A stretch of DNA of 64,000 nucleotides from Desulfosarcinaceae bacterium (lineage in GTDB: Bacteria; Desulfobacterota; Desulfobacteria; Desulfobacterales; Desulfosarcinaceae). Position 1 is the first letter of the stretch. Each line of letters begins with the position of its first letter. The DNA lies in contig JASJCL010000018.1 in NCBI GenBank assembly GCA_030066015.1, forward strand, positions 62,001 through 126,000, in the 5' to 3' direction. The translations under genes were made by a program, and so were the position numbers. The notes beneath the pieces were generated by a model. That model saw nothing but the letters and a program-made list of their open reading frames with translations. It had not been told where the DNA came from and did no database searches. Shown one piece after another: positions 1-64,000 of the stretch.

Positions 1-2337
1 GGCGATGTAGCTGGCATAGTCGGCCAGCAGCATGAAGGGGTCGTGATTCAGGAGGGATTCGGTCAGCGGATGAAAGAGGTCGGGCTGCCGCGGGAGAAAA
101 ACGCCGCTGGCGATCTGGTCCACGGCGGTCTTCAACTCCGGTTCCTGGTCATAAACGCGCCGCGGATGGACCCCTTCCGCCTGTCTTTGCTTCACCTCGC
201 CGGCGGTGAGTCCGAACCGGAAGAAGTTGTCCGCGCCCACCTCCTCGCGAATCTCGATATTGGCCCCGTCCAGGGTGCCGATGGTCAGGGCCCCATTGAG
301 GGCGAACTTCATGTTGCCCGTTCCAGATGCCTCCATCCCGGCGGTGGAGATCTGTTCGGAGAGGTCGGCCGCCGGATAGATCATCTGGGCGTTGGTCACG
401 TTGAAGTCGGGCAGAAAAACCACCTTGAGCCGGTCTCCGATGGCCGGATCGGCGTGGATGGTGTCGGCCACGGCGTGGATCAGGCGAATGATCAACTTGG
501 CCTGTCGATAGCCGGGGGCGGCCTTGCCGCTGAAGATGCACACCCGAGAGGGAGCATCCCCGGCGGTATCCTGGCGCAGACGATTGTAGAGGGTGATGAT
601 GTGCAGCAGGTTGAGGTGCTGGCGCTTGTACTCGTGCAGCCGCTTGACCTGAATATCGAACAGGGCCGTCGGGTCTACCCGCATGCCCAGGCGGGCGTGA
701 ATCAGCTTGGCCAGGCGGGTCTTGTTGTGCCGTTTCACCGTCGCCCACTGCTGCACGAAGTCCGGGTCCTGTGCAAGGGCTTCCAGCTTGCGCAATTGCG
801 CCAGATCGGTGATCCACCCGTCGCCGATACGATCGGTGATCAGTCCGGCCAGTTCGGGATTGCTGAGCAGTAGGAAGCGTCTCGGGGAAACGCCGTTGGT
901 TTTGTTGTTGAATTTCTCGGGATTGAGGGCGTAGAAATCCTGCAAGACCCCGGAAGTGAGCAGGTCGGTGTGCAGGGCCGCCACGCCGTTGATGGAGCGG
1001 CTGGCCACACATGCCAGGTGGGCCATCCGGACCTGGCGCTCGGGCCCCTCCTCGATGAGGGAGAGGCGTGCGACCCGTGCCGTGTCGTCGGGGAAGCGCA
1101 CCCGCACCTCATCCAGAAACCGCTGGTTGATCTCGTAAATGATCTCCAGATGGCGGGGCAGTAAATGCCCAAAGAGGGAAAGGGGCCACTTCTCCAACGC
1201 TTCCGGCATGAGGGTATGGTTGGTATAGCCGAAGCACCCTTGGGTGACCTCCCAGGCGGTCTCCCAGGGAAGCGCGTGGACGTCCACCAGCAGGCGCATA
1301 AACTCCGCCACCCCCACGGCGGGATGGGTATCGTTGAGTTGTATGAAGAACTCGTCCGCGAAGCGTCGCAGATCAATGTTCTTCTGAAAGAAGAGCCGCA
1401 GGAGATCCTGGAGGGCGCAGCTCACGAAGAAATACTGCTGCTTGAGTCGCAGGGCTTTGCCGGCCAGCTGCTCGTCGTTGGGGTAGAGGACCTTGGTGAT
1501 GTTCTCCGAATTGACCTTGTCCAGGACGGCCTGGTAGTAGTCGCCGCGGTTGAACAACTGAAAGTCGAACTCCTCCACCGCCTCGGCCTTCCAAAGCCGC
1601 AGGAGATTGACCGTGTTGACCCCATAACCGGCAATGGGGGTGTCATAGGCCATGCCGCGCACCACCGTTTCGGGGATCCAGCGCACCCGGTACGCCCCGT
1701 CCGGAGCCCCTGTATCGATCTCGGTGTGGCCGCCGAACATGACGTCAAAGACAATCTCGGGTCGGGCGATCTCCCAGGGGTTGCCCAAGCGCAGCCACTT
1801 GTCGGCCCGTTCCACCTGCCAACCCTCCACGATCTCCTGAGCGAAGATCCCGAACTCGTAGCGGATACCATGACTGATGGAGGCGATCTCCAGGGTGGCC
1901 ATGGAGTCCAGATAGCAGGCGGCCAGCCGTCCCAGGCCGCCGTTGCCCAAGCCCGGCTCCTGCTCCTGGGCCAGGATCTCGTCAAACTCCAGGCCGAGCA
2001 GGTCCAGCGCCTGGCGCACCTCGCGCATCAGCCCCAGGTTGAGTAGGTTGCTACCCAGTTGGGGTCCCAGCAAAAACTCGGCCGACAGATAGCATACCGA
2101 TTTGCTGCGGTGGCGATAGTAGGTCTCGGCCGTGCGGGTCCAGCGTTCCAGCAGCCGATCACGCACTGCAAATGCCACGGCCATGTAATGATCATAGGGT
2201 GTGGCGACGGCCGGAAACCGGGCCTGGATCAGATGTAGATGGTCCCGGATGGACTGGGCGATGGCGTCCGGACCGATGCCCGTGCGAAGCGGAGAAATGC
2301 CGGCATGGGCGCGCGGCGCATTATCGGGTGTCGTCAT
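1..2337 (-). CDS. glgP: Glycogen/alpha-glucan phosphorylase, 3' end cut by window edge
   Basis: Phosphorolysis of alpha-1,4-glucan to glucose-1-phosphate in the cytoplasm, with pyridoxal phosphate as cofactor. The frame is open from an ATG at 2337 to base 1 (779 codons); the family is usually about 820-850 residues, so roughly the last 50 residues lie outside the window. Visible hallmarks are the N-terminal LSAEFLLG and LGNGGLGRLAACYLDS motifs, NDTHPA in the middle, and the PLP-lysine motif EASGTGNMKFALNG with the lysine near residue 677. The start is supported by the family N-terminus and by a well-formed promoter about 90 bases upstream. It stands alone; no other glycogen gene is visible. 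Confidence 0.95.
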   Translation of the reverse strand, partial: MTTPDNAPRAHAGISPLRTGIGPDAIAQSIRDHLHLIQARFPAVATPYDHYMAVAFAVRDRLLERWTRTAETYYRHRSKSVCYLSAEFLLGPQLGSNLLNLGLMREVRQALDLLGLEFDEILAQEQEPGLGNGGLGRLAACYLDSMATLEIASISHGIRYEFGIFAQEIVEGWQVERADKWLRLGNPWEIARPEIVFDVMFGGHTEIDTGAPDGAYRVRWIPETVVRGMAYDTPIAGYGVNTVNLLRLWKAEAVEEFDFQLFNRGDYYQAVLDKVNSENITKVLYPNDEQLAGKALRLKQQYFFVSCALQDLLRLFFQKNIDLRRFADEFFIQLNDTHPAVGVAEFMRLLVDVHALPWETAWEVTQGCFGYTNHTLMPEALEKWPLSLFGHLLPRHLEIIYEINQRFLDEVRVRFPDDTARVARLSLIEEGPERQVRMAHLACVASRSINGVAALHTDLLTSGVLQDFYALNPEKFNNKTNGVSPRRFLLLSNPELAGLITDRIGDGWITDLAQLRKLEALAQDPDFVQQWATVKRHNKTRLAKLIHARLGMRVDPTALFDIQVKRLHEYKRQHLNLLHIITLYNRLRQDTAGDAPSRVCIFSGKAAPGYRQAKLIIRLIHAVADTIHADPAIGDRLKVVFLPDFNVTNAQMIYPAADLSEQISTAGMEASGTGNMKFALNGALTIGTLDGANIEIREEVGADNFFRFGLTAGEVKQRQAEGVHPRRVYDQEPELKTAVDQIASGVFLPRQPDLFHPLTESLLNHDPFMLLADYASYIA

Positions 2338-2426
2338 ATGGCCCCCGGTCTGTGAGGTAGCTTGGGTGTCAAGCGGTTGCGCGACGGCGAGGATTGCAGA
2401 ATCAGTCGGAGAGCGCACCGTAGAGA

Positions 2427-2455
2427 AGTATCGCAATTCGGGCTAGGCGTGTCAA
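2427..2455 (-). promoter_or_regulatory. Sigma-70-like promoter of glgP
   Basis: On the minus strand TTGACA (2455-2450) is followed after 17 bases by GATACT (2432-2427). The -35 box is perfect and the -10 box matches 4 of 6. It lies in the 127-base gap between thiL and glgP and points at glgP. Confidence 0.6.
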
Positions 2456-2464
2456 CAAAGGGCC

Positions 2465-3478
2465 TCAGCGGCGGTCGAAGTGATCCCAGCCGGACGCCGG
2501 CAGGGGGATCCGATCGCCATCGCTGGTCACCAATTCGGCGTCGCCCTTGTCGGCCGAGATCTCTCCGATGATCTGCAGGGGAGTGCCGAAAGTGCGCCGA
2601 TAGGCGTGTAGCAAGGGGCCCGCCCCGGCCGGGTCGATGGTACACAGCAGGACATAATCTTCGCCGCCGGCCAGGGCGACCGTCACCGGATCGAGACCAT
2701 GGTCGCGACAGACCGCCCGCAGCTCGTCGGAAAGGGGCAGACGATCGGCGTAAATGCGCGCGCCGACGCCGCTTTGCGCCATGATATGCACCAGATCGCT
2801 GCTCAGTCCGTCGCTGACGTCCATGGCGCAGTGCACCCTCCCCGAGGATGCCAGAAAGCGGCCCTCGGCCAGGTGGGGCCGCGGGCGACGGTGGGATCTG
2901 AGTAGGGTGCGATGACCCGGCGTTTCCAGGGCGATCCCATGCTGCAGCAGATGCAGACCGGCGCGACTGTTCCCCAGAAAGCCGGTAACGGCGATGAGAT
3001 CCCCGGGTCTGGCCCCGTCGCGCCGCAGCAGGGCGTCCTTGGCGGCGCTGCCGGTGATGGTCACGTTGAGAACCAGCCCCTTCGGGGAGGCGGTGGTGTC
3101 GCCGCCCAAGATGTTGACGCGGTGTTGGCCCGCCAGGGCCCCCATACCGGCGTAGATGTCGTCCAGATAGGTCAGATCGCAGTCTGGTGGGATGGCGATG
3201 CTGACAAAAGCGTCTTTCGGTGTCCCTCCCATGGCGGCGATATCGCTGAGATTGACGGCGAGGGCTTTATGGCCCAGGGCTTCACCCGAGGTGAATGCCC
3301 GCCGAAAATGGACCCCCTCCAAGAGCAGATCGGTGCTCACGAGGGTCAGACGACCGGCATCGGATTCGACGGCGGCGGCATCGTCGCCGATCCCCACCAC
3401 CACCCCTTCCGGACGATGCCAGCAGCGATGCCGAATACGTTCGATAAAACCAAATTCCCCAATATCGCCGATGTCCAT
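2465..3478 (-). CDS. thiL: Thiamine-monophosphate kinase
   Basis: ATP-dependent phosphorylation of thiamine monophosphate to thiamine diphosphate, the last step of the cofactor pathway. The 337-residue product matches the family length (about 325). It has the typical GEFGFIERI start, the VGIGDDAAAV Mg/ATP motif, LAVNLSDIAAMGG, NILGGDTTASP and the MDVSDGLSSDL motif, all of the PurM/ThiL fold. An in-frame ATG 45 bases further upstream is possible, but the chosen ATG has GGAG eight bases ahead and gives the standard N-terminus. Divergent from xdhC; convergent neighbours and operon partners are absent. Confidence 0.93.
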   Translation of the reverse strand: MDIGDIGEFGFIERIRHRCWHRPEGVVVGIGDDAAAVESDAGRLTLVSTDLLLEGVHFRRAFTSGEALGHKALAVNLSDIAAMGGTPKDAFVSIAIPPDCDLTYLDDIYAGMGALAGQHRVNILGGDTTASPKGLVLNVTITGSAAKDALLRRDGARPGDLIAVTGFLGNSRAGLHLLQHGIALETPGHRTLLRSHRRPRPHLAEGRFLASSGRVHCAMDVSDGLSSDLVHIMAQSGVGARIYADRLPLSDELRAVCRDHGLDPVTVALAGGEDYVLLCTIDPAGAGPLLHAYRRTFGTPLQIIGEISADKGDAELVTSDGDRIPLPASGWDHFDRR

Positions 3479-3840
3479 CTGGGCTGCTCCAAAGGCCAAT
3501 TCACCGCCGCCGGCGAGCGCCACCTGGCGCCGGCGCCTGGTTCCCCGTGGCGATCAACCACGGCGTCCCCCGGTATGCCATGTTCGAGGTTCCGAATCAA
3601 TCCAGGTGCAGCGCGTCACCTGCGCCGGATCTGGCGGCCGGCAGCTTTCTGTGGGGCGGGTGACCGCCGTCCCGCCAGTGGCAAGGGCGGCTGCGGTCGC
3701 TCGGTGGGCGGGTCGTGGATGCGGGCTTCCCCTCGACGGGCCAATGGGTGTAAGATCCCCTTTGCTGTGGGCCGCACGCTGCCATGGCACCGGCAACCCA
3801 AGCCTCCGCCGAACTTATGGATTGCACACAAGAGGTTCCC
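3479..3840. other. Non-coding spacer between divergent thiL and xdhC
   Basis: About 360 bases with high GC. Reading frames here are extensions or antisense shadows of the flanking genes; I see no gene, convincing promoter or terminator. Confidence 0.5.
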
Positions 3841-4893
3841 ATGAAAGATCCCATCACAGACGCTGTATGCCGGCTGTTGGATACCGAGACCGACTTCGTC
3901 ATCGCCACCATTGTTTCGCGGGAGGGATCCGCGCCCCGCACCGCCGGCGCAAAAATGCTCATCAGTGCTAGCGCCAGTGTGGGCACAATCGGGGGCGGAC
4001 GCTTGGAGGCGCGCATGACGAAGCTCGCACGCGACCTCCTGGTCAGCGGCGCCCCCGCCCTGCGCGTGCCCTTTGATCTGACCCAGGAAGACACCACCGC
4101 CATGGACATGATCTGCGGCGGCAGAGGGGTCGTGCTGCTGGATCGAATCGACGCCACCGCAGAAAATCGTGCCCTCTTTGGTCGCTGGCGCACACTTCAG
4201 GATGATCCACAGGGCGGCTGGTTGGTGACGCACCTCGCCGGAACGGGCACCGACGTGGCGCGGGTCACCCGCGGCATCATCACCGCCGACGAGAGGATCT
4301 GCCAGGGGCCACCCCTCGCCGAAGGGGAGTGGCGCGACATCACGGCAGCCGCCCGACGCGCCCGTCGTTTGACAATACTGCAGCGCGAGGACGGCGAGGT
4401 CCTCATCGAAGCGGCCCACCGGCCGATCACGGTCACCTTCTTCGGCGCCGGCCATGTCGCTCAGCCCAGCCTCCATCTGGCGGCGATGACGGGCTTTCGA
4501 ACCGTCATTCTGGACGACCGGACGGCGTTTGCCAATCGGGAGCGGTTCCCAGAGGCCGATGAAGTGCGCGTGGTGACCGATTTTCAGCGCGCTTTCGCAG
4601 ATCTTACGGTGGACAGTGCGGACTACCTGGTCATCTTTACCAGGGGCCACCACCATGATCGTACCGTCCTGGCCCAGGCCCTGCGGACCGAGGCGGCCTA
4701 CATCGGCATGATCGGGAGCCGACGCAAGCGAGACGCCACCTTTGCCGCGCTCGCGGCGGAAGGGTTCACCCAGCGAGACTTTGAGCGGGTGCACGCCCCC
4801 ATCGGAGTGTCCATCGGCGCTGAAACGCCGGCAGAAATCGCGGTCAGCATCGTGGCGGAACTCATTCAGAAGCGATCCGGCTGGCGTGCCTAG
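3841..4893 (+). CDS. XdhC/CoxI-family molybdoenzyme maturation protein
   Basis: XdhC-like proteins handle the sulfurated molybdenum cofactor for xanthine dehydrogenase/CO dehydrogenase-type hydroxylases. The 350-residue protein has the N-terminal XdhC/CoxI signature (GSAPRTAGAKMLI, then GTIGGGRLEA) and a C-terminal Rossmann domain starting VTFFGAGHVAQ and continuing to YIGMIGSRRKR, then a conserved HAPIGVSIGAETPAEIAVS end. The ATG at 3841 has AGAGG ahead; an earlier in-frame ATG at 3784 lacks a ribosome site and family similarity. No molybdenum hydroxylase gene is near, so its client is unknown. Confidence 0.85.
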   Translation: MKDPITDAVCRLLDTETDFVIATIVSREGSAPRTAGAKMLISASASVGTIGGGRLEARMTKLARDLLVSGAPALRVPFDLTQEDTTAMDMICGGRGVVLLDRIDATAENRALFGRWRTLQDDPQGGWLVTHLAGTGTDVARVTRGIITADERICQGPPLAEGEWRDITAAARRARRLTILQREDGEVLIEAAHRPITVTFFGAGHVAQPSLHLAAMTGFRTVILDDRTAFANRERFPEADEVRVVTDFQRAFADLTVDSADYLVIFTRGHHHDRTVLAQALRTEAAYIGMIGSRRKRDATFAALAAEGFTQRDFERVHAPIGVSIGAETPAEIAVSIVAELIQKRSGWRA

Positions 4894-5008
4894 CCCCTGC
4901 GCAGGCCGCTGTTCCGATAAACGCTCACCTGGATGCCCGCGATGTGGCACAAGCGCCATTGCGGTCCTCGGCGCGACGGTCGCCGAAGCGAAGGATCCGC
5001 CGGCAGCC

Positions 5009-5722
5009 CTAGTTGAGATGCTCGACCAACTTCTGATTGGTCCAGTCGAGGTGGATTTTCATCTCTTCCCGGGCGGCGGCGCCGTCGCGTGCAGCAATGG
5101 CCGTGTAAATCGCGCGGTGCTGTTCGACGATCGTGGCGCTATGGGTGGCGCTGAGGGCGAAGCCTTCGAGGATGGGCTGGATGAATTCCCTGGCGAAATC
5201 CAAGATGCCGATGGTGGCATGAACCCGGAAGAGATTGTGGGAGGCCCGTGCAATGGCGCAATGAAAATCCAGATCGTGCTGCCAGGAAAAGGTGAGCGCA
5301 CCGGACGGCTCTGTGAAGCGGTTGAGATGGTTGCGGATTGTTTCGAGATCGGCAGCCGTGTGGGCGGATGCCGCCGCAAAAGCGGAGGCCTGCTCAATGT
5401 CGCTGCGGACCTCGTAAAGTTGAACGACCTTGTGCTGATCCTCCTGGATCAGTTTCTTGAGGGGGTCCAACTGGAGGGTGGAATCGATCGATCTGACGAA
5501 GATCCCCTTGCGTTTGCGGATCTCGATATAGCCCAAGGTCTCCAGTTTGTTCAACGCCTCGCGCAGGGATGAGCGGCCCACCCCCAGCATCTCGATGAGC
5601 TTGCGTTCTCCGGGCAGCCGATGACCCGGCGTCAGCTTGCCCTCCTGAATCAGACGGCAGAGCTGGTCGACAATCTTGTCCGACACCTTTTCGACCTGCA
5701 CCTCTTGAAACAGCGACTCCAT
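5009..5722 (-). CDS. FadR/GntR-family transcriptional regulator
   Basis: 237 residues with an N-terminal winged helix (about residues 12-75; LPGERKLIEMLGVGRSSLREALNKLETLGYI) and a C-terminal all-helical FCD ligand domain (about 85-215, with the metal-binding type histidines in DLDFHCAIARASHN). FCD regulators of this kind usually sense small carboxylates such as lactate or glycolate. The ATG at 5722 is preferred over a TTG nine codons upstream because GAGGGG precedes it. A perfect TGGTCAGACCA site lies 33 bases before the start, pointing to autoregulation, and a second copy lies on the divergent promoter. Confidence 0.88.
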   Translation of the reverse strand: MESLFQEVQVEKVSDKIVDQLCRLIQEGKLTPGHRLPGERKLIEMLGVGRSSLREALNKLETLGYIEIRKRKGIFVRSIDSTLQLDPLKKLIQEDQHKVVQLYEVRSDIEQASAFAAASAHTAADLETIRNHLNRFTEPSGALTFSWQHDLDFHCAIARASHNLFRVHATIGILDFAREFIQPILEGFALSATHSATIVEQHRAIYTAIAARDGAAAREEMKIHLDWTNQKLVEHLN

Positions 5723-5754
5723 CGGTTCGATCCCCTCAATTCCGCCCAAATAAC

Positions 5755-5765
5755 TGGTCAGACCA
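5755..5765. promoter_or_regulatory. FadR-family operator, copy 1
   Basis: TGGTCAGACCA, an 11-base inverted repeat that fits the FadR-subfamily consensus TNGTNNNACNA. It sits just upstream of the regulator gene. Confidence 0.7.
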
Positions 5766-5854
5766 TACTATACGATTGCCATATGCCGATTTGCGATCTC
5801 GTTTTCCTCTGAATTGATAACATCTGCATTATTGCCGTTTCAAGCGGAAAGTGC

Positions 5855-5883
5855 TTGACAGCCGTCGAGAGATTATTTACGAT
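5855..5883 (+). promoter_or_regulatory. Promoter of the 36-residue peptide gene
   Basis: TTGACA (5855-5860), 17-base spacer, TACGAT (5878-5883, 4 of 6). The second FadR-type operator begins two bases after the -10 box and would cover the transcription start, the classical position for repression. Confidence 0.6.
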
Positions 5884-5884
5884 C

Positions 5885-5895
5885 TGGTCAGACCA
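5885..5895. promoter_or_regulatory. FadR-family operator, copy 2
   Basis: TGGTCAGACCA, identical in all 11 bases to the copy at 5755, overlapping the predicted start of a rightward transcript. Confidence 0.7.
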
Positions 5896-5930
5896 CAATA
5901 CTTTATGACCAGAATATGGAGGGTATCACC

Positions 5931-6041
5931 ATGGCGAATCGACTGGGTGCCAACGAGGGGATCAAAACGGTGCTGCGGTGGGGATGGTTCTCGGGGTGCT
6001 GGGCCCTGGGCTGGGTAATTCTGTTGCACCTGATCGGGTGA
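5931..6041 (+). CDS. Small 36-residue membrane peptide under FadR-type control
   Basis: Short reading frame starting at ATG 5931 and ending TGA 6039-6041. It has a strong ribosome site (GGAGGG, seven bases ahead) and a good promoter with a FadR-type operator on its start. The peptide begins MANRLGANEGIKTVLRW and ends in a hydrophobic stretch rich in Trp, Leu, Ile (about residues 17-35), so it is probably a single-span membrane peptide. I do not recognise the family. Nothing else is encoded on this strand for 5 kb apart from a later terminator, so it may be the sole product of this regulated transcript or the remnant of a lost operon. Confidence 0.5.
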   Translation: MANRLGANEGIKTVLRWGWFSGCWALGWVILLHLIG

Positions 6042-6128
6042 AGGATCGTTCACGCCAAGGGCGGAGATGGCGATCGCTCTTCCGCCGTGCAGGTGATGGT
6101 GCATGCCAGGGGACGATCTGGGGAGCGG

Positions 6129-6842
6129 TTAGCCTTGGGGCGAAGCGGCGCGGGTGTACAGGTGGAACCGATGGTGTTTGCCCACCATCTCGATGAGGTT
6201 GAGATGCCGCAGGCAATAGGTCATTCGCTGGGCCAGCGGGCGCCCGATACCCAGCGCAGCGGCCAAGCTTTGGGTGGTGAAACGCTCTTCCAAGTCGGTG
6301 GGCAACAGACCCATCAGGTCGCTGGGATGCTGAAAAGCTTGCCGCGCCACCACCTCCAGCAGACGGCGCTCATCCGTCACCCAACCCCTCTTGCGCCAGT
6401 GGCGCTTACCGGCAAAGCGGCGCCGCTCCTCTTCCCGGGTCAGCACGATTTCGAGGGAGAAGTTGGGGTGGGCTAGCAGATGGGGAATCCGGATCAGCTC
6501 ATGGAAGAGATCTTCCAATCGACCCCGCTTCGGGGATTTGCGCCGGATTAAGGTGTCGGCGGTCTTCGGGGCGGGTTTGAGGATCCACTTCTCGCGAGCG
6601 ATGGGATAGATCAGCCGCAGCGGATGGTGGCGCACCAGGGCGGCCAATTTGGTCTTGATGGCGGCAAAATTACCGGTTTGAATCTCCACCAGGAGATCTT
6701 CCCGCACAATATCCACGATGTAGCCGTCCACCGAGACTTCGAATCGATCCCCGGGCTGCGCAAGCGCCGCCTTTAGCGCCGCGTGGAGAGGTTTTTCGTT
6801 GAGTTGTCCGATCCCCGTCATCTCGTCATCGCATCCCGCCAT
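6129..6842 (-). CDS. Uncharacterised protein with a PD-(D/E)XK-like nuclease signature
   Basis: 237 residues; I recognise it only as a widespread uncharacterised family. Near residues 33-57 the pattern FEVSVDGYIVDIVRED followed by LLVEIQTGNFAAIKTKL resembles the Asp...Glu-X-Gln core of restriction-type nuclease folds. The middle part is basic (RRKSPKRGR) and the C-terminus (about 175-225) looks like a winged-helix domain (FTTQSLAAALGIGRPLAQRMTYCL). A DNA-related role is inference. The ATG at 6842 was chosen; a second ATG at 6821 is equally plausible because neither has a clear ribosome site. Confidence 0.65.
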   Translation of the reverse strand: MAGCDDEMTGIGQLNEKPLHAALKAALAQPGDRFEVSVDGYIVDIVREDLLVEIQTGNFAAIKTKLAALVRHHPLRLIYPIAREKWILKPAPKTADTLIRRKSPKRGRLEDLFHELIRIPHLLAHPNFSLEIVLTREEERRRFAGKRHWRKRGWVTDERRLLEVVARQAFQHPSDLMGLLPTDLEERFTTQSLAAALGIGRPLAQRMTYCLRHLNLIEMVGKHHRFHLYTRAASPQG

Positions 6843-7238
6843 GGCTGCCGCTCAATGAACGCAGCGCTGTGAGCGCCCAGATGACGGCCTGGTAATCTCG
6901 CGGTCACCTCACGGCAATCTTCACTATGTAGACTGCGATGTCAACAGGGGTGTCCGTCGACCAAGGGCGCCAGCCGCTGGGAACTGGGATCCCTGTTATC
7001 GCCAAATACCTTTAATTACTGCCCCACCGGGCCGCTCGCGAGCGGCCCGGCCTTTTTTTGGGTGGGGATCGGGTGGGAAGATAAAGTCGCCGGCGGCAGC
7101 TCACGCCGGTGTTTCGGCGATCCCGCTGCATCGGGGGCGTGGTCTCTGGAACAGTGCCCAGACCGTCGCGGTCGCTTCGGCATAAAAGCTGCCGGCCGGG
7201 GGTGTGGGTCGAGGGGGCGGGGATTCCCCCAAAGCGCT
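6843..7238. other. Spacer holding a leftward promoter and a rightward terminator
   Basis: Between the nuclease-like gene and the duplicated protein gene. On the minus strand TTGACA (6944-6939), 17 bases, AAGATT (6921-6916, only 3 of 6) may serve the nuclease-like gene. A strong rightward terminator sits at 7029-7059. No reading frame here is convincing. Confidence 0.45.
7029..7059 (+). terminator. Strong intrinsic terminator without an obvious upstream gene
   Basis: GGGCCGCTCG pairs with CGAGCGGCCC as a perfect 10-base palindrome, followed by GGCC and seven T. The U-tract works only for rightward transcription, yet the nearest same-strand gene is the 36-residue peptide over 1 kb away, so it may end that long transcript or an unrecognised small RNA. 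Confidence 0.7.
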
Positions 7239-7904
7239 TCAGCCGGCTATCAGGTCGTAGCTCACCGACTTGTAGCCCAGCACCTTCTGAATGTGGAAGG
7301 TGAGAATGCGGCTCTCGTAATTCTCGATGTACTGCTTCAACCCCTGCTTGGCACGCTGAAAGTCTTTGCTTTGCAGGTTGCTGATGAGGGCCGTCGAGTC
7401 GATGTCCACGGCGCGTCCCTCGCAGAGCAGTCGGGGTCCGCCACCGATGAGGACCTCCCACTCCCGCGCCACCTTGATGCCCAGTTTCTCGAGGCAGGGG
7501 TAGAAGGTTCCGGTGACATAGCGCTTGTAGGCTTCCTTGCTCCTACTGATGACGTCCCATGTTTGAGAAAACTTGACCGTGTTCTTCTCGATATCACGGG
7601 AGTAGTCCTCGACGGTGCCCGTGCTGACCAATACTTTGGTGATATAGCGCCGAACGTAGTCCTGCAATTCGTCATTCAACCGACGGAATTTCTCATCGCG
7701 CAGCGCTTTCTCGAGCAGTTCCAGGTCGTTGCTGATGCCTTCGAGAATAATATCGCTGAACCCGCCAATGAGAACTGTCCAACCAGCGATGATATGAACC
7801 CCCAATTTGTTCATTCCAGGGATATATTTTCGGATGACAAACTTCTCGTACTCCTTGTGCTTGTCAAATTCGATGGTCCAGTACTGATTGAATTTTACCG
7901 GCAT
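7239..7904 (-). CDS. Uncharacterised protein with two tandem alpha/beta repeats
   Basis: 221 residues, soluble, no signal peptide. It is an internal duplication. Repeat 1 (about residues 5-95) contains YEKFVIRKYIPGMNKLG, then WTVLIGG and RRYITKVL. Repeat 2 (about 112-215) contains YKRYVTGTFYPCLEKLG, then WEVLIGGG and ESRILTFHI. The pattern suggests a tandem ferredoxin-like (dimeric alpha/beta barrel) fold. No catalytic motif is visible and I do not assign a function. GGAGG lies ten bases before the ATG. It is a monocistronic gene flanked by spacers of about 280-400 bases. Confidence 0.7.
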   Translation of the reverse strand: MPVKFNQYWTIEFDKHKEYEKFVIRKYIPGMNKLGVHIIAGWTVLIGGFSDIILEGISNDLELLEKALRDEKFRRLNDELQDYVRRYITKVLVSTGTVEDYSRDIEKNTVKFSQTWDVISRSKEAYKRYVTGTFYPCLEKLGIKVAREWEVLIGGGPRLLCEGRAVDIDSTALISNLQSKDFQRAKQGLKQYIENYESRILTFHIQKVLGYKSVSYDLIAG

Positions 7905-8189
7905 GGCATGATCCTCCTCATCTGCGGCATCCCGCGGCGGTGGCGAATGTCCCTACCTGTTTCTGGTGTCACGCTCGCACGAGCGTCGAACTGGAGGCGG
8001 ATGACCGAGTGGGCAGAGCTGAAATCGCTGTGACAACTTGGCTGACAAGAGAAGGGCCAATCGCTGCCGTTGCGGTCGTCGGGGGAGACAAATGAAACCG
8101 GTTGGTTGAGGCCGCACGCAGTCGGTCTTCAGCCGTTCATCCTTTTATTCTACGGACAAGCCCAAAATGGTGTCAACCCAAATATGGGC

Positions 8190-9692
8190 TCACCAGTCGA
8201 CGATCACGGCCGACAGCATATGGAGAATGGGATCGGGAAAGATCCCCATCCCAATTGCCACTGTAGCGAGGAGCACCAGCGGCAGGCTCATGGTCAGCGG
8301 CGGATCTGCGGGATCATGGTGCAAGGCCCCGCGCTTCTGCGGACCAAAAAAGATACGCACGCCTGTCAGAAAGGTGTAGACCAGGGTCAAGAGCGTGGAC
8401 ATAACTGCGGCGATGATCACCAGGAGGCCGGTGAAATGGGTCTCGTAGCCGTTGAAGGCCCCTGTGAACAGCATCCATTTGCCCACAAATCCGCCGGTGG
8501 GCGGCAGGGCGGATAGGGTCAGCGCTGCCACCAGCCAAAGGCAGGCGGTGACCGGCATCTGCTTCCACAAGCCCCCCATTTCGGCCAGTTTGCGCGTCTC
8601 CAGCTGAAACACCAGTATACCGGCAGTGGAGAAGAGAATCGCCTTCCCGACAATGTGGCTGAGAAAATAGAAGATCCCCCCGCGCACCCCCCAGGTTGTC
8701 AGGGCGGCGACGCCGAACACCGAATAGGAGATCTGACTGATGGTTGAACAGGCGCAGAAGCGTTTGGCATCGCTCTGCGCCAAGGTCAGCAGCGCCCCGT
8801 AGGTCATGGTGATCAGCGCGAAGATCATCAGGGGTAGTGAGAGCGGCTGGAGGTCGCCCTGTAGTGGGATGATGAGGACCCGCACCGCCACATAGGCGGC
8901 GATGTTGGCATAAACGGCCAAGAGTCCGGCGATGCAGGTCGGATGCTCGGCGTGTACCCAGGGCATCCAGACGTGCAGCGGCACAATGGCCAGTTTCGTG
9001 GCCAATCCGGTGAGAATGACCACGGCGATCCAGAGGGCCTGGGGGTTGCCGGAGAGGTCGGACAGCTGGGCGATCTCAAAACTGCCCAGGTGGGCGTAGC
9101 CCCAGATGATGCCGATGAGAAACAAGGTCGCCCCGGCCACGCCCCAATAGAGGCACATGAGCGCCACCTTGTAGCGCGTGATGTAGTCGGAATAGCCAAA
9201 CTGGGCCATAATGAAGTAGAGGGGCACGATGGTGAGCAACTCCATGAAGAGATAGATGGCGAGAAGATTGGTGGCGAAGCAAACGCCCATGAAACCGGTG
9301 GGGAAGAACAGATAGAGCAGGTAAAAGCGCCGGAAGTAGATGCCGTGCGTTTCGGCATCCACCGTGCCGTAAATCAATTCGATCCGGTGCTCCACATAGG
9401 GGATGGCGTAGACGGCCAGGGCCAGGCAGATCAGGTTCACGATCAGGGCTACCGGCAGACTGAGGCCATCGGCCGCCAAATCGAAGTTGAACGCCGGCCC
9501 CAGTGGGTAGCGTTCCACGAGCGCGCCGCCGTTATACACCTGGGCACCCACCGCCAACAGCAGTATGGTGGTGTAGGCGAGGCAGCCGATCACCAGCCAG
9601 GCCGCACCGCGCTGACGACTCGGCCGGAGCCAGAGAAGACCGAGCGCGGCGGCCAGCGGCAGGCACACAATCTGCAGCAGTGCAAAGGGCAT
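8190..9692 (-). CDS. ND4/NuoM-type antiporter subunit, last gene of the Mrp-like operon
   Basis: 500 residues, about 14 membrane helices. Family landmarks are the helix-5 region with YLFMELLTIVPLYFIM (conserved Glu), a lysine helix GLATKLAIVPLHVWMPWVHAEHPTCIAGLLA, and the GKAILFSTAGILV helix with the second channel lysine. These residues make up the proton path in complex I and Mrp antiporters. No quinone-, NADH- or hydrogen-reacting subunit is encoded nearby, so it belongs with the Mrp-like complex and not with a full complex I. GGAGG precedes the ATG. It follows the 600-residue subunit after four bases. Confidence 0.85.
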   Translation of the reverse strand: MPFALLQIVCLPLAAALGLLWLRPSRQRGAAWLVIGCLAYTTILLLAVGAQVYNGGALVERYPLGPAFNFDLAADGLSLPVALIVNLICLALAVYAIPYVEHRIELIYGTVDAETHGIYFRRFYLLYLFFPTGFMGVCFATNLLAIYLFMELLTIVPLYFIMAQFGYSDYITRYKVALMCLYWGVAGATLFLIGIIWGYAHLGSFEIAQLSDLSGNPQALWIAVVILTGLATKLAIVPLHVWMPWVHAEHPTCIAGLLAVYANIAAYVAVRVLIIPLQGDLQPLSLPLMIFALITMTYGALLTLAQSDAKRFCACSTISQISYSVFGVAALTTWGVRGGIFYFLSHIVGKAILFSTAGILVFQLETRKLAEMGGLWKQMPVTACLWLVAALTLSALPPTGGFVGKWMLFTGAFNGYETHFTGLLVIIAAVMSTLLTLVYTFLTGVRIFFGPQKRGALHHDPADPPLTMSLPLVLLATVAIGMGIFPDPILHMLSAVIVDW

Positions 9693-9696
9693 CGGC

Positions 9697-11499
9697 CTAC
9701 CTCCACCAGAACAGGATCAGGAGCAACATCCCGCAGAAGGGGATTAGGATGTAAACCAAGTTCCACGCGAGTGCGCTGCGCTCCGTCCCCAGATGGCGCC
9801 CCCAGCGGTATAAAAGCCCGGGAAGTGCCGTCAGCCCGCCGTGAATGCGCATATCGATCCGCTTCTCCAGGGCGGCCGACAGGGCCGGCAACGCCCTGGC
9901 CTCCGCGCTGCCCATGGCCAGAATGCGGGCGCACAACGCCCAGATGACGTTCAGCGGTTTACGGCAGAGCCAGAGGCCGCCTCTGGCCGGCAGGCGCACC
10001 AGCCAATCGGTGTCCAGATTGATCGCCCGCATCTCCGGCGGGTAGTGGCCCGAGAGGACCAGTACGGTGAAGGCCAGGGCGCCGAACATGAGCAGTTGCA
10101 GCATGGCGAGCACGTGGAAGGGGGTGTAGGGCACGTAGGCCACCGCGTAGGGCAGCAGATGGTAGAGAGGCTGGGGATACACCCCCAGGAAAACACAGAT
10201 GAAGGCGGCCAGGCCCATGGCCAGCCGCATATTCATGGGCGGTTCCTGGGCGCGGATGCCAGCGTCGTGGCCGAAGAAGATGAAGAAGGGCACTTTGATG
10301 CCAGCGTGGTGAAAGACGCCGGCCGAGGCGAACATCAACATGAGCCACACCAGGGTCAGGTGCTCCTCGGCGGCCGCGGTGACCGTCATCGATTTGCTCA
10401 CGAAACCGCTAAAAAGGGGAAACGCCGAGATGGAGGCCGCACCGACGATGCAACACAGGGCCGTGTAGGGCATGGTCTTGTAGAGCCCGCCGAGGTCGGT
10501 GGCCCGAATACGACCCGTCATGTGGAGCACCGCACCGGTGCTCATGAACAGGAGAGCCTTGTAGATGATGTGGCAAAACGCGTGGGCGACGACGCCGTTG
10601 ATGGCCAGCTGGCTGCCGATCCCGATGCCGCAGACCATGAAGCCCACCTGATTGATCAGGCTGTAGGCCAAGACCCGCCGCATGTCGTTGACAATGACGG
10701 CATAGAAGATGGGGAAGCAGGTCATGAAGGCACCGGCCCAGATGAGGATCTCCGCTCCGGCGAAGGTTCGCGCCAGGATGTAGACGGCGCTCTTGGTGGT
10801 CAGGGCGCTCATGAACACCGCGCCGCCGATCGTCGCCCGGGGATAGGCATCGGGCAGCCAGGCGTGGAGGGGAAAGACGGCCGCATTCAGGCAGAAACCG
10901 ATGAAGATGAGGAGGGCGGCCGGGTCACCCAGACCGATATGGGCGAAGGCCGGTGTCCCCGTCTGGCGCACGTAGAGCACGATACCGGCGAGCAGGCAGA
11001 GACCGCCGGCGAAATGCCAGCAGAAATAGCGCAGGGCTGCGGCCGATGCCGCTGCGGTTCGGCGGGCCAGGATCAGGACCGTCGACGCCAGGGCCAGCAG
11101 CTCCCAGAAGAGGTACAGCGAAAAGAGATCGCCGGCGAAGGTGACCCCCAGGGCCCCGCCCGCGTAGATCAGGGCCGCCATGGACTCGAGGTTGCCTGCG
11201 ATGTTCAGGCTGTAAAGCACGCCGATGAAGGTGATCAGGACGAAGATGGTGCCGAAGGCCCTGCTGAGTGCGTCCACCCGTCCGAGGACCAGCACGTAGT
11301 CGAGAAACTTCAGCTGCCAATAGGCGCCGTCGGGCATGAGGAGCAGACAGCCGCCGGCCAGTACCGGCATCAGGAGCAGATAGAGGTGCCGCCATCGTCC
11401 CCGAAACAGGGGGACCAGCAGGCTGCCGAGAATGAGGAGGAGTGCTGGCGGTGGTACCCCAGCCGGTGGCACGCCTGTGGAAGCGAGCGGTTCAATCAT
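9697..11499 (-). CDS. Proton-translocating antiporter-like subunit (MrpD/NuoL type), 600 residues
   Basis: Multi-span membrane protein with the ND-family core: YLFWELLALASTVLILA (Glu in helix 5), AAVFPLHAWLPDAYPRATIGGAVFMSALTTKSA (lysine helix and broken helix) and CHIIYKALLFMSTGAVL. The C-terminal 150 residues extend beyond the 14-helix core and end in further hydrophobic segments. It overlaps the 86-residue gene upstream by eight bases, consistent with translational coupling. It is one of four ND-type subunits in the operon; assigning it to MrpA, MrpD or NuoL by eye is not safe. Confidence 0.85.
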   Translation of the reverse strand: MIEPLASTGVPPAGVPPPALLLILGSLLVPLFRGRWRHLYLLLMPVLAGGCLLLMPDGAYWQLKFLDYVLVLGRVDALSRAFGTIFVLITFIGVLYSLNIAGNLESMAALIYAGGALGVTFAGDLFSLYLFWELLALASTVLILARRTAAASAAALRYFCWHFAGGLCLLAGIVLYVRQTGTPAFAHIGLGDPAALLIFIGFCLNAAVFPLHAWLPDAYPRATIGGAVFMSALTTKSAVYILARTFAGAEILIWAGAFMTCFPIFYAVIVNDMRRVLAYSLINQVGFMVCGIGIGSQLAINGVVAHAFCHIIYKALLFMSTGAVLHMTGRIRATDLGGLYKTMPYTALCCIVGAASISAFPLFSGFVSKSMTVTAAAEEHLTLVWLMLMFASAGVFHHAGIKVPFFIFFGHDAGIRAQEPPMNMRLAMGLAAFICVFLGVYPQPLYHLLPYAVAYVPYTPFHVLAMLQLLMFGALAFTVLVLSGHYPPEMRAINLDTDWLVRLPARGGLWLCRKPLNVIWALCARILAMGSAEARALPALSAALEKRIDMRIHGGLTALPGLLYRWGRHLGTERSALAWNLVYILIPFCGMLLLILFWWR

Positions 11500-11752
11500 A
11501 GTAGTCTTCCCCTCGCTGCACCAGCCACCGCAGTCCTTTGGCGATGAAGATCAACGCGACACAGCCCATGAATCCGTAGACGGCATAGAAACCATAGGCC
11601 GCTTCCCAGGGGAAATGGCCGTGTTTTGGGATGATCAATTCCACGAGCATCAGCACAACCAGGGCGACATAGAAATAGCGTCGCAGCCGTGCTTGCGCTT
11701 CGGGCGTATCGAGAAAGCGAAGTTCTGCTTTGTCTCCGCGTTGTGATGGCAT
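11492..11752 (-). CDS. Small two-helix membrane protein in the Mrp-like operon
   Basis: 86 residues with hydrophobic segments at about 24-42 and 52-72 (VALVVLMLVELIIP; VYGFMGCVALIFIAKGL) and charged ends. AAGGGGG lies before the ATG. It sits between the 63-residue gene (ten-base gap) and the 600-residue antiporter subunit (eight-base overlap), so it is most likely an accessory part of the membrane complex. I know of similarly placed small proteins in such operons but cannot name this one. Confidence 0.7.
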   Translation of the reverse strand: MPSQRGDKAELRFLDTPEAQARLRRYFYVALVVLMLVELIIPKHGHFPWEAAYGFYAVYGFMGCVALIFIAKGLRWLVQRGEDYYD

Positions 11753-11762
11753 GCCGTCCCCC

Positions 11763-11954
11763 TTAGCGCAGCCAGAAAATCAGGCTCAGATAGACCGCAC
11801 CGACAATCACCAGCACGGCAAACACCCGCTGATAGAATCGACTGCCGGTGTGGGCCAAGACCCGTTTTTCGGCGATGGTGTCGAACCGTGCGGTGATGGT
11901 GCCATCCGGCTGTCGATAGCACCATCCTTGCGCGTCCTTTTCGATGCGGCCCAT
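11763..11954 (-). CDS. 63-residue single-span protein in the Mrp-like operon
   Basis: A soluble N-terminal half (MGRIEKDAQGWCYRQPDG) is followed by one membrane helix near residues 43-62 (RVFAVLVIVGAVYLSLIFWL). The ATG at 11954 is preferred over one at 11966 because GGAGGG lies just ahead of it. It lies in the 234-base gap between the 510-residue subunit and the 86-residue protein with no other room for a gene, and its spacing fits co-transcription. Function unknown; probably a structural subunit of the antiporter complex. Confidence 0.65.
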   Translation of the reverse strand: MGRIEKDAQGWCYRQPDGTITARFDTIAEKRVLAHTGSRFYQRVFAVLVIVGAVYLSLIFWLR

Positions 11955-11986
11955 GCGGCCCTCCATGAATAGTTGCGGCGCCCCGT

Positions 11987-13519
11987 CTAAAAAAGCTTCC
12001 CCGCGGCCACCTCGGTAAGGCGCAGCAGGAAGAAGGTGTTCGGGAAAAAACAGAAGAGCACCGAGAAAAACGCCGTCAACGCCAAGGGCAGGACCATAAA
12101 GAGGTAGAGCGGGTTCTCGAACTCCCGCAACCCGCCCGGCGTCCCCTGTATACCCACCGTCGTCGCCGGTAGTGGGTCGAAAAAGGCGGTTTTGACGATG
12201 GGAAAGAAGTAAATCACATCCAGAAAGGAGCTGACCAGCAGCAGCAGCAGAAAGGCCATCAGACCCGCCTCGATGGTTCCCAGGCAGAGGAACCATTTGC
12301 TGATAAAGCCGGCGACCGGCGGGGCACCGCACATCCCCACGGCGCCGATGGTGAAGGCCGTCAGGGTCACCGGCAGCTGGCGCCCCACCCCGGCGAGCTG
12401 GCTGATCTGTTTCTTGCCGGTAACCACCATGATGGCCCCGGCGCAGAGAAACAGGGTGATTTTCATGAACCCGTGGAAAGGGATATGGATCATGGCGCCC
12501 CGCACCCCATGCGGGGTCAGAAGGGCTACCCCGAAGAGAATGTAGGCCAGCTGGCTGATGGTGGAGAAAGCCAGACGGCGTTTGAGGTTGTCCTCTCCGA
12601 TGGCGTAAAGCGAACCGACAATCATGGTGAAGCCGGCCACGATTCCCAACCAGAGACCGAGGCCCAAAGCGGCGACGGTATCCAGCCCGAAGACGTGACA
12701 GACAACCCGCACGAAGGCGAACACCCCGGCCTTTACCACTGCCACGGCGTGCAGCAGGGAACTCACCGGTGTTGGTGCCACCATGGCACTGGGCAGCCAG
12801 GCGTGAAACGGCATCCAAGCGGCTTTTACGGCACCCAGGGCGAAGAGTACGAAGAGAAGCTGCAGCGTGGCGCTGGGAGCGGCGGCGGTGGTCAGAATCC
12901 CGCCGTCCCTGAACGCGGTGGTGCCGGCGAGGCTGTACGTGAGGGCCACTGCCGCGAAGAGGAACCAGCCCGAGAGAAGCAGATAGGCGAGGTATTTGCG
13001 GGTCGCGGCGAAAGCTTCCGCATCCTCGTGGTGGGCCACGAGCCAGTAAGTGGAGAAGGTCAGGGCTTCGTAGAAGATATAGAAGGTCACCAGATTTTCA
13101 GCAAAAGCGATGCACACCGCCGAGAAAATCGCCAGGGCGAAGAAGAAATAATAACGGGTCTGGGCATGCTCCTTCAGCGCACGCATGTAGCCGATGGAGT
13201 ACAGCGAGACCAGGATCCAGAGAAAGGCGGCCGTAATGGCGAAAATCAGCCCGAAGGCGTCCACCCGCAGGCCCACCGTAATGCCGGCGCCGATGTCGAT
13301 GAGGCGCCAGCCCAGCAGCTTGCCGGCGGCCACGTCCGGCGCCATGGAGATCACCCACAGGAACTGGAGCGCCGCCGCGGCCAGCGTGGCGGCCTCGCGC
13401 AGATTGGGGCGCCGGCGCAGCAGGTAGATGGCGGGTGCCGCCAGCAGTGGGCAGAGCGCCGCTGCGAGGGGCTTCAACGACGGAATCATTTCGCTGACGG
13501 CTGCCGGCACGGTCGTCAT
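11987..13519 (-). CDS. ND-type antiporter subunit (MrpD/NuoN-like), 510 residues
   Basis: About 14 membrane helices with the ND core: FYIFYEALTFSTYWLVAHH (Glu helix), ALGAVKAAWMPFHAWLPSAMVAPTPVSSLLHAVAVVKAG (lysine helix) and HGFMKITLFLCAGAIMV. Its ATG at 13519 overlaps the stop of the preceding MrpD gene in an ATGA arrangement, which indicates translational coupling and rules out the longer upstream frame. The ...LIDIGAGITVGLRVDAFGLIFAI segment is typical of the MrpA/MrpD/HyfB side of the family. Confidence 0.87.
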   Translation of the reverse strand: MTTVPAAVSEMIPSLKPLAAALCPLLAAPAIYLLRRRPNLREAATLAAAALQFLWVISMAPDVAAGKLLGWRLIDIGAGITVGLRVDAFGLIFAITAAFLWILVSLYSIGYMRALKEHAQTRYYFFFALAIFSAVCIAFAENLVTFYIFYEALTFSTYWLVAHHEDAEAFAATRKYLAYLLLSGWFLFAAVALTYSLAGTTAFRDGGILTTAAAPSATLQLLFVLFALGAVKAAWMPFHAWLPSAMVAPTPVSSLLHAVAVVKAGVFAFVRVVCHVFGLDTVAALGLGLWLGIVAGFTMIVGSLYAIGEDNLKRRLAFSTISQLAYILFGVALLTPHGVRGAMIHIPFHGFMKITLFLCAGAIMVVTGKKQISQLAGVGRQLPVTLTAFTIGAVGMCGAPPVAGFISKWFLCLGTIEAGLMAFLLLLLVSSFLDVIYFFPIVKTAFFDPLPATTVGIQGTPGGLREFENPLYLFMVLPLALTAFFSVLFCFFPNTFFLLRLTEVAAGKLF

Positions 13520-15021
13520 GGCGCCTGCCCTCCCAAGCCAAAAGCCGTATTCACCGCGGTTACAACAGGGGTCAAGATACCGGCCATCCAGACCGGACCG
13601 ATGGCAAAGGTCGCGATTCCCAGGGCCACACAGGGAACGCGCATGCTCAAGGGAACCTCCTCGACCCGCACCGCAGTCGGCACCGGCGACCGCTCGGGAC
13701 GTACATAGATGATCTCGACCACCCGCCAGAAGTAGACAATCATCAGCAGCGTACTGAAAAAGACAGCCGCCACCATGGGGTATTGTTTTGCTTCGATGAT
13801 GGCCAGGACGAGATACCATTTGGTGACGAATCCGGCGCTGGGCGGCATACCAATCATGGCCAAAATGGCCAGCAGCAGGGCGAAGCTGGTCCAGGGCATC
13901 CGTCGACCCAATCCAGTGAACTCGCCAATGTCCCACCGGTCGAAACGATAGATAAAGGCGCCGGCGGCCATGAACATGCAGGCCTTGATCACGGCGTGGT
14001 TGAGGATGTGGACCAGGGCCGGCGCCAGGCCCTGCAGCGTTGCGGGAACCAGCGCAATGGCCAGCACGATATAGCCCACGTTGGCAACGCTCGAGTAGGC
14101 CAGCATGCGCTTGAAATTGCGTTGTCGGATGGCGAAGATCGAACCGGCGATCATGGAGAGTGCCGCCATCCAGCCAAGGAAATTGAAAAGGGGGCGGTAA
14201 ACGGTGATGAAATCCACGGTGAATACAGCGAAGAGCAGCCGAATGAGGGCGTAGAGCGATGTCTTCGCCATGGCACTGGCAATGAGGACGCTGATCCCCG
14301 AGGGGGCGTAGGTGTAAGCATCCGGCTGCCAGGCATGCAGGGGAAAGAGGGCGATCTTGATGGCGAAACCGGTGAGGATGAAGATGAAGGCGGCCTGCAC
14401 GGCGCGGGTTCCGTAAAGGGGCGGCAGCAGTCTCCCCAGATCGACCATATTGAGGGAACCCGTAACAGCGTAAAGATAGCCGATGCCGATGAGATAAAAG
14501 CTCGCCCCGATGGTGCCGATGATGAGATAGCGAAAGCTGGCCAACAGGGCCTGCCCCCTGCCGATCCCCACCAGGGCGTAACCGCTCAGGGAAGCCACCT
14601 CGAGAAGGACGAAGAGGTTGAACACATCACCCGTGATAAGGATCCCCAGCATGCCGGTGGTGAGCAGGAGATAGAGAGACCAGAAGAGCGCCACCCGGTC
14701 GGCCAGTTCGGTCTCAACCGACGGTTTGGCGTAGATGGCGGCCAGCAGACTGAGGCTGGAGACCAGCGTCAGCATGAAGGCGCCCAGGCTGTCGACGTGC
14801 AGTTCGATCCCCACCGGCGGCGGCCAGCCGCCCAGAAAATAGCGCAGACTGCCATGATCGAAGACGGCGTGGAGGATCCCGCCGGCCAGCAGGACGCAGA
14901 GGCCCAGTACCCCTACCACCAATGGATAGACAGCCTTTCTGAACCACCACCCTGCAAAGAAGGCGCCGAAGGCGGCCGTCAAGGGCAGCAGGATGATGAA
15001 AGCGGGCAGCTGAGACGTCAT
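13516..15021 (-). CDS. mrpD: Cation/proton antiporter subunit D (MrpD/MnhD)
   Basis: 501 residues. It shows the MrpD pattern DVFNLFVLLEVASLSGYALVGIG (Glu in helix 5), GFAIKIALFPLHAWQPDAYTYAPSGISVLIASAMAKTS, and HILNHAVIKACMFMAAGAF. In Mrp complexes this subunit forms one of the proton-conducting channels in the cytoplasmic membrane. The ATG at 15021 follows GGAAGGG; a longer frame to 15090 has an unlikely polar N-terminus. It overlaps the next subunit gene by four bases. Confidence 0.9.
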   Translation of the reverse strand: MTSQLPAFIILLPLTAAFGAFFAGWWFRKAVYPLVVGVLGLCVLLAGGILHAVFDHGSLRYFLGGWPPPVGIELHVDSLGAFMLTLVSSLSLLAAIYAKPSVETELADRVALFWSLYLLLTTGMLGILITGDVFNLFVLLEVASLSGYALVGIGRGQALLASFRYLIIGTIGASFYLIGIGYLYAVTGSLNMVDLGRLLPPLYGTRAVQAAFIFILTGFAIKIALFPLHAWQPDAYTYAPSGISVLIASAMAKTSLYALIRLLFAVFTVDFITVYRPLFNFLGWMAALSMIAGSIFAIRQRNFKRMLAYSSVANVGYIVLAIALVPATLQGLAPALVHILNHAVIKACMFMAAGAFIYRFDRWDIGEFTGLGRRMPWTSFALLLAILAMIGMPPSAGFVTKWYLVLAIIEAKQYPMVAAVFFSTLLMIVYFWRVVEIIYVRPERSPVPTAVRVEEVPLSMRVPCVALGIATFAIGPVWMAGILTPVVTAVNTAFGLGGQAP

Positions 15022-15086
15022 GCGGTCATCCCTTCCATGGGCCGCGGCAGTGTTGCTGGCGTCTGAGATCGCGCAAATGTTGCGGA

Positions 15087-15578
15087 TCACTCAGAGGGCG
15101 ATGTGAACAACACCTGCATATCCGGGTGGTGTGTGATCGCCTGCCGGAATTGTTCGGTGCGTATTTCAAGACGCTTCTTGATGATCACCAGCAGGCGCTT
15201 GTGCAGCCGCATGCCGATCTCGGGATATTGCCGAAAGAGACGATGGGCTTTTACGGAAGTGAAGGAGAAGACTTCCGAGGGCGCGTTGCAGAGGGCGCTG
15301 ACCGTGTAGCGCTCGTTCTCCATCATGGCCGACCAGCCAAAGGAGTAGCCGGGTTTGATAGCGGCCAAACAGGCCGTCACATGGTCTGAGATACGCTGCT
15401 CGAGAAGCACCTGACCCGATTTCAACATATAAAAACGCTCCGAAGGATCCCCCTCCCGGAAGATGACCTCGTCTCGGTCGAACTGCAGCAGGTCGATGAT
15501 CCCGGCGAACGTATCCAGCATGTCGTCGCTCAGGTAGGTCAACATAACGATCTGCTTCAGGTCCGCGCGGGAGATCAT
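15087..15578 (-). CDS. Cyclic-nucleotide-binding-domain protein inside the Mrp-like operon
   Basis: 163 residues made of a single cNMP-binding (CRP-type) beta-roll, about residues 15-120: FDRDEVIFREGDPSERFYMLKSGQVLLEQ, then PGYSFGWSAMMENERYTVSALCNAPSEV, followed by a C-terminal helical region. No DNA-binding domain or membrane helix is visible, so it is probably a regulatory subunit or sensor, not a transcription factor. The phosphate-binding cassette is not the strict GE...RxA form, so binding of cAMP is uncertain. Its ATG overlaps the mrpC stop by four bases and mrpD follows after 65 bases. Confidence 0.85.
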   Translation of the reverse strand: MISRADLKQIVMLTYLSDDMLDTFAGIIDLLQFDRDEVIFREGDPSERFYMLKSGQVLLEQRISDHVTACLAAIKPGYSFGWSAMMENERYTVSALCNAPSEVFSFTSVKAHRLFRQYPEIGMRLHKRLLVIIKKRLEIRTEQFRQAITHHPDMQVLFTSPSE

Positions 15579-15988
15579 GGCCCTCCTTCATGGCTGCGGG
15601 GCACCTGGCGCGCCAGGATGTCCGCCTCGTCAAGGGTACCATTCTGTTGATAGATCTTGACGGCCAGGGCCAGGGCCACGCCCAGGGTCGAGACCGCCAC
15701 CACGATGGCGGTGAGCATGAGCACGTGGGGCAGTGGATTGATGTAATCGACGGCCCGCGGGGCATGGGCAGCGGCCGCGTCACCGTGCTTCAGGATGGGG
15801 ATGGTGGCGCCGCGCTTGGCCCCAATGCTGATGAACATCAGGATAACGGCCGTCTGGAGAATGTTCATGCCGATAATCTTCTTCACCAGATTCCGTTTGG
15901 TGATCATGGCGTAGAGGCCCACCATCATCAAGGCGATGGTCATCCAGTAGTTGGCCTTGGTCAATATCTGCTCCCAGAGCGCTTCCAT
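15575..15988 (-). CDS. mrpC: Cation/proton antiporter subunit C (MrpC/NuoK-like)
   Basis: 137 residues, three membrane helices in the NuoK/MrpC pattern: YWMTIALMMVGLYAMITKRNLVKKIIGMNILQTAVILMFI, then a polar loop, then PLPHVLMLTAIVVAVSTLGVALALAVKIYQ. The PLPHVLMLTAIVVxxxxxALALAL end is the MnhC signature. Follows the MnhB fusion after one base and overlaps the cyclic-nucleotide-binding gene by four bases. Confidence 0.92.
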   Translation of the reverse strand: MEALWEQILTKANYWMTIALMMVGLYAMITKRNLVKKIIGMNILQTAVILMFISIGAKRGATIPILKHGDAAAAHAPRAVDYINPLPHVLMLTAIVVAVSTLGVALALAVKIYQQNGTLDEADILARQVPRSHEGGP

Positions 15989-15989
15989 G

Positions 15990-16820
15990 CTAAAGGCCCT
16001 CGTCGTGGCGGCCGGCCGAAGCCAACCCGTAGTAGAGATGGACCATCACCGCCATCACGGTAATGCCCACGCCGATCTCCACCATCAGGATCCCGAGTGA
16101 TCGCGCGGCCACGGCGCCCATAGCAAAGGGTTTTGAGAGGGTACCGTAATCCAGAAAGTTGCCGCCCAGCAGGAAGGAGAGAGCTCCCGTGGCGACGTAG
16201 ATACTGACCCCCAGCCCGCAGAGCAGGACGGCCAGCTTCTCGCTGAACCACGCCAGGCTGGCCCGCAAATTGTTGGCAATGGCGAACAGGATGATGGAGG
16301 CCCCCAAAATAACGCCGCCCTGGAAACCGCCCCCCGGACTGTGATGCCCGTGTGCGATGACATAGAGGGCGAAGAGTTGGCTGAAGGGAACGATCAGGCG
16401 GCAGGTGGTCCTTACCACGACGCTGTAGGGCACCCATTGGAGATCGATGCGCTCAAACTCCTTCGAGGAGAGCGGCACGGCACCGCCCCGCGAGATGCGC
16501 AGCGTGATGCCGGTGGGCAGGTGGCGGTAGAGACGCGATTCGGAGCTGCGTCGCCCGAAGATCCGCAGAAGAAAGAGGCAGGCCACACCGGCAGTAAAGA
16601 TCACGATGGTTTCAAACATGGTATCGTAGCCGCGGTAGTCGGCCAGAACGGCGGTGACGATATTGGGCACCGATGTCTCCGCCAGGCTGCGTTCGATGTA
16701 ATGCGGTGATACATGCCTGCTGGCCGGGGCCATCGGGTCCCCCCAGGCGGGAAACTCCAGACTGGCGTAAACCAGCAGGCCACCGAAGAGCAATACGAGC
16801 AAGGCAGCGGCGGTTTTCAA
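15990..16820 (-). CDS. MbhE-MnhB fusion subunit of the Mrp-like complex
   Basis: 276 residues. The N-terminal part (about 1-100) resembles MbhE of membrane-bound hydrogenases and the MrpA tail: two helices flanking PNIVTAVLADYRGYDTMFETIVIFTAGVA. The C-terminal part (about 130-260) is an MnhB domain with HGHHSPGGGFQGGVILGASIILFAI. Translation seems to start at a TTG (16820) overlapping the upstream stop as TTGA, with GAGGAGG eight bases ahead. A one-gene fusion of the two parts is known for Mrp/Mbh-like operons. Confidence 0.85.
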   Translation of the reverse strand: MKTAAALLVLLFGGLLVYASLEFPAWGDPMAPASRHVSPHYIERSLAETSVPNIVTAVLADYRGYDTMFETIVIFTAGVACLFLLRIFGRRSSESRLYRHLPTGITLRISRGGAVPLSSKEFERIDLQWVPYSVVVRTTCRLIVPFSQLFALYVIAHGHHSPGGGFQGGVILGASIILFAIANNLRASLAWFSEKLAVLLCGLGVSIYVATGALSFLLGGNFLDYGTLSKPFAMGAVAARSLGILMVEIGVGITVMAVMVHLYYGLASAGRHDEGL

Positions 16821-17062
16821 TCCTTGGTCCTCCTCGATGTACGGAAGACGGCGGCCACAAACAGCACGGTACTAACGCCGGCCCCCACCGACGCCTCCGT
16901 GAAGGCGACGTCCACCGCCCCCATGATGGCCCACAGCAGGCACATCATGAAGCTGTAAGCACCGAAGAGCACGGCGGCGCCCAGAAGATCCCTGACGGTG
17001 ACGGCGGCCACGCCGCAGATCAGAACGATCACCAATACGACAAATTCGATCTGCCAGATCAT
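16817..17062 (-). CDS. MbhD-like (DUF4040) subunit of the Mrp-like complex
   Basis: 81 residues, three short membrane helices. The segment VRDLLGAAVLFGAYSFMMCLLWAIMGAVDVAFTEASVGAGVSTVLFVAAV carries the DUF4040 signature FTEAxVGAG, equivalent to a C-terminal piece of MrpA that is split off here as in Mbh hydrogenases. Ends inside the start of the MbhE-MnhB gene; follows mrpG after 33 bases. Confidence 0.88.
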   Translation of the reverse strand: MIWQIEFVVLVIVLICGVAAVTVRDLLGAAVLFGAYSFMMCLLWAIMGAVDVAFTEASVGAGVSTVLFVAAVFRTSRRTKD

Positions 17063-17095
17063 CCTTCCCCCAATCCAGATGGCCTACCCTTGGCG

Positions 17096-17440
17096 CTACC
17101 CCAGATCATCGTCGGTCGTCTCCCCTGCTGGTCGTTTCTCCCAGGGCCTGAGGCCGGCGCGCACACCTGCATCGACAATGGCGTGGGTGGCGGTTGGGCT
17201 GGTAAGGTAAACGAAGACCACGATCAGCCCGATCTTGGCGGCCGTCAAGAGATGTTCCCGCGACAGGTCGTCGAGAATGATGAGGGCGACCGCCGAGAGT
17301 GCCAGCAACTGGCCGGCGGTATCCAGTTTGCCCGCCGGATGCAGACGGGAGTAGAAATCGGGAAACCGCAGGATCCCGATTGCGCCGCCGGTGAAGAAGA
17401 AGAGGCCCCCGCAGAGAAGTACGATTGCCATCAGGTCCAT
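17096..17440 (-). CDS. mrpG: Cation/proton antiporter subunit G (MrpG/MnhG)
   Basis: 114 residues with three helices and the MnhG signature GILRFPDFYSRLHPAGKLDTAGQLL followed by a third helix at about 68-82. The ATG at 17440 has GGAGG six bases ahead; the longer open frame upstream is not protein-like. Lies 47 bases after mrpF. Confidence 0.92.
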   Translation of the reverse strand: MDLMAIVLLCGGLFFFTGGAIGILRFPDFYSRLHPAGKLDTAGQLLALSAVALIILDDLSREHLLTAAKIGLIVVFVYLTSPTATHAIVDAGVRAGLRPWEKRPAGETTDDDLG

Positions 17441-17487
17441 CCCAATCCTCCCATGGGTAGCATGCGGACGCGGTGGCCGATGGTGGG

Positions 17488-17772
17488 TTATTCGCTCGAA
17501 TCCGCCGCCAGATCGCGTTTTTTGTAAAAATAACGCGAGGCTGCCAAAACGGCGAGGAAGTTCAACAGCGCGTACGCCAGGGCGATATCGACGAACATCT
17601 CCACACGTCCGTAGATCATTCCGATCAGGATGAGCAGCACCGTTGTCTTGCTGCCGATGGCGTTGACGCCGATCAGGCGGTCCAATACCGTCGGGCCGGT
17701 CACCGCTCGATAGAGAGGCAGAAAGATCAATAGGCTCAGGTAGAGGCTGCTGTAGAATACGATCGAATCCAT
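17488..17772 (-). CDS. mrpF: Cation/proton antiporter subunit F (MrpF/MnhF)
   Basis: 94 residues, three helices; YRAVTGPTVLDRLIGVNAIGSKTTVLLILIG and EMFVDIALAYALLNFLAVLAASRYF are the MnhF hallmarks (conserved RGPTxxDRxxAxN-like and the membrane Asp). Its ATG shares one base with the mrpE stop (TAATG). Confidence 0.93.
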   Translation of the reverse strand: MDSIVFYSSLYLSLLIFLPLYRAVTGPTVLDRLIGVNAIGSKTTVLLILIGMIYGRVEMFVDIALAYALLNFLAVLAASRYFYKKRDLAADSSE

Positions 17773-18335
17773 TATTTTTCGAATACCCGCGCGATCCGCT
17801 CCTCCATCTGACCCGGCAAGGGGTCTCCGGAAACATCGTCAATGCAGTGAACCGCAAACCGCCCCAGGGCGGTCACGTCCACCGTTATGGTCCCGGGGGT
17901 CAGCGTGATGGCGTTGGCGAACAGCGTGCGTGCGTAGTCGCTTTTAAGACGACTGTCGAATTTGATGATCTTGGGATTGATCTTATCCATCATCCGGGGG
18001 TGAAACACCAGGTAGAGCACATGCAGATTGGCCCGGAATATCTGGTAGAGCAGCCAGGGCAGGTAGGCGATCAGACGGCCCCACAGGCGCGGCAGGCCTT
18101 TGGGGGCAGGCCTGGTAAAGATCAGCCCGCCGGAGAGGCGGGCCACCAATGCGCTCGCTAGGACGCCCATGGCGAGGTGGAAGCCATCGAAGCGGCCCGA
18201 GAAGACGATCCAGAGGGCCAGCAACAGCAGGAAGGATATCAGATGGCCACGGTTGAAGCGTAAGGATTGTGCGGGTTTTGCAGCGTTCAGAACGGAGATG
18301 ACGGTGTCCCAGGTTGCTTGCGCTTTGCGTGCCAT
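17772..18335 (-). CDS. mrpE: Cation/proton antiporter subunit E (MrpE/MnhE), first gene of the operon
   Basis: 187 residues. Two N-terminal membrane helices (LISFLLLLALWIVFSGRF and the following one), then a cytoplasmic part with YLPWLLYQIFRANLHVLYLVFHPR and NAITLTPGTITVDV, the MnhE signature. The ATG at 18335 with AGGAG seven bases ahead is better than the longer frame to 18380. It opens the 13-gene minus-strand operon ending at 8190; leader about 170 bases from the predicted promoter. Confidence 0.92.
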   Translation of the reverse strand: MARKAQATWDTVISVLNAAKPAQSLRFNRGHLISFLLLLALWIVFSGRFDGFHLAMGVLASALVARLSGGLIFTRPAPKGLPRLWGRLIAYLPWLLYQIFRANLHVLYLVFHPRMMDKINPKIIKFDSRLKSDYARTLFANAITLTPGTITVDVTALGRFAVHCIDDVSGDPLPGQMEERIARVFEK

Positions 18336-18515
18336 CAGTGGTCTCCTGACAGCGAGGTCGTGATGGTCGTTGGCGAACATGCAGCAGAGCGGGGCGGTCG
18401 TCGGTAGAGAGCGGGCGCGCGGTCAGCTGGCAGCAGCGGCGAGGTGCGGTTGGGCCATTGAAACGGCAACGTCCGGCAGCGTGGGTATGGGATCTTTCAG
18501 GCTCGCTGTCATTTC

Positions 18516-18544
18516 ATGATAGAAAAGAGGCTTACTTTTGTCAA
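18516..18544 (-). promoter_or_regulatory. Promoter of the Mrp-like operon
   Basis: On the minus strand TTGACA (18544-18539), 17-base spacer, TATCAT (18521-18516, 5 of 6): one of the best sigma-70-like promoters in the window. It faces mrpE and leaves a leader of about 170 bases. Confidence 0.7.
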
Positions 18545-18618
18545 TTTCTTATTGGGTTTGGCCGTAAAGTGGCGGCCTGTGGGCTTCCATTGGGTGCAGT
18601 ATTCGCGGCTGTCCGCCG

Positions 18619-18843
18619 TCAGCCACCGCCGATGTGGGGGATCAGGGTGACCCGATCGCCATCCCGCAGGGCCTGGTCGAAGGTGGCATCCCGGTGGTTC
18701 ACCACCAGGATGCCAACCTCCTCCACGGAGATGTGAAGCGCTTTCAGCAGATCGGCGATTCGCGCGCCGGGCGCCACCGCCAGCGCGCGCTCATCGAAGC
18801 GGTCCTTATCGAGGGGGGCGAACAATCTGACGCGGATCCGCAT
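18619..18843 (-). CDS. MoaD/ThiS-family sulfur carrier protein
   Basis: 74 residues with the beta-grasp pattern and the C-terminal di-glycine tail (LIPHIGGG) needed for adenylation and thiocarboxylate formation. It lies 33 bases after the tungsten aldehyde oxidoreductase gene, in the same operon. The usual reading is a MoaD-like donor for the dithiolene sulfurs of the tungsten pterin cofactor. GGAG precedes the ATG. Confidence 0.85.
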   Translation of the reverse strand: MRIRVRLFAPLDKDRFDERALAVAPGARIADLLKALHISVEEVGILVVNHRDATFDQALRDGDRVTLIPHIGGG

Positions 18844-18876
18844 GGTGCGTCTCCAATGCGGCGATTGGCACTCCCG

Positions 18877-20760
18877 CTAGGCGGCGTCGGCCAACCAGCC
18901 CAAGTTCAGTTCCACCAGTTTGGCGCGCTTGGGGCGGCCCTGAGCGTCCCACCCTGACATCTCGTAGAAGAGGGCCTTGGCCGCTTCCAGCGTCTCCGGC
19001 GTGATGCGGCGGCCCTGGAGCGGGCCGCTGGGCATCTCCTCGTGCCACCGGCGAATCAGGCGGTCGTCTTTGGGCGTAAACCCCTCGCGGTTGTTGAAGA
19101 CCCGTGCCATCACAAGGGAGCGCTCGGCGCCCTGCAGAATCTCGAAGAGGCTCGTCTCCCAGCCGGTGATGGCGCTCACCGCCGCCACCAGGCGCGGGAA
19201 GGTCATGGCGTGGATCGGTACCGAGCAGAAATTGCAGAGCCCGAGAAGATTGTTGATGCCCCAGGCCTTCTGCCCCAGGAAGAAGAAGCGCACCTTGGCG
19301 TCATCGGTCTCCAGCGGATCCACCGGATCCAGCAGGCCCAGAGGGAAGAGTTTGCTGACCCCCTCACCTTGAAAGGCGACGTCGTGGGGGGTTTCGATGT
19401 GGTCGGCGCCGGTGGCCGACAGGGCGAAGCCAAGGGCCATGCCCGTCTTGCCGCGACCGTCGTGGAAGGCCAGTTCATTGCCCTTGATATGGAAGGCGTA
19501 ACGATCGGCGCCCTTGCCGATCGTCTCGGCCGCCCGTTTGACGCCTTTGGCGAGGATCTCCCCGATCCCGCGGCGGTGGGCGATCTCCTCGATGAGCCAC
19601 AGCATGGCAGCGGCGTCCCCAAAGGCCAGTGAGCGGCCGCCGGTGTCCTCCGCCGTCAAGATGCCCTTCTCGTAGCACTCCATGGCAAAGGCGATGACGC
19701 CGCCCACGGAGATGACGTCCATGCCCAACAGGTTGCAGAGCTGGTTTCCCCGGGCCACCGCCGGCAGGTCATCGACGGCCAGCATGGAGCCCAGGGCCGC
19801 CAGGGCCTCGTACTCCGGGCCACCGAAGCGTTTGTCCAGGGGATAGGGCCCGTCGGCCAGTTCCACCCGTCGTTTGCAGCGCACGGTGCAGGCCCAGCAG
19901 GTGCCGGTGGAGTGGAAGATGGTGTCGTGGTAGGTGGGGGCGGCCAATTTCTGGGCGCCCTCAAACACGCCGGTTTTGAAGTTCCGGGTGGGCAAAAAGC
20001 CGGCGCCGTTGACCCCCTCCACCAATCCGGGGGTGCCGAACTTGGTGAGGCCCACATTGGGCGGGTGCGATTTGACGCGCTTGGAATGCCATTGGGCGAT
20101 CTCCTTGACCGCGTCCGGATCGGCCATCTCCATCTTCTGGCGGCCGCGCACGGCGACGGCCTTGAGGTTCTTGGACCCCATCACCGCTCCCATGCCGGTG
20201 CGGCCGTTGAAGTGCTCCAGATCGTTTTGGACGCAGGCGAAGGGCACCAGCTGTTCGCCGGCCGGCCCGATGGAGGCCACCCGAATCCGCTTGTCGCCCA
20301 GCTCCTGGCGGAGGTGTTCGAGCGTTTCCCAGTTGTCCATGCCCCATACCGATGCGGCGTCGCGGATCTCCACGGCCCCCTCTTGAATCCAGAGATAGAC
20401 CGGCTTGGGCGCCCGGCCGCGGATGACGACGGCGTCAAACCCGGCGAACTTCAACTCCGGCGCCCAATAGCCGCCGGCCTCCGATTCGCCGAAGCCGCCC
20501 GTGAGGGGCGACTTGGCCGCCAGCGTATAGCGGTTGAACCCCGATATGGGGGCGCCGCAGACCACACTGCAGGCGAACACGAGGACATTGTCCGCTGAGA
20601 GGGGATCGGTTTCCGGCGCCAAATACTTCAAGAGATAATAGGATGCGAAGGCGGAGCCACCCATGTAGGTGCGGTACCACGCCTCGCTGGGCGTCTCCAC
20701 CTCCCAGGTGGATTCGCTGAGATTTACGTGCAGTATTTTCCCGTTGTAGCCGTATGGCAT
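18877..20760 (-). CDS. aor: Aldehyde:ferredoxin oxidoreductase (tungsten enzyme)
   Basis: Oxidises an aldehyde to the acid with ferredoxin (or the reverse), using a tungsten bis-pterin and one 4Fe-4S cluster in the cytoplasm. The 627-residue length is normal. The cluster ligands CWACTVRC lie at residues 288, 291 and 295, the same numbers as in the Pyrococcus furiosus enzyme as I remember it, and the fourth is one of the cysteines in GLCNFC (509 or 512). Pterin-binding stretches include RTGMGAVMGSKNLKA and KGNELAFHDGRGKTGMALGFALSATGADH-like sequence. GGGGG precedes the ATG at 20760. It is downstream of a TRAP transporter and upstream of a MoaD-like gene. The natural aldehyde cannot be read from the sequence. 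Confidence 0.93.
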   Translation of the reverse strand: MPYGYNGKILHVNLSESTWEVETPSEAWYRTYMGGSAFASYYLLKYLAPETDPLSADNVLVFACSVVCGAPISGFNRYTLAAKSPLTGGFGESEAGGYWAPELKFAGFDAVVIRGRAPKPVYLWIQEGAVEIRDAASVWGMDNWETLEHLRQELGDKRIRVASIGPAGEQLVPFACVQNDLEHFNGRTGMGAVMGSKNLKAVAVRGRQKMEMADPDAVKEIAQWHSKRVKSHPPNVGLTKFGTPGLVEGVNGAGFLPTRNFKTGVFEGAQKLAAPTYHDTIFHSTGTCWACTVRCKRRVELADGPYPLDKRFGGPEYEALAALGSMLAVDDLPAVARGNQLCNLLGMDVISVGGVIAFAMECYEKGILTAEDTGGRSLAFGDAAAMLWLIEEIAHRRGIGEILAKGVKRAAETIGKGADRYAFHIKGNELAFHDGRGKTGMALGFALSATGADHIETPHDVAFQGEGVSKLFPLGLLDPVDPLETDDAKVRFFFLGQKAWGINNLLGLCNFCSVPIHAMTFPRLVAAVSAITGWETSLFEILQGAERSLVMARVFNNREGFTPKDDRLIRRWHEEMPSGPLQGRRITPETLEAAKALFYEMSGWDAQGRPKRAKLVELNLGWLADAA

Positions 20761-20837
20761 GTTCACCCCCGTTTGCTCGTTCTTTTGGTTTACCACAAAT
20801 CAATTGCGTCCGTATCGGTTCACAACGCAGGCAGTGC

Positions 20838-22151
20838 CTAATTGACCAGCCACATGGAGAAGACATCGAAATAGCCCAGCAGCAGGACGATAACCAGCAT
20901 GGTGAGCACAAATGGCACCACATAGCGCGATATGGCGATGATGGGCGTCTGGGTCACGCCGGAGACCACGAAGAGGTTGAGCCCCAAAGGTGGCGTAATA
21001 AAGCCGATCCCCAAAGCGGTCACCATGAAGATGCAGAAATGGACTTCGTGCATGCCGATCTCCTGGGCCAGGGGGAGCAATAGCGGTGCGAGGATGACGA
21101 TGTTGGGGGTGGTCTCCATGACGCAGCCGGCGATCATCAGGATCGCGATCATGATGATGATGATCAGATAGGGATTGCTGGTCAACGAGGTCATGAAATT
21201 GACAAAGGCCTGGGGGACCTGCAAGCTGGCCAGGGTTTGCGCCAACGGCAGGCTCATGGCGATAATGGGAACGATCACGCCGCTGACCTTGGCCGAGGTT
21301 TCTAAGATTTTGGGGAGATCGCTGAGCTTCAGGGTCCCCTGTAGGAACCCGATGATGATGGTGATGAGGGCCGCCACGGCGGCGCTCTCCGTGGGGGTGA
21401 AGATGCCGGAGTAGATGCCGCCCAAGATGATGAAGGGGATCAACAGGGCGAAGCGGCCGGCGTAAACGGTTTTCAGCCAGTACTGCAGGTCGAAGCCGGC
21501 GGTGCTGTTTTCATAGCCCCGAACCCGGTTCACCAGGGCGTTGGCCACCATGACGGAGACCAGGATCATCACCCCCGGGATGGCGGCCGCCAGAAAGAGG
21601 GTGGATGCGCTGATGCCCAGCACCAGACCGATGATGATGTAAGAGATCGAGGGCGGTATGAGGATGCCGGTGCAGGCACCTGCCGCCACAAGGGCGCAAG
21701 CGTATGGCTTGGGGTAGCCCTTGTCCACCAGGCGATCGATGGTGATGCGCCCGATGGCGGCGGCGTCGGCCGCATCAGAGCCGCTGATGCAGGCAAAAAA
21801 ACCGCAGCCCAGCACCGTAGAGGTGCCCAATCCGGATCGGCGCGCCCCCATGGTGGCCTCCGCCACGTCCAGCAGTTTGCCGGACAGGCCGGTGCGCACC
21901 AGGATGTCGCCCGTCAGGATGAAAAGGGGCACGGCGATGAGGGCGAAGGAATCGATCCCGTCGAAGAGGGCCTCGCCGAGCAGCGTCGGTGGCAGCACTT
22001 CGGATATGATCAGCATGGCGAAGGAGCCAACGCCGATGACGACCCAGATACGCACGGCCATCAGGATGAGGAGTACCATCACGATCAGGGGCAGGTAAAA
22101 GCCCCACCCGAGGATAACCTCTTCCTGCTGCATGAGATATTGCTGAAGCAT
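20838..22151 (-). CDS. TRAP transporter large permease (DctM type), cluster 1
   Basis: 437 residues, about 12 helices, with DctM landmarks: FILTGDILVRTGLSGKLLDVAEATMGARRSG, then DAADAAAIGRITIDRLVDKGYPKPYACALVAAGACTGILIPPS, TPTESAAVAAL, and GFITPPLGLNLFVVSGV. It forms the ion-coupled translocation unit for a periplasmic binding protein. AGGAG precedes the ATG and the dctQ gene ends 11 bases upstream. Confidence 0.93.
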   Translation of the reverse strand: MLQQYLMQQEEVILGWGFYLPLIVMVLLILMAVRIWVVIGVGSFAMLIISEVLPPTLLGEALFDGIDSFALIAVPLFILTGDILVRTGLSGKLLDVAEATMGARRSGLGTSTVLGCGFFACISGSDAADAAAIGRITIDRLVDKGYPKPYACALVAAGACTGILIPPSISYIIIGLVLGISASTLFLAAAIPGVMILVSVMVANALVNRVRGYENSTAGFDLQYWLKTVYAGRFALLIPFIILGGIYSGIFTPTESAAVAALITIIIGFLQGTLKLSDLPKILETSAKVSGVIVPIIAMSLPLAQTLASLQVPQAFVNFMTSLTSNPYLIIIIMIAILMIAGCVMETTPNIVILAPLLLPLAQEIGMHEVHFCIFMVTALGIGFITPPLGLNLFVVSGVTQTPIIAISRYVVPFVLTMLVIVLLLGYFDVFSMWLVN

Positions 22152-22162
22152 GATGTGTTCTC

Positions 22163-22684
22163 CTAGTCGAAGAGTTTTTTACCCTCGAACACCGGTCGGC
22201 CCGCCCTGAGGTCGGACACATCCCGGATGATGGATTGAATCAGGCGGGCCAGCATCATGGCGAACCCCAGCGGGACGGCCGCGAGGAACCATGCCAAACT
22301 GATCCGCAGACCGTGGGTCACCGAGCCGAACTTGATGGAGACCAGCACCGTCTCCAACGACCACCAGAAGGCGAGGACCGCCAGAACGATGGTGATGAGG
22401 TCGCCGATGATCATGATCACGGCGCGCACATTGTTGCTGACAAAGGGCAGGATGACATCGATGCGAATATGCGCTCGCTCTTTGATCGCGGCCGAGGCGC
22501 CGATCCAGGAGACGTAGATGAAGGCGTAGCGGGCGATCTCTTCAGCCCAGATGGAAGAGTAACTGAGGGCAAACCGGCGAAATACTTCCATGAAAATGGT
22601 AATCACGATGATGGCGTAGAGCGGCAACAGCAGCCAGCGCTCGCCGTTTTCATCGATATTGTGAAGAACATCTCGTATCGTCAT
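22163..22684 (-). CDS. TRAP transporter small permease (DctQ type), cluster 1
   Basis: 173 residues with four helices; the segments FRRFALSYSSIWAEEIARYAFIYVSWIGASAAIKERAHIRIDVI are characteristic of DctQ (WxEExxR motif). Partner of the DctM protein immediately downstream. Confidence 0.9.
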   Translation of the reverse strand: MTIRDVLHNIDENGERWLLLPLYAIIVITIFMEVFRRFALSYSSIWAEEIARYAFIYVSWIGASAAIKERAHIRIDVILPFVSNNVRAVIMIIGDLITIVLAVLAFWWSLETVLVSIKFGSVTHGLRISLAWFLAAVPLGFAMMLARLIQSIIRDVSDLRAGRPVFEGKKLFD

Positions 22685-22705
22685 GGGCCCACATTCCTGT
22701 TCAGG

Positions 22706-22739
22706 GCCCCTCCGCAGAAAACGCTTTCTCCGAGGGGGC
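22706..22739 (-). other. Hairpin between dctP and dctQ of TRAP cluster 1
   Basis: A GC-rich inverted repeat (CCCCTC... pairing with ...GAGGGG, with a second internal AGAAA/TTTCT stem) and no T-tract. Such intercistronic hairpins often protect the abundant binding-protein message from decay or partly stop transcription. Confidence 0.45.
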
Positions 22740-22814
22740 TGTCATTGAAATTGGCGCTGCCGCGTCCCGTACGGCGACACCCACGTGTCGCGGGTGCCGC
22801 CGCTGACCATCGGT

Positions 22815-23972
22815 TTACACGTCGTGCACGTAGAAACGGCCGGCCGTGTTGGCAGCCTCGAGGAACTGATCGTATTTCTGAATCGACCCGGCCAGCTCTT
22901 GTTTGAAGCTGTCCCAGGCCGGCAGCTGGGCGCCGGCCTTCTCCACCCACTGCTTTTTTTCGTCCGCCGTGGGCACATAGAACTGGACCCCGGCGGCGGA
23001 CAGTTCGGCCATGGCGTAAGCGCGCGCGGCCGGCACCTTGGCCAAATTCTGCTGCATGGTGATTTCACTGGCGAACTCGATGCCCTCCTGGAGCTTCTTG
23101 GGAAGTTTTTCGAACCACTCCAGGTTGCAGGAGTAGACCTGGCTGTCCGGTACGGCGCCGTTGAAGGTCACCCAGTCGAGCACATCCTTGAACCCGAAGA
23201 CGTGCAGCGCTTCCACCGAGGGATCGAGAGCGTCGGCCACGCCCTGCTTGATGGCGGAAGAGGTTTCGCCCCAGGCAACGGGGGTGGGGTTGGCCCCCAG
23301 GAGTTGGTAGAACTGGGCCAAAATTTTGGAGCCGGGCACCCGGAACTTGATGCCCTTCATCTGTTCAGGGGTTTTGATCGGCCCGGGAACCCCCTTGCGG
23401 GTGGCCACCACCCGCGGATCGATGACCACATACCATAGTACCTTGAACCCCTTGGCGGCCACTTTGGGATTGACCTCGTTGCGCCACGTCTCGGAAGTGA
23501 CCAGGTTGACGAACTTCTGGTTCTCACCGCACCAATAGGGGATGTTGATGAGATCCACCACCGGTGCGAAGGGGGCAAAATTGGAGATGGAATGCTGGGC
23601 GGCCTGGATGGTGCCGGACTGCACCTTCTGCGCCAGCGCCGAGCCGGCGCCCAATTGCCCGCCCGGGGCCAGTTTGACGTACACCTCGCCATTGGTGCAG
23701 TTCTGGATATTCTCCTTCATGTCCAACTGCATGATGGGATAGCTGCGCGAAGCGCCCAGAATGTATGCCGTGGCGATGTTCATGGTGTGTTTGGCCCGCT
23801 TCTTACGTTCGGTCTCCTCCTTGGCCATCTGAGCGCTGGCCTCCCTGGAGTGCAGTACACCGCTGAACAGGGCCACCGTAGCAGCGGTGAAGCCAAACTT
23901 CGTGGTCAACTCCATGAATCGGCGTCGTTCGACCATCTTCAGACCCGTTTTTGCTTGCTCCTCCTTCTTCAT
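22815..23972 (-). CDS. TRAP transporter solute-binding protein (DctP type), cluster 1
   Basis: 385 residues. The N-terminus has a twin-arginine-like signal (ERRRFMELTTKFGFTAATVALFSGVLHSREASAQ region), implying Tat export to the periplasm. The mature part shows DctP landmarks: GQLGAGSALAQKVQSGTIQAAQ, PGSKILAQFYQLLGANPTPVAWGE with the ligand-binding Arg-containing IKFRVPGS segment. GGGAGG precedes the ATG. Binds an organic acid; the ligand is not deducible. Confidence 0.9.
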   Translation of the reverse strand: MKKEEQAKTGLKMVERRRFMELTTKFGFTAATVALFSGVLHSREASAQMAKEETERKKRAKHTMNIATAYILGASRSYPIMQLDMKENIQNCTNGEVYVKLAPGGQLGAGSALAQKVQSGTIQAAQHSISNFAPFAPVVDLINIPYWCGENQKFVNLVTSETWRNEVNPKVAAKGFKVLWYVVIDPRVVATRKGVPGPIKTPEQMKGIKFRVPGSKILAQFYQLLGANPTPVAWGETSSAIKQGVADALDPSVEALHVFGFKDVLDWVTFNGAVPDSQVYSCNLEWFEKLPKKLQEGIEFASEITMQQNLAKVPAARAYAMAELSAAGVQFYVPTADEKKQWVEKAGAQLPAWDSFKQELAGSIQKYDQFLEAANTAGRFYVHDV

Positions 23973-23997
23973 ACGTCACCTCCCATATCAATCTGAT

Positions 23998-24234
23998 TCA
24001 CCGCAATTTTTCGGCATCTTCGCGCTTCAGGGCCGCGACGATCAGCAGCACGGATGCCAGGGACAATAAGAGAAACTCGGCCACATTGCCCAGATGGGGC
24101 AGCCGGAGGCCATAGGCCACGTTGAGCTTGCCCATCAGCAAATTCACAAAGTAGAGACTGAACAGCACCAGGCAGGCCCAAAGGGAGTATTTCTCACCTG
24201 CAGTTCGCTTCGGGGGGGGTTCATTGGCGCTCAT
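23998..24234 (-). CDS. Small two-helix membrane protein at the head of TRAP cluster 1
   Basis: 78 residues with two hydrophobic segments (about 17-33 and 50-67) and a charged tail ending KREDAEKLR. It lies 25 bases before the binding-protein gene and has GGAGG ahead of the ATG, so it is co-transcribed with the transporter. Similar fourth membrane proteins occur in some TRAP operons; function unknown. Confidence 0.65.
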   Translation of the reverse strand: MSANEPPPKRTAGEKYSLWACLVLFSLYFVNLLMGKLNVAYGLRLPHLGNVAEFLLLSLASVLLIVAALKREDAEKLR

Positions 24235-24348
24235 CGGCCGTTACCTCCGTTTCTGGAATCAGCGTCGATTCTGTCTTGACGGCGCCGTGCACCGGTGGAC
24301 GGCGCCATCGCGTTATGGTACATCGCGCAACCGCTTCGGCAGCCGCTG

Positions 24349-25209
24349 TCACGTGATGATCTTGTACATGGCGTTGCAGTCCTCACGGCCGTAGCCCGCC
24401 TCGCTGGCCGCCTTCAAATAGGCCAGGGTCACCTGCATCGCCTTGGGATCGAGCCCCCAGGCTTCCGCCATTTCACAGCCCAGGCGGACATCTTTCAGGG
24501 CCAGGTCGAGACCAAAGCGGCTGGCGAAGTCTCCACTGGCAATCCAGGGGCCGCGGACGTCCATCTGAAAGCTCTTGGCCCCCGTATCGTCCAGCAGTTC
24601 CAGCAGGTATTTGGCCTCGATGCCGGCTTTTTCACCAATCCGGATCCCCTCCGCGAGGACGGCCAGATTGGTCATGCCGATCAGGTTGCTGATGAGTTTC
24701 AACGCGCAGGCGGCCTCCACACTGCCCATGTAGCAGACGGGGTCACCAATGATCTCCAGCAGCGGTTTCAGCTCCTCGAAGACCGCCTGGTCGCCCCCGG
24801 CGAAGATCGGCTCCTCGGCTGTTTCCGCCTGGGCCGGCGTCTTGCCCAGGGGTGCCTCTAAGAATTTAATGCCCTTGGCCGCGCAGGTGTCCGAGAGCTT
24901 GCGGGCCGTCTGCGGATCGATGGTGCTCACATCGATGTAGGCGGCGCCGGCCCGCATGGCGGACAGCAGTCCGTTGTCCCCCAGCATCACCTCTTCCAGG
25001 TGCTGGGGCAGGGGCAGACTGGTGAAGACGATGTCCGCGGCCGCCAGTTCTGCCACATCCGCCGCAGCGCGGCCGCTGTCGCCGGCGGCCAGCGTTTTCT
25101 CGACCGCGGCAGGATCCAGATCGAACACCAGGGTCTCTTTGCCCGCGCGGATGAGGTTGCGGGCCAGACCGCCGCCCATGGCACCCACGCCGATAAATCC
25201 GATCAACAT
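24349..25209 (-). CDS. Beta-hydroxyacid dehydrogenase, candidate sulfolactaldehyde reductase/DHPS dehydrogenase
   Basis: 286 residues of the 3-hydroxyisobutyrate dehydrogenase family: Rossmann motif GFIGVGAMGGGLARNLI (residues 4-20), substrate stretch DVSTIDPQTARKL, catalytic Lys171 in LKLISN and Asn175. Where the family usually has SGG, this protein has GKT at 122-124. The E. coli sulfolactaldehyde reductase YihU, of the same family and with the same numbering, has GRT there and uses Arg123 for the sulfonate (from memory of the published enzyme). Arg to Lys is conservative, so a sulfonated substrate is plausible, supported by suyAB in the same operon. GGAGG six bases before the ATG. Could also act on another 3-hydroxy acid. 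Confidence 0.8.
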   Translation of the reverse strand: MLIGFIGVGAMGGGLARNLIRAGKETLVFDLDPAAVEKTLAAGDSGRAAADVAELAAADIVFTSLPLPQHLEEVMLGDNGLLSAMRAGAAYIDVSTIDPQTARKLSDTCAAKGIKFLEAPLGKTPAQAETAEEPIFAGGDQAVFEELKPLLEIIGDPVCYMGSVEAACALKLISNLIGMTNLAVLAEGIRIGEKAGIEAKYLLELLDDTGAKSFQMDVRGPWIASGDFASRFGLDLALKDVRLGCEMAEAWGLDPKAMQVTLAYLKAASEAGYGREDCNAMYKIIT

Positions 25210-25328
25210 GATCTTCCTCCTCGATTGGGGGTTGCAGCGGCTGCCGTCACGGCAGCGCTGGGAATGTGTCGTCGAAGCATGCATCCGCCGGCGCGTCGCG
25301 GGGAAGCGCGCCCTCACCCGCGTACGCG

Positions 25329-25778
25329 TCAAGCCATCAGCCAACGGCCTTCCGGCAGGGGCACCTCCAGAAAGTGGTGAAAAATGAGGTAGAACCCCGT
25401 CACCACTACGGCCGTCAATACGACCGACAGCAGTACGCTGCGGAGCGACAGCCGGTCGTCTCCCAAATAGAGATTAAAAACGAAGTAAAATAGATAACTG
25501 GCCGGTAAAAATCCGATCAGCGGCAGCAGCACCAAATAGAGCCCCAGGAAGAGGATGCCGACGGCGACATTGTTGCGCTCCACCGTCGACTTGAAGAAGG
25601 TGATCTTCTCCGGCTTCACGAAACCCTTGATCAGAACGAGGATGGCGAGGGCCGTCATCGCCACCAGGACGTAGTTGACGAAGACCCCGCCCAGGCGGGA
25701 CAGATCGCGCGTCTGGAGATACACGACGGCCGCCAGAGCGAGCGTCACCAGGCTGATCAAGAGATCGGCATTAAGCAT
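25329..25778 (-). CDS. tctB: TTT transporter small membrane subunit (TctB family)
   Basis: 149 residues with four membrane helices and the TctB-type region ending GFYLIFHHFLEVPLPEGRWLMA. Overlaps the tctA end by eight bases and precedes the dehydrogenase gene by 119 bases. Partner of TctA and TctC in sodium- or proton-driven acid uptake. Confidence 0.88.
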   Translation of the reverse strand: MLNADLLISLVTLALAAVVYLQTRDLSRLGGVFVNYVLVAMTALAILVLIKGFVKPEKITFFKSTVERNNVAVGILFLGLYLVLLPLIGFLPASYLFYFVFNLYLGDDRLSLRSVLLSVVLTAVVVTGFYLIFHHFLEVPLPEGRWLMA

Positions 25779-27309
25779 CGGCCGCTCCCTCCGATGCGGG
25801 TCGCGCCTGGCCGCCCTTGCGCGCTCGCCATGCAGCGACCAGGGGCCACAGCAGACTCAGCAGGCTCATGGCGATGAGCACGCCGCTGATGGGGCGCATC
25901 ACCATGTAGAGGAACATATTGCCCGTAGCGCCGCCACTCAGCATGGACTGCACCAAGCCCTCCTCAACGAAAGGGCCCAGGATCAGCCCCAAAACGATGG
26001 GCGCCGGGTGAAAGTTGAGCTTCTTGGAGAAGAAGCCGATCAGGCCGAAGATGAACATGATCCACACATCGAGCATGTTGTTGCGGATGGCAAAGGCGCC
26101 CAGGACGGTCATGAAAATGATGGCCGGCGCCAGATAGCGCGAGGGGATGTTGACGATCCGGCAGAAGACCACCGAGCCAAAGCTCCCGATGAGGGTCACC
26201 AGAAAGGCCCCCACCATGAGGGCCATGATGAAGGCAAAGGTGATGTCGGCGTAAGCGCTGAAGAGTTCGGGACCGGGCCGCATACCGTGCAGCATCAGGG
26301 CGCCCAGGATGACGGCCGCCGGCGGCGAACCGGGGATGCCGAGGGTCAGCAGGGGAATCAGGGAACCGGGGGCCATGGCGCTATTGGCTGCCTCGCTGGC
26401 GGCGACGCCCTTGATGGTGCCCTTGCCGAACTGCTCCGGGTGTTTGTCCCACCGGCAGGCCTCGTTGTAGCTGACCATGCTGGCGATGTTGCCGCCCGCC
26501 CCCGGTGCGAAGCCGATCACGGTGCCAACGGTGGCCGAGCGGAGCATGAGGCCCGGTTTTCTAAGCAGGGCCACGATGGTTTCGCCAATAATGGCCAGTT
26601 TGGGTTTGACGGGAGCGTCGGTGTAGGCCGCCCGCCGCTGGCCAATAACGCTGGAGAGTATTTCCGGCAGGCAGAAGAAGCCGATCAGGGCAACGATTAG
26701 CTCCACCCCGCCCTGCAGTTCGGTATAGCCGAAGGTCAGGCGGATGTCGCCGCCCAACTCCGCCATTCCCACGGCCGACAGGATCATGCCGACGGTGCCG
26801 GCCAGAAACCCCTTGACCACGCTACCGCTGGACAGGGTGCTGATAATGGTGAGGCCGAAGATACCCAGCCAGAAGTACTCCGGTGGCCCGAATTTGAGGC
26901 TGATTTCGGCCAGCGGCGGTGCGGCCGCCGCCAGAACGAAATTGGCCACCAGGGAGCCGAAACTGGAGGCGAAGGCGGCGGTGACCAGGGCGTGTTGGGC
27001 CATCCCCTTCTGTGCCAAGGGAAAGCCGTCGAAAGTGGTGGCGATGGCCGCCGGCGTCCCAGGGGTGTTGATCAAAATGGCCGGGATGGCGTCACCGTAC
27101 ATGGCGCCCACGTAGATCCCGGCCAGCATGATCAGTCCGGCGGCGGGGCTCATGGTGAAGGTGAAGGGTACCAGCAGGGCCAGGCCCATGGTGGCCGTCA
27201 GGCCGGGCAGGGCCCCGAAGACGATGCCCATGAAGACACCGGCGAAGAGCAGCAGCAGATGCAACGGGAGAAACACTTGTGCCAGTCCAACGAATGCTGC
27301 TTCGAACAT
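25771..27309 (-). CDS. tctA: TTT transporter large membrane subunit (TctA family)
   Basis: 512 residues, about 12 helices, with the TctA signature GIYVGAMYGDAIPAILINTPGTPAAIATTFDGFPLAQKG and the mirrored half FAPGAGGNIASMVSYNEACRWDKHPEQFGKGTIKGVAASEAANSA, LLTLGIPGSPPAAVILGAL. The ATG at 27309 is chosen because TctA proteins start MFE...; a GTG four codons upstream lies on top of the ribosome site. Context (suyAB, larA-like) suggests sulfolactate or a related sulfonate as the cargo. Confidence 0.93.
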   Translation of the reverse strand: MFEAAFVGLAQVFLPLHLLLLFAGVFMGIVFGALPGLTATMGLALLVPFTFTMSPAAGLIMLAGIYVGAMYGDAIPAILINTPGTPAAIATTFDGFPLAQKGMAQHALVTAAFASSFGSLVANFVLAAAAPPLAEISLKFGPPEYFWLGIFGLTIISTLSSGSVVKGFLAGTVGMILSAVGMAELGGDIRLTFGYTELQGGVELIVALIGFFCLPEILSSVIGQRRAAYTDAPVKPKLAIIGETIVALLRKPGLMLRSATVGTVIGFAPGAGGNIASMVSYNEACRWDKHPEQFGKGTIKGVAASEAANSAMAPGSLIPLLTLGIPGSPPAAVILGALMLHGMRPGPELFSAYADITFAFIMALMVGAFLVTLIGSFGSVVFCRIVNIPSRYLAPAIIFMTVLGAFAIRNNMLDVWIMFIFGLIGFFSKKLNFHPAPIVLGLILGPFVEEGLVQSMLSGGATGNMFLYMVMRPISGVLIAMSLLSLLWPLVAAWRARKGGQARPASEGAADA

Positions 27310-27372
27310 GGTTCCGATCACCCTTTCCGGTGGGCGTCCGGTTGGTTCGGTCGCCCCTTCCGTGGGATCCCG

Positions 27373-28314
27373 CTATTTGAATTCAGCGACGACGGGTTTC
27401 CAGACCTCGATCTTCTCCTCGATATACGTTTTGGCGGCGGCGTGCCCCATGCTGACCGGCACGAAGCCATCATTCTTCATCTGGTCTTTGATGGTCGGAT
27501 CGTTGGCGATGTCCAAAAAGGCCTTTTCCAATATCTTGATGACGGCCATGGGGGTTTCCGGCGGCGCTCCGGCACCGCGGTCGATGGAGGCCAGCAGATC
27601 GAACTGCTTGCTTTTGAACGTGGGCACCTCGGGCATGTTGGGGAAAGGCGTTTCGGTGCCGAAGGCCAGCACACGGATCTTATCGGTATGCTGCACCAGA
27701 TCGTTGGAGTTGCCCCACATCGCCTTCACATGCCCGCCCAGAAAGGATGCGACCGCCTTGGCGGCCCCCTTTGCCGGGACGTAGGTCATCTCGATAGCGG
27801 CCATCTTACTGAACTGCAGATGGGCGATATGGTGCCCGCTCCAGGTGCCGCTGCCGCCGCAGGTGATGGCGCCGGGGTTTTGTTTGGCGTAGTCGATAAG
27901 GTCTTCCAGTGTCTGGAAGGGGCTCTCCTTCAGGACCGCCAGGCCGATCGGAGTGGCCTGAAAAATGGCAATGGGCACGAGGTCTGCGGTCTGGTAACCG
28001 GCGTTGCCGCGCGCCAGGGGCTGCAGGACGATGTGGGGAATATTGATGCCCGAAATAAAATGGCCATCCGGTTTCTGTTTGATCAGGGCCGCCCAGCCAA
28101 TGGAACCGCCGCCACCCGGTTTATACTGAATGACGACTTTCTGTCCGAGGGCTTTCTCCAGGAGTGGCTGCTGTCGACGGGCCTCCAGGTCGGATTGCCC
28201 ACCAGGGCCGAAGGGAATTTGGTAGGTAATGGCCTTTTCAGGGAACTCGGCCATGGCCGGCACCGCGCAAAGTGCCAGGCAGCAAATGAACAAGCGCAAT
28301 CCAAACTGTTTCAT
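27373..28314 (-). CDS. tctC: TTT transporter periplasmic binding protein (TctC family)
   Basis: 313 residues. A Sec signal peptide (MKQFGLRLFICCLALCAVPAMA) precedes a TctC/Bug fold with FPEKAITYQIPFGPGGQSDLEARRQQPLLEKALGQKVVIQYKPGGGGSIGWAALIKQKPDG and LEDLIDYAKQNPGAITCGGSGTWSG. AAGGA lies seven bases before the ATG. TTT binding proteins next to suyAB are known in sulfolactate utilisers (slcHFG), so this is the likely sulfolactate receptor. Confidence 0.92.
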   Translation of the reverse strand: MKQFGLRLFICCLALCAVPAMAEFPEKAITYQIPFGPGGQSDLEARRQQPLLEKALGQKVVIQYKPGGGGSIGWAALIKQKPDGHFISGINIPHIVLQPLARGNAGYQTADLVPIAIFQATPIGLAVLKESPFQTLEDLIDYAKQNPGAITCGGSGTWSGHHIAHLQFSKMAAIEMTYVPAKGAAKAVASFLGGHVKAMWGNSNDLVQHTDKIRVLAFGTETPFPNMPEVPTFKSKQFDLLASIDRGAGAPPETPMAVIKILEKAFLDIANDPTIKDQMKNDGFVPVSMGHAAAKTYIEEKIEVWKPVVAEFK

Positions 28315-28340
28315 GTGACTGTCCTTTCCCTGAAGGTGAA

Positions 28341-28364
28341 GACCGGCCCCGGCGGGGGCCGGTC
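28341..28364. other. Perfect 10-base-pair hairpin ahead of tctC
   Basis: GACCGGCCCC, loop GGCG, GGGGCCGGTC. No T-tract follows on the minus strand, so it looks like an intercistronic stability or attenuation element, not a full terminator. Confidence 0.55.
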
Positions 28365-28404
28365 TGTTATCCATTTTCCCGCGTACGGATCAGGCCCAAC
28401 GCTC

Positions 28405-28436
28405 GCGCCCGCTGCTGCTGGCCAGCAGTGGGCGCC
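28405..28436. other. Second hairpin in the suyB-tctC spacer
   Basis: GCGCCC...CTGCTG pairs with CAGCAG...GGGCGC. It starts five bases after the suyB stop and is followed by the perfect hairpin at 28341. Confidence 0.5.
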
Positions 28437-28440
28437 GATG

Positions 28441-29604
28441 TTACGCGCTCTCGTAGAGCTTGGTCAGTACGAACTCCTCGTGTCCCAGCACTTCCTGGGC
28501 CGTCAAGCGCCCCTCACAGGTACGGATCAGCAGATCGATGAGTTGATCGCCCGCCTCGTCGAGAGTCAATTCACCGCGCAGGATGGCCGAGCAGTCGTAG
28601 TCGATATGCTCGCTCATATCACCGGCGGTGCGCGGGTTGGCGGTGAGCTTTATCGTCGGCTCGATGGGATTGCCGATGATGTTGCCCTGACCGGTGGGGA
28701 AGAAGTGGGCCACGAAGCCGGCCGCCGCCCAGAGGGTGACCGCTTCGGCCGCGGCGCTGGAGGAATCCATGTACCACAGCCCCGGACCGGTGGGTGCCAC
28801 GGCCTTGTCCAGGGCGCCGACATACTTGCACACCTTGCCAATCTTCTGGATGTTGCCGAAGGCCTTCTCTTCGATGGTGGTGAGCCCGCCGGCGATATTG
28901 CCCTTCGTGGGTTGGCTGCCGGAGAGATCGTCGGTCTTGTTGCGGTCGATCATCTCGGCGTAGCGGTTGAACAGGAACATGAACTGCTCCGCCGCTTCAG
29001 GCGTGGCCGCGCGCTCCTTGACCAACATCTCCCCGCCGGTGACCTCGCTGGTCTCGCCAAAACTGCAAGTGCCGCCCATGGCCACCAGCTTGTCGAAGGC
29101 ATTGCCCACGGTGGGATTGGAGGCCAGCCCGGAGGTGGTGTCCGACTCGCCGCACTTGGTGGAGACCCAGATTTCGCTGAGGTCGCACGCCTCTCGCTTC
29201 AGCTCGCTGGCCCAGTGCATATACTCCTTGGCTTTCCAGCTAGCCATCTCAACGGTCTTGATTTCGCCGTGGCGTTCGATGCTGAAGCCGGTAACGGGCT
29301 TGCCGGTTTTGGCGATACCGTCGACGATGCGGTTGGTCCACTGGGGTTCAATGCCGATGACGACCACGGCGGCCACATTGGGGTTGGCGCCGGTGCCGAT
29401 CAAGGTGCGGAAGAACAGCTCCAAATCCTCACCGAATTGCAGCCGGCCATAGGCGTGGGGAATCGCTTTGGTGCCCTTGATATTGAAGGCCACCTTTTCA
29501 CAGGCGCTGTTGCTCAGGTCGTCCAAGGGCAGGATGACGACATGGTTGCGGATGCCGACGCGGCCATTTTCTCTTCTATAGGCCATCACTTTGGGATTGC
29601 TCAT
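28441..29604 (-). CDS. suyB: Sulfolactate sulfo-lyase large subunit (SuyB)
   Basis: 387 residues of the UxaA/altronate-dehydratase superfamily. The details match (2R)-sulfolactate sulfo-lyase beta subunits as I know them, not altronate dehydratase: [94 protein letters not shown] and the C-terminal [15 protein letters not shown]. The enzyme splits (R)-sulfolactate into pyruvate and sulfite. Start ATG 29604 has GAGGAG nine bases ahead and lies two bases after the suyA stop; an ATG at 29613 is on top of the ribosome site. If the substrate were another hydroxy acid the partner subunit would have to differ too. Confidence 0.88.
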
Positions 29605-29606
29605 GG

Positions 29607-29885
29607 TTACCATCTCCTCGTCTTGAGATTGTGGGTGTGAACGTGGGCGCCTTTTTTGATATCGGCCACAACGCGGCCAATATCGGCGCCGTATTTGATC
29701 ACCGAGCCGTCCACCGGATGATCGACCATGGCGATTTTGTGGCCCAGGGGAATGTCGTCGAGGGCGGCGACCTCCACCGGCTCCTGGGTGTCCATGTAAA
29801 GCCCTTTGGGCGTCTCGCCAGCCTTGATATCGACGGTGGCCACACCGACGCTATCGGCTTTTTCGTGGACTAGAAACTGAATCAT
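29607..29885 (-). CDS. suyA: Sulfolactate sulfo-lyase small subunit (SuyA)
   Basis: 92 residues, a SAF-type domain. The pattern [39 protein letters not shown] and the end [16 protein letters not shown] corresponds to SuyA (family end GDHVHVHNIKTKRW as I recall it). AAGGAGG precedes the ATG. Forms the lyase with SuyB, which starts two bases downstream. Confidence 0.88.
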
Positions 29886-29948
29886 TGCGTGTCCTCCTTC
29901 TATAGGTTGAAATACAACTTGGAGAAAAACTCCAACGTAAGCGATCCA

Positions 29949-31208
29949 TCAGAAAAAGTAGGTCGTGTTGGCGTAGGGGACCACCGCCACCTGGGGACGC
30001 CCCTCGAATGCGGCCACCCACTCCCCGATGATGCGGGCGGGTTCGGCCGCGCGCAGGTGGCATTGGCCCATGATGCCGGGGTCCAGGTCGGAGAATACCG
30101 CCACGTCATAGTCCACCAAGGTGCGACCGAAGAGGTAGGCCTTGTGGGCACCCATAGTGAAACCCAGCTGTTTGAAATCTTCCAGCACTTCGGCCGGCGA
30201 GGCAAATTGGCAGACGTAATCGAAGTAGACGTCGTCCCCGATCCCCTGCTGGCAAGCCGCCAGAAGTAAAATCTTGCCCCCCTTTTTCACCGCCCGTGAG
30301 CAGAGATTGAGGCCTTTTTGCGCCTGGTAGAGAACGTTGTCTTTGGGGGCACCGCCGCAGGAGGCAATGACGATGTCGAACTTGCTGTCGACCGAGACAC
30401 CGTAAAGCTCGGCGCAGGTCTGGGCGCCTTCGAGAAGCACAGCGTCGGGATCGCCGGCCAGTAGACGAACCACCCGCTTATCGGCGTCCAAGACCACGTT
30501 GACGGCGAAATCGATCCCGATGAGGTGTCCCGCCTCGTTGAGGTCTTCGCGCACCGGGTTGCCGGCGAGCTGCCCCACCTCGGCGTTGGCCCCGAACATC
30601 AGGCTGTGGTTGTGCTGAATCGTCTCCGGCGCGCCGCAGCCGATCACCACCCCTTTGGCCCCCCCGGTAAATCCGACAAACTGGTGGGGATCGATCTGGC
30701 CGATCGAAATCATGAAATCGGCTGCAGCCAGGGCGGCATTGATCTTGACCGGTGTGCCGCGGCGGGTGACGCCAAATGCCGCCATCCGGGCGTTGTGCGC
30801 ATCGTGGGCGAGGATGGTACACCCCGGTACCAGGGCGTCAGGCAGCAGCCTGGCCTGCGCCTCGCGATCCAGCGGCGGATGCAGCCCCCCACCGATGAGG
30901 ATGACCAGGTCGGCCGGCTTCAGCTTCGGCAATGCGGTAAAAATCTGCCGCGCAATTCCGGGGAGCAGCTCTTTGACCGGCGTCGGACGGGTGTCGTCCG
31001 GTATGACGATGGCGACCCGTTCCGGAGCGCTTTGCCGAAGGCGGTCGCCGAGGGCGGCACTATTCAGCGGTGCCGTCAGCGACGTCTCGAGCGTCGTCGT
31101 CAGTGCACCGAGCACCGGCACCTGGTCGGGCTGCAACAGCCTGACGTCGGCTTTATCGGGGATGTGGACGGATTTAACCCCTTGGCCGTACTTGAGATCG
31201 ACTTGCAT
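29949..31208 (-). CDS. LarA-family nickel-pincer racemase, candidate sulfolactate racemase
   Basis: 419 residues, lactate racemase (DUF2088) family. It has the DDTRPTP loop, GGGLHPP (His110), DPHQFVGFTGGAKG (His175 and Lys185, the residue that holds the nickel-pincer nucleotide) and HNH (His201), equivalent to LarA His108, His174, Lys184 and His200. It is the first gene of the suyAB operon. Sulfolactaldehyde made by sulfoglycolysis is (S), but SuyAB cleaves the (R) acid, so a 2-hydroxyacid racemase is just what would be needed here; the specificity is inference. The cofactor genes larB/C/E are not in the window. Ribosome site is weak (AGGC). The start was set at the ATG after a sigma-54 promoter. 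Confidence 0.85.
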   Translation of the reverse strand: MQVDLKYGQGVKSVHIPDKADVRLLQPDQVPVLGALTTTLETSLTAPLNSAALGDRLRQSAPERVAIVIPDDTRPTPVKELLPGIARQIFTALPKLKPADLVILIGGGLHPPLDREAQARLLPDALVPGCTILAHDAHNARMAAFGVTRRGTPVKINAALAAADFMISIGQIDPHQFVGFTGGAKGVVIGCGAPETIQHNHSLMFGANAEVGQLAGNPVREDLNEAGHLIGIDFAVNVVLDADKRVVRLLAGDPDAVLLEGAQTCAELYGVSVDSKFDIVIASCGGAPKDNVLYQAQKGLNLCSRAVKKGGKILLLAACQQGIGDDVYFDYVCQFASPAEVLEDFKQLGFTMGAHKAYLFGRTLVDYDVAVFSDLDPGIMGQCHLRAAEPARIIGEWVAAFEGRPQVAVVPYANTTYFF

Positions 31209-31260
31209 GGTCTGCCTGTTGGTCGTCTGACGAGGGATGGGGTGAATCTGAAGGGAGAGA

Positions 31261-31278
31261 GTGCAAGGATGCGGCCAA
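31261..31278 (-). promoter_or_regulatory. Sigma-54 (-24/-12) promoter of the larA-suyAB operon
   Basis: Minus-strand TTGGCCGCATCCTTGCAC: GG and GC are separated by exactly ten bases and both boxes (TGGC, TTGCA) fit the sigma-54 consensus. The transcript would start near 31252, giving a leader of about 45 bases before the larA-like ATG. A sigma-54 activator is encoded divergently next to it. Confidence 0.75.
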
Positions 31279-31353
31279 GGCAAGAGCGGGCCACATCTCT
31301 CTGTTATCATTTCGCATGTCGGCATGGGCCACACGCCGTGGCCAACTTTTGGG

Positions 31354-31367
31354 GACCAATATTGGTC
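31354..31367. promoter_or_regulatory. 14-base palindrome, likely activator-binding site
   Basis: GACCAATATTGGTC, a perfect inverted repeat about 100 bases upstream of the predicted sigma-54 transcript start. This is the usual distance for an enhancer site of the divergently encoded activator. Confidence 0.6.
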
Positions 31368-31488
31368 ATTGTGGCAACTATTGGACTTGATAAGGGGTCT
31401 CGATTCTGCCATCAAGGGGGGAGAATCGATCCACCGCCGCCGTCAACTGGATGCGCCCCCACGCATCCCTCGAACCGGGAGCCGGCCG

Positions 31489-33039
31489 ATGCAATGGAGC
31501 CTTGCCACACGGCACAAGATGCTGCTCGAAATCACCAATGCGGTGATCTCCAAGACCTCCAGCCAGGCGTTTTTCAACGCCCTGGCCAGAGAGGTGACCA
31601 AACACATTCCCTGCGACCGCCTGAGCATCAACCTGTATGACGAGGACAGCCAGTCCTTGAAGTACTTCACGGCGGCGGAGGGCATCGATCCGAAAAGCCT
31701 CTCCAATCTGAAGCAGCGTCCCCTGGTGAAGGGCCTCATCGCCAAAATGGCCATCCAGTCGCGCCAGCCCGTCATCATCGACGATCTGTCGCGCTATAAG
31801 GAGTCCTTTACCATTGCCCAATTGGTGGCGGCGGGCCTGAAATCGACGATGGCGTTTCCCCTCATCGTGCGCCGCCAGGTTCTCGGCACCCTGCACTTCT
31901 CCTTCAAGGCCATCCCCCAGCACCTCTCCGAGCTGACCGAGGTGCTCACCGAGGTGTCCAAGCAGGTGGCCATCGCTGTGGACACCTTGGTGGCATATAA
32001 CCGGCTGCGCCAGGAAAAGCAGCATTTGGAGCGGGAAAAGCGGTATCTCATCGGGGGGGCCGCGGAGTACCAGCTAGAACACTTCACTTACGCCTCCAAG
32101 GAGATGACCGAGATCATGGGGCTCGCCAAACGGGTGGCCGACATCGACGCGCCGGTCTTCATCACCGGTGAAACCGGTACCGGGAAGGACTACCTGGCGC
32201 GCTATATCCACCAGATCAGCCCGCGCAACGACCACCTCTTCGTCAAGGTCAATTGCCCCGCCATCCCCCCCACCCTTTTCGAGAGCGAACTTTTTGGACA
32301 CGCCCGAGGCGCCTTCACCGGCGCCGACGCCCGCCGGGTAGGCCGCTTCGAGATGGCCGACCGCGGTACGGTCTTCCTGGACGAGATCGGTGAGCTGCCG
32401 GCCGTGATGCAGGCCAAGCTGCTGCAGGTGCTGCAGGAACGATGCTTCGAGCGCGTGGGCGACAGCAAACCCATCGAGGCCAACTTCCGCTTGCTGGCGG
32501 CCACCAACCGCGATCCGGAAGCGAGCATCCGGGAGGGCCGACTGCGCAAGGATCTCTACTACCGCCTCAATCTGATCCACATCCATCTGCCGCCGCTGCG
32601 CCAGCGCCAGGGTGACGTTCCCCTGCTGATTGAACACATCACCCGGCGCGAGGCGGCCCAGATCAACCGACCGGCCCCCCATTACACGGCGCGCGCCATC
32701 GACCTGCTCAGCGCCTATCACTGGCCCGGCAATATTCGAGAACTGAAAAATCTCTTGAAACGGATGATCATTCTGAAGCCAGGCAAGACCATCGATCTCC
32801 AGGACGTGGAGAAGATGATCGACAGCGCCGGAGTGCAATCATCCGGCGTTTCCGGCGACATCCCGACACTGGCGGCATCCGAACGCCAGACCATCGAACG
32901 GGCCCTGGTGGCCAGCAAGGGCGTGATCGGGGGGGCGCAGGGCGCCGCCCGTCTGCTGGGGGTGCCGCGCTCCACTTTGAATTACCGCATGAAGAAATAT
33001 GGCATTCGACCGAGCAAGACGGTGGTGCTGGCGCCTTAG
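31489..33039 (+). CDS. Sigma-54-dependent activator (GAF, AAA+, Fis-type HTH)
   Basis: 516 residues. N-terminal GAF sensor domain (about 8-170), a linker helix (about 172-188), an AAA+ domain with Walker A GETGTGKD (227-234), the sigma-54 contact loop GAFTGA (274-279) and VFLDEIGELP (295-304), then a Fis-type helix-turn-helix (about 470-510; GGAQGAARLLGVPRSTLNYRMKKYGI). GGGAG precedes the ATG at 31489; the frame is open further upstream but without family similarity. It is divergent from the larA-suyAB operon, which has a sigma-54 promoter, so that operon is its likely target; the GAF ligand may be sulfolactate or sulfite-related. Confidence 0.93.
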   Translation: MQWSLATRHKMLLEITNAVISKTSSQAFFNALAREVTKHIPCDRLSINLYDEDSQSLKYFTAAEGIDPKSLSNLKQRPLVKGLIAKMAIQSRQPVIIDDLSRYKESFTIAQLVAAGLKSTMAFPLIVRRQVLGTLHFSFKAIPQHLSELTEVLTEVSKQVAIAVDTLVAYNRLRQEKQHLEREKRYLIGGAAEYQLEHFTYASKEMTEIMGLAKRVADIDAPVFITGETGTGKDYLARYIHQISPRNDHLFVKVNCPAIPPTLFESELFGHARGAFTGADARRVGRFEMADRGTVFLDEIGELPAVMQAKLLQVLQERCFERVGDSKPIEANFRLLAATNRDPEASIREGRLRKDLYYRLNLIHIHLPPLRQRQGDVPLLIEHITRREAAQINRPAPHYTARAIDLLSAYHWPGNIRELKNLLKRMIILKPGKTIDLQDVEKMIDSAGVQSSGVSGDIPTLAASERQTIERALVASKGVIGGAQGAARLLGVPRSTLNYRMKKYGIRPSKTVVLAP

Positions 33040-33146
33040 GCCGTTGCGGTCGCGCCATTCAGGGATGCGTCCGCCGCAACCCCGCCCCCCGCGCGCCCGT
33101 GGACGGCGGGCCGAGTCCCAACAGGGGTCCGCCAGCTTGGGCGGGA

Positions 33147-33947
33147 CTACTTCGCAGCGGCCGCAACGGACGCCGGTATGACCTGGGAGATGTTGTTGGC
33201 CGAGATGATCTCACGCAGCTTTTGGGGGGGCTCGCGGTCGGTGACCAGGCAGGCAATCTCACTGAGGCGCCCCACCTGGGCGATGGCGCTCTTGCCGAAC
33301 TTGGTGCCATCGGTCACCAGAATCACTTCGCGGGCGTTGCCCATCATGCGGTTCATCAGCATCGCCTCTTCGTAGTCGTAGTCGAGCAGCAGCCCCTCTT
33401 CCGAAATGGCGCCGATGCCCATGAGGAGATATTCGGCCTGGAAATTGGAGACAAACTCGATGGCCGCCTGCCCCACCAGGCCGCCGTTGTGGTGGCGCAC
33501 CCGTCCGCAGGGCATGAGGAGCTCGATCTCCCGGTTGCTGTAGAGATGCATGGCGGCGTGGATGTTGTTGGTGATGACGCAGAGATTGGAGAGCCGCGAG
33601 AGCTCCTGGGCCACGATCTCCATGGTCGATCCGCCCGAGATGAAGAGCGAGGAGCTGGGTCGGATCAAGGCGGCAACCGCTTCGGCCAGGCGGCGCTTTT
33701 CGTCCAGCATGGAGATGCGGCGCACATCGTAGCTAAGGTTGACCAGACTTGACACCGAACCGGCGCCCCCGTGATGGCGGGTCACCAGGTTGTTCTTGCT
33801 CAGCGCCAGGATATCGCGCCGGATGGTCTGGGTGGAGACCTGGTATTTTTCGGCGAGGAACTCGATGCTGGCGTAGCCGCGTTGGTTGACCAGCTTGGCG
33901 ATCCCCTCGCGCCGGTCGGCCACCTTGGTGTTGGCGTCGGTCTTCAT
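33147..33947 (-). CDS. DeoR-family transcriptional regulator of the sugar operon
   Basis: 266 residues: N-terminal DeoR helix-turn-helix (about 12-66; GYASIEFLAEKYQVSTQTIRRDI, RHHGGAG) and a sugar-phosphate-binding DeoR C-terminal domain (SLFISGGSTMEIVAQ, NIHAAM, GLLLDYDYEEAMLMNRMM, LVTDGTKFGKSA). Last gene of the minus-strand sugar operon; its ATG overlaps the GH31 stop by four bases. In E. coli the sulfoquinovose cluster is also controlled by a DeoR regulator (YihW/CsqR), so a phosphorylated or free sulfosugar effector is possible. Confidence 0.9.
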   Translation of the reverse strand: MKTDANTKVADRREGIAKLVNQRGYASIEFLAEKYQVSTQTIRRDILALSKNNLVTRHHGGAGSVSSLVNLSYDVRRISMLDEKRRLAEAVAALIRPSSSLFISGGSTMEIVAQELSRLSNLCVITNNIHAAMHLYSNREIELLMPCGRVRHHNGGLVGQAAIEFVSNFQAEYLLMGIGAISEEGLLLDYDYEEAMLMNRMMGNAREVILVTDGTKFGKSAIAQVGRLSEIACLVTDREPPQKLREIISANNISQVIPASVAAAAK

Positions 33948-36214
33948 ACGCTTCTGTCCGCTGGTGTCTCGGAAAGCACTTCCAATCGTCCGTCGGCGCA
34001 GGTCGCCGCAGCGCCGTGTACCTCCCACTGACAGCCGGGGGTGAGGTCGAGCAGGGCCTTGCCCGCTTGCACGGTCAAATTGAGATCCGGCTCGTGGATC
34101 AGGGCCGCTGCCGAGGGCAGACCATAGACGCGTACTCGTTGAATGCGGTTGTTCGCATTGAGCTCGCCCGTATGCTGAACGGCCGGCCCCTCGGCCAGGA
34201 CGGCACCTTCGCGGACGAAGAGGGGCAGGCGGTCCAGCGGCACCTGCAGATCCATCACCCGGTTGCCTTCCACCCGTTCGCCGGACCAGTAATCGTACCA
34301 GCCCCCTTCGGGCAGATACAGGCTGACCCAACCGCCCGCTTGGAGCACCGGCGCCACCAGGAGATGGTCGCCCAGCATGTACTGAAGCTCGAAGCCCCAC
34401 GCGCGCCGGTCGTCGGGAAAGGCCAACGGCATGCCGCGCATGACGGGCATCCCGCTGACGGCCGCCTCCCTGACCTGGCGCTGCAAATAGGGCAGCAGGC
34501 GATAGCGCAGCGCCAGCCACTCCTTGGTGATGGCTTCGGCCTCCTCCCCGAAATACCAGGGTTCCCGCGGGCCGATGCCGTGAAAGCGGCAGAAGGGCCC
34601 CAGTACGCCCGCCTGCACCCAGCGCACATAAAGTTCGGCGTCGGGCGGGCCGCCGTAGAAGCCGCCGATGTCGTGGGAATAAAATGGTGCGCCGCAGAAA
34701 CCCCAGCTCAAGCCCCCCAGAATCGATCCGGCCAGACCGTTCCAGGAGGCCTGGGGATCGCCGCCCCACTGCATGGGGGCCCGCTGGGAGCCGGCCCAGC
34801 CGCTACGCGACCAGACCAGCCCCTGGCCGTAATGGTCTTCGGAGGCCTGATAGCAGAGCAGGTTATAAATCAGGGGCCAGGCGTTGTGGAAGCGGATCCC
34901 GTTGTCGCCATTGGCGGCGTAGGCGTCTTCAGGCATCTGCTCGCCAAAGTCGACCTTGAAGACGTCGACCCCCATCTCGTGCAACCGGCGGTGCTGGTCA
35001 TACCACCACTGCGCCGCCTCTGGCACCGTGAAATCGAAGAGACCCGACGGGGGCAACGGGGTGAGCACCTTGCCGAAGGGGGAGAGGTCGAATTCGTAGC
35101 GATACGTACTACCCGTATGGTCCTTGAGAAACCATCCCTTGGCGTCCATCTCCTTGAATTTGGGGTGGGCCGTGGAACAGATGGGGTACTCCCAGACACA
35201 GAGCTTGTAGTTCAGCTCGCGCATGATGGCGATGAACTTCTCCGGCTCCGGATAGCGACTGGCGTCCCACTCGAAGTAAAAGCGGGTCTGGGTGTCCAGC
35301 CAGGCCCGTCCGTCCAGGGTGTAGACGTCGCAGGGGATCTCGCGCTCGCGAATGGTGCGGGCGATCTCCTCGGCCTCATCGAAGGTCTTGTAGTAGGCCC
35401 GCGATATCCAATTGCCCAGACTCCAGAGGGGCACCTCGGGGGATCGGCCGGTGATGTCGGTGTAGCGGCGGATAATGTCGGCCGGCGTCTTTCCCGCGAT
35501 GAAGAAGAGATCGAGCACCGCGTCCTCCACCAGCGCGGCGTAACTCCAGTTGGACCATGGCGGATAGCCCGCACCGTGGGTGACGCGGGCGGTGGTGTGG
35601 ATGAAGATCCCGTAGCCGGCGGCGCCCCCCGCATCCTGAGTGCCGCAAGGGGACCAGCAGAAAGGGGCGTTCTTGTAGCACACTTCAGCGTTGGCCCCCA
35701 AGGCGTCTTCGGCCCAGTTGACCAGCCGCTGACCGCGCTTGTCGAGACTGCCGTACTTCTCGCCGAAACCGTAAATGGGCGCCCCGGGCTGAAGGGCCAC
35801 GGAGAAAAACCAGCCCGCGTCGGTACGGGCGAAGGGCGGGATACGAAAGCGCCGCACGAAGTGGCCGTCGGGCGATGGCTGAACCACGGTGCGACCCGCG
35901 TGGGTGAAGGTGACGCTGAGGGCCTCGCCCGGATCCTCGCCTGCGGGTCGGCCCGGATCGAGACGCAGCTCACCGGCTCCGCAGCGGACGATGTGAACGC
36001 CCGCTTCGCAGGCGTAGGAGACCGGTTTGGCGGCGGGCTGACCCACAATGATGGGGTAGACGTTCACCTCGGCATCGCCCAGCTTCAGGCGGACGATATC
36101 TTCGTCCCAGAAGTGCACCTCGAGGGGGCCGGCAGCGGTCGTGAACCGCACCCGGTCCGCTTCGGTGGAAAGAAATTCGAGGCCCATGAGGGCGGTAAGT
36201 TTTTGAGGGTCCAT
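33944..36214 (-). CDS. GH31 alpha-glycosidase, possible sulfoquinovosidase or alpha-xylosidase/glucosidase
   Basis: 756 residues, cytoplasmic (no signal peptide). GH31 landmarks: GFGEKYGSLDKRG (149-161), VFKVDFGEQMPED with the nucleophile Asp422, WGGDPQASW with the acid/base Asp486, and SHDIGGF. The overall look is nearer to YicI-type alpha-xylosidase/glucosidase than to E. coli YihQ. The full QQRWY set that defines classical sulfoquinovosidases is not evident by eye, although an Arg (311) lies in the equivalent RFYFEWD region. Context with a YihV-like kinase argues for a sulfoquinovoside substrate. The ATG at 36214 has AGGAG 12 bases ahead. Ends four bases inside the DeoR gene. Confidence 0.85.
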   Translation of the reverse strand: MDPQKLTALMGLEFLSTEADRVRFTTAAGPLEVHFWDEDIVRLKLGDAEVNVYPIIVGQPAAKPVSYACEAGVHIVRCGAGELRLDPGRPAGEDPGEALSVTFTHAGRTVVQPSPDGHFVRRFRIPPFARTDAGWFFSVALQPGAPIYGFGEKYGSLDKRGQRLVNWAEDALGANAEVCYKNAPFCWSPCGTQDAGGAAGYGIFIHTTARVTHGAGYPPWSNWSYAALVEDAVLDLFFIAGKTPADIIRRYTDITGRSPEVPLWSLGNWISRAYYKTFDEAEEIARTIREREIPCDVYTLDGRAWLDTQTRFYFEWDASRYPEPEKFIAIMRELNYKLCVWEYPICSTAHPKFKEMDAKGWFLKDHTGSTYRYEFDLSPFGKVLTPLPPSGLFDFTVPEAAQWWYDQHRRLHEMGVDVFKVDFGEQMPEDAYAANGDNGIRFHNAWPLIYNLLCYQASEDHYGQGLVWSRSGWAGSQRAPMQWGGDPQASWNGLAGSILGGLSWGFCGAPFYSHDIGGFYGGPPDAELYVRWVQAGVLGPFCRFHGIGPREPWYFGEEAEAITKEWLALRYRLLPYLQRQVREAAVSGMPVMRGMPLAFPDDRRAWGFELQYMLGDHLLVAPVLQAGGWVSLYLPEGGWYDYWSGERVEGNRVMDLQVPLDRLPLFVREGAVLAEGPAVQHTGELNANNRIQRVRVYGLPSAAALIHEPDLNLTVQAGKALLDLTPGCQWEVHGAAATCADGRLEVLSETPADRSV

Positions 36215-36237
36215 GACGTGCGACGGCTCCTGTCGGG

Positions 36238-37284
36238 CTAGGTGTCCGCGATGGTGAAGGTGTAGGTCGTCTCGTGGTGGTAGGGCTCCCCGGGGCGCAC
36301 CACCATGGAGGGGAAATGGGGGTGATTGACCGCATTGGGGAAGGCCTGGGTCTCGAGGCAAAGGCCAGCCCAGGCCGGGTAGCGGTGCCCCCCTTTGCCC
36401 ACCTGCGCCTGATCGAAGATCTTGTGTCCGTTGTAGAACTGCACGCCCGGCGCCGTGGTGGCCATGGTCATCACGCGTCCCGAAGCGGGATCGGTCAGTT
36501 GGGCGCAAGGCGTGAGCCGCTCCTCGGCGGAGCGCAAGACGAAGTTGATGTCGAATACCCCGCCGGTCTTCTCCATGGCCTCGCCCAGGCGGGTCGGCGC
36601 ACGGAAATCGTAGGGCGTTCCCGCCACGCGCATCACCTCACCGGTGGGGATCAGGCTGGCGTCGGTGGGCGTCACCATGTCGGCCGCGATGCTCAAGGTC
36701 TGGCTGCGGATGTCCCCCCGGTCGTGACCCGCCAGGTTGAAGTAACTGTGCTGGACGATGTTGACAATGGTGGCGGCGTCCGCGGCGGCGCTCACCTCGA
36801 AGGTGAGCATGTTCTCGGCGTTCAACGCGTAGCGGATGGTGGTGTCCAGGTTACCGGGGTAGCCCTCCTCACCATCGGGACTGCGGCGCTGGAGCTGCAC
36901 CACATCGGTGTCCCCCGCGGTATAGGCCTCGCTTTGCCAGACATATTTGTCGAAGCCGCGAAAGCCGCCGTGGAGATGATTGTTGGCAGGGGCGTTGACC
37001 CCCAGCTGGTAGGTCTGTCCATCGATACGGAAGCGCCCGGCGGGGATGCGGTTTGCCACGCGTCCGGCCACGGCGCCGAAGAAGGGGTGCCCTCGGAGGT
37101 AGCCGTATAGCGTATCGAAGCCCAGGACCACATCGGCGGGCGCTTCACGGCCGGGCACCTCAAGGGTTTGGATAATGGCCCCGTAGTCGAGGATGCCGAC
37201 CGTGACACCGCCTTTGCTGGTGAGGCCGTAGCGGGTGACTGGCTCGTTCCAGAATTGTCCGAAGGGGCGTTTCTCAATCGTCAT
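36238..37284 (-). CDS. Aldose 1-epimerase (GalM/YihR type mutarotase)
   Basis: 348 residues with the full GalM set: NNHLHGGFRGFDK (first active-site His), QHSYFNLAGH (catalytic His) and GLCLETQAFPNAVNHPHFPSMVV (catalytic Glu region). Interconverts alpha and beta anomers of an aldose. In the E. coli sulfoquinovose cluster the same role is played by YihR next to the GH31 enzyme. The ATG at 37284 is the family start; ribosome site GGAGG lies 12 bases ahead. The 257-base gap upstream contains a strong hairpin. Confidence 0.92.
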   Translation of the reverse strand: MTIEKRPFGQFWNEPVTRYGLTSKGGVTVGILDYGAIIQTLEVPGREAPADVVLGFDTLYGYLRGHPFFGAVAGRVANRIPAGRFRIDGQTYQLGVNAPANNHLHGGFRGFDKYVWQSEAYTAGDTDVVQLQRRSPDGEEGYPGNLDTTIRYALNAENMLTFEVSAAADAATIVNIVQHSYFNLAGHDRGDIRSQTLSIAADMVTPTDASLIPTGEVMRVAGTPYDFRAPTRLGEAMEKTGGVFDINFVLRSAEERLTPCAQLTDPASGRVMTMATTAPGVQFYNGHKIFDQAQVGKGGHRYPAWAGLCLETQAFPNAVNHPHFPSMVVRPGEPYHHETTYTFTIADT

Positions 37285-37471
37285 TTTGGCGGTATCCCTC
37301 CCCTGGCGCAGGGGGCTCGCCTGGATGGCGCGCTCCCCTGCACCGTCTCGCGGACCGGTGGCCGGTGCGGTCGGCCGCTGCTCCGGCATGCGGCGCCACC
37401 GCTGTCGGCGGGCGGCCAGCGCGGGCCGCCCGCCGGGGAGCGGGCAGAAGATCGCTTCAGCGCGACCGTGT

Positions 37472-37514
37472 CGAGGCCTCCACCAGGCTGAGGCTCAGCT
37501 ACGCTGAGGCCTCG
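37472..37514. other. Hairpin between dctP and galM
   Basis: CGAGGCCTC (37472-37480) pairs perfectly with GAGGCCTCG (37506-37514); the loop holds a smaller GCTGAG/CTCAGC stem. It starts 27 bases after the dctP stop with no T-tract, so it is probably an mRNA stability or partial-stop element that raises binding-protein levels over the enzymes. Confidence 0.5.
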
Positions 37515-37541
37515 GCGCAACTGCGGGCGACGACCAGTTGA

Positions 37542-38597
37542 CTACATATTGGTCTTCAACTGCGCGGCCAGCTTGGCCTCTGCCGCCTGGATGGCGGCCT
37601 CATACTTTTTGAGCAGATCGGCGCCCTCGGCCCCATATTTGTCGGTATACCACTTCTTCAAGGGAGAGGCGGCCTTGCGGAAGGCGTCTTTTTCCGCAGC
37701 GGTGGGCACGTAGATCTTCCCGCCCGCCTTCTTGAAGGCCTCGTAGGCTTCGATGGCGCGGCGCTTGGGGAAGGCGAAACAGATCTGGCCCAGGTGACGG
37801 AAGCCGTCGTTGACCACGCGTTTTTGGGCATCGTCAAGCGCCTGGTAAGCGTCCTCGTTCATGATCCACAGACTGGTCATGTAGGCATGCCCGTCCAGGG
37901 TGAGGTATTTGATGTGCTCATGAAACTTCATGCCGACGATGTCGGTGATGCCGTTTTTGGAGCCATCGATGACGCCGGTGGCCAGGGAGGTGTACACCTC
38001 GGGCCAGGCCACGGGCGTGGCCGAGGCGCCCATATTGGCCACCAGGGTCTGCTGGAGCGGCGAGTTGATGGTGCGGATCCGCAACCCCTTCATATCGGCC
38101 GGGGATTTAATGGGACGTTTGGTGTTGGCGATGTTGCGCCAGCCGCCGGTGTTGGTCATGGTCATGACGCGCGGCCCCCCCTTCTTCAGGACGTGCTGCC
38201 GCAGATCGTTGAGGAAGGGTCCGGTGAGAACCTCCTCGGCCACGGCGTCGTTGTCCATCATGTAGGGCAGGTCCATCACCTGCAGCTCCGGGAAGGCCAC
38301 CGAGATGCCGCCAATGGTCATCTGATGGATCTGGATGATGTTGCCCTGGGTGGCCTCGTAGCACTCGCCGGCGTTGCCGCAAAGCTGGGCGCCGGGAAAG
38401 ATCTCCACCGAGATGGTGCCGTTGGAGTGTGCCTCGACGTAATCTTTGAAGGTCAACGCGCCATCATAGTCTTCGTCGTTGGTGTTGGACAGGTGCACGA
38501 TACGCAGGGTATGATCTGCGGCGAAGGCCGTCGCACCGAAGGCGGCAGCACCAAAGACGAGCAAGCAGCTAGCAACTACAGCGATCAATCGTTTCAT
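37542..38597 (-). CDS. TRAP transporter solute-binding protein (DctP type), cluster 2
   Basis: 351 residues. Sec signal peptide (MKRLIAVVASCLLVFGAAAFGATAFA) and DctP fold: FPGAQLCGNAGECYEATQGNIIQIHQ, MKGLRIRTINSPLQQTLVANMGASATPVAWPEVYTSLATGVIDGSKNG with the ligand-binding arginine in RIRT. GGAGGAG precedes the ATG. Located between the permease and the mutarotase in the sugar operon, so its ligand is probably the operon's sugar (proposed sulfoquinovose or its glycerol glycoside). A sugar sulfonate is an acid and suits a TRAP system. Confidence 0.92.
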   Translation of the reverse strand: MKRLIAVVASCLLVFGAAAFGATAFAADHTLRIVHLSNTNDEDYDGALTFKDYVEAHSNGTISVEIFPGAQLCGNAGECYEATQGNIIQIHQMTIGGISVAFPELQVMDLPYMMDNDAVAEEVLTGPFLNDLRQHVLKKGGPRVMTMTNTGGWRNIANTKRPIKSPADMKGLRIRTINSPLQQTLVANMGASATPVAWPEVYTSLATGVIDGSKNGITDIVGMKFHEHIKYLTLDGHAYMTSLWIMNEDAYQALDDAQKRVVNDGFRHLGQICFAFPKRRAIEAYEAFKKAGGKIYVPTAAEKDAFRKAASPLKKWYTDKYGAEGADLLKKYEAAIQAAEAKLAAQLKTNM

Positions 38598-38637
38598 TTT
38601 AATCTCCTCCACTCCTAGTTAGATTGGTCCGTTAGCC

Positions 38638-38660
38638 GCTGGAGATGCGCTATCTCCAGC
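38638..38660. other. Hairpin between dctM and dctP
   Basis: GCTGGAGAT, loop GCGCT, ATCTCCAGC: a perfect nine-base-pair stem in the 117-base spacer ahead of the binding-protein gene; no T-tract. Confidence 0.5.
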
Positions 38661-38714
38661 CTCCCACACGATTGAAACAAGATTCACTTCTCCACACCCG
38701 CACCCCGGATGGCG

Positions 38715-40037
38715 TCAACCGCCGCCGGTTCCCAGGATCCAGCTGGCTGCAGCGGGGACGTCCAGATAGCCCAGCCAGTTGGGGATGGCCAGGGTCAGGA
38801 TGGGGATATAAGAGATCAGAAAGATCACCAGGATCTCCACGGCGAGAAAGGGCACCATCTCCAGGGCGATCTTCTCCAGGGACTCGCGACTGAGACCGGC
38901 GGCCACGAAGAGCACTAGCCCCATGGGCGGAGTGGCCAGGCCGACGGTGACGTTGACACACATGCAGACCGCAAAATGCAGCGGGTGAATGCCCACGCTC
39001 ACCATGGCGGGACCCAGAATGGGCCCGAGAATCAGGATGGCCGGGCCGGCGTCCAGAAACATCCCCACGATGAACAGCAGAATGTTGACCATGAAGAAAA
39101 CGGCGTAGGGGTTCTCACTGACCGAGAGCACCAAGCGGGCCATCTTCTCCGGTGTGTGATAAAAGCTGACGATGGACGCAAAACTCACCGCCGCGGCCAC
39201 CAGCATGAGGATAACGCCAGAGGAGACGGCGGCCGATGTGAATACCCGGGGAATGTCGCTGAACTTCATCTGCCGGGTCGCCAGCGCCACGATGAGGGCG
39301 TAGCCGGCACCGACGGCGGCCGCCTCGGTGGGCGTGAACACCCCAGCCAGGATGCCGCCCAACATGATCACCGGGGTCATCAAGGGGATGGCCCCGTCCC
39401 AGAGGGCCTTGAGGCGTTCGCGCCAGGGCATGGGCTCATTGGCCACCGGAAAATTGCGCGCTTTGGCGAGGTAGGCGGTGAGCAGCATGAGCCCGAGACC
39501 GATGCTGAGGCCGGGCACCAGACCGGCAGCGAAGAGCCCGGCCACGGAGACGTTCATGACGAAGGCGTAGAGAATCATCAGCCCGGAAGGCGGGATGATG
39601 GGGCCAATCACGCTGCTGGCCGCTGTCACGGCGGCGGCGAAACGGCGAGTATAGCCATTCTTCTCCATGGCGGGGATCAGCATGGCGCCGAGGGCGGAGG
39701 TGTCGGCTACGGCCGACCCGGAGAGACCGGCGAAGAGAATCGAAGAAGATATGTTGACCTGGGCCAGCCCCCCACGGCGATGACCGAGAAAGGCCTGGGC
39801 CAGCTTGACGAGGTTTTTGGTGATACCGCCCTGGTTCATAATCTCGCCCGCCACGATGAAAAAGGGCAAGGCCAGCAAGGGCGGGCTGTACATGCCGTTG
39901 AAAAGGCGGGTGTAGAGGAGCTTGAGAAACATCATCTTGCCGTCGATGACAAAGGCCAGCCCGGGACCGAAGAGCAGGGCGAACACCACGGCCATGCCAC
40001 CGAACATCATCGTCAGGAAGATCAGAAAGTACATCAT
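38715..40037 (-). CDS. TRAP transporter large permease (DctM type), cluster 2
   Basis: 440 residues, about 12 helices; FFIVAGEIMNQGGITKNLVKLAQAFLGHRRGGLAQVN, SGSAVADTSALGAMLIPAMEKNGYTRRFAAAVTAASSVIGPIIPPS, FTPTEAAAVGAGYA and GLATPPMGLVLFVAAGLS mark DctM. GGAGG precedes the ATG; the start overlaps the dctQ stop by four bases. Confidence 0.94.
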   Translation of the reverse strand: MMYFLIFLTMMFGGMAVVFALLFGPGLAFVIDGKMMFLKLLYTRLFNGMYSPPLLALPFFIVAGEIMNQGGITKNLVKLAQAFLGHRRGGLAQVNISSSILFAGLSGSAVADTSALGAMLIPAMEKNGYTRRFAAAVTAASSVIGPIIPPSGLMILYAFVMNVSVAGLFAAGLVPGLSIGLGLMLLTAYLAKARNFPVANEPMPWRERLKALWDGAIPLMTPVIMLGGILAGVFTPTEAAAVGAGYALIVALATRQMKFSDIPRVFTSAAVSSGVILMLVAAAVSFASIVSFYHTPEKMARLVLSVSENPYAVFFMVNILLFIVGMFLDAGPAILILGPILGPAMVSVGIHPLHFAVCMCVNVTVGLATPPMGLVLFVAAGLSRESLEKIALEMVPFLAVEILVIFLISYIPILTLAIPNWLGYLDVPAAASWILGTGGG

Positions 40038-40621
40038 GGCTGCCCACCTCCTTCGACGGCCGGTTCCGGGGCCGCCTCGGTGGGCGTCGCCAAGTCTTCT
40101 CGATCGCGTGCTGTCGCCGGGTTGAAAATCCCCATGGCGTCGATCACGAGGCCTTCGATCACGGCCAAGGTGAGCAGCACCCAGGCGGGCGGCATCACGA
40201 TGTAAACCCAGGCCTTACTCACCTCCAGGGCCGGCAGCTCCAGACGGTGGCCGCCCCTGTACATCTGCCAAGCCTGATGCAGGCAGACCAGGGCGATGAG
40301 CATCACGATCAGGTGAAGAAGGCAGCGGATGATATACTCCACCCGGTTGCGCTTCAGCATGTTGCGGAAGAGCATCATGCTGATGTTGAGGCCTTTGCGA
40401 TACGCAACGGGCAGAATGAGAAAGGAGATCCAGACCATCATCCACAATGAGGCTTCCTCCGTCCAGGAGAGGGCGTTGTTGAGCACATAGCGGTAGAAGA
40501 CCTGGACGATGTTGAGCGTGGTGATGGCGAAAAGCATGACCCAGGCGAAATTGACCGCCAGCTTCTCTACCCCGTCATTGATTTTGGCCAGCAGATCGAG
40601 GATCCGATTCAGTGCCGTCAT
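40034..40621 (-). CDS. TRAP transporter small permease (DctQ type), cluster 2
   Basis: 195 residues, four helices, with FYRYVLNNALSWTEEASLWMMVWISFLILPVAYRKGLNISM as DctQ signature and a charged Pro/Glu-rich C-terminal tail. GGGGGG lies just before the ATG. Coupled to dctM by a four-base overlap and 49 bases after the isomerase gene. Confidence 0.92.
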   Translation of the reverse strand: MTALNRILDLLAKINDGVEKLAVNFAWVMLFAITTLNIVQVFYRYVLNNALSWTEEASLWMMVWISFLILPVAYRKGLNISMMLFRNMLKRNRVEYIIRCLLHLIVMLIALVCLHQAWQMYRGGHRLELPALEVSKAWVYIVMPPAWVLLTLAVIEGLVIDAMGIFNPATARDREDLATPTEAAPEPAVEGGGQP

Positions 40622-40670
40622 TGCCCCCCCTCAGCGTGCGTGTGTGGTTGGGTGTAAATGCCGTCAGCGC

Positions 40671-42020
40671 TCAGGCAGTTAATTCCACGGTATCGATCTC
40701 CAGCAACTCGGCCAAGCGGCGCAGGGCCGGGCGGTGTTCGCCATAGACGATGGCGGTGTGATGCTCCAGACCGGCCGCCATCAGGTTGTCCAGCACCGTG
40801 TCCACATGGCTGTCCAGCCGGGCGACGCCGGCCGTGCCGGAAAAGGCCAGGGGCGCCCGTTGCATCTCGCCGCCCCCCAGCACCAGCCGGGAGCGCCCCT
40901 GTCCCTTGCTGAAGCGCGCCAGGGTGATGCGACCGGGCTTCAGGGGGAATTCATTGAGCAGGGGCAGTTTGCGATTGGAGTGAATGGTGGCGCGGACCTC
41001 CGCCGCCGGATCGGCCATTTGCACCGGTGCCTGGCCGCAGTGCCAGAAGACGCAGGTGTCGCTCTCGCGGTCCAGGTCCACCAGGTCGGTGTTGAACGCC
41101 GGCGCGCCGGCGAGGCGCTGCAGAATGAGGGCCGTCAAGACCCCGTGCACGTCGGCCTCACAGCCGCCGGGCAGATAGTGCTCATTGAGCAGTGCCACCG
41201 CGCCGCAGGCCGCCGCGCCATAGTGGGTGAAGAACTCCGGCCAGCAACGGACGGCCAGCCCCGCATAACCGCGGTCGGTGATGAGGCACCGCATCGCCTC
41301 GTACGCTTTGAGGGTCTTTAGGGTGGCGGCCCGGTCCATCTCGGCCAGGTTCACCATCACCTGCTGGCGCTCCCGATAATGGGGCTCGGCCACCGCTTCG
41401 TCGAGCGCCTTGACCCCGTCAAGAAACGCGATCAGATCGTGAACCTCCACCTGGACGCCAAAGCGCTCGGTCAGTTCGTCCTGGGTGTACCGGCAGGCGT
41501 CAAACCCGTCGGGGTGCTGGCCAATCACCCCGATGCGGACCCCGTTCAGGCTGGTTTTTACGGCCGCCGCCCGGGCGAGTCCCTCGATGCGGCGCAGCGC
41601 CTCCGCGTCGTCCGGCGGACCGTGAACGTAGTCGAATTTCAGCGACAACCGGGACAGGGCGTGGGCCGCCAAGTTGATGCCGCAGAAGGAGTTGAGGCGC
41701 AGGCGACCGCCGCTGCGGGGTTCTGGGAAGGACCACAAGAGGAGGGGCGCGGATACCTCCCTGGCGATCTCGCATGTCATGGTGGCGTCGGTGAAGGTCA
41801 CCTGGAGCTGGACCACCAGGTCCAGGGGCTGGGCCTTCAGATGGCCCAGCGCGGCGTTCGCCTGATCGGCGTCGAAGAGAATCCGCCGCTCTCCCACCAC
41901 CTCCGCATCGAGCGCGTCGATGGCGCGCCAGGCCTTTTCAAGAACCGTCTCAGCAAATGCCACATCGAAGGTGTCGCGGCCGACGGCGAGAACACCAATA
42001 CGGGGTCTGATGGCTTCCAT
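40671..42020 (-). CDS. L-fucose/L-arabinose isomerase-family protein, candidate sulfoquinovose isomerase
   Basis: 449 residues of the COG2407 fucose-isomerase-like family. Visible signatures: LRLNSFCGINLAAHALSRL (107-125), ITDRGYAGLAVRCWPEFF (247-264), GCEADVHGVLTALIL (286-300; the Glu and Asp are the expected metal ligands), FWHCGQA (325-331) and HHTAIVYGEHR near the end. Such enzymes interconvert an aldose and a ketose with a divalent metal. As far as I recall, the sulfoquinovose isomerase of the transaldolase-type sulfoglycolysis pathway (SqvD/SftI) belongs to this family, so with the YihV-like kinase nearby, sulfoquinovose to sulfofructose is the proposed reaction. AGGAG nine bases before the ATG. 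First gene of the sugar operon. Confidence 0.85.
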   Translation of the reverse strand: MEAIRPRIGVLAVGRDTFDVAFAETVLEKAWRAIDALDAEVVGERRILFDADQANAALGHLKAQPLDLVVQLQVTFTDATMTCEIAREVSAPLLLWSFPEPRSGGRLRLNSFCGINLAAHALSRLSLKFDYVHGPPDDAEALRRIEGLARAAAVKTSLNGVRIGVIGQHPDGFDACRYTQDELTERFGVQVEVHDLIAFLDGVKALDEAVAEPHYRERQQVMVNLAEMDRAATLKTLKAYEAMRCLITDRGYAGLAVRCWPEFFTHYGAAACGAVALLNEHYLPGGCEADVHGVLTALILQRLAGAPAFNTDLVDLDRESDTCVFWHCGQAPVQMADPAAEVRATIHSNRKLPLLNEFPLKPGRITLARFSKGQGRSRLVLGGGEMQRAPLAFSGTAGVARLDSHVDTVLDNLMAAGLEHHTAIVYGEHRPALRRLAELLEIDTVELTA

Positions 42021-42299
42021 CCGTGCAGGCTCCTGATCTGGTCGCCGCTGGGGGGGCTCCCGCTGGATCGCCCACCCCGGGCGGATAGAGTTGGGTTTAT
42101 AGCGTGGGGATGCTTCAATAAATGACAGAACCGCCCGCATGTGTCAATAAATTTCCATTTTATGTTGCATTTTTTTAATCGTATCCTTTATGATGATGAA
42201 CGCCGTCCGCCAACCGACGATCCATACCCTTGCGCCGGCCCCGCATCCCTGTCCCGGCCGACGGGCCCGGCAGCCACCCTTCACCCAAAAGGAGATGGC
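42021..42299. promoter_or_regulatory. Divergent control region between isomerase operon and aldolase gene
   Basis: An AT-rich island (about 42105-42200) in an otherwise GC-rich spacer. Rightward: TTGCAT (42165-42170), 18 bases, TATGAT (42189-42194). Leftward a TTGACA box lies at about 42148-42143 with a poor -10. Two related stretches, TTCAATAAATGACA and TGTCAATAAATTTCC, sit 30 bases apart and could be DeoR operator half-sites; similar TTTGTCAATTTTT occurs ahead of the kinase gene. Confidence 0.45.
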
Positions 42300-43136
42300 A
42301 TGAATCCCTGTAATCTGACCCAGCTCGGCGTCACCCGCGAGTCACCGTGGGCCGTCGGCCACTTTAACATCCACAATTTGGAATACGTCCGGGCCGTGGT
42401 CCGCGCAGCCGCGGCCGAGCGGTCACCCGCCATCCTGGCCGTCGGAATGCTGTCCATCAAGTACATGGGGCTGGCCCCCTTGATTCAGGCCTGCCAGACC
42501 ATCAGCCGGGAGACGGAAGTTCCCGTGGCCGTCCACCTGGACCATGCACGGCAGCTTGGCGTGGTGCGGGAAGCGCTGGACCTGGGGATCAATTCGGTTA
42601 TGTTCGACGGCTCGGCGCTGAGCTATGCTGAAAATGTTGAAAAAACGACAGAAGTGGTCAAAATGGCCCACGATCTCGGGGCCACCGCCGAAGGAGAGGT
42701 GGGCATCGTACCGCACGGGGCGGCCCAGGTCAGCGCGGAGGACATGACCGACCCGGCCCGGGCGGTGGAATTCGCCGAGCGCACCGGGGTGGATTTTCTG
42801 GCCGTCTCCCTGGGCAGCGTCCACGGCATGAAGCGCGCCGGGACCTCTCTCAATCAAGCGCTGCTGCAAGAGGTTCACCAGCAAATCCCGGTGCCCCTGG
42901 TTCTCCATGGCGCTTCGGGGGTGATCGACAGCCAGATTCAGGCGGCCGTGGCCAACGGCATCCGCAAGATCAACGTCAACACCGGCCTGAAGGTGGTCCT
43001 CAAACGCCACCTCACCGCCCATCTGGCGAGCCGTCCGGAGAGCGATCTGCTGGACGATTTCGAAGGGGGAATGGCGGCGGTAGCCCAATCCGTGGCGCAG
43101 CGCATGCGGCTGTTCGGCAGCAGCGGCAAGGCGTAA
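42300..43136 (+). CDS. Class II (zinc) aldolase, candidate sulfofructose-1-phosphate aldolase
   Basis: 278 residues of the fructose/tagatose-bisphosphate class II aldolase family. NIHNLEYVRAVVRAA (23-37), AVHLDHARQ with Asp81 and zinc ligand His82, FDGS (102-105), EGEVGIV (131-137), zinc ligands His175 (SVHGMK) and His203 (LHGASG), and phosphate site KINVNT (223-228). Splits a ketose-1-phosphate into DHAP and an aldehyde. In E. coli sulfoglycolysis this step uses the unrelated class I enzyme YihT; a zinc aldolase variant of the pathway has been described in Arthrobacter-type bacteria as I recall. GGAG five bases before the ATG. Divergent from the isomerase operon, convergent with the kinase. 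Confidence 0.9.
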   Translation: MNPCNLTQLGVTRESPWAVGHFNIHNLEYVRAVVRAAAAERSPAILAVGMLSIKYMGLAPLIQACQTISRETEVPVAVHLDHARQLGVVREALDLGINSVMFDGSALSYAENVEKTTEVVKMAHDLGATAEGEVGIVPHGAAQVSAEDMTDPARAVEFAERTGVDFLAVSLGSVHGMKRAGTSLNQALLQEVHQQIPVPLVLHGASGVIDSQIQAAVANGIRKINVNTGLKVVLKRHLTAHLASRPESDLLDDFEGGMAAVAQSVAQRMRLFGSSGKA

Positions 43137-43188
43137 TTCAGTGGGTCGATATACCGGCTAGGCGCTACCCCAGTAGGGCAGCACCGGC

Positions 43189-44088
43189 TCACCGGCCCGC
43201 CGCGCTCAGGTGTCGGTTCACCGCCGACCGGTTCGGCACCCCCGCACTGCCGCCGAAGCTCTGGCACTTGAGGGCCGCTGTCGCGGCTGCGAAGCGCATG
43301 GCGTCGGCCATTTCCATCTGTTCGACCATGGCCACAGCAAAGGCGCCGTGAAACACATCTCCGGCCCCGCAGGTATCCACCGCGGCGATCTGGACGGCGG
43401 GACAATGCCGCAGTTGGCCGTCTGACAGCCAGTAGGTGCCCCTTTCGCCGGCCGTGACGGCGGCGAAGCGTGTGCCCTGGCGGGTCACCCGCCGCAAGCC
43501 CTTCTCCAGATCCCGCACCCCGCTGACCTGTGCCAACCCCCGTTCGCTGTAGACCGCATAGGTGGCCAGTTGCACCAGGTCACCGGTGTCGACGGGCGCG
43601 ATGTCGGCATCGATAAGGCTGGGCACCCCGTGCCGACGGGCCAGTTGCAGTGCGGCGGCGGCACCTTCGGGCCAGCGCACGTCGGTGAGCACAAAATCGG
43701 CCTCGGCAATGACGGCCGCCGGCAGCCAGGCGGGATCGGGATCGAGTTGAGCGCTGGAATAATTGACAATCTGGCGTTCGCCGGCCGGATCCACCATCAC
43801 CGCCGAGACTTGCGAGGTTTGGCCGGGGATCAATCGCACGCCGGCGGCATCCACGCCCCGCACAGTCAGGTGGCGAAGGATGTCGCGGCCGACGGCGTCG
43901 TCGCCGAGGCGACCGAAAAAACGGGCCTCGTGTCCCAGGGCGGCCACCGCCAGGCTGGCCACCGCCGCAGGGCCGCCGGCGGCGGCGGCGAAGTTTTGAG
44001 CGAAATACTTGCCGCCCCCTTTGGGCAGCTCCGCCACCTGAAACAGATAGTCAAGACACGCCAACCCGACGCAGACAATTTTGGCCAT
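43189..44088 (-). CDS. yihV: 6-deoxy-6-sulfofructose kinase-like PfkB kinase (YihV type)
   Basis: 299 residues, PfkB family: GLACLDYLFQV start, GGPAAVASLAVAALG (38-52), and catalytic GAGDVFHGA with Asp244. It aligns end to end without gaps in the substrate domain with E. coli YihV as I remember that sequence (GKYFAQN, GERQIVNY, TDVRWPEGA, AALKC). The three YihV residues reported to bind the sulfonate, Lys27, Asn109 and Arg138, are present at the same numbers. Expected reaction: 6-deoxy-6-sulfofructose plus ATP to its 1-phosphate. The ATG at 44088 (GGAG ahead) is the family start. This is the strongest single indication of sulfoquinovose metabolism here. Confidence 0.88.
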   Translation of the reverse strand: MAKIVCVGLACLDYLFQVAELPKGGGKYFAQNFAAAAGGPAAVASLAVAALGHEARFFGRLGDDAVGRDILRHLTVRGVDAAGVRLIPGQTSQVSAVMVDPAGERQIVNYSSAQLDPDPAWLPAAVIAEADFVLTDVRWPEGAAAALQLARRHGVPSLIDADIAPVDTGDLVQLATYAVYSERGLAQVSGVRDLEKGLRRVTRQGTRFAAVTAGERGTYWLSDGQLRHCPAVQIAAVDTCGAGDVFHGAFAVAMVEQMEMADAMRFAAATAALKCQSFGGSAGVPNRSAVNRHLSAAGR

Positions 44089-44592
44089 TTCGCTCCGTTT
44101 CCCTCTCTTTTCGCACCCATTGGCAGTCGCAGTTCGGTTCGCCAACCGCCGATGGAGATGTTGTCCATTCCATCCAAGCTTCATTTTGTCAATTTTTAAC
44201 AATAAAATTTTCACTTAGCAACAAAATGATGGGCACCGCGTCGCCCATCTGTCACCTTTCGCGCCGATACGGGCATGGGTCCGCACTGGTGTTGAGGCTG
44301 TTGCCATGGGCGGCCACACCCACCGCCACCGCTCGCAACACCATACCGAGAAACCATCCGGCATGGCCTTTGGCTAAGGTCGCGGACGCTTTTTCCCACT
44401 GCCAACTTGCGAAAAACGGCATCAGGCTGTTACCTTTTGGCATGTGGGCCGTTATACACATGGCACCTTGCCGAGAGAGACCGCACTCCGCCTGACGATC
44501 ACCGCGGCGATTGCGGCTCCCCGATTCGAAGGGGAACGGCAAGCAGATCCGACCGCGTCTGACTGTACGGATGGTGAAGGGGATCGCATCGC
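44089..44592. promoter_or_regulatory. Divergent spacer with a leftward promoter for the kinase gene
   Basis: On the minus strand TTGCTA (44221-44216), 17 bases, TAAAAA (44198-44193) within an AT-rich patch that also holds TTTTGTCAATTTTTAAC, similar to the sites ahead of the aldolase. The rest (44230-44592) is GC-rich with no gene or terminator that I can support. Confidence 0.4.
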
Positions 44593-46551
44593 ATGACCCT
44601 GAAGAGGAAGATCCTGGCGCTGTTGTGTGTGGCGGTGGCCATTTTCATCGCGGTGGAGCATCTCATCCAGCGTGCCTACATCACCCCAACCTTCATAGCG
44701 CTGGAGCGGGAGGAAGCCCGGCGCAGCAACCAGCGCTGCGTGGACGCCATCCGCCGGGAGGTCCACCACCTCGATCGTTTCACCGACGATTGGGCCGCCT
44801 GGGACGATACTTACCGCTTCGTCACCGATGGCAACCCTGCCTACGTCACCTCCAACTTGGGTCGCCAGACCTTTGTCGACAACCGGCTGCACCTGATCTT
44901 TATCTGCGACGCCGGCGGGCGGGTTGTCTGGGGAGAGGCCCGCGATCCGATCACCTTCACGCTCCTGCACCTGGCCCAGTTCCCGGCCCAGGCCCTCCCC
45001 TCCACCCACGCCCTGCTGCAGCATGGCCATGCCAACAGCGCCATCTCCGGGATTTTCCCCACCAGCCGCGGTCCGGCCATGATCGCTTCCCGGCCCATCA
45101 TCAGCAGCGACCGTCGTCTGCCCCCGCGCGGTACACTGATCATGGGCAGATTTTTCGAGGCAGGCCTCATTGAAATCCTCGTCGGTCAGACCCATATCGA
45201 CTTTCAGGTATGGCCCGTGGCCGGCACGGCACTGCCAGCGACGGCGCAAGCGGCGCTGACCCGAATCGATCCGCAGTATCCGATCTGCTTCGACGAGACG
45301 GCGGCGGCCCTGCACACCTACTCGGTCATTGACGATATCGGCGGTGCGGCGACGCTGTTGCTGCGGAGCGAAACCGCCAGGGAGATCAGCGCACGGGGAG
45401 AGGCCGCGGTGCAGTTCGCGCTGGTGTCCAACCTGGCGGCCGGCCTCCTGGTGCTGGCGGTGCTGTGGCTGCTGCTGAACCGCAGTGTCATCGAGCCGTT
45501 GAGCGCGCTCACCCGCCAGGTCATGGCGGTGCGCGACTTTGACGATGTCTCCAAGGGCTTCGTGCTGAAGCGCCGCGATGAGATCGGCTGGCTGTCGCGC
45601 CAATTCGACCGCATGGTGAAGCAGCTCGACGCCATCCAGCAGAACCTCAAGCATCGCATTGCGGACCGCACGGCCGATCTGACGGTGGCCAACCAACGCC
45701 TTGAAGCGGAAGTTGCCGAACGCATCGCAGCCGAAAAGGCCCTTCAGCAATCTTCCGACGATCTGGAACGGCAGGTTTGCGAGCGCACAGCGGCGCTGCT
45801 CGAGATCAATCGCCGCCTGATCCTCGAAGTAGAAGAGCGGAAGCGGTCCGAAGCGGCGCTGCAGCGCACCCACGCCAAGCTGCGCTCCCTCTCCGCCGAA
45901 TTGCTGCTCACCGAAGAGCGGGAGCGTCATCGCATCGCCACCGAACTGCACGACCGCATCGGTCAGGCCCTGACCCTCGCCCGGCTCCAGGTGGACGCCC
46001 TGTCGGCGGCGGCAGCCGAGGGGTCGGGCGGTGAAGACCTGGATCGCGTCGGCGACCTGCTCGACCAAACCCTGCAGGACACCCGTCAGCTGACCTTCGA
46101 GCTCAGCCCCCCGGTCCTCTACGAGCTGGGCCTGGAGGCCGCATTGGAGTGGTTGAGCGAGCAGTTTGCCCAGCAGCATGATCTGTCCATCCGCTTCGAG
46201 GACGATGGCCAACCAAAGCCACTGGATGCCAGTGTGCGCGTCTTTCTCTTTCAGGCCACCCGCGAATTGCTCTTCAACGTGGTCAAACATGCCCAGGCCA
46301 GCCAGGTTCGGGTGGCCGTGCAGCGGGTCGACGGTGCCATCCGCATCGCCGTGAACGACAACGGATTGGGGTTCGATGCGGGCCGGCCGGCGTCCAGCGC
46401 CGATACCAATGGCGGGTTTGGCCTCTTCAGTATCCGGGAACGATTTCACCACCTCGGCGGCCGCCTGGTGATCCGGTCCGAACCGGGCAAGGGATCCCGC
46501 CTTGTCCTGACCGCGCCGCTGGCGCGTTTATCGCAGAGGGAGGCCGTATGA
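44593..46551 (+). CDS. CHASE4 sensor histidine kinase of the NarX/DegS type
   Basis: 652 residues. Helix 1 (about 7-25), an extracytoplasmic CHASE4-type domain (about 45-240, with RFTDDWAAWDDTYRFV), helix 2 (about 275-295), HAMP (about 296-350), a long coiled coil rich in Glu/Arg (about 350-440), HisKA_3 with phospho-acceptor His453 in ATELHDRIGQAL, and HATPase (NDNGLGF, GGFGLFSIRERFHHLGG). Senses an external signal and phosphorylates the regulator whose gene overlaps by four bases. Not obviously linked to the sugar genes. Confidence 0.92.
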   Translation: MTLKRKILALLCVAVAIFIAVEHLIQRAYITPTFIALEREEARRSNQRCVDAIRREVHHLDRFTDDWAAWDDTYRFVTDGNPAYVTSNLGRQTFVDNRLHLIFICDAGGRVVWGEARDPITFTLLHLAQFPAQALPSTHALLQHGHANSAISGIFPTSRGPAMIASRPIISSDRRLPPRGTLIMGRFFEAGLIEILVGQTHIDFQVWPVAGTALPATAQAALTRIDPQYPICFDETAAALHTYSVIDDIGGAATLLLRSETAREISARGEAAVQFALVSNLAAGLLVLAVLWLLLNRSVIEPLSALTRQVMAVRDFDDVSKGFVLKRRDEIGWLSRQFDRMVKQLDAIQQNLKHRIADRTADLTVANQRLEAEVAERIAAEKALQQSSDDLERQVCERTAALLEINRRLILEVEERKRSEAALQRTHAKLRSLSAELLLTEERERHRIATELHDRIGQALTLARLQVDALSAAAAEGSGGEDLDRVGDLLDQTLQDTRQLTFELSPPVLYELGLEAALEWLSEQFAQQHDLSIRFEDDGQPKPLDASVRVFLFQATRELLFNVVKHAQASQVRVAVQRVDGAIRIAVNDNGLGFDAGRPASSADTNGGFGLFSIRERFHHLGGRLVIRSEPGKGSRLVLTAPLARLSQREAV

Positions 46552-47201
46552 AGCGCCGCATCTTGATCGCCGACGATCACGAGATTGTCAGAGAGGGCCT
46601 GCGGGGCCTCATCGAGAAAGAGCCGGATATGGAGGTCGTGGCCGAGGCGGCCGACGGCCAATCGGCGGTGAAGCTGGCCCAGGAGTGCACGCCCGATCTG
46701 ATCATCATGGATATCAGCATGCCCGACATGAACGGGATCGACGCCACCCATCAGCTCCTGGCCGAACTGGCGGGCGTCAAGGTGATCGCCCTGTCCATGC
46801 ATTCGGACAAGCGCTTTGTCATCGGCATGCTGCGGGCAGGGGCGTCCGGCTATCTGCTCAAGGAGTGCGCCTTCCGCGAGATGCGCACGGCCATGGGGGC
46901 CGTCTTCGCCGGTCAGACCTACCTCAGCCCCAAGATCGCCGCCGTCGTGGTCAAGGCCTTCCTCCACCAGGACACCGACGGCGGGTCGTATGTCGGCAGC
47001 GAGCTGACCCTCAAGGAGCGCCAGGTGCTGCAGCTCATCGCCGAAGGCCACACCACCCGCCACATCTCCGCCACGCTGCACATCAGCGTGAAGACGGTGG
47101 AGGCCCGCCGCAAGAAGATCATGCGGAAACTGAAGCTGGACAGCATCGCCGCCCTGACCAAATACGCCCTCAAGGAGGGCCTGACGGCCATGGACCTTTG
47201 A
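46548..47201 (+). CDS. NarL/FixJ-family response regulator
   Basis: 217 residues: receiver domain (1-120; acidic pair Asp9-Asp10, phosphorylation site Asp55 in IIMDISMPD, Lys near 108) and LuxR-type helix-turn-helix (about 148-205; LTLKERQVLQLIAEGHTTRHISATLHISVKTVEARRKKIMRKL). Its ATG overlaps the kinase stop (ATGA-type), so the pair is co-translated. Target genes are not identifiable in the window. Confidence 0.95.
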   Translation: MKRRILIADDHEIVREGLRGLIEKEPDMEVVAEAADGQSAVKLAQECTPDLIIMDISMPDMNGIDATHQLLAELAGVKVIALSMHSDKRFVIGMLRAGASGYLLKECAFREMRTAMGAVFAGQTYLSPKIAAVVVKAFLHQDTDGGSYVGSELTLKERQVLQLIAEGHTTRHISATLHISVKTVEARRKKIMRKLKLDSIAALTKYALKEGLTAMDL

Positions 47202-47705
47202 GCTGCGCGCGACGCCCCGCGGGAGAAACCCTATCCAATGCCTACCCCCAATGTAGCCATCCCCGCCGCCGGAAGTAGGCGGCGCCCAATATCCCCGTCC
47301 GCCCGCCCATGGTAGCATTGGGCATCCATCCGCAGACGCCCTCGTCGCAGAGGACCTCGTCGCAGACGCGTTCACCGCGGCAGCCGGGCATCTCGTTTTT
47401 TTGCCACCACCCACAGTTCGAGACATGAAAGGAGGTCCCCCAAGAATAGCTGAGCGAAGCGTTCTGGTCTCGCGCCGAAGGAATGCGCCCATGGATCACG
47501 CCTTGGGCGACCTCGCCAGGCGGGAGTTCCAAGCCGCGGGCACCCTAAAATAAGGAGAGAAACGATGGTGCGAAAGGCCATCGTCGGGACCCCGATACGC
47601 CTGTTGACCGTTTGCGGCGCCGCCGCCTGGGCGGGAATAAAACGGGGGTATTGAGGCTAACCGTGGTTCTAACTTGGTTACAAGGTTAAATTGAGGAGAG
47701 GGATT
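47202..47705. other. Spacer between the two-component pair and the di-heme peroxidase
   Basis: About 500 bases. A CGCCGCC/GGCGGCG stem (47264-47284) without T-tract lies after the regulator gene. One short frame with a good ribosome site (47565-47654) is listed separately. Base composition falls toward AT at the right end. Confidence 0.4.
47565..47654 (+). CDS. Possible 29-residue peptide
   Basis: ATG 47565 to TGA 47654, preceded by TAAGGAGAG at good distance. The peptide (MVRKAIVGTPIRLLTVCG..., ending IKRGY) has a basic start and a short apolar middle, like a leader or a truncated gene start. No family recognised; it may be a remnant. Confidence 0.25.
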   Translation: MVRKAIVGTPIRLLTVCGAAAWAGIKRGY

Positions 47706-49079
47706 GTGAAGAAAAAAAATCTGATATTGCTATTCGTTGCTGTATTCTTTCTCACCGCTGGGCCAGCTTTGGCGAAAGGCCAATTTTTGGTTAAAAAACA
47801 AAAAAAACAATTAGTGAATCTTGGGAAGGCGATCTTCAATGATGTGAATTTGTCGTTCAATCAAAATCAGTCCTGTAAAACCTGCCACCATCCATCGGCT
47901 GGTTTTGCAGATCCTGAAAATCGCGTTGCACCTACGGTCCTTCCGGTTTCCGACGGCTCCATTCCAGAATTGTTTGGAGGACGCAACGCCCCGACAGCCG
48001 CATATGCCGGCTTCAGCCCCATTTTCCACTACGATGCCGGTGAAGGATTATTTGTAGGCGGCCTTTTCTGGGACGGCAGGGCGACCGGACGTATGGATGT
48101 CACGGCCACTGGAGATTTGGGCGCGGGTCCCACCGGCGACCCACTCGCCGATCAGGCCAAGGGGCCTTTCGGGAACCCGGTCGAAATGGCGCTGACGTTT
48201 GAAAACACAGGCTTTACGACTGAAGAAGAGGTGGTTGCCATCATCCAGGCCTCGAATTACGCGCGTAAGTTTGAGAAAGTCTTTGGGCCAGGCGCCTTTG
48301 ACGACATCGCCGTGGCATACAACAACGCAAGTATCGCGATTGCGGCCTTTGAAAGGTCCAAAAGAGTAAACCGATTCAAATCCAAATTCGATAAGTTTAT
48401 AAGAGAGCAAGGCGGGGATGTCAGCGACTTTGGTGTTGAGGTGCAACCCGATGGGTTCCGTAAATATGTGGGGCCCCCCGCCAGATTCAAGTCCAAGGCG
48501 TTTTCCTACGACGAAGCCGATGGGTTGGCCATCTTCAATTCGGATTCCTATACGCAAATGGGCATGACCCCAGATGGTCAAAACGGTGGCATGTGCTACC
48601 TTTGCCACCTGACGACAAACCATGAGGTAGTGGATGATGATAACCGTCCAATTAACGGACCTGCGCCGGGAATTTACCATCCGATTCTGACCGATTTTAC
48701 CTACGACAACCTGGGAATTCCGGTGAATCCCCGCATTGCTGTTCTGGCTGGCCCACAAGATACTGATTTGGGACTTGGTGGACAGCCTACACAGTTAGAT
48801 GCCGCTTATGGAGAAGCATACCCATTTGTCGCTGATGAGGAAGGAAAATTTAAGGTATCCTCCTTACGGAATCTGTCCCGTACGGCGCCCTATGGGCACA
48901 ACGGATTCTTCGCCACTATTTACGATATCGTCCACTTCTACAATACCAGGGATGTGGATCCAACATGGCCTGGGCCTGAAGTACCCGCTACTGTGAATGG
49001 CGATGAACTTGGCAATTTGGGCCTGACCCTGGCCCAAGAGCAAAAGCTGGTTCTTTTCCTGGAAACCTTGACCGATTGA
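47706..49079 (+). CDS. Periplasmic di-heme cytochrome c peroxidase/MauG-family protein
   Basis: 457 residues from a GTG start (GGAG ahead). A Sec signal peptide (KKKNLILLFVAVFFLTAGPALA) is followed by two c-type heme sites, CKTCH (57-61) and CYLCH (297-301), in the usual two-domain spacing. The conserved RNAPTAAYAGFSPIFHYDG-like region, FWDGRA and SLRNLSRTAPYGHNGFFATIYDIVHFYN also fit bacterial CcpA/MauG proteins. Probably reduces peroxide or oxidises a protein in the periplasm. Codons are clearly more AT-rich than in the neighbours, suggesting acquisition by transfer. A clear terminator follows. Confidence 0.92.
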   Translation: MKKKNLILLFVAVFFLTAGPALAKGQFLVKKQKKQLVNLGKAIFNDVNLSFNQNQSCKTCHHPSAGFADPENRVAPTVLPVSDGSIPELFGGRNAPTAAYAGFSPIFHYDAGEGLFVGGLFWDGRATGRMDVTATGDLGAGPTGDPLADQAKGPFGNPVEMALTFENTGFTTEEEVVAIIQASNYARKFEKVFGPGAFDDIAVAYNNASIAIAAFERSKRVNRFKSKFDKFIREQGGDVSDFGVEVQPDGFRKYVGPPARFKSKAFSYDEADGLAIFNSDSYTQMGMTPDGQNGGMCYLCHLTTNHEVVDDDNRPINGPAPGIYHPILTDFTYDNLGIPVNPRIAVLAGPQDTDLGLGGQPTQLDAAYGEAYPFVADEEGKFKVSSLRNLSRTAPYGHNGFFATIYDIVHFYNTRDVDPTWPGPEVPATVNGDELGNLGLTLAQEQKLVLFLETLTD

Positions 49080-49126
49080 CGTGTAATAGTGGTCTAAGTC
49101 GGTTCTATTCTATGCGCGTTGGAAAG

Positions 49127-49166
49127 ATAGGTGGAGGAGATCCTAGTTTCCTTCACCTATTTTTTT
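49127..49166 (+). terminator. Intrinsic terminator after the di-heme peroxidase gene
   Basis: ATAGGTGGAGGA pairs with TCCTTCACCTAT (one G-T pair), followed by six to seven T, about 50 bases after the stop codon. Confidence 0.8.
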
Positions 49167-49377
49167 GATCGCACAACTAAACAGAAAGAAAGACTCCAAA
49201 AATAGATTACCGGGAAAATCCGATTGAGGTACTGCGCCCATATGTTCAACTGAAGGATCTCTATGGGTTTATCGGCAATATACACACAGGGGCCTGACTG
49301 GGACAGGGCATTCAGCCTACGATAGGTCCCCCCGGAGGGGACCTCATCGACGGCCATTCGCAGGCGACGGCGGCCCC

Positions 49378-49821
49378 TCAGGCGTTGAGCTTCTTTTTGT
49401 AGGAGCGCAGCAGCTTCCACTGGCAGTGGTGGGTGGGGTTGGCCCGCGAGTGCTTGAGGGCCTTGGCGGCCGCCTTCATGTCGAGCCCCTTTTTCATCAG
49501 ATACCCGGTGACGAAGGTACCCGTGCGACCGACGCCGAAGCGGCAGTGCACCAGCACCTTGCGCCCCTGGGCGATGACGGCATCGATCCAGTCGAAGGCG
49601 GCCTCCATGGCAGCCATGTCCGGTGCGCACTCATCGGGAATGGGAACGTAGTGGACTTCGAAACCAGCCTCCATCTGCAGTTCGTGCAGGTCGCAGAACT
49701 CGCCGCACAGATTGACGATGCAATCGATGTCGTTCTGCCGCAGGACATCGAGATCCACGTCGAACATGGGCGCGTGGCCCACGGCCAGGTCGTCGGTGAT
49801 CCAGGTCAGGGGATACTGCAT
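49378..49821 (-). CDS. Dual-specificity/tyrosine-phosphatase-like protein
   Basis: 147 residues with the cysteine phosphatase loop HCRFGVGRTG (92-101, nucleophile Cys93, Arg99) and an upstream acidic loop (IPDECAPDM) that may supply the general acid. Cytoplasmic. It starts 37 bases after the end of the large PEP-synthase-like gene on the same strand, so the two may be co-expressed as phospho-transfer and phosphatase partners. GAGGAGG lies ahead of the ATG. Confidence 0.88.
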   Translation of the reverse strand: MQYPLTWITDDLAVGHAPMFDVDLDVLRQNDIDCIVNLCGEFCDLHELQMEAGFEVHYVPIPDECAPDMAAMEAAFDWIDAVIAQGRKVLVHCRFGVGRTGTFVTGYLMKKGLDMKAAAKALKHSRANPTHHCQWKLLRSYKKKLNA

Positions 49822-49858
49822 GCCGATGACACCTCCTCTTTGAAGTTGGTCGCAGCGT

Positions 49859-52423
49859 TCAGGTCAACGGGACGGTGGCGAAGTGATAGCGCCCCGCCAT
49901 GAAATCGGTCACGAACCCGTCGATCTGGTCCGCGTCCTTGAGGTACATGTCCATCAGCCGGGTGGCCCCCAGCAGGCGCCCGAGCATCTCCAGGCGCCGC
50001 AGACCTCCCGCATCGTTGGGGCCCTTGAACTCGCCGTCGATGAGATCGCTCTTGATCTGCACGTCGAAGCCGAGGCGGCGCAGGACCTGGCGCAGGAAGC
50101 GGGCCCGCAGCAGGCGCTGGTCCAGATCGGCCCCTCCCCCGGAGAAGCGAAACAGGATGGTCTGCTCATCGGCCGCGCACACCGCGTCGACGATGACGAA
50201 GTGATACCCGAAGCGCAGGTTGAGATTCATGTAGTCTTCGGAGATCACCGCGTGGCTGGCGAACATGGCCGACTCCGGGCTGGCGATGCCGCCGCTCATC
50301 ACCATCCGGTCGTGGGCCTCCCAGTCGAAATGGCTGAAATCGCCCCACTCGATATCGGGATGGCTGAGTCCCTGCCACACGGCGCGCATGGCCGTGTTGC
50401 GCACCGCCTCGATGGGGACCTCCTTCTGGTCCGCGACGGTATCCGCCAGCCCGCCGCCCACATCGAGGATGTAGAACAACATGGGGATTCGGGAGCTCAG
50501 TTTCTTGGCCATTCCCAGTTTGCGCAGCCGATTGTCCGAAATATGGAACATCGCCGCCACTGCCTTCTCGTGGGCGAAGCGGATGATGTCGTGCAGGGAG
50601 CGACAATGCCGCGGCGTAAAGGTGTCGTTCTGGGGATCCACCAAATCGAGGGTGGCGACGAAGGAGAGAATATAGGCCAGTTTGCGCCGAAAAGGCGTGT
50701 CTATCTCGGTGTCGGCGTTCTCCCTGGCGCAGGGGCTGGCCAGCATCTCGGCGACCTGTCCATCGTAAACCGATGCATCATCGGCATGCACGGTAACCGT
50801 CCGGCCGTGGACGAGGCGTTCTCCCGCCCCGTCCACGTTGACCAGCATGGGGACGCCGAATTCGCGCGCCACCGTGGCCAGATGGCCGGCGGTGCTGCCC
50901 GCTGCGGTGACGATAGCGCCGAGGCGATCCATCACCTTGGCGTAGCGGGGCAACGCGCTGGCGGCCACCAGGACGCTGCCTCGGGGGATGCCGTGCAGCC
51001 TTTCCCCCACAGCGGTGTTGAAGATGGGGCCGGCGGCGATCCCCCCGGCGGCGCATTGCCCGGCATGGATCAACCGCCGGGCGGAGAGTGCTTCGAAGCT
51101 GCAGGTCGGGCGCTCGGCGAGGGCGGCCGCACCGTGAAACGGACGGGTTTGGAGAAGATAGAGGGCACCCGATGGATCGGCGGCCCACTCCACATCCTGG
51201 GGCTGCGCGAAGTGGGCTTCCAGCGCTGCCCCCCAATGGGCCAGTTGAGACACCTGCGCATCGGTGAGGCAAAGTACCCCCGCTTTGGCGCTGGCGAGCG
51301 GGCTGTCGACGGTACCGCCCGCGGACGTGCCCACCATCTGGTGGGATTGTATCGCCGGGCGTTGTTCCAAAACGGCATGGGGCGGCGCTTTGGCTACCTG
51401 AAATACATCGGCCGCCGTCCGCCCACTCACCAGGAGCTCCCCCAGGCCCCAGATGCCATGGACCACCATGCGGTCTGCCGCGGGCGCTTCCGGATCGGCG
51501 GTGTACAGGATGCCGCTGCTGGCGGCGGCCACCATCTCCACGACCAGCACCGCCATGGGGGTTTCCAGGTCGGTGAGGCCGTGATGGATGCGGTAGGCGA
51601 TCGCTTGGGGAGCGTATTTACTGGCCAGAATCCGTTTGTAGGTGGAGATAAGGGCATCGTCAGCGACATTCAACACGCTGAGAAACTGGCCGGCGAAGGA
51701 GGTCTGCCCATCTTCGCCCACCGCGCTGCTGCGCAGGGCCACCAGGGGCGATCGACGGCCGTCGGTCGCCAACTTTCGACGGGCGTCCTCCAGGGGGGCG
51801 GCCAACTCCCCGGGCACTTCGGCCGCCAGAATGCGGGCCTGAATCTCCGCCGCGGCGGCCTCCAGGGAGGCCGTGTCCTGGGCATCGATCATCGCCAGGT
51901 GGGCATCGATCTGCTGCCGGAGACCATTGTGGGCGAAGAGATGCTGCTGGGCGGTGGTGGTGATGGCGAAGCCTTTGGGAACGGGGAGTTTCAATCGATT
52001 CCGGACGATGGCCAGATTGAGGGCTTTGCCGCCCACCAGCGGGAGGTCGTCATCGCCGACCGCTTCCAGATCGAGGGTATAGGGCGGCGCCGAAGCGGGC
52101 GCTTCCGGTGCGGTCATGTAGCGCAGGTAGGCATCGATCTTGCCATGGAAGAGGTTCAGATCGGTGTAGCGGCCCGGACATACCTGCGCCAGGTCCGCAA
52201 TGATCTTGCCCACCATGTGTGACAGGTCACGGGTGAGTGCCTGAATGGCCGTGAAGTCCCGCTGTCGCCGCTGATAGAAGATCTCCTCGAGCTCGGCCAT
52301 GAGATCGTGGGCACGCTTGTCGTGGGCCAACAGCCGTTTGAAGGCCGCGTAGCGCGCTTTCAGCACACTACCCGGTGCGGTCAACTGCTGGGTCCAAAAT
52401 TTCAAGCGCTGATAGAGCGGCAT
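49859..52423 (-). CDS. PEP-synthase-like phosphotransferase with unusual C-terminus
   Basis: 854 residues. A helical N-terminus (1-110), an ATP-binding PPDK/PpsA domain (about 125-420; LVGGKALNLAIVRNRLKLPVPKGFAITT, VALRSSAVGEDGQTSFAGQFLSVL, QDVEWAADPSGALYLLQTRPF), then a swivelling phosphohistidine domain (about 440-560; AGSTAGHLATVAREFGVPMLV with His514). The usual pyruvate/PEP TIM barrel is not visible; residues 580-854 form another region I do not recognise. So the acceptor is unlikely to be plain pyruvate. The ATG at 52423 (GAGGGG ahead) is preferred to a TTG at 52444. Confidence 0.8.
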   Translation of the reverse strand: MPLYQRLKFWTQQLTAPGSVLKARYAAFKRLLAHDKRAHDLMAELEEIFYQRRQRDFTAIQALTRDLSHMVGKIIADLAQVCPGRYTDLNLFHGKIDAYLRYMTAPEAPASAPPYTLDLEAVGDDDLPLVGGKALNLAIVRNRLKLPVPKGFAITTTAQQHLFAHNGLRQQIDAHLAMIDAQDTASLEAAAAEIQARILAAEVPGELAAPLEDARRKLATDGRRSPLVALRSSAVGEDGQTSFAGQFLSVLNVADDALISTYKRILASKYAPQAIAYRIHHGLTDLETPMAVLVVEMVAAASSGILYTADPEAPAADRMVVHGIWGLGELLVSGRTAADVFQVAKAPPHAVLEQRPAIQSHQMVGTSAGGTVDSPLASAKAGVLCLTDAQVSQLAHWGAALEAHFAQPQDVEWAADPSGALYLLQTRPFHGAAALAERPTCSFEALSARRLIHAGQCAAGGIAAGPIFNTAVGERLHGIPRGSVLVAASALPRYAKVMDRLGAIVTAAGSTAGHLATVAREFGVPMLVNVDGAGERLVHGRTVTVHADDASVYDGQVAEMLASPCARENADTEIDTPFRRKLAYILSFVATLDLVDPQNDTFTPRHCRSLHDIIRFAHEKAVAAMFHISDNRLRKLGMAKKLSSRIPMLFYILDVGGGLADTVADQKEVPIEAVRNTAMRAVWQGLSHPDIEWGDFSHFDWEAHDRMVMSGGIASPESAMFASHAVISEDYMNLNLRFGYHFVIVDAVCAADEQTILFRFSGGGADLDQRLLRARFLRQVLRRLGFDVQIKSDLIDGEFKGPNDAGGLRRLEMLGRLLGATRLMDMYLKDADQIDGFVTDFMAGRYHFATVPLT

Positions 52424-52719
52424 GCGGGCGTTCCCCTCTGACAATGTGCAAGCGTGTAACCAATATAAGCCGACATCGTTTACATGGCAAAGGAGCGTTC
52501 GCGAGGGTGGCTCCGGCCGCTGGCCGGCCGCCCCTATCGGCCACGGGGCCTACGCCGTCCATGTGGTGGAATCCCTTGGCAAGAGCGGGTCACCTCGCGT
52601 ATGGTAGCGGACAGATGTCCACCGATGATGCTGCCCATTGTCGTCGGCGGTCTGCCCATGCGGCCCCATCGGTCAACGTGCCCTGCAGCCCTTGCCACTG
52701 AAATCGACACGCCAGCGAT

Positions 52720-53616
52720 ATGCCTGACACGAACGGATCCAGACCCGATCAGGTCCAATTGGACGCCGCCCTGGCCGGCCCGCTCTTCATGCTGGCGGCG
52801 GCCCTGCTGTTCACCATGCTCAACCTGCTCATCAAGCAGCTGGGCCCCGCCTTCACCATCTGGCATATCGGGTTTTTCCGCTTCTTCGGCGGGGTGCTGG
52901 TACTGGTGGTGCTCTTTGGGCGGCGGCGCAATCCCTATCGCGGCCACAACCTGCGTCTGCTGATCATCCGCGGCTGCACCGGATCAGCGGCCTTTTTATC
53001 CCTCGTCACTGCCATCCGGCTGCTGCCCCTCTCCACCGCCATGGTCATTTTCTACGCTTTCCCGGCGTTTTCAGCCATCTTCTCTTTCCTCATCTACGGT
53101 GACCGCATCTCCATCGCCGAGATGATCTGCATCGCCGTGGTGGTGATTGGGATCGGTGTGCTGTTTGACGTCACAATCACGGGGCATCTGTTCGGGCAGT
53201 TGATGGCGGTGTCGGGCGCCGCCTTCGCCGGCCTCACCGTCACCCTGATCAAGACCCTGCGGGAACGCAACGGACCGGTCATCATCTACCTCTACTTCTG
53301 CACCATGGGCGTGTTCATCACCCTACCCCACTTTGTCCTTGACCCGCTGCTGCCCGTCTCGGGCCTGGAATGGGGCATGGTGCTGGGCATCATTTTTACC
53401 TCAATCGCCGCCCAATTGTTGATGAACCAGGGATTTTACTACTGCAGTGGCTGGGAAGGCGGGGTTTTCATGTCCAGCGAGGTGGTCTTCACCGCCATGG
53501 TCGGCATCGCCTTTCTGGGCGATCCCGCCACCTGGCGCTTCTGGATCGGTGGTGGACTGATCTTCGGCAGCGCCGTTGCGTTGAACCGCTTCAAGGCCGC
53601 AGCAGCGGAACCGTAA
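52720..53616 (+). CDS. EamA/DMT-family transporter
   Basis: 298 residues with ten membrane helices in two EamA repeats (about 18-145 and 160-292). FRFFGGVLVLVVLFGRR, LPLSTAMVIFYAFPAFSAIFSFLIYGDRIS and FLGDPATWRFWIGGGLIFGSAVALNRF are typical. Exports or takes up small metabolites; substrate unknown. The ribosome site is weak. Divergent from the PEP-synthase-like gene. Confidence 0.88.
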   Translation: MPDTNGSRPDQVQLDAALAGPLFMLAAALLFTMLNLLIKQLGPAFTIWHIGFFRFFGGVLVLVVLFGRRRNPYRGHNLRLLIIRGCTGSAAFLSLVTAIRLLPLSTAMVIFYAFPAFSAIFSFLIYGDRISIAEMICIAVVVIGIGVLFDVTITGHLFGQLMAVSGAAFAGLTVTLIKTLRERNGPVIIYLYFCTMGVFITLPHFVLDPLLPVSGLEWGMVLGIIFTSIAAQLLMNQGFYYCSGWEGGVFMSSEVVFTAMVGIAFLGDPATWRFWIGGGLIFGSAVALNRFKAAAAEP

Positions 53617-53906
53617 GCACGGCCGCCGGCACTACCAAATTGATCGGTCGTGGCAGGAATGAACGGATCCAAGGCTGCTGGAGATTCTGTATCGCCCGAT
53701 TCGTTTGGGTGGAAGATCATCCGATCACCGACGCCTTGGGGAATGAGGTCGGCTGCGACGATGGTCACGGCTTGCCGGAGCTGTGATGGCGAAACATATG
53801 CGAGTAGGCGCGTTTAAGATTCAATGCTTGCAGAGCGGCCGCTGCTCCGCTAAGGGTAGACCGAATGACACGGACCCCATCATCCCACATCCCATTGGAG
53901 GTATCC

Positions 53907-54833
53907 ATGACCGTAGACCGTCGCGAATTCCTGGAAAAACTGCTGCTCGGAACCGGCCTTCTCTGGCTCTCACCGGCCAACCTGCTCGCTCAGGACCCGT
54001 GTGCCGTGCAGCACCCCTTGATGCCGCCCAACCCGGCGCTGAAAGGGCAATGCCACAATTGCGGCATGACCCGCCCCATGTGGGCGCGGACCTGGTTCAC
54101 CTATGAAAATGCTGCCGGGGCCCACGAGGTGTGCTCCCTGCACTGCCTGGCGGAAGTCACCCTGATGTCCGGTGAGGATCCGAAGAGGGTGATGGTCGCC
54201 CTTTATCAGGATCCCGACAAGATGATCCCGGTGGAAGCGGCCTACTTCGTAATCGGCTCCAAGGCCAAGGGGACGATGACCATGACGAGCAAACCCGCCT
54301 TTGCTTCCCGGGCGGACGCAGCGGCCTTCGCGGCGCAGTGCGGCGGCACGGTCGCCCAATTCCCGGAAGCGCTTGCAGTGGCGCAGAAAAGCGTCGCGGC
54401 GGAGAATCAGAAGATCGCCCAGAATCGCAAGCGGAAAGGCAAAATTGTCGAACCGGTGGCGGATCAGGATCGCTGCCCGGTATGCGGCATGTACCCGGCT
54501 CGGTATCCGCAGCACAAAAGCCAACTGCAGACCCGTGACAAAACCATCTACCATTTCTGCTCGACCCAGTGCCTCTTCACCTTTCTCAAGCAGCCCAAAG
54601 ACCACGTGGAAGCTTCGGTGATGCCGTTTCTGATCTGGGTGGTTGATTTTGAGGGCGGGCAGTGGATTTATGCCAAGAGTGCCTATTACGTAGTGGGATC
54701 GAAGCAATACGGACCCATGGGCAAGGAGGCCATTCCCTTCAGAAGCCGCTCCTCAGCCGAGTCGTTCGCCGCCCAGCATGGCGGCAAGGTGCTGCCCTAC
54801 GGGCAGGTCAACCATGATGCCATCATCGCCTGA
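53907..54833 (+). CDS. Tat-exported protein with two NosL-like domains
   Basis: 308 residues. Twin-arginine signal (DRREFLEKLLLGTGLLWLSPANLLA) then two NosL-type domains: first about 45-150 (GQCHNCGMTRPMWARTWF, VCSLHCLAEV, AAYFVIGSKAKGTMTMTSKPAFASRADAAAFAAQCGGTV), second about 190-305 (RCPVCGMYPARYP, HFCSTQCLFTFL, AYYVVGSKQYGPMGKEAIPF, FAAQHGGKVLPY). NosL is a copper chaperone of nitrous oxide reductase, usually single-domain and lipid-anchored. GGAGG precedes the ATG. No nos genes are near, so another metal-delivery role is likely. Confidence 0.85.
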   Translation: MTVDRREFLEKLLLGTGLLWLSPANLLAQDPCAVQHPLMPPNPALKGQCHNCGMTRPMWARTWFTYENAAGAHEVCSLHCLAEVTLMSGEDPKRVMVALYQDPDKMIPVEAAYFVIGSKAKGTMTMTSKPAFASRADAAAFAAQCGGTVAQFPEALAVAQKSVAAENQKIAQNRKRKGKIVEPVADQDRCPVCGMYPARYPQHKSQLQTRDKTIYHFCSTQCLFTFLKQPKDHVEASVMPFLIWVVDFEGGQWIYAKSAYYVVGSKQYGPMGKEAIPFRSRSSAESFAAQHGGKVLPYGQVNHDAIIA

Positions 54834-54888
54834 TGGGCCCGAGGCAGTGGCAGCGCCGCGAGGTGCCCGGTATGGTGATGAGCGGGCC

Positions 54889-55632
54889 TCAGCCCGGCGG
54901 GCGGGGCGCCTCCAGCGGTAACCCGCCGCGGGTTTGGAGCCTAATCAGTTCGAGGGCTTTCTCGGCAAAGCGCCGCCCCAGGTATTCATACCCTTCCACC
55001 GAGTAGTGCAGGTCGTTACGGATCATTTCACCTTTGTGGTTGATGCCGTCGTTCAGGTGGTCGGTGTCCACCCAGGCGCCGCGGGGGTCGGCCTCTGCCA
55101 CCGCCACCTGTGCCTCACGCACCATTGTCCAGTGGGGAAAGCGCGCGTTCTCCATGTCAAAATCGCTGAGGCGGCCAATCACGAAGGTGAGATCTGGGTG
55201 CTCCAGATCGGCACCGAGCTGATGGATCAGCCCCTCAAGACTGTCGGCATACACCGCCCCCAGTTTATCCCGGGCATCCTTCTCGCCCTGCATCCAGACG
55301 AGGGTTACCGTCGCGATCACCTTTCCATTAATGGCCGTCCGCACCCTCGACATGAGGCGGTCATACAAGTCGCCCGTGATTTCCGGAGTGGCGCCATCGG
55401 CCGATCGCCACTGGTGGACCCACCGCCGGATGGGCTGACCGTCCCAGGCCGCCTTGACGACGATGATGCGGTCCCTTCCCAATGCAGCCTGGAGGGTGGG
55501 CGTGAAGGCGTTGGCCGGGTCTAAGGCCAACATGTTGGATTGGCCGGAAAGGATGAACAGATGGTGGGCCTGCTCCGCAGCGGTCGCGGACCCCACCATC
55601 ATCCATGCGAGCAGCAGTGTCACCCAGCGCAC
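54889..55632 (-). CDS. Secreted SGNH/sialate O-acetylesterase-like hydrolase
   Basis: 247 residues from a GTG start with AAGGAG seven bases ahead. A signal peptide (VRWVTLLLAWMMVGSATA) is followed by the SASA/CE6 landmark LFILSGQSNM (nucleophile Ser), TLVWMQGEKDA (block with the Glu-X-Asp variant of GExD) and a C-terminal DLHYSVEGYEYLGRRFAEKAL with the catalytic His. Probably removes acetyl groups from a polysaccharide in the periplasm or outside. Upstream in-frame extension is not protein-like. Confidence 0.82.
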   Translation of the reverse strand: MRWVTLLLAWMMVGSATAAEQAHHLFILSGQSNMLALDPANAFTPTLQAALGRDRIIVVKAAWDGQPIRRWVHQWRSADGATPEITGDLYDRLMSRVRTAINGKVIATVTLVWMQGEKDARDKLGAVYADSLEGLIHQLGADLEHPDLTFVIGRLSDFDMENARFPHWTMVREAQVAVAEADPRGAWVDTDHLNDGINHKGEMIRNDLHYSVEGYEYLGRRFAEKALELIRLQTRGGLPLEAPRPPG

Positions 55633-55957
55633 GCCACCTCTCCTTCGATCCCGTCTCAAGCGCAGCTCCTTTCCCACGTATCGTCCCCGGCGTCGGCGGG
55701 CGGTCACACTGTCGTCAGCCGGAGGCCAATCACCGTAACAGGACGAATTGGCTTCCTTAAAACAATAGGCGCCTTGCCGGCGATGTCGATAGCCACGCTG
55801 AAAAGGAGAGGTGCTTCCCGACCGGTCTGAAAAGGTCGCTCCGAAGCGGGTGAATGCCCGCCGCCCGCCATGGTTGACAGCAGGGACCCCGATAGACACC
55901 TTAAAATCTTGGCGATGTGTACAGCGGCCTGACGGCAATCGAGGGGGGGATACGCCC
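55633..55957. other. Divergent spacer between the esterase and Cj0069-family genes
   Basis: About 325 bases with no convincing gene. A TTGACA at about 55875 lacks a -10 box at a normal distance, so no promoter is called. Confidence 0.4.
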
Positions 55958-57031
55958 ATGAAGACCGGCAAGGAAGGACGGGTTGCCGTGCTCTACCCAG
56001 GAGATCGGGCGGTTCGCGAGCAGGCGACCCCCGATAACAATCGGCTTGCTGCGGTGTTTCACGCCCTGGCCGCAGTGAACCTGCACGCCGAGCCGGCGGT
56101 CTACCACGACGATTTCTGCGGCACGGTGCGCCGTCAACTCTTGAAAGTAGATGCCGTCCTGGTTTGGCACAATCCCATCCAGGAGGGCCGCGACCGCACC
56201 ATCCTGGATCCCATGCTGCGCAACGTGGCCGACGCGGGCATCTTTGTCAGCGCCCATCCCGACGTGATTCTCAAGATGGGCACCAAGGCGGTCCTCTATG
56301 AGACCCGCATGATGGCGTGGGGCAGCGACACCCACCTCTACCCCAGCATGGCGGCCATGCAGCGCGCGCTACCGGAGCGCCTGATGCAAGGAGACGCCCG
56401 CGTACTCAAGCAATATCGGGGCAACGGCGGCGACGGGGTGTGGAAAGTCGCTTTGGTGGACCGTTCCGCGCGGCCGCGACCCGCCAGCCGCATCCGTGTC
56501 CGACACGCCAAAAAGGGCAGCGTCGAGGAGGAGATCTCCCTGGAGGCCTTCTACCGCCGCTGCGAGCCCTACTTCGCTGGTGAGGGGCGGATCGTCGACC
56601 AAGCCTATCAGCAGCGCCTGATCGACGGCATGGTGCGCTGCTACCTGGTGCAGGACAAGGTCGTCGGCTTCGGCCATCAGGCGGTCAACGCCCTCTTCCC
56701 GGCGGCACCCGGCGCCGCGCCGACCGAGGCGCCCCAGCCGGGTCCCCGCCACTATCATCCGCCGAGCCTGCCGGCCTTCCAGCGGCTGAAAGAGCGGGTG
56801 GAAACCGATTATGTGCCGGAGATGCAGCGGCGTTTAGCGATCCCCACAGAGCACCTGCCCATTCTCTGGGACTGTGATTTCCTCTTGGGTCCCAAAAATG
56901 CCGCCGGGGACGACAGCTACGTGTTGTGCGAAATAAACGCCAGCAGCGTCGCCCCCTTCCCCGATTCGGCCCCTCCCTTCATCGCCAAGGCCACCTTGGC
57001 CCACATCCACGCCAGACGACAGAATCGCTGA
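55958..57031 (+). CDS. Cj0069-family protein (ATP-grasp-like)
   Basis: 357 residues. The family name comes from a Campylobacter protein of unknown role. Visible parts: RVAVLYPGDRAVREQATPDNNRLAAVF start, KMGTKAVLYETRMMAWGSDTHLY, a glycine-rich loop LKQYRGNGGDGVWKV (about 145-160) and a metal/ATP-site-like end WDCDFLLGP then LCEINASSVAPFPDSA. The layout resembles ATP-grasp ligases. GAGGGGGG precedes the ATG at 55958. No partner gene is evident. Confidence 0.75.
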   Translation: MKTGKEGRVAVLYPGDRAVREQATPDNNRLAAVFHALAAVNLHAEPAVYHDDFCGTVRRQLLKVDAVLVWHNPIQEGRDRTILDPMLRNVADAGIFVSAHPDVILKMGTKAVLYETRMMAWGSDTHLYPSMAAMQRALPERLMQGDARVLKQYRGNGGDGVWKVALVDRSARPRPASRIRVRHAKKGSVEEEISLEAFYRRCEPYFAGEGRIVDQAYQQRLIDGMVRCYLVQDKVVGFGHQAVNALFPAAPGAAPTEAPQPGPRHYHPPSLPAFQRLKERVETDYVPEMQRRLAIPTEHLPILWDCDFLLGPKNAAGDDSYVLCEINASSVAPFPDSAPPFIAKATLAHIHARRQNR

Positions 57032-57326
57032 AGATTGCGCCCACCGAGCACGGCGGACCGGTCACCCTGCCAAACGTCCATGGCCAGCGTGCGCCCCCCC
57101 GCCGATAGGCGGCCGAAGATGGTATTTGGACACACTCGTGCTGGGCGCTGGTTAACTGCATTTCCCCTCCAGCCAAGGCATACTGCTCCCACACTGATGG
57201 CGAATCGATCGTGACCATGCGCCGCGATCTGAGGCAAGGCCCCTGACAGTGAGCGCCTCGTCCGGCCCATGGTCCACACGACCGGTTTTCCCAGAGGGCA
57301 ATCACCCCAGTGAAGGGAGACATAGG

Positions 57327-57866
57327 ATGAACCACGTCGACGACATGATCAGTGACATCCTCCGCAAGGCGGGCGGCTATGTGGACCACCGCCATGACCG
57401 GGGCGGTCCCACGAAATTCGGCATCACCCAGCGAACGCTCTCCGCCTATCTTGGCCGGACGGTGAGCGTACGGGAGATTCATGATCTGCCCGAATCGATG
57501 GCCGGGGACATCTATGCCCACAACTACTATTTCAAACCCAAAATCGACCGGTTGCCCACAGCGATTCAGCCCTTCATTTTCGATTGTGCGGTGAACCACG
57601 GACCGAGGCGCGCTGTTCGATTCGTGCAGACGGTGTGCAACGAGGCGGGCTGTCAGCCCCCATTGGCGGTGGACGGAGACCTGGGCCCCAAGACCGCCGC
57701 GGCCGCCGAGTGGGCCGAAACGACCTTTGGCCCGGCCTTTCTCAACGCACTCTTGACAGAGCGCAGGAACTTTTATCGCCGCATCGTCGTCCGCCAGCCG
57801 TCCCAAGATGTCTTTCTGGTAGGCTGGATGAACCGCCTAAATGCTTTCGCGCCGGTCACCGCCTAA
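57327..57866 (+). CDS. GH108-type phage lysozyme-like protein lacking the usual catalytic Glu
   Basis: 179 residues. N-terminal GH108 domain (about 5-85: GGYVDHRHDRGGPTKFGIT, FIFDCAVNHGPRRA) and a C-terminal PG-binding_3 domain (about 95-165: LAVDGDLGPKTAAA). GH108 proteins normally carry a Glu right before GGYV; here residue 15 is Ala (codon GCG), one base from GAG. If this is the catalytic residue the protein would be inactive or act by binding. GGGAG precedes the ATG. Typical neighbour of phage lysis or tail-injection genes; DUF1353 follows after 56 bases. Confidence 0.85.
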   Translation: MNHVDDMISDILRKAGGYVDHRHDRGGPTKFGITQRTLSAYLGRTVSVREIHDLPESMAGDIYAHNYYFKPKIDRLPTAIQPFIFDCAVNHGPRRAVRFVQTVCNEAGCQPPLAVDGDLGPKTAAAAEWAETTFGPAFLNALLTERRNFYRRIVVRQPSQDVFLVGWMNRLNAFAPVTA

Positions 57867-57922
57867 GGCCCCTTGACGGCATTGGCGCTGTCCATCTCAA
57901 CCAGGTAAAAAAGGGGGAACCC

Positions 57923-58411
57923 ATGCAGATGCCCAAATTGACACCGCTGCCCATCCGCACCAAGAACCAACCATTGCCCGTGCGCGTCTGGCGGTGGATC
58001 ACATATGTGCGCAAATGGAAGGTCGCCGAGGACTGGCATCACACCCTGCCCGACGGCACCACCATCGTCGTTCCTGCTGGTTTCGAGTTTGACGGAGCGT
58101 CCATACCGAAACCCCTGTGGGCGCTGTTGTCGCCGGTGGGCCTGCTGCTCATCCCGGGACTCATTCACGATTACGCCTACCGTTACGACCATCTCCTGGC
58201 GCTGGACGATGCGGGAAACCGATTCGCCTACAATCAGAACGCCGGACGCAAGTACTGGGATCGCTTATTTAAAGAGGTCGGTTGGGACGTGAACGGCTTG
58301 GCCCTGATCGATATGATCGCCTGGCTGGCGCTGTATCTCTTCGGTTGGCTGGCCTGGAACCGCCGCCGCGGAGAGGCCCGTTCGAAAATGCAGCACCGCT
58401 ATTCGGGCTAG
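57923..58411 (+). CDS. DUF1353 phage-associated protein
   Basis: 162 residues with the DUF1353 core VPAGFEFDGASIPKPLWALLSPVG, LIHDYAYRYDHLL and a C-terminal membrane helix (IDMIAWLALYLFGWLAW). DUF1353 proteins are common in prophage and phage-like particle clusters. AAGGGGG lies ahead of the ATG. Co-directional with the GH108 gene, 56 bases downstream. Confidence 0.85.
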   Translation: MQMPKLTPLPIRTKNQPLPVRVWRWITYVRKWKVAEDWHHTLPDGTTIVVPAGFEFDGASIPKPLWALLSPVGLLLIPGLIHDYAYRYDHLLALDDAGNRFAYNQNAGRKYWDRLFKEVGWDVNGLALIDMIAWLALYLFGWLAWNRRRGEARSKMQHRYSG

Positions 58412-58520
58412 ATCACCCTGCAGGTGTCTCTTGGCAGCGGCCGGCGCCCGCCGAATTCTGCGGCGTGTCAGGGAAGGTACTTCGCAGGCGGGAGGTCCGA
58501 CAGAATATAAGGAGGAGCGC

Positions 58521-58847
58521 ATGACCAGTAAGGCCACGATCTATGGGGGCCATATTTGTTCACGGCGCCTCGATCGCAGTAGAAGAAAAGCCAGGCTGAC
58601 GGCGTGGCTGGAAGAGAACCTGATCGACGCACGCGTCTGCGCCTTTTGCGCAGGCTCCGGTCACCGGTTCCTGGTCTTAAAGTGTAAGGTGTGTCAGGGA
58701 TGGGGCGAGCAGCCGACAGTATATTGTCCGCAATGCGGCGGGTCCGGGAAAGGTATGTTGTTCGACTGCGAGTTGTGCGCCGGGAGAAGACGCATCAATG
58801 GATGGGAGCGATTGAACCACTACTTTGGCCTCCGTCAGCTCGCCTGA
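58521..58847 (+). CDS. Small protein with DnaJ-type zinc-finger repeats
   Basis: 108 residues. Four CxxCxGxG-like motifs in a row (CAFCAGSG, CKVCQGWG, CPQCGGSG, CELCAGRR; about residues 38-93) match the central cysteine-rich domain of DnaJ, which binds two zinc ions, without J-domain or C-terminal domain. AAGGAGGAG stands before the ATG. Third gene of the lysin cassette; role unknown. Confidence 0.8.
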   Translation: MTSKATIYGGHICSRRLDRSRRKARLTAWLEENLIDARVCAFCAGSGHRFLVLKCKVCQGWGEQPTVYCPQCGGSGKGMLFDCELCAGRRRINGWERLNHYFGLRQLA

Positions 58848-59490
58848 ATTGCGGCGCTGAATCCGCCGAGCGACAACACGACCCGCCAGCAGTTATACAG
58901 ATTCAAAATTGAATTCGTTGACGTGATCGGTTGCCACACAGATGAAATTGCGCTTGTAGGCGTTTTCAATGAAAAAACCGCCTATACTGAAGTATTAATC
59001 ATTTGTTGAATAGTATTTTTTTATTGATTTTTATTGCACTTATTGTTATCGAGTATCAAGAAACGCTTTAATTCGGGCACTTTGCTGCCCTAAGCAATGG
59101 GACCAGGAATCCCGAACAATGAACTCCGTTCTACGTTTGGGCTGTAGTGCAGTTTCCTCGTTCCTTTGAATGCCCCCGCAACTTTTCCACCAGTTCAAAC
59201 ATACCAAGTACCTTGGGTCATATTTTTATAGGTTCCAAGAGTTCCATCCGGCATCTATTGCACGAAAACTGACTTGTGCACTACCTGACCGCATACGCCT
59301 CCTCTGGCTGGACAAACGAATAATCTTTGGATCTTAAATCTGTAACTACCGTTATCCGTAATCCCATTGTAAAGACGCAACCCTCAGCGGTTGATCTTGC
59401 TCTGATGGTGTCCAGTGCTTCCAGATATTATGAGATTTGTAGGCCAGTCATTTAGCTGTTCTGAAAATTCCATCAAAAGGGGGAGGGGTC
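58848..59490. other. AT-rich gene-free stretch before the subtilase
   Basis: About 640 bases, much richer in A and T than the surroundings. Short frames on both strands are broken by stops. It may contain a decayed gene and marks the left edge of a compositionally different block that continues through the subtilase. Confidence 0.45.
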
Positions 59491-61875
59491 ATGTTGAAGC
59501 GGGTATTCAAGTTGGGAAGGTGTTTGTTTCGCGATACGAGCATCGTTGTTTTCGCGGTCATCTTTGGCATACTTTTTACGTTGACCAGTTCTCCAATTTG
59601 GGGCCAGGATGAACCAATCCTAAACGAGGTCGATTTTGTTCCTGGGGAGGTACTGGTTAAATTCAAACCCGAGGTTACAGCAGAGCAAAAACGAATTCTC
59701 AGAAAAACCGTAGAAGCGAAGTTGCTTACGGTAATAAATCAATTGTCCGTCGAACATTGGCGGGTCCCTCCAGAAAAGCTTCCGTCAGTGTTGGCGCTGC
59801 TAAACGCTGACGCCATTGTTGTCTATGCCGAACCGAATTATCTTCTAAAGCCTGCCGCGGTGCCGAACGATTCCCACTATAATCTCCTTTGGCACCTGTC
59901 CAATACCGGCCAAACCGTTTCTGGTCGTGATGGAACTGCTGGGGCGGATATCGACGCTGAATCCGCATGGAACATCACTACTGGTAGCAAGGATGTCGTA
60001 ATCGCAGTAATCGATTCTGGTGTCGCCATTGATCATCCCGACCTAAAAAATAATATTTGGACGAATGCGGACGAAATAGCGGACGATGGTATTGATAACG
60101 ATAACAATGGATATATCGATGATGTACATGGCTGGGATTTTATTAACGGAAGGTACGGAGACAACGATCCCACAGATGTCTCAACAGGGACTCTGAGTGC
60201 TGGGCATGGAACCCATGTAGCCGGCACCATTGCTGCGCAGGGAGACAATGGTTTGGGTGTTACGGGCGTTATGTGGAAAGCCCAAATAATGCCCCTTCTT
60301 CTGTTCGACCTCTACCAAGATGACGCACCATATGCGGGCGCAATTCAAGTGGTAAAAGTCGGCCAGGCGATCCTTTATGCAGTTGAGAATGGCGCCAATA
60401 TAATCAACTTAAGTCTGACGGTGGGCTCAGGCGCTGACAGTCAATTCGTTTATGACGCAATAAAAAATGCAGATATGAGCAACATTTTGGTGGTTGTTGC
60501 CGCGGGAAATGAAGCAAATAACAATGATGTGAATCCCGCATATCCTTCCAGTTTTGATCTTCCCAATATAATTTCTGTAGCTGCCACCGACGAGAATGAC
60601 AAATTGTCTTCTTTTTCAAATTATGGTTTGCAAAGTGTAGACGTAGCTGCCCCAGGGGGCGACCATCCCAATGGTATCGCAGATAATCTATACAGCACGA
60701 CCCCGCCCAAAAGAGAGGTCCTGTTTTCAGAGGATTTTGAATCAGGCGGTGGTCAGTGGGGTGGGAACTCAATACACGAAGCATGGACGCTGGATCCGGA
60801 TCCATTTCTGTCCACATGGGCGCAAGATTCCACTGGGAATTATGCCAATGATGAGGACTCTTATATTCAGACAAGAAATGGAATCGACACCAGCAATTGC
60901 CGAGGGCTTCATCTCCAATTCGATATCGAGTTTCAATTGGAAGATAACTTTGATTTTCTTTATGTGGAGGGCTCGCAGGACAATATAAATTATGTGGAGC
61001 TGTTTAAATTCACGGGCATTGGCAGTGAAAAACGAAATATTTGGACAAACCAATTAACTTATGATGAGGTATATCTTCGCTTCCGGCTCAAAACTGACGA
61101 ATCTAATACAGATGATGGGGTTAGTATAGACAATATTAAGTTGACAGGTATCCCCTGGAATTACACTGGAAACGAATATGACTTTAAAGTGGGTACCTCA
61201 ATGGCAGCACCCGTTGTTTCAGGAATTGCCGGTCTGCTCTGGTCCTACGACCCAAGTTTGACCCACTACGAAGTAAAGGAAGCGATCGAAAAATCGGTAG
61301 ATAAGCTTGAGGCGCTCAACGGGAAAGTTGCTACCGGAGGGCGTGTTAATGCTTACAAAGCACTTCAGTACGTCGGTGCGGAATCCAATCCCGATCCAGA
61401 TCCCGATCCCGATCCTTCACCAAACCCAGACCCATCTCCGGAACCAGATATCATTCAAGTTGCTGGTACCTGGCAGGTAACTGATGAAAACGATGAGCGC
61501 AATTGTGAAGAAGCGGCAATACGGACCGTCGTTTACAACCTGGACGTTACCCAAAATGGTGACAGAGTCACCGTTTCGAAAGAACCAGAGGGAACGTTTC
61601 AAGGAACGATCAATGGAAACACCATCCAGTGGACAGGAAATTATCCTGAACAAGGCGGTATAACGACGATTCTTTCCATGACCGTCACAGTAAATACCAG
61701 CGGTGATCGCTTTACCAGTGAATCCGTTTGGTCATGGAGTGATGGGTTTTCTTCTTGCAGCGGCACCTCGCGTGGCACAGGGACCCGTTTAAGTTCCGGA
61801 TCCGACCGTGATACCGCTGGTGGCGGTGGTGGTGGCGGTGGTGGTGGTTGCTTAATTACCACGGCTATGGATTGA
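59491..61875 (+). CDS. Secreted subtilisin-family (S8) protease with cut-off C-terminal sorting motif
   Basis: 794 residues. Signal segment (about 17-38), S8 inhibitor-type prodomain (about 50-118), and S8 catalytic domain with Asp175 (AVIDSG), His242 (GHGTHVAG) and Ser570 (GTSMAAP). An acidic DDGIDNDNNGYIDD segment suits calcium. An inserted domain lies between His and Ser (about 405-555). After a Pro-Asp linker (about 629-650) comes a beta-rich domain, then a poly-Gly run and CLITTA, after which the frame stops two codons later. Related proteins continue CFIATAAYGS and a membrane helix, so the anchor looks lost. AT-rich codons. GGAGGGG ahead of the ATG. Confidence 0.92.
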   Translation: MLKRVFKLGRCLFRDTSIVVFAVIFGILFTLTSSPIWGQDEPILNEVDFVPGEVLVKFKPEVTAEQKRILRKTVEAKLLTVINQLSVEHWRVPPEKLPSVLALLNADAIVVYAEPNYLLKPAAVPNDSHYNLLWHLSNTGQTVSGRDGTAGADIDAESAWNITTGSKDVVIAVIDSGVAIDHPDLKNNIWTNADEIADDGIDNDNNGYIDDVHGWDFINGRYGDNDPTDVSTGTLSAGHGTHVAGTIAAQGDNGLGVTGVMWKAQIMPLLLFDLYQDDAPYAGAIQVVKVGQAILYAVENGANIINLSLTVGSGADSQFVYDAIKNADMSNILVVVAAGNEANNNDVNPAYPSSFDLPNIISVAATDENDKLSSFSNYGLQSVDVAAPGGDHPNGIADNLYSTTPPKREVLFSEDFESGGGQWGGNSIHEAWTLDPDPFLSTWAQDSTGNYANDEDSYIQTRNGIDTSNCRGLHLQFDIEFQLEDNFDFLYVEGSQDNINYVELFKFTGIGSEKRNIWTNQLTYDEVYLRFRLKTDESNTDDGVSIDNIKLTGIPWNYTGNEYDFKVGTSMAAPVVSGIAGLLWSYDPSLTHYEVKEAIEKSVDKLEALNGKVATGGRVNAYKALQYVGAESNPDPDPDPDPSPNPDPSPEPDIIQVAGTWQVTDENDERNCEEAAIRTVVYNLDVTQNGDRVTVSKEPEGTFQGTINGNTIQWTGNYPEQGGITTILSMTVTVNTSGDRFTSESVWSWSDGFSSCSGTSRGTGTRLSSGSDRDTAGGGGGGGGGGCLITTAMD

Positions 61876-61972
61876 GGTCAGTTGTAACATGTACGTCGCC
61901 AACTATAGAGCGGGTCTAGTCGCTTTAATATTGGCGTGGGAACTGAACCAGGGAGATATTTAGTCTCAGGGG

Positions 61973-62002
61973 AGGCCAACCTCAAATTCCTGAGGTTGGC
62001 CT
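61973..62002. terminator. Terminator-like hairpin between convergent genes
   Basis: AGGCCAACCTCA, loop AATTCC, TGAGGTTGGCCT: 12 perfect pairs about 100 bases after the subtilase stop, followed rightward by a pyrimidine-rich TCTTGGCTTTC and later TTTTT. Confidence 0.6.
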
Positions 62003-62129
62003 TCTTGGCTTTCAGGTTTTTCCTGGCATCAAGGCCTCAGCGGTCGTACGGCGAGTGTGTTCAGCTGCTGACCAACGCCGTGCGTTGAGGTGCGCCGCCG
62101 GGCGATCTGAAGGTCGACCCAGCGCCATC

Positions 62130-63278
62130 TCACGCAGGCGACAGCGCGCAGGTTCCCATGAAATCCAGTTCCAGCTTCGCCTGAAACTTCCGCTCCTGGC
62201 GCAAAATCTCTTTCACCATCGCCCGATCCACACAGGTCAATTGATTGAGGTTGATCCAATTGTCCGGCTTTGCTTTTTCGTCAATCTCAGCGGTAACCTG
62301 CCGCAACAGACGCAGGTGCATCAGTGCGCTGTAGGCATTCTCCAATTCACCCGCATCTCGACGCGATAACACTCTCTGCGACCTCAGCTGCTGGATGCGG
62401 TCCCAAGTATTGGTCGCCGCAATCCCATTTTTCAACGCATAGATGCGCACCATATCGACAATCGGCATGAGGGTGGATTTCAGATCGAGTGTGTGGCGCG
62501 ATCTCCCCTTGAACGCCAGGACCACTTTCCGAAAGTGTGCCAGCGGTGGTTTGAACTGCAGCGCATTTTGGGTCAAGGAGTGGAAGAAGCCACTCCAGCC
62601 GTTCAATGCGTGGCAGAGATGCTGGCGCAGATCTTCGCTGAGCAGCCGGTCTCCGTAAGTGCCCCTGAAATCGAAGAAGATACTGGCACGCAGCAGATCC
62701 TCGCCCGCCGCATGGTGAATCCAGTTGGAGAAATAGGACTTCCATACGGCCAGCGGCTGACACCATCTCGGCGTGCTGGCCATCACGCCGCCGGCGCAGT
62801 TTTCATATCCGATTTGGTTCAACCGGTGACAGACAGCTTCGCCCAATTTGGCAAAATAATCCTGGACTTTTCTCCGGTTCGACAGCACGTCCTCGTAGAG
62901 GATGCCGTTATCCTGGTCGGTTTTGAGGGTCTGTTCGCTGCGTCCCTGACTGCCCATGGTCAGGAAGACAAAGCGGACCGGCGGCACGCCCAGCTGCTCA
63001 ATCGTCATCTGCACCACTTTTTCAAGGATGGCATCGGAAACTGCCGCGATCATCCGGGTGAGGTCACGCGCTTTGGCACCATCGGCGATGTGCGCGTGAA
63101 TCACGGCAGGCAGGCGTTTGTATTGCGCCACAATCGTGTTGAGTCGCTGGGCACGGGCGATGACTTGCAGCATCTTCGATAGGGGATCCACCGTAATCGC
63201 CCATTTCGCAGGCGGCTGCGCCCCCGCTGCGCGGCATCGGGAGAAGGATCCGGCCCGCCCTTCACCGATCTCCACCAT
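62130..63278 (-). CDS. DUF294-type nucleotidyltransferase-like protein, N-terminus uncertain
   Basis: From about residue 35 on the product is clearly the DUF294 (putative nucleotidyltransferase) plus substrate-binding-domain pair: RMIAAVSDAILEKVVQMTIEQLGVPPVRFVFLTMGSQGRSEQTLKTDQDNGILY (GSxGR...DxDN active site), FSNWIHHAAGEDLLRASIFFDFR and a helical end with ELENAYSALMHLRLLRQV. Relatives carry CBS or cNMP-binding domains in front. Here the frame stays open to 63680, but that part is Pro/Arg-rich and not protein-like. The ATG at 63278 is a guess; the gene may be 5'-truncated or frameshifted. Confidence 0.7.
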   Translation of the reverse strand: MVEIGEGRAGSFSRCRAAGAQPPAKWAITVDPLSKMLQVIARAQRLNTIVAQYKRLPAVIHAHIADGAKARDLTRMIAAVSDAILEKVVQMTIEQLGVPPVRFVFLTMGSQGRSEQTLKTDQDNGILYEDVLSNRRKVQDYFAKLGEAVCHRLNQIGYENCAGGVMASTPRWCQPLAVWKSYFSNWIHHAAGEDLLRASIFFDFRGTYGDRLLSEDLRQHLCHALNGWSGFFHSLTQNALQFKPPLAHFRKVVLAFKGRSRHTLDLKSTLMPIVDMVRIYALKNGIAATNTWDRIQQLRSQRVLSRRDAGELENAYSALMHLRLLRQVTAEIDEKAKPDNWINLNQLTCVDRAMVKEILRQERKFQAKLELDFMGTCALSPA

Positions 63279-63834
63279 TTCGTAAAGCGACGGCTGGTCG
63301 CTTTGGACCAGCAGCAGGGCTTTGTCGGACGGCAGGCCTACGGCGGTGCCATCGGCTATCGTACCCTCTCCCACATGCCGGTGATACCCGCAGCGCCACC
63401 ATCGTCGGTTGCAGTGGTTCGCTTTCAGGTGGGTGATCGATGCGTGCGCCCCAAGCGGGCCGCCGCCTGGACGCCTCTCGTTTGGCGGGTGTCCGTCGCG
63501 GTTGGCCGAAAAGGACGCTGGGGGCAATGGATCTCGGTCGCGCCCGTTTTGGGGGGGATGATGAACGGTGGGGTGGGTTTTGGATGGCATCACCAGCCTC
63601 CTCTCCTGTACGCCACGCGGATCACTGCAGCCCGATACACAGGCTCCTAATTGTGGGCATACCGAAGAAATGGTGCGCAAGATAGGGCCTGCGATACAGA
63701 ATAGATGGCCCTATGCACAGAAGCGGAAGCGGGCGGCGCACGGCCGCCGTCTGAACGGGGTCCACGGATGGTGGGTAAGCGGACCAGAGGGGCGGTTCGT
63801 TAGAAATGGCCGTGCACCGCGCTGTGGTGCCGGG
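63279..63834. other. Spacer or decayed 5' region of the DUF294 gene
   Basis: About 550 bases. The minus-strand frame in line with the DUF294 gene is open but unlike any sensory domain; other frames carry only short fragments. Either a frameshift separates a former CBS-type domain or this is plain intergenic DNA. Confidence 0.35.
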
Positions 63835-64000
63835 CTACATCCGGTCAATATTTCCCCGTAACTGGGCGATTTCGATCCCCAAACTGACACATTGCTTTCC
63901 CATCAGGCACATCTCCGCATCGCCCGCCTCGAGAAAGGTCTTCAGTCTGTGGGCGTCTTTTTTCAGGTCAACCGTCCATCGCTGTTGCGCCTCATCGTAG
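63835..64000 (-). CDS. C-terminal end of an unknown gene, cut by the window edge
   Basis: A minus-strand frame enters at the right edge and ends at TAG (63837-63835). The 54 visible codons read as a plausible soluble, charged protein (YDEAQQRWTVDLKKDAHRLK..., ending LGIEIAQLRGNIDRM). The start lies outside the window. No family can be named. Confidence 0.5.
   Translation of the reverse strand, partial: YDEAQQRWTVDLKKDAHRLKTFLEAGDAEMCLMGKQCVSLGIEIAQLRGNIDRM

Follow-up and report, generated by a model that had tools for sequence, protein, structure and literature searches.

A YihV-like kinase in a gene cluster predicted to convert sulfoquinovose to sulfide in a Desulfosarcinaceae bacterium

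Introduction

Sulfoquinovose (SQ), a sulfosugar abundant in plants and algae, is produced at about ten billion tons per year (PMC12890257), and its anaerobic conversion to sulfide has been described as a process shared by an SQ degrader and a sulfonate-respiring partner (PMC6278857, PMC12330013, PMC13219744). In one two-organism model, Desulfovibrio sp. DF1 is fed DHPS by E. coli and processes it through DhpA, SlaB, and SuyAB (PMC6278857). Hybrid sulfo-EMP/EMP2 clusters, wherein a YihV-type kinase is combined with a class II aldolase and CsqR, are known from Yersiniaceae (PMC9594981) and Vibrio mediterranei (PMC13372026). The V. mediterranei cluster consists of ten genes that are induced by SQ, one of them for an SqiA-type aldolase, and a knockout of its isomerase gene loses SQ degradation (PMC13372026). 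A racemization step is needed between SQ and SuyAB, as the former gives (S)-sulfolactaldehyde whereas the latter uses (R)-sulfolactate, and the known answer is the SlcC/ComC two-dehydrogenase racemase (PMC12421959).

Here we describe a locus in which these parts appear to be combined. The window, meaning the whole 64,000-nucleotide stretch of DNA that was analyzed, carries what we read, with a probability of about 0.78, as a hybrid sulfo-EMP/EMP2 block joined to a C3-sulfonate block, such that the kinase would act as an ATP-dependent 6-deoxy-6-sulfofructose 1-kinase and SQ would be converted to sulfide. From gene content, residues, synteny, phylogeny, and the presence of dsrAB and aprA we infer all substrates and fluxes of this pathway. 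The SQ block would comprise a GH31 glycosidase, a mutarotase, an SftI-like isomerase, the YihV-like kinase, a class II aldolase, a TRAP importer, and a CsqR-like regulator. The C3 block would comprise a DhpA-like dehydrogenase, an aldehyde:ferredoxin oxidoreductase (AOR), a LarA-family racemase, SuyAB, Tct and TRAP transporters, and a sigma-54 regulator.

With the DF1 pathway (PMC6278857), the locus shares a COG2084-type dehydrogenase, an AOR, and SuyAB in a sulfite reducer, but its cluster has LarA and no SlaB, and it adds the half that leads from SQ to sulfolactaldehyde. The kinase, class II aldolase, and CsqR-like regulator are shared with both groups of hybrid clusters (PMC9594981, PMC13372026), an SqvD/SftI-type isomerase with that of Yersiniaceae (PMC9594981), and a TRAP transporter and a GalM-like gene with the Vibrio loci. 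Unlike the hybrid clusters, the window has a non-YihQ GH31 enzyme, and SuyAB and Dsr occur in the same genome. In Vibrio, a YihU homologue reduces sulfolactaldehyde and DHPS is released, whereas the cluster described here is without a close YihU homologue. Finally, the tandem sulfofucolytic-sulfolyase pathway of P. wurundjeri also joins sulfosugar breakdown to SuyAB in one organism, but it is of the Entner-Doudoroff type, acts on sulfofucose, uses an SlcC/ComC racemizing pair, and ends in sulfite that is exported rather than respired (PMC12421959).

Results and discussion

The kinase is closest to YihV in sequence and structure

The predicted sulfofructose kinase gene occupies positions 43189 to 44088 of the minus strand and encodes a PfkB protein of 299 residues followed by a stop codon, with a ribosome-binding-like sequence upstream of its ATG. 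An initial annotation of this gene had placed Lys27, Asn109, Arg138, and Asp244 at the positions that these residues hold in E. coli YihV, with no gap between the two proteins. Indeed, K27 (in GGGKYF), N109 (in IVNY), R138 (in DVRW), and D244 (in GAGD) fall as described, and the alignment with YihV (42% identity) has its sole gap near the C terminus. In the structure of YihV, the lysine, asparagine, and arginine reportedly hold the sulfonate of sulfofructose. None of the other alignable PfkB proteins of this genome carries all three.

When the kinase was searched against the sequences of all solved structures, YihV ranked first (247 bits), followed by the Agrobacterium kinase 2rbc (203 bits) and, in third place, by ribokinases (at most 102 bits). 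These scores, which put YihV 145 bits above the best ribokinase, exclude a chance match. An AlphaFold model of the kinase (mean pLDDT 94.1) superimposes on YihV with sulfofructose (7ag6) over 298 residues at 1.3 Å (Z 47.1), compared with Z scores of 43.0 for 2rbc and 40.2 for ribokinase, and Foldseek also ranks YihV as the best structural match. The structural comparison that had been proposed as a check thus points to YihV. Among NCBIfam models, ribokinase scores highest, with 159 bits where the curated cut-off is 300, and all kinase models in that collection score far under their cut-offs. A better fit to ribokinases or KDG kinases, named in the initial annotation as grounds for abandoning the assignment, did not emerge, because the ribokinase model stays far under its cut-off and YihV comes first by both sequence and structure. 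Identity as a ribokinase or KDG kinase is rejected on the sequence, profile, and structure scores.

It is already disfavored, and in our estimation highly improbable, that the gene belongs to a cluster for xyloside or fucose utilization and encodes an ordinary sugar kinase of the ribokinase type. The rank of the ribokinase model would fit this proposal, as would a GH31 glycosidase closest to the alpha-xylosidase YicI and its relatives, but the low NCBIfam scores, the lead of YihV, and the CsqR-like, SftI-like, and SuyAB neighbors speak against it. We assign the kinase to the YihV family as a new member with high confidence, and the gene very probably encodes a sulfofructose-activating enzyme. 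The fold and the four residues are shared with E. coli YihV (PDB 7ag6, 7agh, 7agk), but the kinase belongs to a distinct, well supported Desulfobacterota clade and has other operon partners.

Asn109 carries the association with SQ genes

Across 84,980 species genomes, a scan yielded 80 relatives of the kinase, which were aligned and scored for SQ partners by the SQ-pathway genes inside the fetched flanks of each. The K-N-R combination is present in 70 of the 72 kinases with SQ partners, the window's kinase counted, and the two exceptions (L026 and L056) are K-S-R proteins encoded in yih operons. The nine relatives without SQ partners, one of which (L087) lies on a short contig, all keep the lysine and the arginine, but position 109 is P, G, T, or S and never N; the equivalent residue of 2rbc is P. 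The association between N109 and SQ partners is strong (Fisher p about 2e-10). The fact that K27 and R138 are also found in kinases without partners indicates that they are traits of the wider subfamily and that N109 carries the signal. The conservation of R138 is, moreover, partly built in, because the DVRW motif was among the scan patterns.

In the kinase tree, the Desulfobacterota clade is supported at 97/96, and the window's kinase falls outside the group without SQ genes. A less well supported branch (91/62) has all members of that group on one side. Since the kinases without partners group together, N109 partly marks a clade, and on the sequences at hand it could reflect clade rather than function. 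The earlier view that the whole triad distinguishes a sulfofructose kinase is therefore upheld for N109 and not for K27 and R138, which occur also in sister kinases without SQ partners, and the useful marker for annotation is N109 alone.

Two further observations concern this position. Ser replaces Asn at 109 in the enterobacterial YihV orthologues L026:10001-10858 and L056:10001-10885, and N109 is thus not absolute. A K-P-R subfamily (L062, L082, L084, L086, L089, and L091) groups with 2rbc, lacks SQ partner genes, and might act on another C6-acidic ketose.

The kinase lies in a predicted SQ block

Next to the kinase, on the plus strand at 42300 to 43136 (likely start ATG 42300), lies a class II aldolase gene (PF01116) whose product is predicted to cleave sulfofructose 1-phosphate in the role of SqiA. 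In the PDB it matches 8q57 and 8q58 best, and we take these to be SqiA structures; the aldolase also has homologues in the Vibrio hybrid clusters. An SftI/SqvD-like sulfoquinovose isomerase candidate of the FucI superfamily follows (40671 to 42020, minus strand). A PDB sequence search with this protein returned no match, and its only NCBIfam match is NF048012 (sulfoquinovose isomerase SftI), at 305 bits where the cut-off is 700, so that by the rule of this model it is a relative of SftI and not an equivalog. A 61% identical isomerase occurs in a Cohaesibacter cluster (L023) with homologues of YihQ, YihU, YihV, and CsqR, where it stands in a locus from which YihS is absent. Judged by homology and synteny, genes for an SQ isomerase, a sulfofructose kinase, and a class II sulfofructose-1-phosphate aldolase are thus found together.

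Also on the minus strand are TRAP transporter 1 (37542 to 40621; DctP 37542-38597, DctM 38715-40037, DctQ 40034-40621), a predicted importer of SQ or SQ glycosides, and a GalM-like aldose 1-epimerase (36238 to 37284), a predicted SQ mutarotase whose homologues in Vibrio and Cohaesibacter SQ clusters are 42 to 49% identical. The DctP and DctM proteins are 81 to 92% identical to those of Desulfofustis-type clusters, and the transporter has homologues in the Vibrio clusters. A DeoR-family regulator with 41% identity to CsqR (YihW) is encoded at 33147 to 33947, minus strand. Two Vibrio clusters (L025 and L040) each contain ten genes, namely yihQ, dctP, dctM, dctQ, a class II aldolase gene, yihS, galM, yihU, yihV, and csqR, and the V. 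mediterranei cluster presumably holds the same ten. Most of these have counterparts in the window, where the TRAP, GalM-like, class II aldolase, kinase, and CsqR-like genes all have homologues in L025 and L040.

The block around the kinase is very likely devoted to SQ. The proposal in the initial annotation, that the kinase acts on sulfofructose and its neighbors serve SQ, remains the best reading in view of the YihV match and the SftI-like and CsqR-like neighbors, though it missed the downstream SuyAB half.

The glycosidase of the block is of a different type from YihQ

The GH31 enzyme (33944 to 36214, minus strand) is YicI-like and is predicted to be a sulfoquinovosidase with a non-YihQ sulfonate site. 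The NCBIfam alpha-xylosidase (YicI) model gives 441 bits, as opposed to 225 for the YihQ model. At the positions of Q288, R301, and W304 (YihQ numbering), which we take to be the sulfonate residues of YihQ, the enzyme has R303, Q309, and F312, and the YihQ set is thus not conserved; R303 presumably aligns with the sulfonate-binding Q288. The GH31 enzymes of the clusters (window, L016, L020, and L088) share an invariant DGRAW motif and an RF motif, including the invariant R303 and R311, where YicI has DCFW and CDF. An AlphaFold model of the enzyme, built from 4 sequences, has a mean pLDDT of 53 and is too poor for a pocket comparison. The residues and model scores rule out a YihQ-type sulfoquinovosidase, and we retain the sulfoquinovosidase role as an inference.

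In one related locus (L017), the gene between dctP and that of the CsqR-like regulator encodes a Gfo/Idh protein that matches GH188 NAD-dependent sulfoquinovosidases (8qc3, 377 bits; 8qc2, 371 bits), with the first match below the GH188 group at 77 bits. In L016, the place of this SqgA-like gene (L017:12850-14037) is taken by the GH31 gene, an apparent non-homologous replacement. In L023, yihQ follows dctP. The occurrence of three unrelated or diverged glycosidases (GH31, GH188-like, and YihQ) in corresponding places suggests that the slot has one function.

The same evidence bears on whether the kinase might serve another C6-acidic ketose, such as sulfotagatose from sulfofucose or a uronate-derived sugar, with the cluster given over to that sugar instead of SQ. 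The sister kinases that keep K27 and R138 without SQ partners imply that the pocket may accept other acidic substrates, the isomerase belongs to the L-fucose isomerase superfamily, the GH31 enzyme is not YihQ-like, and a PF00294/PF01791 pair of unproven role is present in the sulfofucose locus of P. wurundjeri (PMC12421959). However, N109 matches the SQ clusters and not the sister clade, the kinases without SQ genes fall in a different clade, a sulfoquinovosidase-like GH188 gene fills the GH31 slot in L017, and in L023 the isomerase stands beside YihQ in place of YihS. We consider this alternative unlikely and prefer SQ as the substrate; even a different sulfosugar would supply the same SuyAB route.

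A predicted C3-sulfonate block adjoins the SQ block

All genes of the second block except that of the regulator are on the minus strand. SuyB, the large subunit of sulfolactate sulfo-lyase (28441 to 29613), shares 62 to 67% identity with one set of UxaA-family proteins, and identity to other UxaA proteins drops to 38%. The set includes a protein, 67% identical, encoded beside hpsN/hpsO in Cupriavidus pinatubonensis, an organism known to convert DHPS to sulfolactate for cleavage by SuyAB (PMC6278857). The window's SuyB thus groups with the SuyB of an HpsNO-SuyAB locus and not with the remaining UxaA proteins, and the adjacent gene encodes SuyA, the small subunit with its SAF domain (29607 to 29885).

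A LarA-family nickel-pincer racemase (29949 to 31208) is encoded directly upstream of suyA, as it is in relatives. It scores 513 bits with the LarAH5 malate racemase model, above the curated cut-off of 462, and larC, the LarA cofactor gene, is present in the genome. The curated nickel-dependent malate racemases share this profile, but the window's LarA gene differs in standing directly upstream of suyAB, and from this synteny we propose sulfolactate, the sulfonate analogue of malate, as the predicted substrate. The searched open-access literature yielded no paper that treats LarA together with sulfolactate.

Further members of the block are a predicted C3-sulfonate importer of the tripartite tricarboxylate type (25329 to 28374; TctC 27373-28374, TctA 25771-27321, TctB 25329-25778), TRAP transporter 2 (20838 to 23972; DctP 22815-23972, DctQ 22163-22684, DctM 20838-22151), and, on the plus strand, a sigma-54 activator with a GAF domain (31348 to 33039, upstream start uncertain), a predicted regulator of the block that is conserved beside suyAB in relatives. 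The TRAP 2 type adjoins suyAB in six relatives without SQ genes.

Two enzymes might act on sulfolactaldehyde. A DhpA/YihU-like beta-hydroxyacid dehydrogenase of the COG2084 type (24349 to 25344), a predicted DHPS/sulfolactaldehyde oxidoreductase, is divergent, with 148 bits to the sulfolactaldehyde reductase model against a cut-off of 348. A tungsten-type AOR (18877 to 20796) is a candidate sulfolactaldehyde-oxidizing enzyme, and AORs with 69 to 74% identity lie beside suyAB in relatives. Neither an SlaB-type dehydrogenase nor a close YihU homologue was found in the cluster, which has only these two enzymes in their place. The AOR of DF1 was induced, but the recombinant enzyme did not oxidize sulfolactaldehyde (PMC6278857). 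A GabD-like aldehyde dehydrogenase (59% to E. coli GabD), encoded on another contig among neighbors without sulfonate homologues, could perform the oxidation from outside the cluster. This is the weakest step of the pathway, with the AOR as the sole candidate oxidase inside the cluster.

SuyB is found in 20 of 291 genomes of the window's class. Of the 19 suyAB loci of the class without SQ genes, six have larA immediately upstream of suyA, and in five the beta-hydroxyacid dehydrogenase and AOR genes accompany suyAB. These loci show that a C3-sulfonate block exists across the lineage and that in the window's genome an SQ block is attached to it. At 10468 in L139, larA's place directly upstream of suyA is taken by a ComC-like dehydrogenase gene, which is consistent with alternative solutions for sulfolactate racemization. 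An operon for an Mrp-type multi-subunit cation/proton antiporter (8190-18380, minus strand; B, C, E, and several D-like subunits) adjoins the sulfonate block, with no evident link.

Related genomes carry both halves

The nearest kinases, 57 to 65% identical, are those of Desulfofustis, Desulfobulbaceae, and Desulfovibrio metagenome-assembled genomes (MAGs). The window's genome is a draft of 155 contigs, and most of its relatives are metagenome assemblies. No other genome among the 291 of the window's class has the kinase at high score, and the kinase may therefore have spread by horizontal transfer. SuyB (70-72%) is encoded in all seven of the other Desulfobacterota genomes that carry the kinase, against the 20 of 291 in the class at large, and dsrA is above cut-off in six of the seven.

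The two halves are adjacent in L015, L017, L018, and a Desulfovibrio MAG (L162/L163). The first three have the order (AOR) Tct, suyB, suyA, larA, sigma-54, kinase, aldolase, isomerase, which is the conserved core of the window; relative to suyAB, the SQ block runs the opposite way. A span of about 20 kb in the Desulfovibrio MAG contains the kinase, aldolase, AOR, beta-hydroxyacid dehydrogenase, and suyAB genes. A gammaproteobacterial MAG (L088:6604-20874) joins comC-suyB-suyA to genes for a YihV-type kinase, a YihT-like aldolase, an SftI-like isomerase, a GH31 enzyme that is YicI-like (48%), and a TRAP transporter, a junction that suggests that the same tandem pathway was assembled independently.

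These genomes speak to whether two separate catabolic systems simply lie side by side, one degrading SQ to excreted DHPS or sulfolactate and the other using SuyAB on imported DHPS or sulfolactate. Such an arrangement would agree with the spread of the SuyAB block among genomes without SQ genes and with its own Tct and TRAP 2 transporters and regulator. It is nonetheless rather improbable, given the invariable presence of SuyB with the kinase in the seven genomes and the adjacency of the halves in four of them and in L088; no DHPS exporter was recognized among the genes of the cluster, and the cell itself would benefit from the C3 product. We therefore favor a single joined pathway.

The predicted route from SQ to sulfide

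In this pathway, SQ or its glycosides would be imported by the TRAP transporter, the glycosides hydrolyzed to SQ, and SQ subjected to mutarotation. Isomerization would give sulfofructose, which the kinase would convert to sulfofructose 1-phosphate, and retro-aldol cleavage would release DHAP and (S)-sulfolactaldehyde. The latter would be oxidized to (S)-sulfolactate and racemized to (R)-sulfolactate, from which SuyAB would form pyruvate and sulfite. DsrAB would then reduce sulfite to sulfide in the same cell. The genome has dsrA with an adjacent second match that we assign to dsrB, as well as aprA, and by these genes it fits a dissimilatory sulfate reducer.

That one organism is capable of the entire conversion seems probable. 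Its fullest form, in which a sulfate reducer draws both carbon and an electron acceptor from SQ through oxidation by a tungsten AOR, a LarA racemase, SuyAB, Dsr, and a third, YicI-derived class of sulfoquinovosidase, is a tentative proposal. Taken singly, the enzymes are members or variants of known families; what is newly predicted is their combination, the step assigned to LarA, and a GH31 enzyme of a non-YihQ type. One-organism conversion of SQ to sulfide was not found in the open-access literature searched, which does not in itself prove novelty. If the prediction is true, some of the sulfide that arises at sites of algal and plant decay could derive directly from sulfolipid, without cross-feeding. 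The cluster also offers candidates for the interconversion of (S)- and (R)-sulfolactate, known so far from two dehydrogenases (SlcC and ComC), for a function of the AOR, which in DF1 was induced yet inactive, and for an unrecognized type of sulfoquinovosidase.

Two genes elsewhere in the window were noted by eye. A cytochrome c peroxidase/MauG-like gene with CxxCH motifs (47691-49079, plus strand) has a third-position GC of 0.53, below that of most neighbors, and was perhaps recently acquired. A secreted protein (53865-54833, plus strand) apparently has two repeated NosL-like metal-binding domains, each with a cysteine motif followed by CGM.
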